Shown here: positions 1 through 64,000 of the stretch, piece by piece
How positions within the stretch are numbered: the first letter of the stretch is position 1
Layout of the letters: the number at the start of each line of letters is the position of its first letter
DNA from: Parapristionchus giblindavisi
Taxonomy: Eukaryota > Nematoda > Chromadorea > Rhabditida > Diplogasteridae
Direction of reading: 5' to 3'
DNA: 64,000 nucleotides
Assembly: GCA_943737045.1 (NCBI GenBank)
Contig: CALSFV010000369.1
Coordinates: forward strand, 62,001-126,000
Notes under the pieces: model-generated
What the model was told of the DNA's origin: nothing
Databases searched by the model: none
The model's input: the letters and a program-made list of their open reading frames with translations, nothing else
Translations under genes and position numbers: made by a program

Positions 1-261
1 GGCTGTATTCGTCTGCACTGCTGAGCCTTCTCGCTCAAATGCTCTCGAATATCTTTCAATAGATGGTCCTTTAGTCACTTGACTATGGCTCCTTTCTCCA
101 CTAACAACTGTCTCTTTACTCGCTAACTTCTCGAGTATCTCATTATTCTTCTTGTTTTGTTCACTCTGCACGTTCATGAACTGCTGTTGCATGTTCGCTA
201 TCATCTCCAATACCGATGCTAATGTAGTTGCTTCAGCTTCAGGCTTCTCCACTTCAGGCAT
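1..261 (-). CDS. Gag-like N-terminus of LTR element (partial, 87 aa)
   Basis: An ATG at 261-259 opens a frame with no stop through position 1. The product begins MPEVEKPEAEATTLASVLEM and is followed by a Q/N/K-rich stretch (residues about 24-50) likely to form a coiled coil, then a Ser/Glu-rich segment. Short acidic starts followed by coiled coil are common in Gag proteins of nematode LTR elements. No zinc knuckle or capsid motif is reached. It lies directly downstream of the hairpin-bearing leader, as expected of a first gag frame. It could be another structural protein; the assignment rests mainly on context. Confidence 0.5.
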   Translation of the reverse strand, partial: MPEVEKPEAEATTLASVLEMIANMQQQFMNVQSEQNKKNNEILEKLASKETVVSGERSHSQVTKGPSIERYSRAFEREGSAVQTNTA

Positions 262-342
262 CCTTACTACGAATTATTTGAGTACACTTAGCTCAAAAAG
301 AAAATTCGCGATAGCCTTCGGCGTACATCTTGCAATTCAACC

Positions 343-454
343 TACTTGTAATCGCAACTACAAGTCTACCTGACACTCGCAAGTGCAGTAACTATATCTA
401 CTTGTAATCGCAACTACAAGTCTACCTGACACTCGCAAGTGCAGTAACTATATC
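343..454. repeat. 56-bp tandem repeat, two copies, in retroelement leader
   Basis: Positions 343-398 and 399-454 are two identical 56-bp units. Each holds one long hairpin (ACTTGTA…TACAAGT) and one short hairpin (CACT CGCA AGTG), so the duplication doubled a two-hairpin module of the array described at 344-575. Confidence 0.9.
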
Positions 455-575
455 TATACTCGCAAGTATAGATCTTCAAACCGTGCAATCGCAACTACAG
501 GTTGGTAATATAATCCGATGAACTATATCTATATCGCAATATAGATCTTCCTGGACTCGTAATCGCAACTACGAG
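344..575 (-). other. Hairpin array with invariant TCGCAA apex (retroelement leader)
   Basis: Seven clear hairpins share TCGCAA at the apex, while their arms differ yet are self-complementary. Arms: 344-350/359-365 (ACTTGTA/TACAAGT), 374-377/382-385 (CACT/AGTG), 400-406/415-421, 430-433/438-441, 452-460/465-473 (ATCTATACT/AGTATAGAT), 527-534/539-546 (ATCTATAT/ATATAGAT) and 556-561/570-575 (CTCGTA/TACGAG). An eighth near 480-503 is imperfect. On the transcript (minus) strand the apex reads TTGCGA. The array lies between the primer-binding-like site and the gag-like start, where packaging, dimerisation or translation signals of retroelements usually sit. That role is inferred. Confidence 0.8.
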
Positions 576-648
576 GAGGGACAACAAGAAGAAGAAGAGA
601 AGAAATGAGCTCGTCAATCCTGGTCGCGTTAGCTCGTCAAACAATCCT

Positions 649-661
649 GGTCGCCAATAAT
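649..661 (-). other. Candidate primer-binding site and LTR edge
   Basis: On the minus strand …AACA ends at 658-661 and TGGCGACC begins at 656 after a short spacer. TGGCGACC-type primer sites occur in several Gypsy-like elements. The sequence CAATCCTGGTCGC occurs twice (615-627 and 642-654), so the site and its downstream flank seem to be partly duplicated. The tRNA primer is not assigned. Confidence 0.4.
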
Positions 662-902
662 GTTATGTACTTGGACACAACACGTAGTAGAATAGAGACT
701 TTATTGTAGAGATAGAAAACAGTACCACCGGTACAACAGGATGAACTAGATAAGAATGAAGGAATGACCAATATAGACAGCACGTCAACTACGATGACGT
801 GTCATTAGCATAGAATAGGGTAATGTGGTCAAATGCAAATGTGTATGCTAAGATGCAGTTTGGTTATAATAATAGACTTTGGAGCATACATAGCAAGAAG
901 AA

Positions 903-1249
903 TGATACCCCGTCCAAACTCTGGTCTTAATGCCCCTCCTGAGATCACCGGATTCCGTAGTAACCGTCGTCCCAAGAACCCCGCAACTCACCACAGACCC
1001 AATCAATATCGACCTCACTATCCTTCATATCACTCAACTGATCATAGTCGATCCTCCCCTTCCCAATTTCATTCATCGATTGACCCCAATATGTCCTATC
1101 ATCACAACCTGAACAATAGCCCCCGCACTCCATTCCCTTCTTTCAATCAATTCAATGTCCCTTATAACTCGTATCTCAATCCTTATATGAACCATGTATC
1201 CCACTACGGTGCCCCGCCTAATAATGGTATTCAGGGAAACTATTACTGA
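903..1249 (+). CDS. LINE ORF1-like low-complexity frame
   Basis: The frame is open from the ATG at 903 to TGA at 1247-1249 (115 aa). It is rich in Pro, Asn, Ser, His and Tyr and has no recognisable zinc knuckle or RRM. It stops where the endonuclease frame opens in another phase, so it may be the decayed 3' part of ORF1 or an N-terminal extension of ORF2. An in-frame ATG exists upstream at 833. Function as a nucleic-acid-binding ORF1 product is inferred from position only. Confidence 0.4.
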
Positions 1250-4025
1250 TTCGCCGGCCAAAAACAAAGACACTCAATGAATCACTCAATCTCTCTGGTT
1301 TCTATACCAATTGCCGCTCTATCAAAAATAAGCTTCCATTCTTGTCACAGATTCTCTCCTTGAACTATTCAATAATCTGCCTGACCGAAACTTGGCTGTC
1401 CTCGGTCGTCCCAAACTCACTTCTACTCGATGCTCATAGCCAAAACTATAACACCTTTCGCCAAGATAGAAATAAAAACGGCGGTGGAGTGGCTATTATA
1501 ATTCACTCGTCGATTAGCGCTATACAAATTGCAAATGAAAAAGTTAAAAGCTCTCATGAATTAATAGCAGTTGACATTGATCTAAACGGCGACCTTGTTA
1601 GAATAATCTGTGTATACCGTAACCCCAAGGCAAACTACACCCAGATGGAAGCCCTAACCAAGTCAATCTTTGCTCATGCCCCCAACCCTCACTCATTACA
1701 GGTGACTTTAACCTACCTGATATTGACTGGTCGATCTTTCCTATGCCCCAAATAAATAAACTTACTTCTCCATCTCAGTCATTCCTTGATTTCTGTAATG
1801 TAGCAAAGTTTGCTCAGTTTATATTGCAGCCCACGCATATAAAAAATAACACTCTTGATCTTCTCCTTTGTAATAAACCGGGACTTATTCACTCTAGTAC
1901 CATAAACCCACCAATTTCAAACTCTGACCATTTCACGATTATTTTCCAATTATCATTAAAACACTCAGCTCCTTCATCAACTCTAAAAAGAGACTACAAA
2001 AAAGCTGACTATGCGTTGATCAATATGCAGCTTGCAAATGTTGACTGGACCAGCCTATTTTCAACGATGAAATCAGTCGACGACATGTACAATTTACTCC
2101 TAAAAGTTATCCACAAATCAATTAAAATACACGTACCATGGGCTAGAATAAATATCATCCATGGAAAGCTCCCACCCCATTTAGAAAGGCTCTTGCACAA
2201 ACGCTTTGTTGCATGGCAGAGGTCTATCACCTCAAATGACGCCAATAGTACCCTTTCATTTGAAACCTTAAACAAGAAATTTCGCTCTGAGTTATCTCGC
2301 TACCAAAAGACAATTGAACGGAGAGTTATTGAAAGTAAAGATAAGAATAGGTTCTTTCGTTACATGAAGAAGTGTAAGAATAAAGAGAAAGGTGTAGAAG
2401 GCCTTTTAGACAATAATGGTCAGACAGTAATGGATGACATTGCGAAAGCAAACCTACTAGCTTCTGCATTCATGAGCGTATTTACAATTGATAATGGTAC
2501 CCTTCCTACCGCACCACACTACCCTGATTTAGGAAACTTTCAAGAGCCTCAATTCCACCGTCATGAGATTTGTGCACTAATTGAGAAATGGAAAAGGTCT
2601 TCTTGCAAAACGCCTGAAAATATCGATTTATCATTCATCAAAAACATTTCCGTTCCAATCTCTGAAGCGCTTGAAATTATTTTCAATATCTCGTATGAAT
2701 CAGGAGTTGTTCCCTCCTTGTGGCGTCACTCCATAATTACCCCAGTCAAGAAACAACCTCCCTATTCTGACCCTATGAACTACCGTCCGATATCAATAAC
2801 TTCCCTTTTCTGCCGCATCTTCGAGCGCCTTTTGTGCAAACCAATAATCAATCACTGTGAATCGTTAGAAATATTTCCTGATGAGCAATATGGTTTTCGA
2901 AAGAAAAGATCACGAGAAATGCAAATGCTTGAGGTTCTAGAACATTGGACCACGTCTATTAGTGACGGTAAACCTGTCGATGTCATTTATTTTGATTTTG
3001 CTAAAGCTTTTGACAGAGTATTGCACAATAAGCTTTTAATGAAATTAAGCAAGATTGGTCTCTCGACTAGAACTACAAATTGGATATCCGGGTATCTGCA
3101 AAATCGCACTTTCCAAGTAAGAATACACGATAAATTGTCAAAGTCACTGCCCGTTACTAGTGGTGTACCCCAAGGTTCAGTATTAGGCCCTTTACTTTTC
3201 CTGATCTATACCTCAGAAATTCCATCCCTTGTCCAAAATAATGGTGTCATTGCAAGGATGTACGCGGATGATATCAAAATTTTCAAAGCTATTGAGGATG
3301 AAAATTCATCCGCTCCCCTACAGTCTGCTATAGATGCCATCACTAAATGGGCCGATGATTGGCAACTCCCACTAGCCGCCCATAAATGCAATTCACTACA
3401 TCTTGGTAGAGCTAATACCAAGAAGACATACTCAATCGGGTCACAAAACTTGACTCAAAAGGATCTAGTCAGAGACCTGGGTTTCATTATTCAGAAATCT
3501 TTAACCTTCACAGATCACTGTAAAAATATTGATATAAAAGGTAAAACAGCATGCCATATTATCCTACGAGCACTGAGGACCAAAAATGTGGATGTCCTCC
3601 TTAGTGCATATACGATATATATAAGACCAATCCTTGAAAGCGCAACAGCAGTTTTTAATCCGTTCAAAAAGCACGACAAAATAGTCATCGAAAGAGTACA
3701 GAATTATTTCACAAGAAGGCTATTTATGCGCTGTTACAGCCATACCTGGGATACTGTGCCCTGTAGCGCACTGAGAAACACCCAGTTGGGCATAGAGCCC
3801 TTAGAGAAGCGCAGAGAGCACGTAGATTTGAGGACAGCCATGAACCTACTTAGAGGAAAATATAAAATATCCAATAAAAAATCCCACTATTTTCGCCCTT
3901 ATACCACACGAAACAGACTCAACTTTAACAACCCCGGATCTAGATTTAATTATAGACATTACAGCTTCTTTCCTAGAGCGGCAAGACTTTTGGTACAACC
4001 TGGCAATCAAATAGAGTTTCCCTAA
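1225..4025 (+). pseudogene. LINE ORF2: APE endonuclease + reverse transcriptase, one frameshift
   Basis: The frame opens after stops at 1219-1224. The endonuclease half shows CRSIKNK, the catalytic-type LTETWLS, GGGVAI and, after the shift, TGDFNLPDIDW and SDHF. The frame changes at GCCCCCAACCC (about 1679-1688), consistent with a 1-nt indel in the C run. From 1743 the frame is open for 760 codons with canonical RT blocks: PVKK, NYRPIS, QYGFRK, DFAKAFD, GVPQGSVLGPLLF and MYADDIKIF. These correspond to the palm domain, with YADD as the catalytic aspartates. A Cys/His-containing thumb/C-terminal region follows. Apart from the single shift the frame is intact, so the copy is young or the shift is a sequencing error. 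Confidence 0.88.
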
Positions 4026-4249
4026 CCAATTATGTTTAGTCCCTATTGTTCCAAAGATTCGTCCATTATTCTACTCTTTAACCCGTAAGAATTTCATTGT
4101 CATTAGCTTTATCATCATTTTCTTGTCTCGATTCATTTCGTTTCTTTTACTTCTATCACACGTTTCACTGTTTACTCATGAATACGTATAAATATTATTA
4201 TATGTTATGTTATGTTGTGTCATATGTATTTTTTACTCTGTAGACCATT

Positions 4250-4368
4250 TAATTTTTTCCGGTTTTCCGGTATTTTTTCGGAAAATTTTCCGGTCGGAAA
4301 ATTTACCGAAAAGGGGTCGAAAAAACCGGAAAATTTTTCCGGTCGGAAAATGTTCCGCACAACCCTGC
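4250..4368. mobile_element. Right end of a hAT-like MITE (TTTCCGG type), left end missing
   Basis: The segment ends with CCGCACAACCCTG at 4356-4368, the same terminus as the complete element at 8309-8940. It is filled with TTTTCCGG/CCGGAAAA motifs. It begins where the LINE 3' end stops; no left end or target duplication was found. An identical copy ends at 13715. Confidence 0.6.
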
Positions 4369-4468
4369 TAAATATGTAGGTGTGCTGTTATAATCACTGC
4401 GTCATCAGAACTTTCTTAGAAGCCTAACTTTGGATGATATGAGTAAAGTGTGTATTATTTCGTTCCAG

Positions 4469-5559
4469 TTCGCTTCATAATTCCGATTGCGCTGAGCGGA
4501 TTCTACATTTTCACACTGCTCGATATGGCCGCAGCCATTGCTATAGATCAATACATCGAGGTTGATCTTTGATCTTTGATCTTTGATCTTTTAATTCTAA
4601 TTTTGTTTCTTGTTTTGTTTTGGAACAGATGACAAACAGTGAAGAAGTTGTTGATTTTTGAAAAAAAAAAACTTTTTTTTCTGTTAAAATAACTCTTAAA
4701 TATTTTTTTCAAATAGTCGATCAATTATCTTTGATCTTTCCAGACTCAATGGCACCATCGCGTGGCTCGACAACTCTGCTTCGTTGGAGCCTTTCTCGCC
4801 TTTCCTCTATTCCATGACGCGCATACTGAATTCTTCAATTGGAAAGTGTGCTCAGCTCAAGGTAGAATGTTCATGCTAAAGAGAGAAATAGCAAAAAATC
4901 GTGTAACTTGAAACATCAACAAAACATTTGCGAGAACGCACGCAATGATAGCAAATTGTTCCTTTTATTGCTACAATTTGGCAAAAGATTGGCACAAAGG
5001 GGGAGACGAACCCACGACCTCTGCCTCTCCGGGGCATCGCTCTAGCCGCTGAGCTATCTTTTTTTAAATTTCAGTTCCTTGGCAAGTAGCACTGGGAGAG
5101 TATCTTTTCGTTCTCGCTGAAGTTATATTCTGCGTCATTCAATTTATAGAAGTATCGTAAGTGAATGATTTCTTTTTTTACTAAACAAAGTTCTATTTTC
5201 AGAGATCTTGAGGTCAGTGTGATTTCTCGCGAAGACGACCTAATGCACAAGTAAAACAATTTTAAATATTTTTTAGCAATGATGCGAAAAATTTAAGCCT
5301 ACCTGAGATCTACGCCGATCAATATTCCCCAGCTGGAGAAGAATTTCACAAAACTACCGTAACGCAGAACAATTCCTGCCAGGACCTCACGCCGTGTTCA
5401 ACCATTACGGTAGCCGAATCAATCGATGAGCTGGGCATAGTCTTTGGGGTTATTGTAGATGACGACGATGTTATCGATCGGATTACTCCAAACATCGATC
5501 GATTTTTAGTAGCTGAAGGGCATACAATAGAGTATATGACGGATGTTGATATTGATTGA
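4469..5559 (+). CDS. Multi-pass membrane protein, 3' exons only (Frag1/PGAP2-like?)
   Basis: Five exons join in one unbroken frame: 4469-4560, 4744-4861, 5075-5156, 5203-5250 and 5277-5559, with stop TGA at 5557-5559. They give 206 aa and the N-terminus is missing. Three hydrophobic segments are visible: FIIPIALSGFYIFTLL, QLCFVGAFLAFPLF and VALGEYLFVLAEVIFCVIQF. The last is followed by an acidic, poorly hydrophobic tail of about 120 aa ending YMTDVDID. The pattern of a charged HR-x-R turn, a short luminal loop and a GEY/FEY-like helix resembles the Frag1/DRAM/Sfk1 group (PGAP2-like, Golgi/ER), but this is a tentative family call. The first acceptor needs an upstream exon ending in phase 1; LINE sequence lies there instead. 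The donor at 4561 (GTTGAT) is weak. Intron 2 carries a tRNA-like element. Confidence 0.55.
4561..4743. repeat. Intron with TTGATCT simple repeat
   Basis: Immediately after the weak donor, GATCTTT repeats about four times (4562-4591), followed by A- and T-runs near 4662-4680. Apart from low complexity, nothing is recognised. A similar GATCTTT run occurs at 45270-45292 in a cap-methyltransferase intron. Confidence 0.6.
4992..5060 (-). repeat. tRNA-derived sequence (SINE or tRNA pseudogene)
   Basis: On the minus strand there is an A box-like TAGCTCAGCGGCTAGAG and a B box-like GGTTCGTCTCC at tRNA spacing. The acceptor arms do not pair, and the residue before the presumed anticodon is C rather than T. 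It sits in an intron of the membrane-protein gene fragment. Confidence 0.6.
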
Positions 5560-6044
5560 TTTCGGTCAAAGCAAAGGGTCCTCCCAAAGCACAATGTTCT
5601 CTTCCTAGATAACAAACAATAAGGAGTCCATAGACTGTTTACCACAATGATCCCTCTAACTTGTAATAATATCGCTTATAATTATATCATGTAATTCTTG
5701 TCATTATGATTTCCACATGGTTGTTTCATTATTCAATGATCTCATTGTTTTTTTCTTTTAAGAGATTTTTTTATTTAATTGATTTTTTTAAATTTTCAAA
5801 ATTGTTCTGTTGGCGTTAAAGATCCTGGAATAAAATAACTATATGATATGTTATTGATAGTATTGTGCGTATAAAATGTACTTGCATAAGAAATTGACAA
5901 ACGGGCTCTAACAAGGAACGGGAGTCACTCAAAGGCTAGATCTCGCACAACTCTCGATTGTCTCTCCACTGCCTCTCACCTAACCCGGCTGACCTTCGCC
6001 GTGCGCTATTTGATATATAAAAGAGATCGGCAAAGTTTCTGAAA

Positions 6045-6203
6045 ATGAGCAATGTACAACAAGAAATAGTCTCTTCTACAAATAAAACAAGTGATTTTTA
6101 TACGCTCAATACAAAAGCATTGAAAGATATGACGATGAGTGTTGTAAAGAGCGTGGAGAGTCCACTGGAGACAATCTCTTCATCTAATGTACTCATATAT
6201 TGA
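6045..6203 (+). CDS. Small open frame, 52 aa, unrecognised
   Basis: The ATG at 6045 opens MSNVQQEIVSSTNKTSDF… and TGA follows at 6201-6203. The product is hydrophilic with Ser/Thr/Lys and has no cysteine or signal peptide. A TATA-like TATATAAAAG lies at 6014-6023, about 22-31 nt upstream. The stop codon runs straight into the purine-rich minisatellite. A frame of this length can occur by chance in AT-rich DNA. The codon mix and the TATA position are the only support. An identical copy is at 15392-15550. Confidence 0.3.
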   Translation: MSNVQQEIVSSTNKTSDFYTLNTKALKDMTMSVVKSVESPLETISSSNVLIY

Positions 6204-7143
6204 GAGGGGGAAGAGGGGGGAAGAGTGAGGAAGGGGGAGAAGGCCTGGGAAAGAGGGGGAGAGGGGGAAGGCCTGGGGAGAGGGGAAAGAGGGAGGAAGA
6301 GGGGGGAGAGGGGGAAGAGGGGGCAAGGCCTGGGGAAGAGGGGGGAGAGGGGGGAAGAGGGAAGAGGGGGAAGAGTTGGAAGCAGGGGTGTGCGGCAACT
6401 AAGTTGCCGATTGCCGGAATTGCCGAAATTGCCGACTTTTGATTGCCGAAATTGATTGCCGGCAACGGCAACCAATTATGAAAAATTGCCGAAGTAAAAT
6501 TCAAGCAAAAAATGATTGAAAAAAGTGAGATAAGCACAAGTTTTGTGTGCAATATCTTAGAAATGTGATGTATACGGTATACCAAAACGAAAAATCGTGT
6601 CGTTTTGAGATTGACATTTCGTTAGCCTTTGTGTTTTCTCCAGGAAGTCGAACGTTTTCTGGCCACTACAGCAGAGACGGAGATTGATCCATTCTCTCAT
6701 TAGACTATCAATGTTACGAAGGCATAACACAAGCTTATCTCACGAGTAGCCACGAAGCATCTAATTTGCCCATACAGATCTGCGAAAGCAGAAAGACTAT
6801 TCGGGACTGCGGGAATCTGTATCAACAATGCAGAAAGAATCTTTCCAAATATCACTCAACAGAATATTCTACTTATTTGTACATAAGTAACGAAAAATAT
6901 TGATATTTCAATTCTTTTTGCAATTTTTTATTGCCATTGGTTTCGTTTGGTAACGATTTTTGATAAGAATTTTTTATTTTCCCTGTTGCCGACAATTGCC
7001 AATTGCCGAAAAAAGTGGTTGACGCACACCCCTGGTTGGAAGGCCTGGGGAAGAGGGGGAACGCCTGGGGAAGAGGGGGAACGCCTGGGGAAGAGGGGGA
7101 ACGCCTGGGGAAGAGGGGGGGGAGAAGGGGGAAGCGGGGGGAA
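6200..7143. repeat. Purine-rich GGGGAAGAGG minisatellite split by a MITE
   Basis: Units of the type GGGGGAAGAGG with interspersed GGCCTGGG run from 6200 to 6382 and resume at 7035-7143. The intervening hAT-like MITE (6383-7034) carries an 8-bp duplication of the minisatellite itself, so it inserted into a pre-existing array. The G-runs could form quadruplexes. The long proline/leucine-rich frames on the opposite strand are a by-product of this composition. Copy 2: 15547-16490. Confidence 0.85.
6383..7034. mobile_element. hAT-like MITE with TTGCCGA motif repeats (652 bp)
   Basis: The termini are CAGGGGTGTGCGGC… and …GACGCACACCCCTG. The 8-bp direct repeat GTTGGAAG flanks both sides (6375-6382 and 7035-7042). 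Both ends carry runs of TTGCCG/CGGCAA. The length, CAGGG terminus and 8-bp duplication fit non-autonomous hAT elements. There is no transposase frame. Confidence 0.85.
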
Positions 7144-7299
7144 GAGGCAACAACATATGAAAAATAAATATGATCAGAATAAAAGGTGATGATAATAACA
7201 TAATATTATAATTTTGCCACAAACCTGTTGCCATAACATTGCCGTATTGTAGTCGGCTATTCAATCACATTTGGAGCGTTTCAAAACTAATCTCACTGA

Positions 7300-7420
7300 T
7301 TAAAGGGAGCGTAACCTCACTCAATGGTCTCTTCGACGCGCTTTGCTCTCTCGTTGTAAGAGCACAGAGAAATAGTGTGCGCAATGAAGAGGTCATTGAG
7401 TGAGGTCACTCTCCCTTTAA
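7300..7420. mobile_element. Short palindromic element P2 (TTAA-flanked)
   Basis: The ends are TAAAGGGAGCGTAACCTCAC and GTGAGGTCACTCTCCCTTTA, which form a near-perfect palindrome of about 120 bp. The same element recurs at 33851-33968, and a half copy lies near 34030-34072. TTAA/TTTAA at the edges suggests a piggyBac-like or other TTAA-targeting MITE. Confidence 0.7.
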
Positions 7421-7906
7421 TTGTCCCCGTGTAATGGAAGAGTAGTTTAGATAGTTTGTCCAAACATGCTCGTTATCAAAATGTTACCCATCTTGGTACA
7501 GATGAAAAATTAAATGATCAAAATGCTAGTAAACGAAATGATGCTTTATTGTTTGCTTTCCTAAATGATGAACCACCCACATAGTGATCAGTGGGAGAAC
7601 ACACTACCACTACACCACGCCACCATGTTCCGAATGATCTTTCAAGGGCTCTATCAGGGGAGCCTTATTTCATCGCCTACACAGCCTGTAAAAATCGCGT
7701 TCGAGTGTACAAAATATAATTATTTATATATAAAATCGGAAAGTGCATGCCAGGTGCTGATTTTTTGGTTCCGACCTTATTTTTCCTATACCTATCGAGG
7801 ACAAATATTCTCGTTCAAAGGTCAAAAAGATATTTCTCACACTTCCCTTGTAAGCTTTCATCAAATGACCAATATGTTTATCACAGAAACGATCACACAA
7901 TCAATT

Positions 7907-10765
7907 TTAATATCCACGATGTTTTCCAGCGTCATCATACGCTTTCTGTCCAAAATTCTTCACTGCAGTACAGAATGCAGCTGCATCAGTTCCGCAGAGA
8001 GCAGTAGCTGAAATTATTAAATATTCATAATACTTGTATATTTTGTTCCTTTAAAATGTTAAGATTCTTTCCCATGAACATTACCTGCGGCAGCTTCTCT
8101 GAGGCATCCACAGAATATCTGGTCGCATGATGCTTTCGCTATTTGGCGATCGTAGCACGAGTCGTGTAGTCTGACAATATTAAATTGATGTGTAATAAGA
8201 AAATTGTCAAAAAATGCAAACAGCGAATTGTTTTTCATAGTGAAAGAGAGTGCAATATAAGAGATGAAATTTGACATTTGAAATTTTGGCAACTTTATTA
8301 ATTCAAACCAGGGCTGTGCGGCATGAGTATATTTTCGGCATACGGCATAACGAGATATGTAGAATATTTTTTTCGGCATATTTCGGCATAAAAACGGCAT
8401 ATTCGGCATAAGTTTCCAAAGCATTATTGATACCCACCATCCCCTTTCCGTGCAGGTTAAGATCTCCCCAGATATAATCATACCTTCTTCTAAGATTTGC
8501 CCATAGCTCCCAAACTGCCACTGTACCCAAGAACCCTCACCGATATCGCTACATTAGCGACGGACATCCATCACTCCCTTTATGCCCTTATTTTTCTTGT
8601 TATGCATATTATGATGGAATAAAGAATAAGAATAAGAATAAGAATACTCTGAATATTAATATTTCAATATTGTAGGCGGAAACATTAAAATGCTTTTTTG
8701 TTAATCGATGTTTAAGATTTAGTTACAGTATACCTTATGTAAAAAAGTTGAAGAACTGCGCAAACAATTTATTTGCGCATTTTTTGATATTGAAAAATGC
8801 TCAAATTGAGATATAGCTAGTAGTTTTATGCCGAAAATATTTAAAATTTTCATGCTGTTTTCGGCACGGCATAAGCGGCATGAAAAACCGGCATAAACGG
8901 CATATTCGGCATACCGGCATAGCCATGCCGCACAACCCTGATTCAAACCCGTTTAGCTATAGTTAATTTGAACCTATTTTCAGGGTGACATTTTCGCTAG
9001 ATCGTTGGTAACAAAGGTAAAGGTGAAGCTATTCAAGTCCTACAGGAGATGCTAATTCATTTACCTTACAAAACACTATCTGAGAGAATTCAATAACTGG
9101 AATATTTTTCGGTATCGATGAAAAATGAATTTTTCTGTTTTATGTATGATAATTACAGGCTCCATGAGTGAAATACACTGGTACTTGGAAATTGCTTCCA
9201 ATTGAAAATTCGCATCAGGGGGTGACCACACAACGATTTGGCGCCTTTTCCTAAAAGGTTTATTTTGAATCCAATCGATGCGGGAGTGGACGCAATCGAC
9301 TCCTTAGCTAATTCTAAGAAACTATTGTCAAGGGGAGTTTTTCGATCAACGGTCAACGCTGGAATTTTGAATTTTCGAAAAAAATTTCACATTTAATTAA
9401 TTTTCACTATTTTGCTTCAACAACCCTACGTTTTTTTATTTGCTTAATCGCTTCTAAATATCATAACACAGGTTCAGTTTAAAAATCATAATTTTTTAAA
9501 AATACGATTACGGTGAATAAATCATTTTTATAATGAAGTCGTGAATTATGGTGTGGCACCTACAGTATCCCGAATCGATCAATTTAGAAATCTTGTAGTT
9601 TTAAACATATTTTACCGCTATTCCTGACATGACTAAGGTATACGACTACTCCTCGTCTTCGGAGTGCACCCGTGCCCAGGTGCTGATGTCGATGAAAATT
9701 GACAATTTTCGTAAATTGATCACTATTTCGTTGTTTGTGATCCAATATCGATAAAAATTGGACCACTATACCATATTATCATCTATGCAAACATACTAAA
9801 AAATAAAGAGAATCGGTTGACTGCGAAGAAAGTTATTGTTGAAAAACCAAAATATTGTAGAATATTTGCCAGCACTGTACCGTGCAGGTGCACTCCGAAG
9901 ACGAGGAGTAGTCGTATACCTTAGTCATGTCAGGAACAGCGGTAAAATTTGTTTAAAGATTTCTAAATTGATCGATTCGGGATACTGTAGGTGCTACACC
10001 ATAATTCACGACTTCATTATAAAAATGATTTATTCACCGTAATCGTATTTTTAAAAAATTATGATTTTTAAACTGAAGCTGTGTTATGATATTTAGAAGC
10101 GATTAAGCAAATAAAAAAACGTAGGGTTGTTGAAGCAAAATAGTGAAAATTAATTAAATGTGGAATTTTTTTCGAAAATTCAAAATTCCAGCCTTCGTTG
10201 ACCGTTGATCAAAAAACTCTCCTAAGCAATAGTTTCTTAGAATTAGCCAAGGAGTCCATTGCTCCCAATCACGAATCGATTGGCATCGAAATAAACTTTT
10301 TAGGAAAAGGCGCCAAATCGTTGTGTGGTCACCCCCTGATGCCAATTTTCAATTGGAAGCAATTTCCAAGTACCAGTGTACTTCACTCATTGAGCCTGTA
10401 TTTATCATACATAAAAGAGAAAAATCCATTTTTCGTCGATACCGCACCTATGTCGACTTTCTAAGATAGCGTGTTTTACGTGCCTAGGCCGTAACCTCCG
10501 CCGCCGCATCTCCGTCGTTGCGGCGGAGTTTACGGCGTAGGCACGTAAGGTAAATGTAACCATGCATAAGCCAGTGATAATTCAGAGCATTGACATGGAT
10601 TCATTACCTACAACAAGAGTCGAATTGGGGTAGTCTTGAATCGCAATCGAGCGTGATGAAGAGGTTGGTGACGTAGTTCTGGAACCGATTGGCACCGCAC
10701 GAGAATGCCGAGGATCCCGCCACGAAGTGCATGAGGACAGCGAGGATTACGGTAGTCGAGCGCAT
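7907..10765 (-). CDS. Secreted phospholipase A2-like protein, copy A (114 aa)
   Basis: Three exons read 10765-10608, 8170-8085 and 8007-7907, with stop TAA at 7909-7907 and all junctions in phase. Residues 1-20 are a signal peptide (MRSTTVILAVLMHFVAGSSA). The mature part has 10 cysteines and the PLA2 active-site block CC-x2-HD-x-CYD (Cys51, Cys52, His55, Asp56, Cys58, Tyr59), followed by C-x4-FCGCL (Cys68, Cys73, Cys75). The classical glycine-rich calcium loop is not seen, so catalysis is uncertain; this matches short secreted PLA2-fold families in nematodes. Intron 1 (2,437 bp) is swollen by a hAT-like MITE and a 1.3-kb fold-back element; the relative at 22912 has only 393 bp there. A trans-splice-type acceptor (TGTTCCAG) lies just upstream of the ATG. 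Confidence 0.85.
8309..8940. mobile_element. hAT-like MITE with CGGCATA motif repeats (632 bp)
   Basis: The termini CAGGGCTGTGCGG and CCGCACAACCCTG are inverted repeats. ATTCAAAC is duplicated at 8301-8308 and 8941-8948. Both subterminal regions are filled with CGGCATA/TATGCCG. It lies in intron 1 of the PLA2-like gene. An older retroelement tail (8537-8655) is embedded in it. Confidence 0.88.
8537..8655 (+). repeat. Retroelement 3' tail followed by (AATAAG)n
   Basis: TAGCGACGGACATCCATCA followed by GATGGAATAAAGAATAAG matches the tails seen at 22383-22490 (minus), 27045-27130, 30523-30660, 41160-41285 and 52527-52680. Each tail ends in a different simple repeat. The parent element is not identified. 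Confidence 0.6.
9111..10443. mobile_element. Large fold-back element (1.33 kb) in PLA2-like intron 1
   Basis: Two inverted arms of roughly 0.6 kb pair across a short centre. GGTATCGATGAAAAATG at 9111 mirrors the sequence ending at 10443, and the stretch around 9410-9480 mirrors 10075-10140. Arms are about 90% alike by eye, with small differences. No transposase is seen. Apparent open frames inside the arms are mirrored and probably not genes. Copy 2: 18458-19790. Confidence 0.85.
10477..10548. repeat. GC-rich 72-bp palindrome
   Basis: TTACGTGCCTA…/…TAGGCACGTAA with inner CTCCGCCGC/GCGGCGGAG forms a strong hairpin in otherwise AT-rich DNA, 60 nt from exon 1 of the PLA2-like gene (inside intron 1). 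No other copy outside the duplication was noticed. Copy 2: 19824-19895. Confidence 0.75.
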
Positions 10766-10986
10766 ACTGTATCTGGAACAGATAATATTGATTTATATTT
10801 GTGGGAACGCAACGAATGAAAGAGGCTGATTGTTATGGATTGAAAGTTTTTATAGTGAAATTTTCTTATGAATGAGTTGTTGATTCTATTTCATACGTGG
10901 TCAACAATTTGAATTATCGAACAAGATTCAAGGAATATTAGTAATTCTTCAATAGCATGGTATTTACAGGACATCATGCGATCATT

Positions 10987-11092
10987 TTAAGGGCGTACCA
11001 TGAGCTCCGTTCCGGCAATACTCTCTCGTAAACAAAGAAAGATAGAGAACATGGTCAGAGCAGAGAGTTTCAAATTTGCTTGGGGTGTGCGT
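10987..11092. mobile_element. Short palindromic element P1 (GGCACACCCCGAGCT type)
   Basis: This is a diverged copy of a 105-125-bp palindrome. Its arms contain GAAACTCTCCGCTCTGGCAA and its ends resemble TTTAAGGGCACACCCC. Other copies: 20334-20439, 23935-24030, 32033-32139, 32401-32525, 33286-33858 (split), 35122-35250, 45037-45159 and a half at 45994-46066. TTTAA at the edges suggests a TTAA-type target. Confidence 0.75.
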
Positions 11093-11095
11093 GTA

Positions 11096-11656
11096 CAGTC
11101 CCGCCCGATCGCCCTGTCTAAACGTGCCGCCTGTGCCGCATCTCGTTTTACGGGCTGAATAATGTTCCTAAAAATATGAAAAGTGTTCTAATCATTGTTA
11201 TGTTCGATATGATTCATAATGCCACAGAAACGAAAATTTTTGCTTGACTCTAGATAGTGCAACACAGTTTGGCAATTTCGTAGGTACATATACTGTAATG
11301 CTACCGTATGCAATATTTAAATTTTTGAATTTCCCACAATTTTTATTGTGAAATGCGCAATAACACGAAAACAGGAGTCACTCAATACGACAGGATGGCC
11401 AAAAATTGTGGGAAATTCAAAATTTGAATATTGCATACTGTAGCATTACAGTATACCTTCGGAATTGCCAGATTGTGTTGCACTATCTAGAGTCAAGCAA
11501 AAATTTTCGTTTCTGTGGCATTATGAATCATATCGAACATAACAATGATTAGTACACTTTTCATATTTTTAGGAACATTATTCAGCCCGTAAAACGAGAT
11601 GCGGCACAGGCGTGCCGCGGCGTGCCGCGTTTAGACAGGGCGATCGGGCGGGACTG
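11096..11656. mobile_element. TA-flanked fold-back MITE (CAGTCCCGCCCGATCG ends)
   Basis: Inverted arms of about 250 bp begin CAGTCCCGCCCGATCGCCCT and end with the reverse complement at 11656. TA flanks both sides (11094-11095 and 11657-11658), the Tc1/mariner target duplication. The two arms differ by small indels, including an extra GTGCCGCG near the right end. It inserted beside palindrome P1. Copy 2: 20443-21003. Confidence 0.85.
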
Positions 11657-11818
11657 TAGTAGGATTGTGAGTCAATTGTTACCCATCTTTACGCGATAAT
11701 ATTTGCATAGACAGACATGCAACCAATGATACTGTTCGCATAATATCAGAATATGTATGTCGTATATGTAATATCAGTGAGTAATTAGGTATTGACCGCA
11801 TAAAATACACTTGTTTAT

Positions 11819-13372
11819 TTGGTACGAGAGTATCCAGATAATGGTACCCTTCCTACCGCACCACACTACCCTGATTTAGGAAACTTTCAAGAGCCTCAAT
11901 TCCACCGTCATGAGATTTGTGCACTAATTGAGAAATGGAAAAGGTCTTCTTGCAAAACGCCTGAAAATATCGATTTATCATTCATCAAAAACATTTCCGT
12001 TCCAATCTCTGAAGCGCTTGAAATTATTTTCAATATCTCGTATGAATCAGGAGTTGTTCCCTCCTTGTGGCGTCACTCCATAATTACCCCAGTCAAGAAA
12101 CAACCTCCCTATTCTGACCCTATGAACTACCGTCCGATATCAATAACTTCCCTTTTCTGCCGCATCTTCGAGCGCCTTTTGTGCAAACCAATAATCAATC
12201 ACTGTGAATCGTTAGAAATATTTCCTGATGAGCAATATGGTTTTCGAAAGAAAAGATCACGAGAAATGCAAATGCTTGAGGTTCTAGAACATTGGACCAC
12301 GTCTATTAGTGACGGTAAACCTGTCGATGTCATTTATTTTGATTTTGCTAAAGCTTTTGACAGAGTATTGCACAATAAGCTTTTAATGAAATTAAGCAAG
12401 ATTGGTCTCTCGACTAGAACTACAAATTGGATATCCGGGTATCTGCAAAATCGCACTTTCCAAGTAAGAATACACGATAAATTGTCAAAGTCACTGCCCG
12501 TTACTAGTGGTGTACCCCAAGGTTCAGTATTAGGCCCTTTACTTTTCCTGATCTATACCTCAGAAATTCCATCCCTTGTCCAAAATAATGGTGTCATTGC
12601 AAGGATGTACGCGGATGATATCAAAATTTTCAAAGCTATTGAGGATGAAAATTCATCCGCTCCCCTACAGTCTGCTATAGATGCCATCACTAAATGGGCC
12701 GATGATTGGCAACTCCCACTAGCCGCCCATAAATGCAATTCACTACATCTTGGTAGAGCTAATACCAAGAAGACATACTCAATCGGGTCACAAAACTTGA
12801 CTCAAAAGGATCTAGTCAGAGACCTGGGTTTCATTATTCAGAAATCTTTAACCTTCACAGATCACTGTAAAAATATTGATATAAAAGGTAAAACAGCATG
12901 CCATATTATCCTACGAGCACTGAGGACCAAAAATGTGGATGTCCTCCTTAGTGCATATACGATATATATAAGACCAATCCTTGAAAGCGCAACAGCAGTT
13001 TTTAATCCGTTCAAAAAGCACGACAAAATAGTCATCGAAAGAGTACAGAATTATTTCACAAGAAGGCTATTTATGCGCTGTTACAGCCATACCTGGGATA
13101 CTGTGCCCTGTAGCGCACTGAGAAACACCCAGTTGGGCATAGAGCCCTTAGAGAAGCGCAGAGAGCACGTAGATTTGAGGACAGCCATGAACCTACTTAG
13201 AGGAAAATATAAAATATCCAATAAAAAATCCCACTATTTTCGCCCTTATACCACACGAAACAGACTCAACTTTAACAACCCCGGATCTAGATTTAATTAT
13301 AGACATTACAGCTTCTTTCCTAGAGCGGCAAGACTTTTGGTACAACCTGGCAATCAAATAGAGTTTCCCTAA
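11819..13372 (+). pseudogene. 5'-truncated LINE RT frame created at the duplication junction
   Basis: The first codons come from the right-hand flank (MVREYP at 11819-11836). Thereafter the sequence equals the LINE RT from residue about 250 to its normal stop, keeping the NYRPIS, GVPQGSVLGPL and YADD blocks but lacking the endonuclease. TTG at 11819 is the only upstream start-like codon, so translation is unlikely. The frame is a product of the 9,347-bp duplication breakpoint. Confidence 0.85.
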
Positions 13373-13815
13373 CCAATTATGTTTAGTCCCTATTGTTCCA
13401 AAGATTCGTCCATTATTCTACTCTTTAACCCGTAAGAATTTCATTGTCATTAGCTTTATCATCATTTTCTTGTCTCGATTCATTTCGTTTCTTTTACTTC
13501 TATCACACGTTTCACTGTTTACTCATGAATACGTATAAATATTATTATATGTTATGTTATGTTGTGTCATATGTATTTTTTACTCTGTAGACCATTTAAT
13601 TTTTTCCGGTTTTCCGGTATTTTTTCGGAAAATTTTCCGGTCGGAAAATTTACCGAAAAGGGGTCGAAAAAACCGGAAAATTTTTCCGGTCGGAAAATGT
13701 TCCGCACAACCCTGCTAAATATGTAGGTGTGCTGTTATAATCACTGCGTCATCAGAACTTTCTTAGAAGCCTAACTTTGGATGATATGAGTAAAGTGTGT
13801 ATTATTTCGTTCCAG

Positions 13816-14906
13816 TTCGCTTCATAATTCCGATTGCGCTGAGCGGATTCTACATTTTCACACTGCTCGATATGGCCGCAGCCATTGCTATAGATCAATA
13901 CATCGAGGTTGATCTTTGATCTTTGATCTTTGATCTTTTAATTCTAATTTTGTTTCTTGTTTTGTTTTGGAACAGATGACAAACAGTGAAGAAGTTGTTG
14001 ATTTTTGAAAAAAAAAAACTTTTTTTTCTGTTAAAATAACTCTTAAATATTTTTTTCAAATAGTCGATCAATTATCTTTGATCTTTCCAGACTCAATGGC
14101 ACCATCGCGTGGCTCGACAACTCTGCTTCGTTGGAGCCTTTCTCGCCTTTCCTCTATTCCATGACGCGCATACTGAATTCTTCAATTGGAAAGTGTGCTC
14201 AGCTCAAGGTAGAATGTTCATGCTAAAGAGAGAAATAGCAAAAAATCGTGTAACTTGAAACATCAACAAAACATTTGCGAGAACGCACGCAATGATAGCA
14301 AATTGTTCCTTTTATTGCTACAATTTGGCAAAAGATTGGCACAAAGGGGGAGACGAACCCACGACCTCTGCCTCTCCGGGGCATCGCTCTAGCCGCTGAG
14401 CTATCTTTTTTTAAATTTCAGTTCCTTGGCAAGTAGCACTGGGAGAGTATCTTTTCGTTCTCGCTGAAGTTATATTCTGCGTCATTCAATTTATAGAAGT
14501 ATCGTAAGTGAATGATTTCTTTTTTTACTAAACAAAGTTCTATTTTCAGAGATCTTGAGGTCAGTGTGATTTCTCGCGAAGACGACCTAATGCACAAGTA
14601 AAACAATTTTAAATATTTTTTAGCAATGATGCGAAAAATTTAAGCCTACCTGAGATCTACGCCGATCAATATTCCCCAGCTGGAGAAGAATTTCACAAAA
14701 CTACCGTAACGCAGAACAATTCCTGCCAGGACCTCACGCCGTGTTCAACCATTACGGTAGCCGAATCAATCGATGAGCTGGGCATAGTCTTTGGGGTTAT
14801 TGTAGATGACGACGATGTTATCGATCGGATTACTCCAAACATCGATCGATTTTTAGTAGCTGAAGGGCATACAATAGAGTATATGACGGATGTTGATATT
14901 GATTGA
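13816..14906 (+). CDS. Multi-pass membrane protein 3' exons, copy 2
   Basis: Exons 13816-13907, 14091-14208, 14422-14503, 14550-14597 and 14624-14906 repeat the copy at 4469-5559 exactly. Directly upstream lies a truncated LINE, so this copy has no visible N-terminal exons or promoter and is probably a dead fragment. Confidence 0.5.
14339..14407 (-). repeat. tRNA-derived sequence, copy 2
   Basis: Duplicate of 4992-5060, with the same A- and B-box-like sequences and unpaired acceptor arms. Confidence 0.6.
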
Positions 14907-15391
14907 TTTCGGTCAAAGCAAAGGGTCCTCCCAAAGCACAATGTTCTCTTCCTAGATAACAAACAATAAGGAGTCCATAGACTGTTTACCACAATGATCC
15001 CTCTAACTTGTAATAATATCGCTTATAATTATATCATGTAATTCTTGTCATTATGATTTCCACATGGTTGTTTCATTATTCAATGATCTCATTGTTTTTT
15101 TCTTTTAAGAGATTTTTTTATTTAATTGATTTTTTTAAATTTTCAAAATTGTTCTGTTGGCGTTAAAGATCCTGGAATAAAATAACTATATGATATGTTA
15201 TTGATAGTATTGTGCGTATAAAATGTACTTGCATAAGAAATTGACAAACGGGCTCTAACAAGGAACGGGAGTCACTCAAAGGCTAGATCTCGCACAACTC
15301 TCGATTGTCTCTCCACTGCCTCTCACCTAACCCGGCTGACCTTCGCCGTGCGCTATTTGATATATAAAAGAGATCGGCAAAGTTTCTGAAA

Positions 15392-15550
15392 ATGAGCAAT
15401 GTACAACAAGAAATAGTCTCTTCTACAAATAAAACAAGTGATTTTTATACGCTCAATACAAAAGCATTGAAAGATATGACGATGAGTGTTGTAAAGAGCG
15501 TGGAGAGTCCACTGGAGACAATCTCTTCATCTAATGTACTCATATATTGA
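15392..15550 (+). CDS. Small open frame, 52 aa, copy 2
   Basis: Duplicate of 6045-6203, with the TATA-like sequence at 15361-15370. Unrecognised and possibly not a gene. Confidence 0.28.
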   Translation: MSNVQQEIVSSTNKTSDFYTLNTKALKDMTMSVVKSVESPLETISSSNVLIY

Positions 15551-15729
15551 GAGGGGGAAGAGGGGGGAAGAGTGAGGAAGGGGGAGAAGGCCTGGGAAAG
15601 AGGGGGAGAGGGGGAAGGCCTGGGGAGAGGGGAAAGAGGGAGGAAGAGGGGGGAGAGGGGGAAGAGGGGGCAAGGCCTGGGGAAGAGGGGGGAGAGGGGG
15701 GAAGAGGGAAGAGGGGGAAGAGTTGGAAG

Positions 15730-16381
15730 CAGGGGTGTGCGGCAACTAAGTTGCCGATTGCCGGAATTGCCGAAATTGCCGACTTTTGATTGCCGAAATT
15801 GATTGCCGGCAACGGCAACCAATTATGAAAAATTGCCGAAGTAAAATTCAAGCAAAAAATGATTGAAAAAAGTGAGATAAGCACAAGTTTTGTGTGCAAT
15901 ATCTTAGAAATGTGATGTATACGGTATACCAAAACGAAAAATCGTGTCGTTTTGAGATTGACATTTCGTTAGCCTTTGTGTTTTCTCCAGGAAGTCGAAC
16001 GTTTTCTGGCCACTACAGCAGAGACGGAGATTGATCCATTCTCTCATTAGACTATCAATGTTACGAAGGCATAACACAAGCTTATCTCACGAGTAGCCAC
16101 GAAGCATCTAATTTGCCCATACAGATCTGCGAAAGCAGAAAGACTATTCGGGACTGCGGGAATCTGTATCAACAATGCAGAAAGAATCTTTCCAAATATC
16201 ACTCAACAGAATATTCTACTTATTTGTACATAAGTAACGAAAAATATTGATATTTCAATTCTTTTTGCAATTTTTTATTGCCATTGGTTTCGTTTGGTAA
16301 CGATTTTTGATAAGAATTTTTTATTTTCCCTGTTGCCGACAATTGCCAATTGCCGAAAAAAGTGGTTGACGCACACCCCTG
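15730..16381. mobile_element. hAT-like MITE (TTGCCGA type), copy 2
   Basis: Duplicate of 6383-7034 including the flanking GTTGGAAG repeats. It was carried by the segmental duplication, not by a second transposition. Confidence 0.85.
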
Positions 16382-16646
16382 GTTGGAAGGCCTGGGGAAG
16401 AGGGGGAACGCCTGGGGAAGAGGGGGAACGCCTGGGGAAGAGGGGGAACGCCTGGGGAAGAGGGGGGGGAGAAGGGGGAAGCGGGGGGAAGAGGCAACAA
16501 CATATGAAAAATAAATATGATCAGAATAAAAGGTGATGATAATAACATAATATTATAATTTTGCCACAAACCTGTTGCCATAACATTGCCGTATTGTAGT
16601 CGGCTATTCAATCACATTTGGAGCGTTTCAAAACTAATCTCACTGA

Positions 16647-16767
16647 TTAAAGGGAGCGTAACCTCACTCAATGGTCTCTTCGACGCGCTTTGCTCTCTCG
16701 TTGTAAGAGCACAGAGAAATAGTGTGCGCAATGAAGAGGTCATTGAGTGAGGTCACTCTCCCTTTAA
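16647..16767. mobile_element. Short palindromic element P2, copy in duplication
   Basis: Duplicate of 7300-7420. Confidence 0.7.
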
Positions 16768-17253
16768 TTGTCCCCGTGTAATGGAAGAGTAGTTTAGATA
16801 GTTTGTCCAAACATGCTCGTTATCAAAATGTTACCCATCTTGGTACAGATGAAAAATTAAATGATCAAAATGCTAGTAAACGAAATGATGCTTTATTGTT
16901 TGCTTTCCTAAATGATGAACCACCCACATAGTGATCAGTGGGAGAACACACTACCACTACACCACGCCACCATGTTCCGAATGATCTTTCAAGGGCTCTA
17001 TCAGGGGAGCCTTATTTCATCGCCTACACAGCCTGTAAAAATCGCGTTCGAGTGTACAAAATATAATTATTTATATATAAAATCGGAAAGTGCATGCCAG
17101 GTGCTGATTTTTTGGTTCCGACCTTATTTTTCCTATACCTATCGAGGACAAATATTCTCGTTCAAAGGTCAAAAAGATATTTCTCACACTTCCCTTGTAA
17201 GCTTTCATCAAATGACCAATATGTTTATCACAGAAACGATCACACAATCAATT

Positions 17254-20112
17254 TTAATATCCACGATGTTTTCCAGCGTCATCATACGCTTTCTGTCCAA
17301 AATTCTTCACTGCAGTACAGAATGCAGCTGCATCAGTTCCGCAGAGAGCAGTAGCTGAAATTATTAAATATTCATAATACTTGTATATTTTGTTCCTTTA
17401 AAATGTTAAGATTCTTTCCCATGAACATTACCTGCGGCAGCTTCTCTGAGGCATCCACAGAATATCTGGTCGCATGATGCTTTCGCTATTTGGCGATCGT
17501 AGCACGAGTCGTGTAGTCTGACAATATTAAATTGATGTGTAATAAGAAAATTGTCAAAAAATGCAAACAGCGAATTGTTTTTCATAGTGAAAGAGAGTGC
17601 AATATAAGAGATGAAATTTGACATTTGAAATTTTGGCAACTTTATTAATTCAAACCAGGGCTGTGCGGCATGAGTATATTTTCGGCATACGGCATAACGA
17701 GATATGTAGAATATTTTTTTCGGCATATTTCGGCATAAAAACGGCATATTCGGCATAAGTTTCCAAAGCATTATTGATACCCACCATCCCCTTTCCGTGC
17801 AGGTTAAGATCTCCCCAGATATAATCATACCTTCTTCTAAGATTTGCCCATAGCTCCCAAACTGCCACTGTACCCAAGAACCCTCACCGATATCGCTACA
17901 TTAGCGACGGACATCCATCACTCCCTTTATGCCCTTATTTTTCTTGTTATGCATATTATGATGGAATAAAGAATAAGAATAAGAATAAGAATACTCTGAA
18001 TATTAATATTTCAATATTGTAGGCGGAAACATTAAAATGCTTTTTTGTTAATCGATGTTTAAGATTTAGTTACAGTATACCTTATGTAAAAAAGTTGAAG
18101 AACTGCGCAAACAATTTATTTGCGCATTTTTTGATATTGAAAAATGCTCAAATTGAGATATAGCTAGTAGTTTTATGCCGAAAATATTTAAAATTTTCAT
18201 GCTGTTTTCGGCACGGCATAAGCGGCATGAAAAACCGGCATAAACGGCATATTCGGCATACCGGCATAGCCATGCCGCACAACCCTGATTCAAACCCGTT
18301 TAGCTATAGTTAATTTGAACCTATTTTCAGGGTGACATTTTCGCTAGATCGTTGGTAACAAAGGTAAAGGTGAAGCTATTCAAGTCCTACAGGAGATGCT
18401 AATTCATTTACCTTACAAAACACTATCTGAGAGAATTCAATAACTGGAATATTTTTCGGTATCGATGAAAAATGAATTTTTCTGTTTTATGTATGATAAT
18501 TACAGGCTCCATGAGTGAAATACACTGGTACTTGGAAATTGCTTCCAATTGAAAATTCGCATCAGGGGGTGACCACACAACGATTTGGCGCCTTTTCCTA
18601 AAAGGTTTATTTTGAATCCAATCGATGCGGGAGTGGACGCAATCGACTCCTTAGCTAATTCTAAGAAACTATTGTCAAGGGGAGTTTTTCGATCAACGGT
18701 CAACGCTGGAATTTTGAATTTTCGAAAAAAATTTCACATTTAATTAATTTTCACTATTTTGCTTCAACAACCCTACGTTTTTTTATTTGCTTAATCGCTT
18801 CTAAATATCATAACACAGGTTCAGTTTAAAAATCATAATTTTTTAAAAATACGATTACGGTGAATAAATCATTTTTATAATGAAGTCGTGAATTATGGTG
18901 TGGCACCTACAGTATCCCGAATCGATCAATTTAGAAATCTTGTAGTTTTAAACATATTTTACCGCTATTCCTGACATGACTAAGGTATACGACTACTCCT
19001 CGTCTTCGGAGTGCACCCGTGCCCAGGTGCTGATGTCGATGAAAATTGACAATTTTCGTAAATTGATCACTATTTCGTTGTTTGTGATCCAATATCGATA
19101 AAAATTGGACCACTATACCATATTATCATCTATGCAAACATACTAAAAAATAAAGAGAATCGGTTGACTGCGAAGAAAGTTATTGTTGAAAAACCAAAAT
19201 ATTGTAGAATATTTGCCAGCACTGTACCGTGCAGGTGCACTCCGAAGACGAGGAGTAGTCGTATACCTTAGTCATGTCAGGAACAGCGGTAAAATTTGTT
19301 TAAAGATTTCTAAATTGATCGATTCGGGATACTGTAGGTGCTACACCATAATTCACGACTTCATTATAAAAATGATTTATTCACCGTAATCGTATTTTTA
19401 AAAAATTATGATTTTTAAACTGAAGCTGTGTTATGATATTTAGAAGCGATTAAGCAAATAAAAAAACGTAGGGTTGTTGAAGCAAAATAGTGAAAATTAA
19501 TTAAATGTGGAATTTTTTTCGAAAATTCAAAATTCCAGCCTTCGTTGACCGTTGATCAAAAAACTCTCCTAAGCAATAGTTTCTTAGAATTAGCCAAGGA
19601 GTCCATTGCTCCCAATCACGAATCGATTGGCATCGAAATAAACTTTTTAGGAAAAGGCGCCAAATCGTTGTGTGGTCACCCCCTGATGCCAATTTTCAAT
19701 TGGAAGCAATTTCCAAGTACCAGTGTACTTCACTCATTGAGCCTGTATTTATCATACATAAAAGAGAAAAATCCATTTTTCGTCGATACCGCACCTATGT
19801 CGACTTTCTAAGATAGCGTGTTTTACGTGCCTAGGCCGTAACCTCCGCCGCCGCATCTCCGTCGTTGCGGCGGAGTTTACGGCGTAGGCACGTAAGGTAA
19901 ATGTAACCATGCATAAGCCAGTGATAATTCAGAGCATTGACATGGATTCATTACCTACAACAAGAGTCGAATTGGGGTAGTCTTGAATCGCAATCGAGCG
20001 TGATGAAGAGGTTGGTGACGTAGTTCTGGAACCGATTGGCACCGCACGAGAATGCCGAGGATCCCGCCACGAAGTGCATGAGGACAGCGAGGATTACGGT
20101 AGTCGAGCGCAT
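17254..20112 (-). CDS. Secreted phospholipase A2-like protein, copy B (114 aa)
   Basis: Exons 20112-19955, 17517-17432 and 17354-17254 are identical to copy A, so signal peptide, CC-x2-HD-x-CYD block and cysteines are all kept. Both copies are intact and both have the same transposon-filled intron 1 (17518-19954). If the duplication is real, dosage of this secreted protein is doubled. Confidence 0.85.
17656..18287. mobile_element. hAT-like MITE (CGGCATA type), copy 2
   Basis: Duplicate of 8309-8940 with the same flanking ATTCAAAC. Confidence 0.88.
18458..19790. mobile_element. Large fold-back element, copy 2
   Basis: Duplicate of 9111-10443. Confidence 0.85.
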
Positions 20113-20442
20113 ACTGTATCTGGAACAGATAATATTGATTTATATTTGTGGGAACGCAACGAATGAAAGAGGCTGATTGTTATGGATTGAAAGTTTTTAT
20201 AGTGAAATTTTCTTATGAATGAGTTGTTGATTCTATTTCATACGTGGTCAACAATTTGAATTATCGAACAAGATTCAAGGAATATTAGTAATTCTTCAAT
20301 AGCATGGTATTTACAGGACATCATGCGATCATTTTAAGGGCGTACCATGAGCTCCGTTCCGGCAATACTCTCTCGTAAACAAAGAAAGATAGAGAACATG
20401 GTCAGAGCAGAGAGTTTCAAATTTGCTTGGGGTGTGCGTGTA

Positions 20443-21003
20443 CAGTCCCGCCCGATCGCCCTGTCTAAACGTGCCGCCTGTGCCGCATCTCGTTTTACGG
20501 GCTGAATAATGTTCCTAAAAATATGAAAAGTGTTCTAATCATTGTTATGTTCGATATGATTCATAATGCCACAGAAACGAAAATTTTTGCTTGACTCTAG
20601 ATAGTGCAACACAGTTTGGCAATTTCGTAGGTACATATACTGTAATGCTACCGTATGCAATATTTAAATTTTTGAATTTCCCACAATTTTTATTGTGAAA
20701 TGCGCAATAACACGAAAACAGGAGTCACTCAATACGACAGGATGGCCAAAAATTGTGGGAAATTCAAAATTTGAATATTGCATACTGTAGCATTACAGTA
20801 TACCTTCGGAATTGCCAGATTGTGTTGCACTATCTAGAGTCAAGCAAAAATTTTCGTTTCTGTGGCATTATGAATCATATCGAACATAACAATGATTAGT
20901 ACACTTTTCATATTTTTAGGAACATTATTCAGCCCGTAAAACGAGATGCGGCACAGGCGTGCCGCGGCGTGCCGCGTTTAGACAGGGCGATCGGGCGGGA
21001 CTG
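20443..21003. mobile_element. TA-flanked fold-back MITE, copy 2
   Basis: Duplicate of 11096-11656. Confidence 0.85.
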
Positions 21004-21146
21004 TAGTAGGATTGTGAGTCAATTGTTACCCATCTTTACGCGATAATATTTGCATAGACAGACATGCAACCAATGATACTGTTCGCATAATATCAGAATA
21101 TGTATGTCGTATATGTAATATCAGTGAGTAATTAGGTATTGACCGC

Positions 21147-21350
21147 ATAAAATACACTTGTTTATTTGGTACGAGAGTATCCAGCCACAGCCATAATGCG
21201 GTTCTTTGTTTAGAGAGAGCACAAGTGAGATAGTAGGTAGATCAGAGAGAGCGAGGAAGGAAGAGCGGAAAAGTGGGGAGTTGATCGATAGTTCTTTCTC
21301 TGTTTAGCAGCCAGTATCAAGGCAATTATACAAGTATGTACGTTTTATGC
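21147..21350. repeat. Dispersed 200-bp segment, also at 30137-30335
   Basis: The stretch from AAAATACACTTGTTTATTTG through TTTCTCTGTTTAGCAGCCAG and CAATTATACAAGTA recurs with scattered differences at 30137-30335. The right breakpoint of the 9,347-bp duplication lies inside this segment (21184). Both copies lie between members of the PLA2-like cluster, so this may be an old cluster duplication. Confidence 0.7.
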
Positions 21351-21403
21351 AGACTATACTGAATTTTAATGGACGTCGCGGCCGATTCGCTATACATCCA
21401 GTA

Positions 21404-21530
21404 ATTATTTTAACAAACCGCTTGCCGATAAACGTGGCGCAACAACCGCAGATTTTCATCAAACACCCCTCCATTTACGGTTGCGACGTCGCAGTTTTCG
21501 GAAAACGTTTTTTTTCCAACGGCTTCAGGT
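21404..21530. repeat. Palindromic element P3 (TGACGTCA type), diverged copy
   Basis: AACAAACCGCTTGCCGATAA and a later GGTTGCGACGTCGCAG half match the element at 38163-38300, 46518-46640 and 24232-24330. Between 21535 and 22380 no gene, repeat or RNA was recognised. Confidence 0.55.
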
Positions 21531-22382
21531 CACTTTTCTATTCCTTCCATTGAGCCCATCAGAGTATGGGATATTGAGCATATAATAAATCGGGAAATAG
21601 TAGTCCCAGCAACCTTCAGATGTGACTATCAGGTCAACACGAAACAAATAAAGAGAAAACACGTTTATTAGACCATTTAAAAAATTTAATTGAAGCAATA
21701 TGCAGAATGAAATATGCAGAATAAACCGAAATCGTCTAAAATTTTTTTTTCCTAATAGAAATGTCGACCAATGTTGTTCGTTTATATGACGTTTAGATCT
21801 AATATGTCTTTCGGTTCGTGTGCAGAATTTCTATCATTCTACCCGAACAGTCTTATTACGAAAACTCGGGGGCCTTTAAGAAATTATAAGTAAGAAAATA
21901 TAAATGTAAGTAAATTTTCTGTGTGAGTATATTTTTCAGAATTTTATTCACAGAGAAAACCGCTCATTGTCAGGGTGCACACGAGTGTCGGAAAGGAGCG
22001 TGTGCACCAGTGCAATTATTCGTATTGAGGCATCGGAAAATGTAAAGCTCGAGGTAATTTTTTCGACAGTTCCGGAAATTTGCTATGACACTACACAAAG
22101 AATCTTATCAAACAGCGTGGATCTTTTATGAATGTAGTGATCTGTTTAATGGAGTCATTTTATTTTTCAAATTTCGAAACCCCCTTTATAAGAAAATCAA
22201 AGCGTATTGGATTCAGGAAAGGTTGAAGCGAAAAACGTAATGGGCCCGCCCCTGTGGAAGAGCTCGCGTGCTCTGGAAAGACGACGTAACCCGAGCTATT
22301 GTCATTCACTGCTGGAGTGCAACCTATGATGAATATAACCCCATCCTCATCTGCGCATTTACTGACTGGTTTGATATAATTG

Positions 22383-22490
22383 AATTGAATTGTTTTGTCC
22401 TTATTCGTATTCTTATTCTTTATTCCATCGTAGTATATGTGACATTAAAAAGTAATGACAGAGGGGTTGATGGATGTCCGTCGCTTCGTT
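22383..22490 (-). repeat. Retroelement 3' tail (minus orientation)
   Basis: Read on the minus strand, GACGGACATCCATCA is followed by a stretch ending GATGGAATAAAGAATAAGAA, matching the tail at 8537-8655. Between 22491 and 22911 only AT-rich sequence was seen. Confidence 0.55.
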
Positions 22491-22911
22491 GCTTTCGTTA
22501 TTCGTTGCTTGGATGTTGAAATTAATAACTTGGTAAAATTAAACTATCATTTGATATTCAAGATTAGTGAAATTTATAATTTTCTGTATTGTATAGTAAT
22601 ACAAGAAAATGGGATTTTTTAAAATAAAGTAAGAATATTATTTGAGTGTACTGGTGTTTTACAAATCATTTGACATCTTTCATAAAAAATATATGCCAAG
22701 CTTATTTTAAACAAGAGACCCCCGAGTTTTCGTGAATAAGCTTTCATCGAATAATATTTCAACAGACCAATATGTTTATCACAGAAACGAGTTCGCAACG
22801 ATCACACAATTAAATTAACAATATTATAATAATAGATGTACAAGTGTAGGTTTGCATGCACATAAAATGTAAATTATTTTAAAAAAATATATAGTCAATT
22901 TTCAATCAATT

Positions 22912-23436
22912 TTATCCACGATGTTTTCCAGCGTCATCATACGCTTTCTGTCCAAAATTCTTCACTGCAGTACAGAATGCAGCTGCATCAGTTCCGCAGA
23001 GAGCAGTACCTGAAATTATTAAATATTCATAATACTTGTATATTTTGTTCCTTTAAAATGTTAAAATTCTTTCCCATAAGCATTACCTTCGGCAGCATTC
23101 CTCAGGCATCCACAGAATGTCTCGTCGCATGATGCTTTTCCGGCTTGACGATCGTAGCATGAGTCGTGCTGTCTGAAAATATGCTATTGAAGTGTTTAAA
23201 TAAGGAAGTTGGTAGCAAATGATGCAAGTGTTGAATCGCTTTTCAAAGTAAAAGAGTGCACCTCTTCAAAGGTATATTATAGTTAATATTTTCAGTATGT
23301 CAGTTTAGACAGGTCGTAGATAAAAAAGGTAAAAGTGAATCCCATTCAAGGCACACAAAGTTCTGCTGGAGATCACTGCTAGTGATAAGCGGTGGGCGGG
23401 GCTTAGTCGGTTTCCAACTCTCTCTCTCTGCTCTCT

Positions 23437-23482
<46 letters not shown>

Positions 23483-23723
23483 CCCCCCCCCCTTATCTCC
23501 CCTCTCTCTCACAATCAGCTTCGACTTGGCGGACCCCACGGCTGGTGAATAAATAAATAAATTACCTGCAACAAGAATCGAATTGGGGTAGCTTTGAATG
23601 GCAATCTAGTGTGATGAAGAGGTTGGTGACGTAGTTCTGGAACCGATTGGCACCGCACGAGAATGCCGAGGATCCCGCCACGAAGAGCATGAGGACAGCG
23701 AGGATTACGGTAGTCAAGCGCAT
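22912..23723 (-). CDS. Secreted phospholipase A2-like protein C (113 aa)
   Basis: Exons 23723-23566, 23172-23087 and 23009-22912 (stop TAA at 22914-22912) use the same splice phases as copies A and B. The protein has the same signal peptide type (MRLTTVILAVLMLFVAGSSA) and CC-x2-HD-x-CYD motif, with Gln for Leu before His. It differs mainly in exon 2 (AGKASCDETFCGCLRNAAEG) and lacks the final Tyr because its stop comes one codon earlier. Intron 1 is 393 bp and free of the large insertions seen in A and B, but carries a (TC)n tract. It probably represents the ancestral compact structure. Confidence 0.87.
23419..23493. repeat. (TC)n/(C)n microsatellite
   Basis: A CT-dinucleotide run followed by about 14 C lies in intron 1 of the PLA2-like gene C. 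Confidence 0.95.
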
Positions 23724-23934
23724 ACTGTATCTGGAACAGATAATATTGATTTATATTTGTGGGAACGCAACGAATGAAAGAGGCTGATTGTTATGGATTG
23801 AACGTTTTTATAGTGAAATTTTCTTATGACTGAGTCATTGATTCTACTTCATACGTGGTCAACAATTTGACTTATCGAACAATATTCAAGGAATATTAGT
23901 AATTCTTCAATAATATATTTTGACAGGTCATTTT

Positions 23935-24030
23935 ATTAAGGGCACACTCCGAGCTCCGCTCCAGCAACACTCTTTCGTAAACAAAGAAAGCGAGAAAGCG
24001 TTGTCAGAGCGGAGAGTTTCGAATGTGTAC
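23935..24030. mobile_element. Short palindromic element P1
   Basis: Its left end begins TTAAGGGCACACTCCGAGCT and its right arm contains CAGAGCGGAGAGTTTCGAA. It lies about 210 bp upstream of PLA2-like gene C (minus strand), at the same place as the P1 copy upstream of genes A and B, so the insertion predates their divergence. Confidence 0.7.
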
Positions 24031-24231
24031 ATGGGACTCTGAGTCAATTGTTTCCCATCTTTACGCGATATTATTTACAAAGATAGACAGGCAACCAATG
24101 ATAGTGTTCGCATAATATCAGAATATTTATGCCCTATATGTTATATCAGTGAGTAATTCGGTGATATCAGAGCCTACTCATGAATTCGGTACGGAATTTA
24201 AATGGACGTCGTTCTCTATACCTCCAGTAAG

Positions 24232-24330
24232 TATTTTGACAAACCGTTTGCCGATAAACGTGGCGCAAAAACCGCAGGCAGAGGATTCTTGGCAAACACC
24301 TCCGCCTACGGAAGGCGTCCGTTGTCTCGG
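24232..24330. repeat. Palindromic element P3, partial
   Basis: GACAAACCGTTTGCCGATAA and TTGGCAAACACCTCCGCCTA match the left half of P3 at 38163 and 46518. The right half has diverged (GGAAGGCGTCCG). Confidence 0.6.
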
Positions 24331-24708
24331 TTTTTCCATGGAGTATTTCATTCTCTTATGCAAGTACATTTTATACGGATAATAATATATGTTCGGTAAG
24401 TCTTTTTGAAGGATGTCCGAAACTTCTCTGTTGTTTTGGTCTACGCAATTTTGCAATTCAAGTACACACTAATTTTGATCGTGATTGACCGCGCAGAAAA
24501 GCATAATGAAAGGAGAATGGAAAGAGGAAGAGGAGGCGGGGAAATTTGTTAAAATTTGCCTGAGCAAAGAAGTGCCGGATGTTCATCGCCAAGGCGAATC
24601 AGCAAATCAGTTTTCTAAGAAGAACGATGAAAGAATCTTGATGCTTCATAAGATTTCATAAATAAATATCTAACTCAGGGACATTCACATTGTAATATTT
24701 GTAACATA

Positions 24709-25639
24709 CCGTACTGGCCAAAAGTATGTAACATTTGTTTTTTTCGCCATAACTTTTTTCAAACTCAACCGATCGAGCCCAGATTTTCAGGGATAATTTT
24801 GAGAGTGTTTTCACGTGTTTTTCACAACAAATTAGCCCGGGTGATCCCTTACGGTGAAATTTATTTAGAATTTATCGAAAGTCACAAAAGTGAGATTATC
24901 GTTTTCTTCGATTTCGTCTTAATTTTTTCACTAATTTCGCTAGCAATGTGTGTTGTATCGATTTAAAAACATGAGACGGATTCTTGGGAGCAAGAATATA
25001 CCGAGATCCGAGCGAGAATCTATTCGTCGTGGACGTCAGATGGGACTGTCACTGGCACTCTGTCACAGCAGTTCCGAGTGACTGTTTCGACTATCCTAGA
25101 GGTCATCAAAACTTCAATCCGTGCTCAAACAATGAAGAAGGTTAATGTACGACCTCGCAAGTCGACCACGATATCGGATCGTCTGATTACCTACATCTCG
25201 AAGGAGAAACTGATTTTCACTACAATGGACATCAAGCTAGCCCTAGCGGAGTTTCGCTAAATTGAGGTGCCTAAAGCTTCTAAACTTGCCTGAAACTATG
25301 TTTGAAGGAATGAAATATGTCTCTAGCATATCTCCTTCTTCATAATTCTCTTCACATGAACCAGGGGTCCAACCCCATCTTTCAAATCGATACAACACAC
25401 ATTGCTAGCAAAATTAGTGAAAAAATTAAGACGAAATCGAAGAAAACGAAAATTTCACTTTTGTGACTTTTGATAAATTCTAAATAAATTTCACCGTAAG
25501 GGATCACCCGGGCAATTTTGTTGTGTAAAACACGTGAAAATACTCTCAAAATTATCCCTGAAAATCTGGACTCGATCGGTTGAGTTTGAATAAAGTTATT
25601 TCGAAAAAACCTAATGTTACATACTTTTGGCCAGTACTG
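24709..25639 (+). mobile_element. Decayed Tc1-like transposon with long inverted ends (931 bp)
   Basis: TA flanks both sides. The ends CCGTACTGGCCAAAAGTATG and the mirror-image CATACTTTTGGCCAGTACTG are of the Tc1 type. The inverted arms are about 250 bp long (24709-24960 against 25380-25639). The interior holds only the N-terminal part of a transposase; the catalytic DDE region is deleted. Confidence 0.88.
24971..25257 (+). pseudogene. Tc1-like transposase, DNA-binding N-terminus only
   Basis: The ATG at 24971 opens MRRILGSKNIPRSERESIRR, a typical start before the first helix-turn-helix. A frameshift near 25060 moves the reading to RVTVSTILEVIKTSI, and the frame then runs to TAA at 25258-25260. 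The combined 95 or so codons cover the paired helix-turn-helix region only, with no DDE residues. It is non-functional as a transposase but could still bind the element ends if expressed. Confidence 0.7.
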
Positions 25640-26030
25640 TAATTACGAAATACTGTTGGTGACGCCTTCACAATATACACAGCGTTTCGAGAGCGGAATT
25701 TAGCGAGGCGACGAGAGAAAAAGAGAGACAAAGAGAGGCGAGAGAGACTGCAGTCAGTTAGAGACACGCGACGCGACACGCGACGCATGCAAGGGCGCGG
25801 AGGAGAGAGACTCCTCCCGCTCAGTTGATGTGCATTATTGGCATCTTGCCAAAAATTCTATGTCCGCTCTCCCCACAGGGCTGAAACGCTGTGATATATG
25901 TAAGGGTATAGGTAAAGGTACCCGTTATTCAAAGCACACGAGGCCCAGTTGGTGATCACTGCTAGGCTAGTGATAATTCATGGCCAATTCAATCCGGAGG
26001 GGTTCACAACAATCAAACGCTCTTCATTTG

Positions 26031-27029
26031 TATGGGGCCGTTTGCGTAAGAGTCGAACAAGGGTTGGCACAGGCCAAAAATTGTAATACCCTCAAAACTT
26101 GTGTACAGGAGTTATCGACCTCGCTGATGAAGATGTGCATAGTCATTTTGGCTCTAGGGGTCGCGCAACGCCTGGACGTGATTACGGTATAATCACGTTT
26201 TCAAGCCGTTCTCGGTCCATGGTAGAGCTAGAGGTATGAAAATTGTGCTCCTGGGACAGAATTCGATGGCGATGATGGCTGTCTACTTCATTTTTTTTGA
26301 AAATTTTCCAAAGTTCGTCAATTGGAAATTTTGATTGAGACGGTTGCGAGCCTAACGAGTATGACCGTTCGAACCGGCGTGACGAGAGGATTCTAACGAT
26401 GTATTTTTAGCCCTTATCTCCGTCGAGAAAGCTTTTATTGGCTCAATATAGTGATGTGCGTCAGCATCAGGAGTTGTTTACGTCTCAATGCCGCGCGCTC
26501 CCTCACCACTCTCTCATTTCCGCACGCTCTCTCGCCACTCTCGAGAGTGCGAGATAGCGTGCGGAATTGAGAGACTTCTGTTGCAAGGCGCGCATCATTA
26601 TATCGAGCCAATGATAGCTTTCTCCAAGGAGATAAGGGCTCAAAATATATCTTTGGAATCCTCTCGTCACGCCGGTTCGAACTGTCATACTCGCTAGGCT
26701 CGCAACCGTCTCAATCAAAATTTCCAATTAACGACCTATCGGAAAATTTTCAAAACAAATGAAGTAGACAGCCGTCATCGCAATCGAATTCTGCCCCATG
26801 AGCCCAATTTTCATACCTCTAGTTCAACAATGGACTGAGAACGGGTTGAAAACGTGATGTTACCGTAATCCTGCCCAGGCGTTGCGGGACCACTGGGGCC
26901 AAAATGAGTATGCCCATCTTCACCAGCGTGGTCGATAACCCCTATACACAAGTTTTGAGGGTATTAAAATTTTTGGCCTGTGCCAACCCTTCCCCAGATT
27001 TGCCCGACTCTTATGCAAACGGCCTCATA
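26031..27029. mobile_element. Fold-back element (1.0 kb)
   Basis: The outer arm TATGGGGCCGTTTGCGTAAG at 26031 mirrors the sequence ending at 27029. Pairing continues through TTTTGGCC, GTAATACCCTCAAAACTTGT, the region with TTGAGACGGTTGCGAGCCTA and its mirror, to a centre near 26450-26600 rich in CTCTCTCGCCACTCTCGAGA. Arms are about 430 bp. No transposase was seen. Confidence 0.8.
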
Positions 27030-27044
27030 TACGAAATCGCCTTG

Positions 27045-27130
27045 TACGACGGAAATCCATCTATCTTTTCCCCATATACATCATTATCATCCCTTTCTCA
27101 TTATGTGTGATGGAATAAATAAATAAATAA
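27045..27130 (+). repeat. Retroelement 3' tail ending in (AAAT)n
   Basis: CGCCTTGTACGACGGAAATC to GATGGAATAAATAAATAAAT resembles the tails listed at 8537-8655. Confidence 0.5.
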
Positions 27131-27257
27131 AAAAATGATTGAGATAAATATACAATAATGTATGTGTTTGCAAGATATTTCCTCAAATGAACATGTTTTC
27201 ATGTTTTATTTTTTTCGAAAATAGTAGTTCATAATTGCAATGAAATAGTAGTGATGA

Positions 27258-27343
27258 TCATCCTTGCTTGCCAGCATTCTCGTAAGCTTTTCCTCCAAAT
27301 GCAAAAGCACAGAATGCGACAGCATCCATACTACACATAGTTC
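27258..27343 (-). CDS. Orphan PLA2-like last exon
   Basis: On the minus strand, TTTCAG is followed by a phase-1 exon encoding G-TMCSMDAVAFCAF…GGKAYENAGKQG and stop TGA at 27260-27258. It aligns with the third exon of the PLA2-like genes (both cysteines kept, three codons shorter than exon 3 of 31238-32338). I found no matching exon 1 or 2 between 27344 and 31237. It may be a relic of a lost gene or an alternative last exon of the gene at 31238-32338, 3.9 kb upstream on the same strand. The frame and splice site are intact. Confidence 0.6.
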
Positions 27344-27515
27344 CTGAAATTCAACGAATAATAATAATACTACTAAATAATGATAATTATTATTATTATT
27401 ATTATTTACTATTATTATTATATTGTGAACAATAATGTAATTTCAAGTTTTATTATGGTAGTTTTGAGAGATTCTGTAAATTTCTTCTTAGAAAGTGAAA
27501 AGAAAAAAGTGGGTA

Positions 27516-29350
27516 CAGTAGCGCCGTAAAGTCTGTGCCAACTTTTTGTTTTTTGTTATATTTTGTGAACCAAGCGTGCTATCGGGCCGCTCTCGCGATT
27601 TCTTATGGGGAATTTATCGAGGAATCCGGTCCTGTTATTGCGGAATCATGAAAATTTCTCATTGTTGCGTAATTATGACGCAATCGAAGTCCACTTTTTT
27701 TGAAAAAATCATAACTCCGAGGAATTTTTTTTCCAGCTTACCGTTCTTCCATAAGTTTGAGATCTACGCGTCAGCTACTCCGAAAAATGTTCTTAGGTTG
27801 CTGTGATTTTTTTCAGCTGCAGCGGCCATGCTGCAAAATGGCGGCTGCAAACTCATATCTCAGATCCCAGACATGCTAGAGACTCGTTCTTGGGGTCAAA
27901 ATGATCCTTAGGATGTCCCAAATACACCCTGAAAATGTGGTCTCAACCGGACCACAATTACCTTCAGTACACCAAAAAGTCATTTTTTCCGATGACCCCC
28001 TATTTGAGGGCCTACAATTATGAAAATGATTTTTCTAAAAATGTGGTTCTTGTGCTAAAATGTGCAACATCTATGATAGATTACATCTACAAGTTTGGGA
28101 GAGTGAGGTCATCGGAAAAAAAAGACTTTTTGGTGTACTGAAGACAATTGTGATCCGATCAAGACCAAACTTTCAGTGTTTGGGACATCATAATTATCAT
28201 TTTGATCCCAAGAACGAGTCTCTAGCAGGGATGGGCGAACATGATCGGACGAAAAAAATTCGAAAACGAAAAATTTTCGTTTCAAAACCTCGAAAAAAAT
28301 TCGAAAAATTCGAAAAAAACGAAAAAAATCCAATTTTACTGTTAAAGTAGTTTATAATGTTGAAATCGTTGAGCTCGAAAGTCATTCTTTATTGGATGCT
28401 TCCAGAAAACTTATTTAGGCAAAATATGGAAGAGGAAGAAACAATAAGAAACTTAAATTCGACACAACTTCACCTCATACGAAACTCATGAGAGGAATAT
28501 TGACATTGAGAAAAATCAGAGATTCGAAAGAGGAATGAGAGAGGCGACTATGATTGTCGGACAGGATGGTTTCCGCAGTAGAGAAAAATCTCCCCCACTT
28601 CCATACCAGGGAGGGAATTTTTTTCTCATGAATTTTCCCTGCTAGATGTTCGTGAATTTGACTTGAATATGGAAAAAAAATCGTCATTATATGGAAAAAA
28701 AGTCGTCAGCGACTCAGAAAAAGTGAAAAAACAGTAAGAACTCGATCATTTCTCGAGTGGAAAACATACAGTATGAAAAAAAGTATTGAATTTCTTTCGA
28801 AAATACTTTTTTTTGTAGTTGAATCCCATTTTCCCTATATTTCGTTGGTTTTGAACTTCCAGAATATCTAGTGTAAAACTCGAAAAATTTCCGAGAAAGA
28901 CGAAAAATTTTTCGACCGAACAATTTTTCGTCTGGGGGTCGAAAAAAACGAAAAAAACGAACACGAAAAAAACTTTTTCGCCCATCCCTGGTCTCTAGCA
29001 TGTCTTGGAGCTGAGATATGAGTTTGCAGCCGCCATTTTGCAGCAAGGCTGCTGCGTTTGAAAAAATCGCCGCAACCTAAAAAAATTTTCTGAGTAGCCA
29101 AGGCGTAGATCTCAAACTTATAGAAGAACGGTAGTCTGGAAAAAAATTTTCCTCGGAGTTATGATTTTTCAAAATAGTGTACTTCGATTAAGTTATCATT
29201 ACGCAATAATGAGAAATTTTCATGAGTCCTCAATATCACGGCCGGCTCGATAAATTTCGCATAAGAACTCGCGAGTGCGGTCCGATAGAACGCTTGGTTC
29301 ACAAAATATAGCAAAAACAAAAAGTTGGCACAGACTTTCCGGCGCGACTG
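27516..29350. mobile_element. TA-flanked fold-back element carrying a nested MITE
   Basis: The ends CAGTAGCGCCGTAAAGTCTG and its mirror (ending at 29350) are flanked by TA (27514-27515 and 29351-29352). The inverted arms pair over more than 500 bp, for example ATGGCGGCTGCAAACTCATA at 27838-27857 with its mirror near 29020-29035. The right arm is interrupted by the hAT-like element at 28226-28990. It is a Tc1/mariner-type MITE by its TA duplication. Confidence 0.85.
28226..28990. mobile_element. hAT-like MITE with TTTTCG motif repeats (765 bp), nested
   Basis: The termini are CAGGGATGGGCGAAC and TTTTTCGCCCATCCCTG, with GTCTCTAG at 28218-28225 and 28991-28998. The subterminal DNA is packed with CGAAAA/TTTTCG. 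The uninterrupted opposite arm of the host palindrome has the same octamer once (27876-27883, CTAGAGAC), which is the empty site. No transposase was found. Confidence 0.92.
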
Positions 29351-29788
29351 TAGGATAACAGCAGAGAGAAAGTAAAGATGTGAAGGGGAATTTAGGGGTG
29401 TTTATATATGGGGCGATGAAAAGAGAGTGATAAAATGGAAACATTGGAAAGAAGAAGGAAAAGGAAAGGAATTCATCGTGAACAATTGGAAGAAAGGAGG
29501 AAAGGGAAGGGAATGCAAGCGTTATGGCTGTGATTAGACACAATAACAAAGAAACTTTGATAAGAAAGAAAACAGTATTGTTCGAAGTTTCCTTCGGAAA
29601 CGCTACAGAGATAGAAAACAACAATGAAGCTGATAATGACTGTTAGTAGAAATATAAAAAGAAAAGAAACAATCCGTTATTCAAAGAAGGGGAACCAGGA
29701 GATTTAGTGTGCACTATTGTCATGGGTAACGTGGGAGGTAGGAAGTGGCACTCTATTCTCTATTAGAATTGAGAGATTGAGGGCATAG

Positions 29789-29843
29789 AGCGTCTAGCTC
29801 AGTGGTTAGTATCCGCGCCATGCGGGTTCGATTCCCGTTTGCA
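29789..29843 (+). repeat. tRNA-like sequence lacking the anticodon arm
   Basis: TAGCTCAGTGGTTAGTATCC and GGGTTCGATTCCCG (A- and B-box-like) are separated by too few bases for an anticodon stem-loop. The outer parts resemble the tRNA-Asp at 30767-30838. It is a tRNA pseudogene or SINE head. The stretch 29353-29788 shows no feature. Confidence 0.6.
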
Positions 29844-30136
29844 ATTTTCAATACATTTGTCTTTCATAATTGAAATTGCGCGCGTTGCCTGGTGATTTCT
29901 TGGCGTAATAACGAGCTTTGAGCTCGGATTACGGTATTCCAGTGCACCTATAATTTTAGATAAAATTGGTTTTGGATACAGTTAGATGTGATCTATAATT
30001 CTGCCTGGCCAGTTTAGTCACGAAAAAACTCGTGGGTCCCCTTCTTTCAAGGTACACGAAGTCATGCGGGAAATTACAAAAAAGTCCAGGCAGTGCAAGT
30101 GCTAGGCCAGTGATAATTATCTACATAATTATTGAT

Positions 30137-30335
30137 CGTATAAAATACACTTGTTTATTTGGCACGAGAGTAGCCAGCCACAGCCACAATGTGTTTCTAT
30201 GTTTAGAAAGAGAGCACAAGTGAGATGGCACGTAGATCAGAGAGAGGAGGAAAAAGTGGAGAGTTGATCGATGGTTCTTTCTCTGTTTAGCAGCCAGTAG
30301 AAAGGCAATTATACAAGTACATTTTATATGGACTA
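30137..30335. repeat. Dispersed 200-bp segment (pair of 21147-21350)
   Basis: See 21147-21350. The shared core includes GAGAGTTGATCGATGGTTCT, which reads GATAG for GATGG in the other copy. Confidence 0.7.
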
Positions 30336-30502
30336 TACAAGAAATACGTAAATCAGGGAAGGAGGAAGAGGATATTGCTACATCGTGTTTGCCTATGTCG
30401 ATAGAAGTTAAAATTGGTTTGGGTACATAGTCTAGGGTTCCGATAACTTCGAAATCGAAAATTCATCCCAGGCATACTTTTTTTTCTATTTTGCGTAATA
30501 TT

Positions 30503-30660
30503 GAAGGATGTCCGTCGCCGATTCGCCTTGGCGACGGACATCCTTCAGAAAGACTTATCTAACAGATATTCCCGATCCCATCCCCGATGCGTTCACTTAA
30601 AGGAATAAATATTATTATTATATTATTATTGTTATTATTATTATTATACATTTATGGCAT
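30503..30660 (+). repeat. Perfect 17-bp-arm palindrome and retroelement tail with (ATT)n
   Basis: GAAGGATGTCCGTCGCC (30503-30519) and its exact reverse complement (30530-30546) surround a 10-nt loop. The right arm is also the start of the common retroelement tail, which continues CCCGATGCGTTCACTTAAAG to AATAAATATTATTATTA. Confidence 0.7.
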
Positions 30661-30754
30661 AGTGACACAGTGATAACAGACCTTGCGATGTTTCGCAGTC
30701 GAACGATCCAAATTCTGAAAAAAACCCTTGCAATAAATCGAAAAAGAATATTGC

Positions 30755-30762
30755 AAAAAAAA
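30755..30762 (-). terminator. Pol III terminator (T8) of tRNA-Asp
   Basis: Eight A on the plus strand give T8 on the minus strand, starting 5 nt after the tRNA 3' end. Confidence 0.85.
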
Positions 30763-30766
30763 GATT

Positions 30767-30838
30767 CTCTCTGGCCGGGAATTGAACCCGGGTCTCGCAT
30801 GTGACAGACGCGGATACTAACCACTATACTACCAGAGA
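30767..30838 (-). tRNA. tRNA-Asp (anticodon GTC)
   Basis: The minus-strand sequence of 72 nt folds fully. The 7-bp acceptor is TCTCTGG/CCAGAGA with discriminator G. The D arm and A box are TAGTATAGTGGTTAGTATCC. The anticodon stem is CGCGT/ATGCG with loop CTGTCAC, so the anticodon is GTC. The T arm is CCGGG/CCCGG with loop TTCAATT. The T33 and TTC residues expected of eukaryotic tRNA-Asp are present. A T8 run follows, so it is likely transcribed by RNA polymerase III from its internal A and B boxes. Confidence 0.93.
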
Positions 30839-31237
30839 TGTCTGGTCATATATTTTATATCGGTGAGTAATTCGGAACGGGATTTTTAATAGATATTGCG
30901 ACAGGTCTTCTATACCTCCAGGTAGCAGAAGCTTTCACAATATAATGAGTTTTCATTTCTCGATTCATTATATTCAAAAATTTGCTTTTCATGAATACTA
31001 AAAAAAATTTATTTACATTTAAAGATGTAATGGTATCTGTTTGTAAGATATTTCCTCAAATGAACATTTTTAATGGTTTTTATTATTCGTAAAGAGTGAG
31101 ATACAATTACAATGGAAAAGTAGTGTGTTGTTCAATAATCGCGAAAGAAAAGAATGGCAGAGATAACTCTCCTCTTTTTACACGCTATCTCGCGTCTTTT
31201 CTTTTCGACTTTTGAACAGCACATAAAAAATGACTGA

Positions 31238-32338
31238 TCATCCTCGTTTGCCCGCATTCTCATAAGCCTTTTGTCCAAATCGTCGAACTGCCGAACAGAA
31301 CGCGCGAGCATCAGTACCACATAGAGCAGTTCCTGAAAATTAATAAATATTTAATGTACATATATTATAAAAAAAACTCAAATATTATATTTTTCAGTAC
31401 TTTTATCAATAAAAATTACTTTTTTTTAAATGACGTGTTCTCATGACTTTAAGCGAGAAAAAATGATTTTTTTTCTCGAAAAAAATTTGAATGCACACCT
31501 GCAGCCGCTCTTGATAAGCATGAACAGAAGTTATCGTCACATAATGTTCTACCGTACTGACGATCGTAGCAGGAATCATGGCTTCTGCAAAGATCAAAGA
31601 TCAATAATGGTGGTTCGAGAATCAGAGATCATTGTTCATGATGGTTAAAGATTAGATTTATTTTCAGATGTTGTACTCTGGTATTTCCAAACTAGTAGTT
31701 TACTTACGTGACGTCACAGACTAGTAGTTTACGGCTAGTTTACTACAAGTGAAAGAACATTTGACGAAATGCATTATGTGGTCGTGCATTTCAAAACGTT
31801 CGCACGCCGTGCGCACGTTTTGAAAATGTAACACCACATTACCGTATTATACACCACTTCTAGTAAAAATAACTAGCCGTAGACTTGCAAGTCTACGGCT
31901 AGTGGAAAATATAAGTAAACTACTAGTTTGAAAATACGAGAGTAGTTGAAAGATAAAAGATCGCTCTATCTGTACGAATGAAGAGAGTCATAGGCACGAA
32001 CCATAACAATAAGTGTTTTGATCTACATAACAGCATACCCCGTGCTAATTTCAAACTCTCCGTTCTGGCAATACTCTCTCGCTTTCTTTGTCAACGAGAG
32101 AGCGTTACCAGAGAGGAGTGTAAAATTAGCTCGGGCTGCTACCAGTATTGAAAGGAATGGTATAATAGGTTTGAATTTACCTGCAGCACTGATCGAACTG
32201 TGAGAGGCGAGAGTTGCAATCGAGTTTGATGAAAATGCTCGTCATGAAGTTCTGAAATCGATTTGCACCGCACGAAAAGGCCGAGGATCCCGAAACAAAG
32301 AACATGAGCGCCACAAGGATTACTGTAGTCGAGCGCAT
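31238..32338 (-). CDS. Secreted phospholipase A2-like protein E (112 aa)
   Basis: Exons 32338-32181, 31584-31499 and 31332-31238 (stop TGA at 31240-31238) have the same phases as the other members. The signal peptide is MRSTTVILVALMFFVSGSSA. The mature part keeps FSCGANRFQN, CC-x2-HD-x-CYD (Gln-Cys-Cys-Arg-Ser-His-Asp) and C-x4-FCSCL. Exon 2 (YGRTLCDDNF) and exon 3 (RAFCSAVRRF) differ most from copies A to C, which makes this the most diverged complete member. The intron 2 donor is GTGTGC. Intron 1 (596 bp) contains a P1 palindrome at 32033-32139. Confidence 0.85.
32033..32139. mobile_element. Short palindromic element P1 in PLA2-like intron
   Basis: Arms …CGTGCTAATTTCAAACTCTC and AGTGTAAAATTAGCTCGG pair around a CTCTCTCGCTTTCTTTGTC centre. 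Confidence 0.7.
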
Positions 32339-32400
32339 ACTGTATCTGGAACAGATAGTGTTGATTTATAATGAAACTGAGTTCAAAGATACTGTAATAA

Positions 32401-32525
32401 TAAATGGCACACCCCGAGCTACATAATTTTACTCTCCGCTGAGAAAACGCTTTCTCGTAGACAAAAAAACGATAAATCCTTGGCGGAGCGGAGAGTTCAA
32501 AATTAGCTTGGGGGGTTCCTTTAAA
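32401..32525. mobile_element. Short palindromic element P1 upstream of PLA2-like gene E
   Basis: AATGGCACACCCCGAGCTAC … AAATTAGCTTGGGGGGTTCC lies about 65 nt upstream of the start codon of gene E. From 32526 to 33285 I see no gene or repeat. Confidence 0.7.
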
Positions 32526-33285
32526 ATTGACCACTTTTGAGAGGGAATGATGGATATATATAGCGAAGCACACTGAACAGAATGGATAGAGTTCATTTGT
32601 TCAGTAGAGATAATGGTTAGATCAGCAAACATTGCGATGATCAAATAAAAGTAAAGCTAATGTTTTCTCTTTGTCTCGCCGAACTACAGTAACCCTGGAT
32701 GCCCAGATTACTGTAATTATTCTCGGAGATGATCCGTTAATCTTTGCCCTAATGACGTCATTAGCAGGGGATTAAGCATTGCAAAATTACTTCGTATAGT
32801 CAAAGCTAGGATTGAGAGGTAACGGAGAAGGGACACATAGAGGTGAGATTGGGATAGTGAGATTGATCTTGTTGGTATTTATCATAGGATAATGAACTAC
32901 TACAAATTATATAATCTAGTCAGATATACGATAGAAATAAGATATACAGTTTGACTATTTCAAATCGAAATTCGTTATGCGAGCTGCCTTTAAATCTTAG
33001 CTTTTACAAGAATAAAATTCTCCCTTGCCAAAAAATAAGAAACATGTCGATTCAAAAAAATAATAATAATAGCTTGAGGAGATCTATTGTTCGTCGTATG
33101 GAGCAATCTACGTTTATCTATCGGAACCACTAACAAGATGCGTCATCATACCATAGATACGATGGAACTATTGAATGTATTTATACATTACATTTATCGT
33201 ATATTTAAAAGCATGGAATCGAACTAGATACAATATAAGAGAATAACAGAAATATGAAGAATACTGATTTACTGATCACAGGATA

Positions 33286-33858
33286 GCTTTAAAGCACACC
33301 TGAGCTAATTTTGACACCCTGAACATATTTAAAACTCTCACAAGGGGATGGTCGCAACTGGTCCTGGCCATATGAGATGGCAATAACATGACTAGGATCA
33401 GTTTTCGATGCTGATTACGAATCCGTTTTCAGAAAGTGCCTAATCGACCTGATTTTCGAGAAAATCGGTATTTTAATTCGGAAATTCGTGTGGTTTCCTG
33501 CACTAACCGTCCGGGTGGGCTGGTGAACTCATCTATAAACTCTCGTAGTAGTCTGGCTTTCATCACCGGATCTTTCCGATGCAATCCAGATAGTTTGTGA
33601 GGGAAATTACACGAATTTTCGAATTAACAAGCCTAATTTCAATACCGATTTTCACGAAAATCAGGTCGATTAGGCACTTTCTGAAAACGGATTCGTCATC
33701 AGCATCGAAAACTGATCCTAGCCATGTTATTGCCATCTCATATGACCAGGACCAGCTGCGACCATCCCCTTGTCAGCACGGATAAGGACAACGAAAGAGG
33801 GAGAGAGCATTACCAAAGCAGAGAGTTTCAAATTAGCTCGGGTATGCCTTTAAAGGGA
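33286..33858. mobile_element. P1 palindrome split by a 430-bp fold-back element
   Basis: The left P1 arm (TTTAAAGCACACCTGAGCTA, 33289-33308) and the right arm (CAGAGAGTTTCAAATTAGCT, ending TGCCTTTAAA near 33854) are separated by an inverted repeat at 33341-33772. That repeat has ends CAAGGGGATGGTCGCAACTG and their mirror. Its arms contain CCTAATCGACCTGATTTTCG. No target duplication was clear. Confidence 0.65.
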
Positions 33859-34072
33859 ACGTAACCTCACTCAATGTTCTCTTCGATGCGCAATGCTCTC
33901 TCGTTGTTAGAGAAAAGAAAAATAGTGTACGCAATGAGACCATTGAGTGAGGTAACGCTCCCTTTAAATCATGTCATTCAAAAAAATGAAATTGGAAAAA
34001 GGAAAAACAATATATTTCCTTGCTTGTGAAGGAGATGTTCCGAGCGATCGAGGTACGTTACTCTCCCTTTAA
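33851..34072. mobile_element. Short palindromic element P2 and an adjacent half copy
   Basis: A full P2 spans 33851-33968 (TTTAAAGGGAACGTAACCTC to GAGGTAACGCTCCCTTTAAA). A second right half ends at 34072 (GTACGTTACTCTCCCTTTAA). P1 and P2 abut and share TTTAAA. Confidence 0.7.
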
Positions 34073-34599
34073 TACATCAGGGGTGTGAGATCAACTAGCA
34101 AAAAGGGATGTTGACTAACCACTGGATGACTAATCATAAACAGTTGCTACACTGATCGGTAAAAGATTGGGGCTAGAGTGGGCGAGAGAGTGAGTAGAAT
34201 GGAGAATGTAGAGGAAGGTGTGGTCAAGGAGCACTGACTATGAACAGAGAGTAGCAAAGAGTGATCTTCATAGTTTCGATGGAATGATAATGTTGGACTT
34301 ACATCTACATATGTATTCTAAACTGTAGTATAACATTGTAGAATGAAGACAGTAACAGAGAAGAGAATAGGGTATCGTTATGATCTATTGGTTTGTTAAT
34401 CTATTGATCTTTTTTATCTTTTTAGATATTGTTGATCTTTCAAAAAGTATTCTTATCTTTCTTTCTTTATTTCCATCATGACAAGTGAGCGAGAAAACAG
34501 ATATACAATTAATACGGGTTTTGATGGAGGTCCGTCGCGTTATTAGCGAATCGGTTGAAGGCAGCAAGGAAATGGAATCTAATAGTGATTGAACTAACG

Positions 34600-34731
34600 A
34601 GAGTTGCACAGCGTTCTCATGACTTTCAAAGCAAGAACGACCGCTCAACATACAAACTCTCTCGAATACAATGGTCTCTCCTTTGTCTTGCTTTGGAAGA
34701 AAAATGGCTTGGACCAGAATACTGTGGTTGT
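34600..34731. repeat. 130-bp direct repeat, also at 35459-35583
   Basis: GCACAGCGTTCTCATGACTT through TGGCTTGGACCAGAATACTG appears twice about 860 bp apart with one or two differences. It is not coding as far as I can see. The 34075-36690 stretch otherwise holds P1 (35122-35250), a P4 fragment and a (GA)n tract, with no recognised gene. Confidence 0.8.
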
Positions 34732-35121
34732 CAATTGCTTATTTTTCAGTGAACGGAATTTTCTTACTTTATAAAGCGGACGCTCTTTTCAGGTACTGCA
34801 TAATAGAAGCGTGGGAATAAATTACGCCTGTTATGGCTCTCGGCACAGCAATGTGGGAATATAATAACGATGAACAGCCATATCTACATTGTATACATAT
34901 TACACCTCATCTTTGCCATTGAATAATGTTTATTTATGTTTAATTATTTATTTATCTTTATCGATAAGCAGTGAGAGGTAAAAATAAAATTTCGACCTTT
35001 TTTCGATCAATTTCGAAGCACACGCTCCCCCTTCATCCAACCTTGCCTGCTAGTGTCGGCTTTTCTCCACATTTAATAGATTATCAAAGTAGTCATTCAT
35101 CTCTCCTTCACTTCATTGTCT

Positions 35122-35250
35122 CCTTTAAAGGCACATCCAATCTATTTTAACACCAAAGGCTAATTTGAACTTCTCCGCTCTGGCAATACTCTCGCAGACA
35201 GAGAAAGTGAGAGAGTGTTGTCAGAGCGAAGTAAAATTTGTACCTTTAAG
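35122..35250. mobile_element. Short palindromic element P1
   Basis: CTTTAAAGGCACATCCAATC … GCGAAGTAAAATTTGTACCT. The left end carries an extra 20 bp or so compared with other copies. Confidence 0.6.
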
Positions 35251-35935
35251 TATATTCTCATTCTCATCCAATATTATCTTCACTTCCTGCAAATCTTCCA
35301 TTTCCCTATCCATAATCCTCACCCATCTATCCTTATACCTATTCGTTAATCTTCGTATACTCGCATCTACAAGGATATTCGTATATTGTCCGTTATAGAT
35401 GCTCTATCTCACCTCTATCCCAGTTGGATAGGATTTTCAGTCCAACTCGCGTTTTGTCATTTGCACAGCGTTCTCATGACTTTTAAAGCAAGAACGACCG
35501 CTCAACATACAAACTCTCTCGAATACAATGGTCTCTCCTTTGTCTTGCTTTGGAAGAAAAATGGCTTGGACCAGAATACTGTGTTTGGTATCCCATGCAT
35601 GGTAGGCAACTAATTGTTGGGCAAAGAATGTATACATACGTCCTATCTACATTTTTTTGCAATTTTTAGAATTCAAAAAATTTTAGAAAATTGCCTGCCA
35701 AAAAAGTTTTTGATTTTTATTTTTAAATTAAAAATCCCGCCTTGATCCGTAGGAGAGGTTAGGTCTTCCGGACTGAATTGGCCTTGAATAATCACGGTCT
35801 AGCACTGATTTCCCACAGGACTTCCCGTGTCTTGAATAATAACTGTACATTTCTCTTCAATCATATTTATTATCGTATACTCCGCAAGCATGACTAACGC
35901 TCGTGCATTTTTTCACAAAATATGTGATACGTATC

Positions 35936-36070
35936 TGTACATTTTCGGCGCCCTCACAGGATTTTTTGTGGTCGATTTAGAAGTATCCTTTTTTGCATAG
36001 AAATGAGCCTTACATAGTGTGTCGATCCTGAAAATATGCCGTATATAGTCCTCCTCTGTTTCTCTGATTA
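35936..36070. repeat. Fragment of P4 element (CATACATTTTC type)
   Basis: GTACATTTTCGGCGCCCTCA and TAGTGTGTCGATCCTGAAAA match parts of 43126-43304 and 59142-59299. Confidence 0.55.
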
Positions 36071-36226
36071 TGATTGTATGAAAAGGCATGATCTGTCGTC
36101 TGTACAATTACACGTTGCATCTGTATTCGCCCCCGAAGGACATAGATAATAAAAGCTTCCTTTTTCCTCATTCAGTGAGCCCATCTCATTCTTCATCTCT
36201 TCCCTTCAATATATCTATGTGTGAGG

Positions 36227-36255
36227 GATGGAGAGAGAGAGGGAGATGGAGAGGG

Positions 36256-36332
<77 letters not shown>

Positions 36333-36352
36333 AGTTAGAGAGAGAGAGAGAT
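36227..36352. repeat. (GA)n microsatellite
   Basis: Nearly uninterrupted GA dinucleotides, about 340-470 bp upstream of the cap methyltransferase start codon. Confidence 0.95.
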
Positions 36353-36686
36353 CTAAGAAACAGAAGGAGACTACAGGGTAATCTAAGTGCTCGTCTCCTT
36401 CTTTCTTAGTCTCCATTCATCCTTCGTCTATCCCACCATGTCTGTCTCTCTGCTTTTCTCTTCCTACTTTCGCTCTATTCTTCTTCTGCCTCTACTGCTT
36501 CACGACTAGTGCAAAAAAGGAATACGAAGACAAGGGAGGGGGGCTCGGAGACTCGACTTAGTTTCTCTCAACAAGTAATTGTAGTAGCCCCGGCCACTCC
36601 TTCCCGGCGACAAGCATGCAGACCAATTAGTTGTGCACGACTACTAATGAGCAGAATCCGGACCGAGTAGTCACTACCGTCGAGAA

Positions 36687-36692
36687 ATTCAG
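36687..36692 (+). promoter_or_regulatory. Probable trans-splice acceptor of cap methyltransferase gene
   Basis: AATTCAG ends 2 nt before the ATG at 36695. An acceptor-type sequence this close to a start codon is typical of spliced-leader addition in nematodes. No cis donor was identified upstream. Confidence 0.5.
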
Positions 36693-36694
36693 CC

Positions 36695-39600
36695 ATGAGT
36701 GGACGTCACAAGAGTAAATTGCCAGATGAGGTATGGTTTTTAATGTTAAGAAAAATAAATAATCGATATTTTAATAAAGGAATGGTGAAAATAGTTGACC
36801 CGCGCTACAAAAAATGACCTAACGCTTAAACCGTAGTCAAATAATGAAATTGCGAATATTTTAAGGAAAAGCGCCTAACGGTACCGTAACTTTTGAATTT
36901 GCACGATAAATATCTCGTAAAATTTTCAGAAAATGTTTGTTTGTTTGCTTTATTTATTTTGAATTGCGTTTTCATTTTGCATTTGAATAGAGTTGTTCAG
37001 AGTCGCAGTCGTGAAGGGAGTCGGAGCAAAAGTTGGGAACACAGTCGGAGCCGTAAGCAAAGCACCAGCCGCCCTCGCGAATTTCGCGATTGTCGGCCAA
37101 GCTTTTCTCGTGAACCTCCTCGACAGTTTGTGCATACCGCTCGTCGATTTCACACACCCAATTACATTACCAACAATATCCATCGACGGTTCTCCATGTC
37201 GTCTCCAGTAAGTCTTTCATTCAAATTGCAGTTAGCACTGGAAACGAATTATAGGGAAAGGGAGAGACTAAAATGTGTTGTTCTAGAAATTTTTCTAAGA
37301 AAAACTATATTAAATCTAAAAGGATCAATTGTTACCCCCTATAAATCTAAAACGATCCAATGCCTTAATCATGTGAAAATAAATCGTGACACATTATCGA
37401 GGGGTTCCTTTGAAAATTACTTTTCACATGCATCTTAAAGGGACGGTGAACCGTAATTACATGTTCAAATTCGCGGGAGATCCCCATATGGAAATGTCGA
37501 ACTAGAATATTTCATTGAAATCAAGAAAAATCACATTGAAAAGTGGTCTGACCCGTTAGCTACGGCCTTTAAGCGCGCGGTAGGCCATAAATAGATAGAT
37601 GTTTGCTAGGGAAGTGCTATTCCTATCCATGATCTCTTTGTATTCAATGTTTTTTTTTATTATGAGATAGGTCATCCCATTCCTTATGACAATCAACTAT
37701 CGATTGGATAGAAGAGGAGCCGCTTCCTATCCCTATCTTTTCTTGTTCACTATGTTCTGACACTACCCCAGCGCGGACATCAATCACGGTTTTCAAAAAG
37801 GAAAAAAGGACAAAAGTTCACATTTGAACATTTTCGGCATTTCAATCAATATTTGTTTGCGATAATCTCCCTTTAATCGCTGACAAAGAGCTTTGTTTAT
37901 GCAAATAAAATATACTTTTTTTTTAAATATACATTAACTTTTTTTTAAATTTAAATCAAAATTAAAAATCCAATTTCAGCCCCATCACGTGCAGAATCTG
38001 AAGCGTCTGCGTCAGGAGGCGAACAAGGACACGCACGATAAGTACGAAGAGGAGATGGCGGGAACGAATAAGAGGAGACCATATGAGAGGAGGAGGAGTT
38101 CCAGTTCCGATGATGATGATGTAGGCGATTAGTATCGATCAATTTTTTCCCTTCAGATACCGTATCCGTGAACGTTGGCAAGCCGTTTTCCGACAAGCGT
38201 GACGTCACAATCGTAGGGAGAGGCGTTTGCCAAAAATCCTCCGCCTACGCTTGTGACGTCACGTTTGTCGAGAAATTGTTCGCCGGCGTTCATGGATACC
38301 TATACAGATGGCACATCTTAAACTTGGGCGTAGTAAAAAGGTTATGGTGATGTTCATGTTCAAGGAGTGGATGATCAGTGCTAGGCCTGTGATAATTCAT
38401 AGTATGGGGGTAAAAAAAGAAGATATTAATTCATCGATCAACGATGGCTGTAATAGAGATACTATACCTAATTTATTAGTAAAAATCGATAATCAATATT
38501 TCAAAAATGATAATTCAATCAATATTTGGCAGTTCTCACAAGGTCCTTCCGATCGCGGTGTCCCACCCCCGCCTCCTCCTAGCGGCGGAGTCAAGAAACT
38601 CACCATCGCTGAGAAGCTCCTCGCCAAACAGGGTTATCAGTAAGTTGTTTTAAATATTATTTTTATTATTATTATAATTATTATATTTGCATTATACTAT
38701 TATACATCTGTTTATTTATTGATCGTTCTATCACTTAATTCATCCAACAACCGATAACTGAAAAGTGGACAAGAAAATGATGACATGCGAGAATTACTTT
38801 ATTTTTCTATACTTCCTCAAGAAATCGATTTTTTAGGCTCCTATTAATAGCCATCAAAGCTAATTCTGCCATCACAATTGAGATAGTTCATGTCATGATC
38901 AGTTGCTTTTCAGGCCCGGTAAGGGTCTCGGAAAGACTGGTCAAGGTATCGTCGAGCCAGTCGGTCTGTCGAATCAGCGAGGACGTGCGGGTCTCGGTCA
39001 CGAATCCAATAAGGTAATGATACTTTGTCTCGATGTGTAGTTTGTAGTCTGATGTTAATAAATAATCTTGGAGTTTGATCAGTTATTTATAGTCCGTAGT
39101 TTGATATGTGATTTATTTTCTGATTATCGATTAGGCCATCGAGAGATACATAGAGAATCTTGTAGTTTGATCTGTGGTTTGTCATCTCTTGCCGATAAAG
39201 AATGTTGTACGCGGTAGTTTGTATTCTGATCTAATCATTATTAGGCCATCAAGAGAGATATAAAGAATTCTGTAGTTTGATCTGCGGTTTGTAGTCTGTA
39301 GTTTGCATTATAATCTAATCGATTTTCGATTAGGCCATCGAGCGGGACTTCACCGCACTGTGGGACGAGAGCGCAGAGGACAAGACTGTGAAGGAAGTGG
39401 TGAAGTGGATCGAGGCGAACGATGATACGAGAAGAGATGTACAGGAGCAGATTAATGAGAGCTGGATCGAGTTGGGACCGGTGAGGGAGTATCTATTGGT
39501 TTACGGTAGTTGTTGATTGGTATTCTTTAGTTCATCGGTCGAAAAGCATGTTACAAAACACCATGCCTTACCACATTTTGAGCAACATTTCCACAAAAAA

Positions 39601-41074
39601 AACTGACCGCATTTGTGCCAAAATTTTCATTAAAATCGAAAAACCTGACCGCATTTTAAGCCAAATTTGCCAAAAATCGAAAAACCTGACCGCATTTTGA
39701 AATCCGAAAACCTAGCTATTCGAAATATGCTTTAGTTATTGATTGGTATACGGTAGTTATTGATTGAATGGGAAAGGGCTCTGTAGTTATTTGGTTGATT
39801 AGTTTATTAGGCAAATTGATCTATTGAGGGTAGAGGTAGTTATTGATTGATTGTTCGATTCGATACAGTAATTATTGATTTATTTTACGATGCTGTTGGT
39901 AGTTAACGATCGACCTCATGATTACGCATTAATTGTTTGCAGTGCAAAGAAACGATCGATGATGAGACGAAATTCGTGACTGACTACCTGCTCAGTGATA
40001 TGCTCAAGGCGAAATCGGTTTGTAGTTTGATCTTTTGGCTATGCTCCCCTTGTGTATGTGTTCCTCCATTGATGTATGGATTGTATTATGGTCCCTATTT
40101 TTCTTTTGTCAAATGAGACGTATTGAGAAACTCAATTAATCAATAATTAACAGTACAATATGACTTTAAGTCAGGTGTGCTGATAAGATAAATAAATATA
40201 TTATTTATTTTAAAATATATATATATTGTGCAGGTTTTCGACACACTCAGTCAGAGGGAGCTGAACGACGCTCGTACGCGCGCCAATCCGTACGAGACCA
40301 TCGGCAGCGCCTTCTTCCAGGTATACGGTAGCCAGGGGGATCGTATCGATCGATACCAATCGATATTCCAGAATCGTGCAGCGATGAAGACAGCCAATTT
40401 GGACGCCGTCTTTGATTTCAGCCTCTCGAAGGAGACCAAGGAGAGCATGAAGGTACTACTGCCAGTTTCAAATTTGAATTTCTCATTCCCGCCATTTTCC
40501 AATTTGAATTTTCTTCCAGAAGAAGAATCCGACCGACCCACACGTAGCACCCGACAATATCGATAGGTGAGTACGGTAGTGGACGTTTGCTAATCGATCA
40601 TTCAGGTGCTCGGAGATGTTCTACTTTGCGGATGTGTGCGCCGGTCCTGGCGGTTTCTCCGAGTACATGCTGTGGAGGAAGGGCTTCGCGAACGCGAAGG
40701 GATTCGGATTCACACTTGTTGGTTAGTTGGGTTGTTTAAGATATCTCGATTATCCATTTATTCATTTAAGAAGAGTTGTACATGTGGTGAAACATGCAAC
40801 AGCCAGGCAGGAATTGTTGATAGGGAGTAAGACGCATAATATCCTATGTTTTTGTTCAACTCGCATTTTCAAAACTATAAACTGACTCGTAGTTTTTATA
40901 AATGGACCCGATTATAAACGGGCCCGTAAAATTGCTTTTTTTTCGTTTTTTTTTTGTGTTTTTTTCCGGCAAAATATGTGATAAAATGGCTCGTTTTTTT
41001 TATAAACCTACCAATTTATAAACTGACCCGTACTCGCAATGTGGGCCCTTAAGCTGTATGAATAATATTAATCA

Positions 41075-41124
<50 letters not shown>

Positions 41125-41248
41125 TAATTAAAATATTTCCTCCCCCCCCCCAACAATTCACCGATTCGCCTTGGCGACGGACATCCTTCACAAGATCTAA
41201 CAGATATTCCCAATCCCATCCCCGATGCGTTCATTTGAAGGAATAAAA

Positions 41249-41280
<32 letters not shown>

Positions 41281-41915
41281 TTGTAGGTGGCAATGACTTC
41301 AAGCTGCACTTGTTCAAGGCCAGCTCACCCTACTACTTTGAGCCGTACTACGGTAGCGCCGGCGATGGTGACGTCACGAATCCGCAGAACATTCTCGATT
41401 TTGAGGTACCTTAGCCGATTCTGCCTCCTGATCGGTGAAAGTACGCGGCAACGCGCTATCCATTTCGTCTCGTAATGAGAAAAAGCGGCCATTCAGGATA
41501 CGGTGATGCGCGGCACGAACGGCAAGGGTGTGCATCTGATGATGGCTGACGGAGGATTCTGTGTGGATGGCAAGGAGAATATACAGGTGATTTAATTATT
41601 TATTTTATTTATTTATTTTATTTATTTATTTATTTATCATGCACCATTAAGATGCTTGAACAAATGAAATAACGCACGAAAATTTAATTATTTATTTTTT
41701 TAGGAATGCACAAAAATTCACTGAATAATTCATTTATTCAATTCATTTATTTTTAATCTTTATTTAATTTATTTATTCAATCAAAATGAATTCATTCAGG
41801 AGATCCTCTCGAAGCGCATCTACCTCTGCCAGTTCCTCGTCGGTCTGTGCATCGTTCGGGACGGTGGCAACTTCTTCTGCAAGCTCTTCGACATCTTCAC
41901 TCCATTCTCGGTAAC

Positions 41916-41952
<37 letters not shown>

Positions 41953-43486
41953 GGCTAGAACATCGAAAAACTAATTTAAGAATAACAACTACATATAATT
42001 GATTTAATTGAATTACTAATCCATACTTCTGTCTATGCTTCTTCAATGATTAATTGCAGGTCAACCTGATTTTCCTAATGTACTCTGTCTTCGAGCGGGT
42101 CTCCATCCACAAGCCCCACACCAGTCGTCCTGCCAACTCGGAGAGGTACTGTAATTATTGATTATCGATTGATTTGACGATTTATTGGTCTGTTTGATCC
42201 AGATACATCATCTGCGAGGGATTGCGCAAGGAGGATTCGAGAGCTGTCAGACTGCATCTGATGAGGGTATGGTATTTATTGATTATTTAAAAATCAATTA
42301 TTCTTCGAGAAATAATCAATAATTCTTCGAGAATCAATCAATAATTCATTTGGCATCGATCAATAATCAGATCTGTATCAATCAATAATCCGATCTGAAT
42401 CAATCAATAATTCATTGTCAGGTCAATGCGAAGTTGGACGAGCTGGAGACGCGTAAACAGCACGACATTGGAAAGGAGAAGGAGATGGAGAAGTCGAAGC
42501 ACTATCGGTGAGAGCAACATCTCTTGTTTTCTTGCTTTTATATCTGCGATATTTGAAGCTTGAATTCACCGACTTATATATCAAAGATTATTTGTTCATG
42601 ATTACTGTTTTTTTCTTTCTTTATTTTTGGCAATTCACCCTATAGTGATTTATTAATATTTATGAAATATTAGTCCAATCATTAATCAACTTATAAATAT
42701 CACTGTTATTGTTGTCGTTATTGCACCGGAATTTTTTTTGCCTACATTGGATTGATTATCCAAATTAGTCTGGTGCTCTGAATCTTCTAAATATTCATTT
42801 ATTGATTGATTTATTGATTGATTATGGCAATTGTAGTGGTGATCTGAAGAAGACAACGGCGCCCCCGCAGACACAAGACGTCGTATCGTTCGTGCCCATG
42901 GAACTCATGATGAATGACGATGCATTCGTGGAGTACATCACTACCAGCAATGATAGGTACTAGATAGTTATTGATTATTGAAGAGACATTTGTTTGTTTT
43001 GCATTCCACCCTGCAGTGGCATTCATTACGAATAATAATAATATTAATATTACTAATAATAGAATATGTCAGTCAATTATTTATCATACATCCTGATCGC
43101 TTATTCTCTTTATCATGCGCATCCATACATTTTCGTGGCCCTCACCGAATTATTTTTATATAGTGTGTCGATTTACAAATATCGCTATTTTTCGTTTAAA
43201 TTGTAATCTTTCACATAAAAATGAGCTTTATTTAGTGGGTCGATTCTGAAAATGAGCCAAATATAGTGGGTCAATCCTCACACTGTGAGGGTAGGAAAAT
43301 GTATGAGTGCACCCACTGATTTCATGTTTTACTACTGAGACAAAATCTCAAACATTCTATGCTACACGATCAAGTTTCGATTACATGTGGAAAAACTAAC
43401 AATAAGAATTCAGTAACAACAATAATAATGACTATAGAAATAATAATGTTTATTATTATTTCTATAGTCATTATTATTGTTGTTAC

Positions 43487-43539
<53 letters not shown>

Positions 43540-46500
43540 ACATGCATAATTGCAGGATGGCCTATCGTCAACGCATCTACCTCGACAAGTATCTCTCGTT
43601 CGCGAAGAATAACAATCAGATTGACAGAGATCAGGTAGGTATATAATCGTGAAATATTGAGATCCTCCCGAGCTTGATGGCCACTCTCTTCTGCAAGAGA
43701 CTGGTCAGAGTAGAACTTTTGAGAATAATAACATTCGTGGGCGGCATTGTCGCTAGCTACAATAGCCACCCGAGTTAGCCTAAATCAGCTCGAAAATATA
43801 AATAGGGAGGTGTCTCAACTTGATCTCACCAGACTTGCGACTTATTTTAGCAGCGAATGTTGCCCACATATGAATATTAATAATAATAATAATAATAATT
43901 AAGGGTAAACTGCGTGATGAGTGTCTCGAGTACTGGCAGGTGCCCAATCGAGTGAAGGATCGCAATCGGAAGCCCGCCCTCAATCCCGCCGAGGTCTTCA
44001 ATATGTACACTGCCAACAGGAAGAAACCATTTGTGAGCTTTATTTTAGTTTCGTTAATAATAATAATAATAATTCATAATACAAAAGTACATGGTACGAA
44101 CGATGATTATTTTATCTGATCTTTGATCTCTTATCTTTGTCAACGACACTGGTTATGTGAACTTTTTAGAGGCTCTTATCATCAGCTATGAATATATTTA
44201 AGATAAAAGAGTTATCCTCTCAATCAATGAAATGAATATGCTCATCTATCAATCAATAAATGAATAATCAATCAATAAAATGTCATTGAAGTTCTTCCAA
44301 GACTCTGACTTCGCTCTGCGCACGCCCTCCATGGACTACAAGACACATCTGGCGGCTCTGGGCGATCGATGGCTGCAGTACGACGAGTACCTGTGCACGT
44401 TCGTGTGCGAGAAGGCCGAACCCATCATCATCGTCTCCACCGGGGTACGGTATTTGGTTGTATTTTGGGTACGGTATCATGTGAGCCGGGGTATGGTAAA
44501 CATTTTAGCTGATACAGAGTAGGGATGTCAAACGAGGTCCTCTTTTGTTGAGCAGATGTGGTGTGTTGGAGATCGGGTATTGATTTTTTTGTACAAGAGT
44601 AACGGACAGAACGAAAACATTAATTTATATTACTATTGCGCAATTATGACAGGATTACTGTATAATTCCGTTCAGGACGCCATCTTCAAGAAGATGCCTC
44701 GGGGCGATTTCGAACGTCTCGACGATAAGTACATCCGACTGCCGCCCAACACGATCGTGCTGGGAGAGATCACGAAGGTCTATGATACGGTAAGCGCCAT
44801 TCAAATCAGTTTTATGAAATTTGTTTGATGGAATATCCTAACAGTGAAACGGGCAATCACCAGGTGTGAAAAGTGTGTGGTGTGTCTCGTGATTTTGATG
44901 ATCGCTCTATTTGAATTGGTTATGACCATAGTCTAATGATTAAAAACGACGATAACATTTCACTTTACATCGTTTATTGCACCAACATTTATAATAAGGC
45001 GACTAGAGAGAGTACACCTATTACCTAAATGGTTTCTAAAGGGTACACCCCATGCTAATTTGAAACTCTCCGCTCTGGCCCCACTCTCTCGTCTTCTTTG
45101 TTTACGCGAGAGTGTGACCAGACGGGAGGGTTTCAAATTAGCTCGAGTTATGCCTTTAATGGTTGGTTCCCTCTGCAGGATCAGGAGGCTGCCAGGCACC
45201 CGATCAAGTACCATGTAAGTATGCCATGTGATTGATGTGTTGTCCGGTGTATTTTGTTGTGTGGTAGGTAATTGATCTTTGATCTTTGATCTTCAAATTT
45301 TGACCTTTGATCTTCGCAGGGGCGCAAGCCGGAGCTGGAGAGCGAGACGAAGATGGTGCGCATCTTCGACGCTGCGGTCATCCACGGTGACGACATCGCC
45401 GAACGACCCTACATGGACCGAATGAAGGCCGTCGATAAGATGTGTCTGGCCATCAAACGGGTACGGTAATTCGGTGTGGTGGATTACGGTAGATTTGCGG
45501 GGAGTACGATATTTCGTTAATACTGTAGTGCGGTAGTTGGGGACTACGGTAATGGATGTACTTGGAGATGGATTACGGTTGTCATAGGTGGGCACGCTGG
45601 GGGAAAGGCTGTGCGCAAACCGGGGAAGGGTGAGGCAAGGCTGTGCGCATGGCTATTTTTTTGACGAATTCGACTGGAAATTGTCCGATTTTTGCGAGGC
45701 AAGGCTATGCGCAAGGCCCCGCAAGGGAAGGCAAGGCTGTGCGCAAAAAGAATTCGTTTTCACGCGCCCACCTATGACGGTTGTACCGCTGGTTCGATAC
45801 ATCAACACGAGAAATGTTTTTGGTCTTTTCTGCGAATAATGATTGATAATGATTTTTTTTTTTCAATTATTGATTGATTGATATGATTCCTTGCAGGTAC
45901 ACAACGTAATCAAAGAGGGCAAGACGAATGTGTATGTGCCATTCGTCATTCACGCCGCCCATCGGTACACCCTGACCGAGTTGTACAATGTAAGTCATTA
46001 AAAGCACACCCCGAGCTAATTTGACTTTCCGCTCTGGCAATGCGCTCTCGCTTTCTTTGTCTAAGAATAATTTTAACAAATTAATTAATTCGTGAATAGT
46101 CGTCGCTTGCTGATAGCGTGTTCCAAGAAAGAGATGTATTTTGCAAATCGCGAAAGCACCTCGATGTGATTCTGGTTATCTTTAGAAATTCAATTTGATT
46201 CTAATTATCTATCATGATGCCAATTGGGGTCATATCGTTGGTATTTGATTTTCATATATATATATATTTAAATCCAGAAAACAATTTATAGAATTACCAT
46301 ATTGTATTATTTATTTATATATTTATTTATTTATTTATTTATTCAGATGCGCAAAGACTTTGTGATTGTTCGTCATCGTGGCGAGGATATGGTGACGGTG
46401 AACGAGGACGGATTCAAGCTGCACTTGCTCGGTGTGCGCGGAGTGAACATGCTCAATTGTGAAGGTGCGCGGTGTGCGAGTGTGGTGTGTTTGGGAAACG

Positions 46501-48325
46501 TCGACCTGAGTCCGTCTGCATGAACGCCGGCAAACCGTTTGCCCGACAAACCTGACGTCAAAAGAGGAGGATGATTTTCGACAAACGCGTTCGCCTACGG
46601 TTGTGACGTCTCGTTTGTCGAGCAAACTGTTTTCATGCATACTGCCTCTGATGCGGTGGTGTAGTTCATACAGGCCACCGGCAGGACCATTATACGTGTG
46701 TAAGCATCAAAAGATGAAGAAGATGAACATACACACACACACACACACTCATTGTCAGGGGGCCATGCTGTTATGGTGTAAAACTTAACTTTATTTTGAT
46801 GTTTTCGCACAAAAATGTTGTTGTTTTCTCATACTGATTTTTCCAATGTACGGTGTAGTTACTCAGGAGTGCTTTCGGGGTTATTATTGATTGATCGAAA
46901 TGATTATTGATTAATCTGCTGCAGAGGGCTGGCGCATGTCGTACTCTCGTCGTGAGAAGCTCCGCTACGCCTTCTGCCCACCGCCGACACCGTCCGTCTT
47001 CGAGCGGGATTGGTGCACTCATGCGTAAGTTGATTGGGTGAATTCATATTAGGTGCGAAAGAAACGCGAATGTGACTGGTTGTGAATAGTTATTTCATGA
47101 GTCGTGACAAATTACTTGGTGATATTGGGTTTCAAGACAAAATTGTATTTGTGAAATCTCGGAAATATTTTGATATTAGGCAGTAGGGACCGCAAACAAA
47201 TGTATCCCATAGGCGAATGAGAGAATGCGAGAAGTAAATCTTCTTTCTCAATAGGCGATTGACCGAACCTATGGGGTATCGCGATACACGAATGAGTTGA
47301 TTGTGGATATCGATTCTTACTCCTAACTACACAAACTTCTTTTTCAAATCCTTATTGTTAAAGACACCGCATAGCTTATGCGAAAGCTTTGAGAACCCTG
47401 AAAGTCTCCAAATGCTCACTCTCTGCTTCAAAATCGAACTCGTCATGCTTGCTTCGACAATCCCCTGTATAAAATAACAATCCACGGGCAAAAAATCGTT
47501 TTGTTATATTTTTCCATGTAAATTAATCGGCTTTATGGATAATTCCTTGTTATTCATTTTCCACACGTAGTTATTGATGATTCGTAACGAGGCGCGGACA
47601 CGTGACACCGGGGACCGGGTAGTCGTGCTAAAGATGACGAAATTTACCGGGTGGTCCTCCAACCCTGCTGGTCTTCGGGTTACCTATTTAGTCACCGATT
47701 CAGAAATAAACAAATGAGATCATTTTTTAAATATTTATTCTATCATGAAAAATTGGGGAAAAAATGAGATTGAATCAATTAAATTAAACAAATTACAGTA
47801 AGTGCAATTCGTCATTCTGGGCAACGACTGTTCATAAGAAGACACAAAAGGCCAACCAGTCGTTCATGTGGTCATGGACTACAAGATGTAAGTTGTGTAT
47901 AACCGTGGCTCAGTCGGTAATGCATTTGGCCAGCCACCCAAAGGTCACTGGTTCGATGCCTAGGTGGTGGTAGTCTTTTGTAGCCTTTCGAGATTCGATA
48001 CACTGGCAGTGTCAGTATAGATTGCCTGTCGGCCACTGAATTCTCGTAGATGATAACAACGGAGGAGTGATAACTATGGTGTGCTATATAGCAATGCGCA
48101 CCCGTAGACAGAAACCCTCTGACAGTAGTTTTGTGTACGGTACGAGTTACTGTAGCTGTTGGTGGTGTAGTACTATCGTAACCCGACGACATTTCCCATT
48201 TTGCAGACGACAACAACTTTGGACCGCGTGTGATCCTGGGTAATGAGGACTCTCGAGACGGTATCACCATGAAGGGCGTCATCAATGCCATAATTTCCAA
48301 TGATAAGATTGTCAAGGGAGTCTGA
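36695..48325 (+). CDS. cmtr-1: Cap-specific mRNA (nucleoside-2'-O)-methyltransferase 1 (cap-1)
   Basis: Twenty-nine exons join without a stop into 996 aa: 36695-36730, 37001-37207, 37980-38120, 38533-38639, 38914-39013, 39334-39480, 39943-40017, 40234-40320, 40372-40452, 40520-40566, 40606-40721, 41287-41405, 41497-41586, 41800-41910, 42060-42145, 42203-42266, 42422-42507, 42837-42956, 43556-43634, 43904-44032, 44292-44444, 44676-44789, 45179-45214, 45320-45460, 45897-45989, 46347-46464, 46925-47024, 47799-47887 and 48207-48325. The enzyme 2'-O-methylates the first transcribed nucleotide of capped mRNA using S-adenosylmethionine, in the nucleus. Residues 13-65 are Arg/Ser-rich. A G-patch lies at about 151-192. 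The FtsJ/RrmJ-like domain has the SAM motif [12 protein letters not shown] (352-363) and the K-D-K-E set (Lys306, Asp439, Lys479, Glu516). A C-terminal guanylyltransferase-like region follows; I see no WW domain at the end. Introns hold many small transposons. Confidence 0.95.
38163..38300. mobile_element. Palindromic element P3 with TGACGTCA sites (cap methyltransferase intron 3)
   Basis: GTTGGCAAGCCGTTTTCCGA, GCGTGACGTCACAATCGTAG and CTTGTGACGTCACGTTTGTC form an interrupted palindrome of about 135 bp. Both arms contain the octamer TGACGTCA, the consensus site for CREB/ATF-type bZIP factors. Confidence 0.75.
39131..39340 (+). repeat. Intronic copies of an exon's 3' splice site
   Basis: TTAGGCCATCGAG, the acceptor plus first codons of exon 6 (39334), occurs also at 39131-39143 and, slightly changed, at 39241-39253, each followed by GTAGTTTGATCTG-type sequence. 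The unit is about 100 bp. Use of the first copy leads to a stop after 11 codons. Confidence 0.7.
39539..39723. repeat. Dispersed repeat P5 with internal 45-nt units, also at 53513-53703
   Basis: TCGAAAAG … CTATTCGA encloses units containing AATCGAAAAACCTGACCGCA. The second copy lies in a PI4K-like gene intron. The short inverted ends suggest a MITE, but no target duplication is clear. Confidence 0.65.
41073..41285 (+). repeat. (ATT)n, retroelement tail, (ATT)n
   Basis: (ATT)n at 41073-41121 is followed by the tail GATTCGCCTTGGCGACGGAC … GAAGGAATAAAATATT and a second (ATT)n at 41249-41280, ending 7 nt before exon 12. The tail matches 30523-30660. Confidence 0.7.
43126..43304. mobile_element. 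P4 MITE (CATACATTTTC ends) in cap methyltransferase intron
   Basis: CATACATTTTCGTGGCCCTC and the mirrored CCTCACACTGTGAGGGTAGG…AAAATGTATG bound a 180-bp element with GTGGGTCGAT motifs inside. No clean target duplication. Confidence 0.7.
43439..43534. repeat. TTATTATT palindrome plus (ATT)n
   Basis: ACTATAGAAATAATAATG (43430-43447) and its mirror form a 60-bp palindrome that runs into about 17 ATT units, 20 nt before exon 19. (ATA)n tracts also occur at 41911-41952. Confidence 0.85.
45037..45159. mobile_element. Short palindromic element P1, well preserved (cap methyltransferase intron)
   Basis: TAAAGGGTACACCCCATGCT to GCTCGAGTTATGCCTTTAA; arms with GAAACTCTCCGCTCTGG and a mirrored GGGAGGGTTTC. 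It ends 19 nt before exon 23 (45179). Confidence 0.8.
45583..45776. mobile_element. hAT-like MITE with AAGGCTGTGCGCA repeats (194 bp)
   Basis: The 14-bp ends CATAGGTGGGCACG and CGCGCCCACCTATG are flanked by a perfect ACGGTTGT duplication (45575-45582 and 45777-45784). Inside, AAGGCTGTGCGCA recurs four times with one variant. It lies in intron 24 of the cap methyltransferase gene. Confidence 0.88.
45994..46066. mobile_element. Half of palindromic element P1
   Basis: TTAAAAGCACACCCCGAGCT through CTCTCGCTTTCTTTGTC is present, then the right arm is missing. It begins just after the exon 25 donor (45990). Confidence 0.7.
46518..46640. mobile_element. Palindromic element P3 (cap methyltransferase intron 26)
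   Basis: GCATGAACGCCGGCAAACCG … CAAACTGTTTTCATGCATAC. The outer ends GCATGAA/TTCATGC pair. The octamers are eroded to TGACGTCA/TGACGTCT. Confidence 0.75.
47901..47968 (+). repeat. tRNA-like sequence in cap methyltransferase intron 28
   Basis: CGTGGCTCAGTCGGTAATGC (A box-like) and GGTTCGATGCC (B box) at tRNA spacing. The arms pair poorly, so this is a SINE head or tRNA pseudogene rather than a functional tRNA. Confidence 0.55.
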
Positions 48326-49934
48326 GATTATCGATTTATTGATTGAGTATTCCTGATTATCGATTGACTGATCGTTCCTAATTATCGATTGATTACCTCC
48401 TATTTGGTTGATTCTCTAATCTCCAATTGTACCTTGTTTTACTACGATCTTGTTATTATTGTTCCTTATATGCATTATTATTTTCGAGTTTTTTTTTCTA
48501 TTTGTTCGACTTAAACTGTTTATTATATGAAATATATATATCTGAATATCTCTAAGATATCCAAAATCTATTTTATTGCTTCCAAGCTTGTAATATGGCT
48601 TTCCCGCTAATTTTTTTTTCATGTTACTGTTGTAGTCCTGAACGATATGTTCCTTTGCCAACGTTGTTCTACTACCGTTCCCCATCCTACAGTACCCCGC
48701 CCCTGCTTCCACCCTACAGTAACCCCCCTAATATAGTTTTTTAACCGATCGATTTTGTATTGTGATCTCTGTGGCGATGAATATATAAGTAAAAGTAAGA
48801 GAAGAGGTATGACCAGAAACATGAATACATGAAAGTGAGTCTAATGTAGCGTGAATTATGCATTGTATTATACCAGAGTACAAGGAGAGAACTGGACACT
48901 GCGTTTCGAGATCGGTCATGGTGTGAAAGATAATAAAGGTAGATCGAAAAATAGGGAGATAGCACGCGAATGTGAGAGCGCAGACGGTTGAAATACATTC
49001 TGGTCTGCCATACCGTATTTTTTGACATTTTGCAAAGTTTTCTATGACCACTCTTTCTGTGCTGGAGAAACAATGTCACGTGTAGCATATGCTAATACTG
49101 GAGACGTCGAAAAACAGGTGCCAGTGGATTTGTAAAAATAATAATGATAATAATTATAATTTGTTCCTTCTTTCCATAAAGGATTGCACTTCTATAGAAC
49201 GTTCTAAAAGGATTGGTTTAAAAACTACAACAAAAAACTGATTCCTCCAAATCATGTGACTTGGGATGTGAAAAATGGTGAAAATATTGTTGACCCCGAA
49301 GCCCACATGGTACCACCTTGCTTTCATGATCTCTGGTCACTCATCTGTGTTGGCAATTGTATTTTGCAATTTAGAACCCTCCCCTTCCATCGATTCTTCT
49401 TCTTTTTGCTCTTCTGCGCGGTCAATCACGACCAAAACTAGTATGTATTTGAATTTCAGAATAGACTAGGTCAAAAACAGACGTTCTTTGATCTGTGATC
49501 TTTTGGTCCTGGCTCTGATTATGAGTCATCGTGTCCAAGAATAATACGCCTTTTTAGTCGTGTGACTCAGGCATACGTTGATCTCTGTATCCGTCGATGT
49601 TTGTACTAACTTGGCCGTCGTCGCCGTGGAGACCTTCTGAATCCCGACGAGAGATTGTGCGAGATTGAGCGAATCTAGACAGTTAGAGAAAAGGGCGGAG
49701 CTTGGGGCAAGCAGTACCTGGTGCATATTTAAGCGAGCGCTTTTAAGTTGGGAAGTGCAGTTTAGGTCTTGTTTTCAACAGTTTCTATTTGGGCCTGGGA
49801 AGGGTGAATAGCTCGTAAACAACTATGGTATTTCCGTGTTGTCAATATCTCGCGCATATTTTCCGTATCCCCTTATTCTTTTTTCCACACTGGCCGTTAA
49901 TCGATAATTCATTTAGCCGTTCTATCGTTCGATA
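48326..49934. other. Intergenic stretch without recognised gene
   Basis: It contains 3'-flank ATTGATTATCG-rich DNA, TACAGTA motifs near 48690-48720 and AT-rich sequence. Short open frames exist on both strands but lack splice context or recognisable domains. Confidence 0.6.
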
Positions 49935-50562
49935 ATGTCTGAGCAGGATCAGCAGATTCCCCAGGAGGAGAAGGACGTCGAGGTAAATCAAAACTAATAC
50001 TTGCTCATATCTACCGTAAACTAGAGTGTATGGATTTCTTCATTGCAGGTCGACTACACGAAGTACGACGAGGACAGTGTGCCTCCTGAGGAGAGAGTGA
50101 GTGATCATCGATTGATCTGAATTTTCCACAAAATCTTTTAACAAACCGCAAGGGGGTTACCGTAGTACATCTCTGGTGATATGATAGAGATGGAGCTACC
50201 GTAACCCGAGTCAGATTAAAAATAGGGGAAATGTAATGTAAGCTTATGTAAGGTGTCGTAAGCTCACGTCTCCATGGTGTTTGGATAATGGGATCTAGAG
50301 ATTGAGGATTAGAGACGAGAAAAGCCCTCACTCTATACATAGATGCAACACCATGACAACCCGAAAGCAGGAAGTATATGGGGGTCTCGAAATAACAAAA
50401 TGGTCTCAAAATCAATAAACAAAATGACGAAATAATCAATAAATCGATAAAATCAATCGATGGTTACAGGAGATCAAGCACACTCATCCGGGTCGTCCGG
50501 ATCTCGACTACGACGACACGCCTGTTGGCCCCGCTCCCGGCTCCGAGCCCGCCGATGAATGA
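49935..50562 (+). CDS. Small acidic protein, 62 aa, unrecognised
   Basis: Three exons, 49935-49982, 50049-50096 and 50470-50562, all in phase 0, run from ATG (49935) to TGA (50560-50562). The protein starts MSEQDQQIPQEEKDVE, continues VDYTKYDEDSVPPEER and ends EIKHTHPGRPDLDYDD… PADE. It is strongly acidic and Pro-rich with no cysteine, signal peptide or membrane segment, so it is probably cytosolic or nuclear and largely disordered. The codons are GC-rich like the neighbouring real exons, the splice sites are clean (GTAAAT, GTGAGT, TTGCAG, TTACAG), and AATAAA follows at 50718. I do not recognise the family. Confidence 0.8.
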
Positions 50563-50717
50563 GCACACTACCATACTCCTTGATCTACCGCACCTATCAT
50601 CTACAGTAATCCCTGATCTATAATATTCCCTGATCTGTAATCCTTATGTAATTGTACCTAGTGTAACCTACAATTTGGCAATCGCAACTGTGAATTAAAA
50701 TTTCCTCTGTCATTCTG

Positions 50718-50723
50718 AATAAA
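50718..50723 (+). terminator. Poly(A) signal AATAAA of the 62-aa gene
   Basis: AATAAA lies 156 nt after the stop codon, followed by AT-rich sequence and a (TA)n tract. Confidence 0.6.
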
Positions 50724-50754
50724 GTAACAAACTGGCAATAAGTGTTGGTTTGAA

Positions 50755-50756
<2 letters not shown>

Positions 50757-50822
<66 letters not shown>
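50757..50822. repeat. (TA)n microsatellite
   Basis: About 30 TA units. Between 50823 and 51640 I recognise no gene. Confidence 0.95.
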
Positions 50823-50825
<3 letters not shown>

Positions 50826-51748
50826 CATGGGAGGTAAAGGTGAAGAAATGTAGAAGGAAACGGAGAAAGGGTATGAATAAAACCTGGTTGTGTTAGATAG
50901 TTTTATGGAAAAACTAGTGTAAATGAGTAAATTTTGCTGAGATTAGAAGTACGCTAATGAATATGGGATATATGTGTAAGAAAGTTAAAATTTTGATTGG
51001 AGTCACTGAATAGAGATGAACAGAAAAATACTGATCTCTAGAATGAGTACAAACTCTAGACTTTAGAACTCGACAAAGATGAAATCAAGCTGTATGTATA
51101 CTGTGATCTTTTTTTCGGTTTTCATAAGAATGTGGATTCAATTCCACCTGGGAATATTTTTCTGATTGCGATATAGAATACAAATCATTATAAAACGTAT
51201 GCCAATTCGGTAGAGAAATTTCAACAAAAAAATTCTCACGGAAATGTTTTTTTTTTCGAAGAAAATTTTTTTTATGTTACAATTTACAATTTTTATTTTT
51301 TTGTTAGCGAAAAAATCAATGCAGTTTACAAAAAATATTTATTCGATTCCTATTAAAATATATTTATTCGAGAAGACGAATATCGAAATAAGGAATAAAG
51401 TCAGTTCACGATAGAAAGTGTACTACATTCTGCCGATCCTCCTACAGTATAGCGTGAGAACAAAGCGTTTCACGACTGCGAGTCTTAACTTACTACTTTA
51501 TTTGTCGTGTTGTTCGCTTGCTTTATCAATTGTTTACTACTGGTTACTTGCGATACAGAGCTAAGCTTTTCTATGTTTGCAACACTTTCACCATACTATA
51601 TTCAATATGACCACATTTTGCGACATGATAACTTTTGATTTGTTGGCAGAGGTGTCGTTCGACGACTACTGCTCATCGCAAAGGCTTTGGACGTCATCTT
51701 CGAGGGGATGCGGCAGACGGACGACGTCGACGACGACCACCAATCCTG

Positions 51749-53940
51749 ATGAACATTCCCGATTGCAAGCACTCTCCCAATGGTGTCTGTTCAAAGTTAG
51801 CTTTTGTTCTGCTACTATTTACCAATCGTTGTATGTTTCTTAACGGGCTTATCAATAATAATACTATGCGTTTTCGAGAAAACGGAACAGAGTAAAAGTA
51901 GAAGATGGAAACAGTGTATGATTAATGTATAACTGCTGAAGTAGAATCATTGTGTGGGGATTGGGAGATCACATGAGTCTCCACTCACGGAAACCAAATG
52001 TAATCCTGTCAATAATCTTTGCAGATGTGTTCTTTTTCGCTCATTCAACCTCAACTCCTCCAGTTCGGAAACGACTGTCGTCGAGAAGGTTTCTTTCACT
52101 TTAATCCTTTTGTTAAAACGTTGCGAATTTAGTGTACTTTTGTAAAAAATTGATTACTTTCAGAAAGAAGATTTGGTCGCGACGCCTTCGACCAGCAAGT
52201 CTTGTTAGTATTTATTTATTTATTATTATTATTTATTTATTATTTTATGTTAAGAGAGGATGTAAAGTGTAACGGCCATATGATCGATATCCGGTTTTGT
52301 CTCTCCCTAGAGCGAATCCCATCTATACTGTTAGCCTATATGATGTTATTGTTATCGTTTCAAAGTAACCATACCAGTTTTCGTGATGAATTGCTTTGAA
52401 TAGATTACTGAGCGTTTCAAACCTTGATTAGGATACGTTTCTTCTTATGGGATACAAGACAGCAAACGTGTAGTTAACATTGAATTTCCTTTTGAACACT
52501 GTACCACTGTACCCAATACCCACTCTGATATCACTTTCTTAGCGACGGACGTCCATCACAAAATGTTTTCTGAAGTATTATTATTTTTTACTCATGGCAT
52601 TATCATCGATCCCTCTTGTCATCCCATTTCCTGTTATGTACAATGTGATGGATTAGGAGAATAAGAACGGCTCTCGAATCGTGTATAAACTTGAAGATCC
52701 TCACGTGGTCAGTGTCTAATTAGATATGCAATCCAATCCAATCTCGGAATGTGAGAACTAATTATGTTTGTGCGAGGGAAACTAGGCTTCATTGCGAATT
52801 TATTGGATGGGGAAGCTCCATTTAATCAAGTGAAATGAGTCAAACTTGAGACAGTATATATTCAAAATATAGATTGAAATTACAATGATTAGTTCAAAGT
52901 ATCGTAAGCGCTGTAGAAAACAGTCGGACCAAAGATCAAAGATCATGAAAGCAAAACGCACTAATTCTGTGTTAGTGCTGAGCGAAACACTATTATGAGA
53001 GATAATAATTAAAATACTATTGATTTAAATTATTATTATTATTATTACTACTACTATCGTTTCAGCCGTCACAATCATGTCTCTCGACGCTCCTCTAACC
53101 GCTTCACTCGCAGTCGCCGGCCAGTTCCGATTCCTGCCCGTGTCCAACATCGAACCAGCGGTTTGTATTCTTTTTTGGTTCTCGCGCAGTGCGTCACATC
53201 CAACTGACATCGAATCGAACCAGCGTTGTGTATTCGGTTTTAGTATGCTAGTTCTCACGCAGTGCGTAACATCCAACTGCCATCGCAGCTTTTGGTATTC
53301 ATTGTTGTATTGATGTGCGGCGCAGTGTGTAACACCCGGCTGTCTGACTGCAGTTCTACTATGGGATTGTTGACACATGGGGCTTCGTTATAGTCATGAA
53401 AGAAATAGAGAATAGTCGTAAATACAATGTAATTAATGGCTTTTTTCCTGTTTGAACGCGCCCTTGGCGGGACTAAATATTTTAATATGAGTATTATTAT
53501 TATTAACATATGTCGAAAAGTATGTTACAAAGTACCAAGCCTGACCATATTGTGTGCACAAATTTCACAAAAATCGAAAAGTCTGACCTCATTTTGAGCC
53601 AAAATTTCACAAAAATCGAAAACCCTGACCGCATTTTAAACCAAATTTGCCTAAAATTCAAAAACCTAACCGCATTTTCAAAACCGATAACCTAGCTATT
53701 CGACCTATGATTATTAATATTATTAATATTAGTAGTAGTAGTAGTATTTTCGGTGACAACAAAATGACACTAATGTTCAGTCCAAAGTATAGCCAGTTGA
53801 ACTGGCGCCAAAATTATCATTATTGTATTGTTCTTTTCATCAGATCTAACTGTCGAATCGGGCTGCCTAGAACATTTAAGTTTTTGTCAGATTACTGACA
53901 CATGAATCCTTTGGGTGTGCATGATTGACTGATTTTATTG

Positions 53941-53998
<58 letters not shown>

Positions 53999-56900
53999 TG
54001 CAGAGCACCTCGCGGCCCTCTTCAGCAGAGAAGAACAGTCGACCACTGGCGATAGATCCAGCCGCGGTAGGTGTTATATTACTATAAACGAAAATTAATA
54101 TAAATTATTATTACTATAAACGAAATTTGAGTGTTATATATTAAACTTTTGCAAACGATATTTGCCTGCGAACACCGAGCGTGCTGAATATATGGAAAAC
54201 GGAGTAGACGATTTAAATCTTGTTCTTGTAAATCTAGATCCGAAATCGATATTTATATTTAAAGAATGATAATATTACTAATGACTCTAATGTATGATTC
54301 ATACATGGGCGGTCATTGCCGCTGAAAATTAAAGTCGGGTGGGTCGGAGGAAAAATATGGGGCATGTAAATGTAATAATTTCACTTCATCGATCTTTTTT
54401 TTGATCAATTTTTGGGAAAATCGGGTGGTCAGAGGCAAAATCGGGCGGGTCTTGCCGCTAGCAATGTCGCCCATGTATGGTATGATTCTGTTTTAGTAAA
54501 ATTACAAGGATATTTAAAATTATTAAAATATTTTGGAGCAACAGCGGTGCGCGACTACAACCTGGCACATTCTCGTCGAGCATAAATCAAGAAAGATTCA
54601 CAAATTACAAAATCCGATTATCACAGTCCTTAGATTCATACTTCTTTCCATCGAAAGCAAGCTGGTAAATTGAATCCTATGGGAGGGGGTGTGAGTGCTG
54701 TTGAGTAAGGGTCATAGATGAGCGGGGTACCTGGAGCTCGATTCTACTGGGGGCATCCGAAAGGAAAATGGTTAATCTTACAGAGGCCTTCACTTTTTTT
54801 TTCAAAAATTTCACCTAAACGTAATTTTTAAACGGTGATATTCCACAAATTTTCGAAATGCCCTAATTTTACAAGGGGCACCCCGATGTATGGTAGAGAT
54901 TACATACGATTGAATAAAATGGATCCCCCTTTTATTGTACACTACGGGATATTCATCCAGTTATTCACGATGACTCCCCCCGTATGAGAATTTGAAACGA
55001 TGTCGAGCTGAGATAAACGTCCCTTCTATAGCTCATCCCTCTCTTTCTTTGTACCCTTGTCCATTCCCTGCCCTCCCCTCCTTATCTGCATTTAAATCTC
55101 CCGCTCGGCGCTATTCTTGAACGCACGACTTGCACCATAGTTGGTGAAAGGGAGGGACTATGAGGGATAGAGAGAGCGCAGACGGTTAGAGTACTGTTGA
55201 GAGACAAACGATGGTGGAAGAGACTGTGACGGTAAGGGAGAGAAATAGAGAAGAATCATAGAGGGTCCAGGCAGTTAGGGTATCCATTGTGACAGAGGGA
55301 AGACTGTAGAGACTGTGAGAGATGGAATTCCCGCAATGACAATGTTCAAATTGCGCAAGGATATTATCTGTAAAGGGCGATCAACGATCGATGCCGGGGA
55401 TTTGCAAGAATTCAGGTTTCCATTTCCCCCCTTTTTGCACCCCTACCATCCCCTTTGTTCATTTACTCTCTGGTCTACCAACTACATTCCCCGGGGACGG
55501 TTGGTTCCTGATCTACCTATCGATTTATCGATTGACTGGTGTTATGTCGTCGATTGCGCGCAGCGGAGCCTTCATGTGGGAGCACTGCGGATCGTGGGAG
55601 ATGGTGAGTGATAGCCTTCGAGATACTAATCGTATTCTGCGATTTGTGAAGTCTTCTTAGTGTATGCTTGGGACGAGAATGTGCCGGGTTGCAGACGCGG
55701 ACTGCTGTAGCTCCAAAATATTTTGATAATTTTAAATATAGTCCGTATATAATGTACTTGTGTAACTGGGTGCTAAAAAGAGAACTAATTATCGATCAGA
55801 TTTTGTGATCTGTGAATTGTTCTTGATTTATGCTTGGGACGAGAATGTGCCGGGTTGTAGACGCGGACTGCTGTTGCTCTTAAAATAATAAAATATACTT
55901 TTAAAATTTTAATTTTGCATATAAATCTTTAATTAAATTAAAGACTAGTAATATGCCAACGTCTAATTGGCTTATAATATATATTTTGCTTCAATATATT
56001 GTGTTTATCTAACTATGATATAACATAATTATTACAGTTGTCGATGCCCTCCCCCTCTGATGACCGTCATCATCGTCGTTCCTCGTCTGCCTCCTCGTGC
56101 TCGACGACCACGTCATCTACACCGGATCACCCGGAAGCCACGACGTACACCTCGTTCGAGGAGATGGGCATACGACACGAGGCCAAGGTTTTGTTTGTTT
56201 GTTTTTTTTTATTTATTATTTATTTATTTATCTCGCATTGGATATATATGACAAGAATTGATAAAATTAATTTCGTGGATTAATATATGGAGAGGTGATT
56301 GAGTTGTGCTGACTATTAGAGTACTTGGCGGGGTGGTGTAACTAGAAATTGGCGGGTATGAGTCCATAGTTCTGGTGCAATTATGTTCACAAATTTTAAA
56401 GCTGATCGCGCAAGCAAATCGGTATCTTCACGATTTGAATGCTTTATTATGGTGGGGAAGCATGAAACAGGCGGGGGCTGTGCGTGATCATGATTGGTTC
56501 CGATTGTTGACTATTGGGGAAGGGAATAAAAGGTTGTCTGAATGCTCTCGAAAACCTGGCAGAATCGGTCGAAAATGATTAGAATATGCAATCTTTGCCG
56601 TAGACTTTTTGGTGGTGTCCGTCTAATTTTGCAGGACTCAATTATCGATTTTTTATACAAATTATTGATTGTTTTAACCTCAAAATCAATGGTATCCCTT
56701 TAAGGTGCATCAGACGGACGTACTCCGTTCCATCTCCACTTCCTCCTCTTCGCCCGCCTCATCCTCATCGTCCTCACCGAAGGCTACGCCTGAACGTACC
56801 GTATCCGTGGTGCGTCTTTCTGCTTTCTGCCTTTTATCAGTCTGCTACAGTATGCCTGTTTCACGATGAGCTCCGTGGGTCGATCACGATACAGTAGTCT

Positions 56901-57868
56901 AGGCGACATATATCAATATCTAAATCTCTTCAAAAGTTGGAAAAGGCAGATAAAAGTCCCATTGTTCAACAAACACTTCTTTCTTTTCGTGACTTTTGAA
57001 TGAAGCATGTCAAACAAATTCCATCTCTATACGGCCGTCGGCCATAAGTATTGGGTATCGATTGATTTAATAATAATTTATCTACGCCCGAGGCGCAACA
57101 GCAATTGAATGAACAATAGGTGGTAAAATATGATTGACGACTCTCCGGATTCATTGAGAAAGTGATAATTCGACGATATGGGGGTGGGCATCCAATCGAT
57201 GTTTAAATAATCGAATATTGGGGGCGGTTCGGATATTAACTGGTAATTGGGAGTATAAACGGGCTGTTCTGAGTGGGAAAGAATGAAAACGAGGGGTACT
57301 GGTGGTGTGTTCAATATGGATTCCAAAAGATGATACTCGGTCACGGACTGGTTTGTATACATAAAATGACGAGGGAGAAATAATAGTAGTATTGTTCATA
57401 ATCATATGAGCTAAACAGAGATCACCTATGAATTTAATAATAATATTAATATTATTCTCATTATTACTATTATCCGACTAACTGTGTCACTTGTTGCTTT
57501 CAGCCTCGTGCACCCTCCCTGCTACTTCGTCTATTCGAATCGGATCTGTGCGACATCTCGATGACCCTGCAGTATCTCCACTCGGCCAAGGAACGAGGAG
57601 TCGTCAGCTATCTCGGTATCCTTTTGATTTTTAAAAATAATTAAATAATAATAATTATTATTAATATTATGAATATTAGTATTATTGTTGTTGTTATTAT
57701 TATTATTATTTTTGTAATTATTAGTTTTTGAACCTACCCAGAGGTGAATTGGGTTGCATAGAATAGTTGAATTTTTGTCAGCGTAGTGAAACGTGAAACC
57801 GGTGGGTGCAATGGGTGTGTAGGATGGACTAATTGAATTGCATTATTATTATTAGTAGTAGTAGTATG

Positions 57869-57909
<41 letters not shown>

Positions 57910-59449
57910 ACGGATGAATGCTCGTACACGGCGGCTCAATGATAGTAACTAAGAAGCTCTTGCCTGAGAAAGAAAGTATCGCAAACTGAGTGATGATAAG
58001 CAGTAAAACATCTAGGTTCTCCCAGCGCGAAAGTTGATTACGGTATATCTGGGCGCTCGCTTCTCATTAGACCTATCATCGAGTTTTACGATTCGCGAGA
58101 CATGCCGAGATGGCTTAGTAGATAGAGCTTTTGTTTAGCGATCCGAACCTCGTAGGTTCGAATCCCCCCCAGTGCAAATCAACTTTGCCGATTTTTCGTA
58201 ATGCAAGAGCATTCAAGCCAAAGTTAAATGTAGGGATTTCTCTTCATTGAACCGCCGTGTCCTAGCCAGTGTTCAAAAGTCGCGAGAATAAGAAGAAAAA
58301 GAACACGAGAGGGTGAGAGAGTGTGCAAAATGTGGAGAGTTTTCTCTTCCTACGGATCATTAAACCTGTCTACCACATATACCAGTTTCACCTTGCCACG
58401 CATCCGTATGTTTTCTGATTAATAAAATAATAATAAGTATCCGGTTAATACTTTTAACAGTTTCTATCACCTCTGTGTATTCGCAGGCAACAAGCTGTTC
58501 AAGTTGCCGCACACCGACGTGGACATCTACATTCCACAGTTGGTCAATCTGCTGCTGACGAAGCCCGACGTCGCCGAGAGCATCAAGCCCTATCTGGTGT
58601 CGAGGTGAGCGAGAGTGGGGATTACGGTATTATATAGTCTTGGTTACTGTATCTCTGGTCAATTTGGTACTGCTGAAAGCATACGCAAAAATTGGTACGA
58701 AGTGGTTGGTCATTATCGATTGATTTATCGAATCCGTCTATATCTCTCGTCGTACATTTCACTCTCGCACGCATTCTTTTTCAATCTATCAGCTGTTAGA
58801 GCCTAGTTATAATAATAATAATTATTATTATTATTATTTCTTTGCCATACATAAACAAACGTGTAATTAAATACTTCTCTCTAATTAGAACAAGACCGAA
58901 CAGAATAGATATCATTCAAAAAAGGGAAATTTATAACATAAAAATCTGAATACATGTATAACATAATAACCTCTTCAGATGCAAGTCCTCGGCGCAGTTC
59001 GCCCTCGACTGCAGCTGGCTGCTCGAGGCCTACAATCACGATCGAACGACGGGCGTCCTGACGAAGGGATTCACGGTACGGTAGCCCAGAAAGTACTGTA
59101 GTTATTGATCGAGGATATTGTTTTTATTGTCATTGAGTACCCATACATTTTCGGCGCACTCATTGAATTTTTTGTATGTAGTGCGTCGATTTATTGTTAG
59201 AAAAATCGTAATTTTACGCTTAAATTTTAATCTTTCGTATAATAAAAGATGCTTATATTGTGGGTAGATCCTCGCATTGTAGGGGTATGAAAATGTATGT
59301 TGAGTACCCATTGTAGAGTGAGGGCGAGTCGTTTCGTCAGCTGATCCTCGCTGACTTTCGGGTGGAGCAAGCGGAGGCGCGGATGGCCGCACGCGGTCGA
59401 AAGAGCAGCTTCAGCGGCGGACACGCGCGCTCCAATTCGGATGCCACCA
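51749..59449 (+). CDS. pifk-1: Phosphatidylinositol 4-kinase beta-like, N-terminal half (3' partial)
   Basis: Eleven exons share one frame (341 codons so far): 51749-51795, 52025-52088, 52164-52203, 53066-53160, 54004-54066, 56038-56187, 56705-56809, 57504-57615, 58487-58604, 58979-59075 and 59317-59449. Exons 8-11 match the helical (lipid-kinase-unique) region of PI4KB: LLRLFES-LCDISM, SYLGNKLF, DVDIYIPQLVNLLL, ESIKPYLV-RCKSS and FRQLILAD. The family makes PI4P at the Golgi. Exons 1-7 are Ser/Thr/Pro-rich. The first holds CKHSPNGVCSKC, a possible zinc knuckle, and assignment of exons 1-5 to this gene rests on matching splice phases. The kinase domain is not in the window; the last intron exceeds 4.5 kb and hosts an antisense element. 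Confidence 0.8.
52527..52680 (+). repeat. Retroelement 3' tail in PI4K-like intron
   Basis: TAGCGACGGACGTCCATCAC … TGTGATGGATTAGGAGAATA; same family as 8537-8655, more diverged. Confidence 0.55.
53513..53703. repeat. Dispersed repeat P5, second copy
   Basis: Same order of AATCGAAAA…CTGACC…CATTTT units as 39539-39723, with three to four units and ends TCGAAAAG/CTATTCGA. Confidence 0.65.
53942..53998. repeat. (ATT)n microsatellite
   Basis: About 19 ATT units ending just before the acceptor of exon 5 (54004). Another (ATT)n lies at 57868-57909. Confidence 0.95.
54300..54479. mobile_element. hAT-like MITE (CATACATGGGCG ends, 180 bp)
   Basis: CATACATGGGCG and CGCCCATGTATG are perfect inverted ends. 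GTATGATT flanks both sides (54292-54299 and 54480-54487). Motifs TCGGGTGG/TCGGGCGG recur inside and ATTGCCGCT/AGCAATG near the ends. It lies in an intron of the PI4K-like gene. Confidence 0.88.
55544..55603 (+). CDS. Possible alternative first exon of the PI4K-like gene (20 aa)
   Basis: ATG at 55544 opens MSSIARSGAFMWEHCGSWEM and ends at a good donor (GTGAGT). Phase 0 joins it to the exon at 56038. It cannot splice from the exon ending at 54066 without shifting frame if the acceptor GCGCGCAG (55555-55562) is used. It would therefore need its own promoter or trans-splice site and would give a shorter N-terminus lacking the zinc-knuckle exons. Confidence 0.45.
58104..58172 (+). repeat. tRNA-like sequence in PI4K-like intron
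   Basis: GCCGAGATGGCTTAGTAGAT (A box-like) and GTAGGTTCGAATCC (B box) with a 7-C run after. The acceptor arms do not pair; a tRNA-derived SINE is more likely than a gene. Confidence 0.6.
59142..59299. mobile_element. P4 MITE with 9-bp target duplication beside a splice acceptor
   Basis: CATACATTTTC (59142) and GAAAATGTATG (ending 59299) are 11-bp inverted ends, flanked by TTGAGTACC at 59133-59141 and 59300-59308. A 9-bp duplication fits Mutator-like elements. The next exon begins at 59317, so only CATTGTAG separates the duplication from the exon. Confidence 0.85.
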
Positions 59450-60890
59450 GTGAGTGTGACTATTACAGTCTCTTTGGTTTCTCGTGATAGTTCATGACAA
59501 GTATATGGATAAATGTGTGGCAGCGGGGCAGCAAAAATGAAGTGCAGAAATGCGATAAAATATGGTATTTTATTTTAGTATTTTTCCACTCAGTAGTAGT
59601 GTATGTGTTCGTGACTTGTGGGTATTAAGTATTTTTGGGGGTCGAATTTTTATGACCATTCGTGTCATTAGTTTATTATTGGTTCGGTAGTGGCATAGTA
59701 AATAAATATAGTAAATATAAAGTACTATAAATATTATTATAAACATTAATATTATAATATTATGGAATGTAATGTGATTCTCTGATGCATAATCACACTC
59801 GGAAGTAATGCACTCAGATTTCGGAATAGTAATGAAAAATAAGGAAAGTGAAGTGGTCGAATTACTGTTTTGGGCCTTGTCTCTATTGTTTTGTACAATG
59901 ACAAATGTTCAAGTGTTATAACACTGCTATTCAGAGTATAACACTCGGGTGTTCTAAATTTTTAACATTCCAGGCGTTTCAGAGTTTCTTTCTTCTTTCA
60001 AAACGCTACGCAAAATGTATAGCTTGTTTTCATTAATCGTAGCAAGTGTGTAATATCCTTGAAGCTAGAAAAAAAGAAGAACGAAATGCGAATTAGCTTT
60101 AATTCGAATTAGCAATTTCCCCGATTCACTGAGAAAATTTGTTTATGAAAGTACGGGACATTCTAATCCTCCTCTATTGCTCTAAATGCACAGCACAGGA
60201 AACACAGCCTCCTCTACTTTGCGTGCAATTTGGATAAGCTGACTCATGTTTTTGCATACCGCATATGCTTGTCTGGACATATGAAAATGTCCTGAAACAT
60301 GATACTGCAATATGACTTAACAATGTGCTAATCACCCATACGTCCATGATACATAGATATGGTGCAGTCTATACCCTCACATGCCAATTGCAGGGGAAAA
60401 TGCAAAACAAAATTGGGCATTTTAGTTATAAAATTCCATTCCGCTTTGTTGTCTACCACAAAGAGTGCCTTCTTCGGCGGGCGAACGGACCTCCTCTCCT
60501 CTCGTGCTCCCGATTGAAATATATATTCGCCCTTTCTGGGTTATAGCAATATTCTGATATCACTTTATGTGGTTCGTGAATTAATAATAGCATCCCTATG
60601 CATGAGGATTGTCGTAGTACGCCTTGAGAATGTTTGCTTCCTTCCTCTTATAAGGATCAGAGATTTCTCGCATTTTAAAAGTTGAAAAATCGTCCTGAAA
60701 GGGAAACCGCGATTAAAAGTATTCTTTTTCATACATTTTGTATAGAACAATTTAGAATAGTTGTTGGATACCTTGATATGTGGAGACTAGAGTAGTAACC
60801 AATACAAGTTTATCACAAATATAATAGAGTTCGAATCTAAGACTAGGGATAGAAGAGTGTACAAGAATACGAACCAAGTAAATGGTGTTT
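59450..60890. other. Part of large PI4K-like intron, no further gene seen
   Basis: AT-rich DNA with no exon of the kinase domain recognised. Similarity at 60850-60895 to the start of the antisense frame (CGTATTCTTGTACA against CGTATCTTGTACA, minus strand) marks the edge of the retroelement-like unit. Confidence 0.5.
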
Positions 60891-60918
60891 TACTTGTAAC
60901 GCACTTGCTTATAGCCAA

Positions 60919-61130
60919 TAAGGTTCCTCACGAAGCAGAACCTTACTAACTTTTGCCCTCACGAAGCAGGCAGATAAACCGAATAACTCCCCTCACGAAG
61001 CAGAGAGTTAATCGGCGGCAACTGTCCTCACGAAGCAGACAGTCACCTCAGCAGAACTATTACAACCCTCACGAAGCAGGTTGCAACAATTCAAGAAGAC
61101 GGAATGTTCAACGCTCACGAAGCACGCTGA
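60919..61130 (-). other. Hairpin array with invariant CCTCACGAAGCAG loop
   Basis: Loops at 60926-60938, 60957-60969, 60991-61003, 61026-61038 and 61067-61079 are identical, and a shortened one (CTCACGAAGCA) lies near 61113-61123. Arms differ: TAAGGTT/AACCTTA (60919-60925/60939-60945), TGC/GCA, TAACTC/GAGTTA, ACTGT/ACAGT (61021-61025/61039-61043), CAAC/GTTG (61063-61066/61080-61083) and TCAACG/CGCTGA with one mismatch. Transcribed from the minus strand, the loop would read CTGCTTCGTGAGG. Confidence 0.85.
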
Positions 61131-61821
61131 TACAAACCAGAAGAAAGAAGCAAGATTGAATTGAATGAATACTAGGCAGAGACGAAGACAGATCAAGACT
61201 CCCCTCACTAATCAATGAGGATGACAAATAATGATGAAATGATTACGACCAATTCAATAAACTGTGAACACGACACGAGCGTAAGTTACACAATACTATT
61301 TATCTACAATAACAATGAAACACGAAGCTAATCTACTAAACTACTGGGAGAAACGACGAACAATTAATTAACACGAAATTATAATAAAAACAAGAGAGAA
61401 CATCGGCGTCACCAGCCGGGAAAGGAGAGAAGAGCAAGACTGATGACAATTTGAAAACCCCGTGGGCGGAGTCATGGGCGGAGTCATGGGCGCTGCTAAG
61501 TGGTAAACATAGGATGATTACAGGATGTAATTGAGTGGCTACTTGCGTACTCAAATAATAAGAGATAATGAAATGAATATATAATGATAATTTAGTATTT
61601 GAATATGATAATTAACGATAATCAACGACGATTACGGCTCTCTATACATGCCGCTTCCCTCACAGAATGCGTCCTCGCATTCAATCTCAACGACGATGGG
61701 GATTACGGTAACGGCTCGACCTCTTCAGCAGCAACGAAAGTTGACGAATGAGTATGCCTTGCGCATAACGAGATAATGAATGACGACGATACGATTGTAT
61801 GCCTTGCGCATAAAGAGATAA

Positions 61822-63858
61822 TCAACGACGACGATACGATTGTAGGTGATTGAGATGAAGATGAGAGTACGGTAGTTGATAATGGGGTTGATGATGGTAA
61901 TAATATGAAAAAGTAAAGCATAATATGAACAGGTATGATACAAAACAAAAATGAACAATGAATGAATATGATAAATGACGAAGGGCATCCAGCTTCCTTC
62001 TTCCTTCGTGAACGACATAAGACATAGGCTCCCCTCCAGGTAAGACCGACGATGACTCCTTATCAGGTTCTTTCGGGACCACCTTCCTTCGATCCAGTTG
62101 TTCAACCTCCACACCATCTGACAAGACCAACGACAACTTCTTATCCGGTTCCCTTGGGACCACTTTCCTTCGATCCAGTTGCTCCACCTTCATATCCTGA
62201 TCCAACATAATCTCACACGATACAGCTCCTGAATCCATCTTCACCGACACTCTACCTTCACAATTCTTCTTCACGATCTCCTCACTAACATTCTTCTTAT
62301 CTCCACTAACAAATCCATCCAAATTCTCCTTTACGATCTCCTCCTTACTATCATTCTTTCCATCTCCAATAATACTATCAAGTCCATTCACCGTAGCGTC
62401 ACTAACAGCAACTTCATTAACCTTCCTTTCAACCATATCCTCCTTCTCAGCAACATCCTCCTTCACAATATTATCCTTCTCGATGTCCTCTTCTTCAACA
62501 ATATCCTTCTTCACAGCATCCTTCTGCTCCACAATATCCTTTTCCTCAACATTCATATCTTCAATAGCATCCTCCAAATCCTCTTGATCGATAACATACT
62601 CTTCCTTAATAACATTCTCTTCAATATCATCTTCATTTTTAGCAATATCTTTCTTCTTAACAGCATCCTCAAATTCTTTAACAATATCATTTTCTTCAAT
62701 ATCCTTATCTTCTTTAAAAATATCCTTCTCATTAACAGTAACCTCTCGCTTGACAATATACTCTTCTTTAATATTAACATCCTTCTCTTTAATAATGCTC
62801 TCCTGTTCAATAATATTCTCTTGTTCAACAATATGTGCATGTATATCTTCTCCCTTAGGTAAACTCGCTCCCACTTCACTTATACGATTCCCATTTCTTC
62901 CACTAATGACCTCATCTTTGACGCTCAAATCAATATCCATAGACTCCAAGGCACTTCGCTTCGATATAATATACGGCTTCTTCATATCCGTGTCAACAAC
63001 TACTTCTTTACTCCACTTCTTTACTCCTGAATACACTTCCAAAACTGTGGTTCCATCGGTCTTCTCCTGATCTCCCTGAGTATCAGAGCTATCCGTGGCC
63101 ACTTTATCCTCAACGGCTTCTCTTACGACCTCCTTAGCCGTACCCTTAGCCGCATTTACCTCTTCACCATTATCGAAACACATCTGCGCCTGTAATCCTC
63201 CTTTTAATTCACATTGAGCATCTTGAACTTCATTATGAGATTCTTCTCCAGCATGGGTCTCCTCAATCTTAACACATATTTTATCCACACATTGTACTTC
63301 CTGTACACTCATATCATCTCCATAATCAGTAGTCTTCACTTCACTACGAGTAATATTGCGCGATCTTGTAGTCTCCCCTCTCAATCCTTTAAGTCGACTA
63401 CTTTCTTCTCTTTTCCTGGCCTCGTATTCCAGCATATGATCCTTCATTTCTTCATATGTTGCATGTTCTTCACCATAGAGTCTCCGTAGCTCACGATATT
63501 CCTCGTGATTCTCGTGCATGATGACGAATAAACTCGCTCTTCGTCTACTCAAGCATGAAGTACCTTCGTGCAGCCTCTCAGTATGAAACTCAAACTCCAA
63601 ATAAACATCTCTTAATTCACGTTCATTTCCATTCACGGTGAGTTTATTCAATATCCGCAGGCTCTCATATTCCTCACGAAAACTTGTCTTGTGATCCGCC
63701 GTCCTTGAACAATATCCAACATCCATAGGGTCCTGTCGTGTAGGCTCCCCTCGACGACGACGACTTGTTTCTGCTACTCCTCTTATTCCTTCTTGCATCT
63801 GCTTGCTCCACTTAGTATCCATCCAATTGTCCTCTGTTCGGCACGGCTCAGCCCCCAT
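61822..63858 (-). CDS. Acidic, lysine-rich coiled-coil protein, 678 aa, unrecognised
   Basis: The frame runs from ATG (63858-63856; MGAEPCRTEDNWMDTKWSKQ) to a stop at 61822-61824 and is also open upstream to about 63918 without ATG. Residues about 60-150 are a mixed helical region (LRDVYLEFEF, YRELRRLYGEEHATYEEMKD). Residues about 330-470 are dense, imperfect heptad-like repeats of the type EKDIVxEED, predicted coiled coil. A 25-residue unit beginning VEQLDRRKVVP occurs twice near 62190-62030. The C-terminus is hydrophobic and His/Tyr-rich, with a 48-bp tandem repeat around 61757-61850. No enzyme motif is seen. Position inside the hairpin-flanked unit suggests a Gag-like or accessory product; this is inference. 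Confidence 0.55.
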   Translation of the reverse strand: MGAEPCRTEDNWMDTKWSKQMQEGIRGVAETSRRRRGEPTRQDPMDVGYCSRTADHKTSFREEYESLRILNKLTVNGNERELRDVYLEFEFHTERLHEGTSCLSRRRASLFVIMHENHEEYRELRRLYGEEHATYEEMKDHMLEYEARKREESSRLKGLRGETTRSRNITRSEVKTTDYGDDMSVQEVQCVDKICVKIEETHAGEESHNEVQDAQCELKGGLQAQMCFDNGEEVNAAKGTAKEVVREAVEDKVATDSSDTQGDQEKTDGTTVLEVYSGVKKWSKEVVVDTDMKKPYIISKRSALESMDIDLSVKDEVISGRNGNRISEVGASLPKGEDIHAHIVEQENIIEQESIIKEKDVNIKEEYIVKREVTVNEKDIFKEDKDIEENDIVKEFEDAVKKKDIAKNEDDIEENVIKEEYVIDQEDLEDAIEDMNVEEKDIVEQKDAVKKDIVEEEDIEKDNIVKEDVAEKEDMVERKVNEVAVSDATVNGLDSIIGDGKNDSKEEIVKENLDGFVSGDKKNVSEEIVKKNCEGRVSVKMDSGAVSCEIMLDQDMKVEQLDRRKVVPREPDKKLSLVLSDGVEVEQLDRRKVVPKEPDKESSSVLPGGEPMSYVVHEGRRKLDALRHLSYSFIVHFCFVSYLFILCFTFSYYYHHQPHYQLPYSHLHLNHLQSYRRR

Positions 63859-63918
63859 GTACAAGATACGGAACGAGCTAGATCTAATTCTAGTCGAAGC
63901 GCACTTGCTTATAGTCAA

Positions 63919-64000
63919 TAAAGATCCTCACGAAGCAGATCTTTACCAACTTTTGCCCTCACGAAGCAGGCAGATAAACCGAATAACTCCCCTCACGAAG
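63919..64000 (-). other. Second hairpin array (CCTCACGAAGCAG), runs off the window
   Basis: This is homologous to 60919-61000. The first hairpin has arms TAAAGAT (63919-63925) and ATCTTTA (63939-63945) around the same loop. Compared with TAAGGTT/AACCTTA of the other copy, both changed pairs are compensated. The next two loops (63957-63969 and from 63991) are identical to the other copy. Confidence 0.85.

What the first reader, a model, noticed from the sequence alone, without database searches (positions are those of the whole stretch)
60919..63945. Hairpin arrays with a fixed loop and covarying arms
Seen: the 13-mer CCTCACGAAGCAG recurs between arms that differ from hairpin to hairpin but remain complementary (TAAGGTT/AACCTTA, TAACTC/GAGTTA, ACTGT/ACAGT, CAAC/GTTG). 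The homologous hairpins at 60919-60945 and 63919-63945 differ at positions 22 and 24 of the left arm (G to A, T to A) and exactly at their partners 42 and 40 (C to T, A to T). These are four of only six differences in about 100 aligned nt. Inference: selection maintains the fold while the loop is read in sequence, as expected for a loop-binding protein, a packaging or dimerisation signal, or a repeated translational control element. I know of no described element family with this loop.
Basis: partly seen in the sequence, partly recalled or inferred. Interest (0 to 1): 0.88.

Follow-up and report, generated by a model that had tools for sequence, protein, structure and literature searches.

The report
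Swappable hairpin cassette in worm retrotransposons
Several families of jumping genes in a roundworm carry, near the spot where their copying starts, a row of small RNA hairpins whose stems change while nearly the same nine-letter tip is kept, and pieces of this row have moved between distantly related families, which suggests that some protein reads the tip to pick out these RNAs.

Summary
The 13-mer sits in both LTRs (60858-61648; 63858-64648, past the window end) of a non-autonomous Ty3/gypsy-derived element coded on the minus strand. On the coding RNA the conserved part is 9 nt, RCUUYGUGA, on variable stems. All 50 distinct R-cores in 48 held arrays have a helix of 4 bp or more (small offsets allowed), against 26% of 292 chance cores; all 246 R-cores lie on the coding strand. 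In the window's family 11 of 12 variant pair types keep pairing and 0 of 54 loop columns vary; in families B and C kept and broken types are about even. The motif recurs in gypsy elements of two diverged lineages (RT 30% identical), before the primer site in one, after it in the other. Eight of 26 held B leaders carry a C-type array segment: arrays move as cassettes. The quoted paired differences are standing variation inside a patch with all 21 LTR differences. Against: most loci with these primer sites were not read and, by subtraction, probably lack an intact array. Best reading: a multivalent leader-RNA recognition cassette, perhaps for packaging; a host export or translation factor is the close rival.

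The parts
60858..61648 (-). 3' LTR of the non-autonomous element (coding strand minus); begins TG and ends CA; 4-bp target duplication AGAG at 60854-60857, matched beyond the window
63858..64000 (-). 5' LTR of the same element, cut by the window end (runs to 64648); 97.3% identical to the 3' LTR
60919..60945 (-). Hairpin 1 of the 3' LTR array (core 60928-60936)
60954..60972 (-). Hairpin 2 (core 60959-60967, 5-bp stem)
60984..61010 (-). Hairpin 3 (core 60993-61001)
61017..61047 (-). Hairpin 4 (core 61028-61036)
61057..61089 (-). Hairpin 5 (core 61069-61077)
61108..61130 (-). Hairpin 6 (core 61115-61123; the 13-mer has 2 changes, the 9-mer core is intact)
63919..63945 (-). Hairpin 1 of the 5' LTR array, the compensated arm version
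63954..63972 (-). Hairpin 2 of the 5' LTR array; hairpin 3 (from about 63984) runs across the window end and hairpins 4-6 lie beyond it
60866..60947 (.). Patch holding all 21 differences between the two LTRs
63840..63857 (-). Presumed primer-binding site (TGGGGGCTGAGCCGTGCC) directly after the 5' LTR; with the last LTR base it forms the ATG of the frame. The role is inferred from position; no tRNA match was tested
61822..63858 (-). Open frame of 678 aa from this ATG; no Pfam match at E 0.01, hence no RT or integrase found
63394..63672 (-). Part of the frame related to the gag of the gypsy element L071 (37% identity over 97 aligned positions, E 2e-12)

Best explanation
It is a leader-RNA recognition cassette of Ty3/gypsy retrotransposons: usually four to eight hairpins (and, in C, D and the swapped B leaders, some linker copies) that present the single-stranded motif (R)CUUYGUGA many times near the primer-binding site. 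A trans-acting RNA-binding protein reads the motif, probably cooperatively, while stem sequence may drift as long as it pairs. Most likely step served: selection of the full-length RNA for encapsidation by Gag or a Gag-associated factor, with non-autonomous elements (window family A, L072) displaying the motif to be taken along by the autonomous clade that shares their primer site and, for A, its 4-bp target duplication. Shown here: anatomy, strand, pairing, conservation, family distribution, exchange of array segments. Inferred: that a protein reads it, and that the step is packaging.
For: Pairing with covariation: 19 distinct hairpins (20 rows that I chose from A and B): 94.7% of cells paired against 65.4% in shuffles and 37-51% when slid; 9 of 10 pairs change on both sides. 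Unchosen set: 50 of 50 distinct R-cores in 48 held arrays have a helix of 4 bp or more with up to 3 nt offset, against 25.7% of 292 cores from 120 viral-contig loci; without offsets 78% against 4.1%. Family A: 511 of 512 cells paired, 11 variant pair types kept (4 double), 1 broken, 0 of 54 loop columns variable. Strand: 246 of 246 R-cores on the coding strand; three A arrays fold at z -5.6 to -6.6 as coding RNA and -0.4 to -1.4 as antisense. Place: 75-318 nt before the primer site in the 10 A, C and D elements examined; 103-333 nt after it in 9 B elements. Present in gypsy elements with pol and in non-autonomous ones. A, C and D share primer site and U5 end; TSD is 4 bp in 7 of 7 A elements and in L071, 5 bp in the 4 B elements read (one of them in a repeat, so ambiguous). 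C-type array segment in 8 of 26 held B leaders.
Against: No binding, packaging or expression data. Gags of B and C align only at the zinc knuckle, so one shared Gag specificity is not obvious. Not universal: 44 loci carry the A/C/D primer site and 74 the B one, of which about 32 and 50 were not read; the leader and array queries did not match them, and the 48 held arrays already supply 190 of the 234 two-core places in the genome, so most of the unread loci can have no intact two-core array of this spacing (decayed copies, or subfamilies without it). Fold energy is not unusual for L072 (z -0.7) or D (z -1.3), and B and L071 do not separate the strands (9 of 48 arrays folded). B: 4 variant pair types kept, 3 broken; C: 7 kept, 8 broken. 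The innermost pair supplies most wobbles (G-U against A-C 44 to 4; 11 to 4 without it). One-change cores on intact stems: 4, all in B. The transcription start was not mapped.
Confidence: 0.42

Rival explanations
1. The array is read by a host RNA-binding protein that helps export, translation, stability or germline localisation of unspliced element RNA; any lineage can gain it, so arrays spread between lineages.
For: Same motif in lineages with unalignable gags and in swapped arrays. Linker copies TCTTTGTGA, 11 of 15 distinct contexts without a stem, suggest a single-stranded site. Export of genomic RNA is a known bottleneck: the C. elegans element Cer1 needs its own protein CERV for it (PMC10309623, start of abstract in listing and passages).
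Against: The listed part (about 100) of the 234 two-core places looked by eye like these element families, none like a host gene; a host regulon might be expected to show, though single-copy sites would be missed. Kept in non-autonomous elements at the classic packaging-signal position.
Confidence: 0.34
2. DNA-level element: an array of TCF/SOX-type HMG-box sites (CTTTG/CAAAG; consensus recalled, from no call) acting as an LTR enhancer, palindromic arms being incidental.
For: CTTTGTG resembles HMG-box sites (recalled); arrays lie in LTRs in A, C and D.
Against: The core variant CTTCGTGA breaks such a site; 246 of 246 R-cores have one orientation; arms covary; in B the array lies outside the LTR.
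Confidence: 0.05
3. Mutational by-product: hairpin arms are kept alike by template switching or hairpin repair, without selection; the loops are recent tandem copies.
For: Tandem growth of units is seen (B4/B5 pairs, C repeats), and arm repair can mimic compensation. In B and C broken pair types are about as many as kept ones.
Against: In A and C loops do not vary while arms and linkers do (A: 0 of 54 loop, 15 of 128 arm, 10 of 68 linker columns; C: 0 of 36, 21 of 80, 26 of 95). In B 7 of 63 loop, 8 of 122 arm and 32 of 107 linker columns vary, most loop changes by my reading being the allowed R and Y swaps. The same core sits on unrelated arms in four families; orientation is fixed.
Confidence: 0.09

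Closest known systems
GACG hairpin pair (SL-C/SL-D) in the packaging and dimerisation region of gammaretroviruses
   Same: Repeated hairpins with one conserved apical loop in the 5' leader (PMC5874298, passages).
   Different: GACG tetraloop, two hairpins whose loops contact each other; here a 9-nt R-CUUYGU-GA apex, usually 4-8 copies, not self-complementary, in Ty3/gypsy elements, on either side of the primer site.
Multiple packaging signals of ssRNA viruses (STNV, MS2, HBV)
   Same: Many stem-loops with a short shared loop motif on variable stems (PMC3662417, passages; PMC7612645, start of abstract in search listing).
   Different: Those are spread over the genome; here the copies are clustered in the leader. 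No capsid contact has been tested here.
Cross- and co-packaging of distantly related retroviral RNAs
   Same: Distant viruses packaging one another's RNA and recombining (PMC5086612, passages).
   Different: Here inferred only from shared loops and swapped array segments.

Membership tests
Ty3/gypsy LTR retrotransposon (host elements B, C, D) | LTRs; gag, protease, RT, RNase H, then integrase | tested here: met
   C (L071): protease, RT, RNase H, H2C2 and integrase core above Pfam cut-offs, in that order; gag only weakly (Retrotrans_gag 16.6 bits, cut-off 24.1). B (L040): DUF7083, RVT_1 and rve above cut-off, RNase H not found. D: RNase H, H2C2, rve in the 5 kb read; RT was not among the domains found there
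Non-autonomous gypsy derivative (window family A) | LTR ends and primer site of an autonomous partner, no pol | tested here: met
   No RT or IN found in the frame; primer site, U5 end and 4-bp TSD as in L071; gag fragment of L071 type
Retroviral-type packaging signal (psi) | Structured RNA in the 5' leader near PBS and gag start, in autonomous and dependent elements | tested here: inconclusive
   Place met; fold unusual in A, B and L071 but not in L072 or D; transcription start not mapped; many primer-site loci probably without an intact array
Retroviral-type packaging signal (psi) | Needed for encapsidation; bound by Gag/nucleocapsid | not testable with these tools
   no biochemistry
Gammaretroviral GACG hairpins | GACG tetraloop | tested here: not met
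   apex is R-CUUYGU-GA
Dimer initiation hairpin | Palindromic loop | tested here: not met
   the core is not self-complementary (sequence)
Any Rfam family | Match at gathering score | tested here: not met
   3 matches in the window, all tRNA and none at the arrays
TCF/SOX site array | Orientation-free DNA site with intact CTTTG (recalled) | tested here: not met
   fixed orientation, CTTCG variant

The most novel reading that the evidence does not exclude
A common packaging code: distantly related Ty3/gypsy lineages in one genome, and the non-autonomous elements that live on them, use one loop motif, so their RNAs are packaged together and swap hairpin cassettes by template switching. The cassette, not the gag lineage, would define who is mobilised.
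Probability: 0.28. Interest if true: 0.85.

Novelty: new variant of a known kind. Interest (0 to 1): 0.7.

Why it matters
How Ty3/gypsy RNAs of animals are told apart from host mRNA is, as far as I recall, poorly known, and no leader motif of this kind turned up in my searches (listings only, apart from the papers named). Here nature supplies a many-copy experiment: one presented motif, many unrelated stems, autonomous and dependent users, and swapped cassettes.

Tried and rejected
Independent compensatory mutation in the window element: rejected, since all 21 LTR differences lie in one patch and the second arm version exists elsewhere. Loop as 13 nt: narrowed to 9 nt. Integration of family A by B's integrase: disfavoured, TSD 4 against 5 bp and another primer site. 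HMG-box DNA sites and loop-loop dimerisation: disfavoured. C28 repeats (L067, L068) and C21 (L070) have the core but no clean stem, not members. Protein searches: B gag gave 6 hits, five from Pristionchus species; a gag piece of L071 and the first 260 residues of the window frame gave none at E 1e-3. Literature: the strings CUUUGUGA, CUUCGUGA, GCUUCGUGA, ACUUUGUGA as whole words gave 0 papers, a weak test because sequences are often in figures; other searches gave nothing on this motif in their listings. The paper on P. pacificus repeats (PMC9297572, passages) has no 'hairpin' in its text.

Bias to note: the 20 rows of alignment A1 were picked by me. Array limits were drawn by me. In one search family B was limited to 17 of 26 leaders (nine with swapped, truncated or decayed arrays left out); family A used 13 of 14 arrays (second LTR of L035, identical to the first). 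Fold z-scores were run on 9 of 48 arrays. The chance cores come from loci chosen for holding two cores. Primer-site loci not read: about 32 of 44 and 50 of 74. Changed on re-check: confidence 0.45 to 0.42, novel case 0.30 to 0.28, interest 0.72 to 0.70, host-factor rival 0.33 to 0.34 and by-product rival 0.07 to 0.09, because one search shows that most unread primer-site loci cannot hold an intact two-core array and that core variants on stems exist.
Full report
SETTING. The window is C369:62001-126000 of a 251 Mb assembly. The gag of one of its gypsy families has six protein hits, five of them from Pristionchus mayeri, P. fissidentatus and P. entomophagus at 62-71% identity, so the genome is probably that of a Pristionchus-like nematode.

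THE OBSERVATION. The 13-mer CCTCACGAAGCAG is present 7 times exactly in the window and 89 times in the genome, control 0. My tally of the list: 68 in family A, 2 in a relic of it on C392, 17 in family B, 2 stray. The stray ones (L046, L050) have no stem; uniform composition would give about 7 by chance (arithmetic).

WHAT CARRIES IT. Family A (the window): LTRs of about 790 bp at 60858-61648 and 63858-64648, internal 2209 bp, coding strand minus. LTRs begin TG and end CA, with a 4-bp target duplication in 7 of 7 elements, and the sequence TGGGGGCYRAGCC, the presumed primer site, directly after the LTR. The 678-aa frame has no Pfam match but contains a stretch 37% identical to the gag of L071. 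Family B: Ty3/gypsy with DUF7083 gag, RT and integrase core above Pfam cut-offs; 5-bp duplication in the 4 elements read, another primer site. Families C and D came from a search for two cores in tandem: 234 places against 11 for the reversed control; the listed part, about 100, looked by eye like A, B, C or D. C includes an element with protease, RT, RNase H and integrase (L071) and a non-autonomous one (L072) whose frame resembles the window's by eye. D has RNase H and integrase domains and the same primer-site sequence. RT of B and C are 30% identical; their gag pieces align only at the zinc knuckle.

THE MOTIF. On coding RNA the conserved part is (R)CUUYGUGA. Folding of one A and one B leader puts an R-A mismatch below a C-G pair that closes a UUYGU pentaloop (z -2.7 for the B leader, -6.8 for the A one). 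In one search, A, B and D stems are mostly symmetric, C stems have 0-1 extra base on one side and 2 on the other. Of 65 distinct core contexts in 48 arrays, all 50 with a purine before CUUYGUGA lie in a helix of 4 bp or more (offsets up to 3 allowed); of 15 with U, 11 do not and sit in linkers. Control: of 292 cores from 120 viral-contig loci 25.7% reach 4 bp (4.1% without offsets, against 78% of the array cores); 3.1% reach 7 bp against 66%. Of 13 cores elsewhere in the held nematode loci 2 reach 7 bp, and both belong to the family-A relic. Four cores with one change sit on stems of 5 bp or more, all in B; ACTTTGTGG on a paired stem is seen in L072 and in the swapped B leaders.

COVARIATION. 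20 hairpins that I chose from A and B (19 distinct): 94.7% of cells paired, shuffles 65.4%, slid versions 37-51%; 9 of 10 pairs vary on both sides. Without choice of hairpins, family A: 8 distinct of 13 arrays, 511 of 512 cells paired, variant pair types 11 kept (4 double) and 1 broken, variable columns 0 of 54 in loops, 15 of 128 in arms, 10 of 68 in linkers. Family B (17 of 26 leaders, 14 distinct): 694 of 697 cells, 4 kept, 3 broken; variable columns 7 of 63 loop, 8 of 122 arm, 32 of 107 linker. Family C (6 arrays): 232 of 240 cells, 7 kept, 8 broken; 0 of 36 loop, 21 of 80 arm, 26 of 95 linker columns; the arrays differ in repeat number, so misalignment may add breaks.

STRAND AND PLACE. 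All 246 R-cores in the 48 held arrays are in coding orientation, 0 antisense. Wobbles: G-U 44, A-C 4; without the innermost pair 11 and 4. Fold z-scores coding/antisense for 9 arrays: A (3) -5.6 to -6.6 / -0.4 to -1.4; B (3) -3.3 to -4.6 / -3.2 to -4.7; L071 -3.1 / -2.9; L072 -0.7 / -1.6; D -1.3 / -1.6. Only A separates the strands by energy. R-cores lie 75 to 318 nt before the primer site in 10 elements of A, C and D, and 103 to 333 nt after it in 9 of B, ahead of the gag ATG at 335-448 in the 8 of 9 where it was found.

CASSETTE EXCHANGE. Eight of 26 held B leaders (L057-L060, L062-L064, L066) begin with 60-108 nt that are 85-95% identical to the C array and go on with B hairpins; a B primer site lies within about 170 nt of each fetched stretch by the coordinates. 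Family A (L036) and L072 are 85.6% alike up to the array and 88.8% alike after it, but their arrays do not align; five of A's six loops are identical to the 13-mer loop of B. The only clear nucleotide similarity found between one A and one B element is the array. The array therefore behaves as a module that is replaced or moved while its core is kept.

HOW GENERAL. The A/C/D primer site occurs at 44 places and the B one at 74. I hold arrays for 12 and 24 of them; the rest I could not read. Searches did not match them, and the 48 held arrays supply 190 of the 234 two-core places, so most of the unread loci cannot hold an intact array of this kind. Whether they are decayed, truncated or array-free subfamilies is unknown. 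This counts against the array being needed by every element with these primer sites.

THE PATCH. In the window element all 21 LTR differences lie in 60866-60947. In L037, 14 of 15 differences lie in the last 40 bp of the LTR; L072 differs by one 47-bp unit and six changes in the last ~110 bp, plus four letters at my LTR boundary; L033 and L034 have 2 and 1. The compensated arm pair at 60922-60942 thus entered as part of a block; the same version is in both LTRs of L034.

MECHANISM. A sequence kept in loops, on stems that need only pair, many times over, on one strand, near the primer site, in elements that make their own enzymes and in ones that do not, and portable between lineages, is what a trans-acting reader would leave behind. 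Packaging is my first choice because of position and because dependent elements keep it; the host-factor reading is close behind because the two lineages' gags are so unlike. Neither is shown. Known parallels: GACG hairpins of gammaretroviruses, multiple packaging signals of ssRNA viruses, cross-packaging of distant retroviruses. It is not a member of the GACG family, because that loop is absent.

Noticed in passing
window 2490-21184: A 9348-bp exact tandem duplication (2490-11837 and 11837-21184, 100% identical): a very recent event or an assembly artefact.
   Followed up: no
end of the pol frames of L071 and of D (L079, reverse strand): Both end with a CCHC-type zinc knuckle after integrase (Pfam zf-CCHC at 20.2 and 16.5 bits, below the cut-off of 20.8), a candidate RNA-binding part.
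   Followed up: no
L031, L037, L072: LTR differences are confined to, or concentrated at, the LTR end next to the primer site, as if this end were exchanged during reverse transcription or by conversion.
   Followed up: partly
L053, L055 (family B leaders): The B4/B5 hairpin pair occurs three times in tandem here and once or twice in other copies, so arrays grow by unit duplication.
   Followed up: no
window 4996-5059 and 14343-14406: Weak tRNA-like Rfam matches (30.8 bits, cut-off 29), one in each copy of the tandem duplication; ARAGORN does not call them.
   Followed up: no
L033, L034: Family-A copies on C107 and C208 are flanked by satellite-like direct repeats.
   Followed up: no
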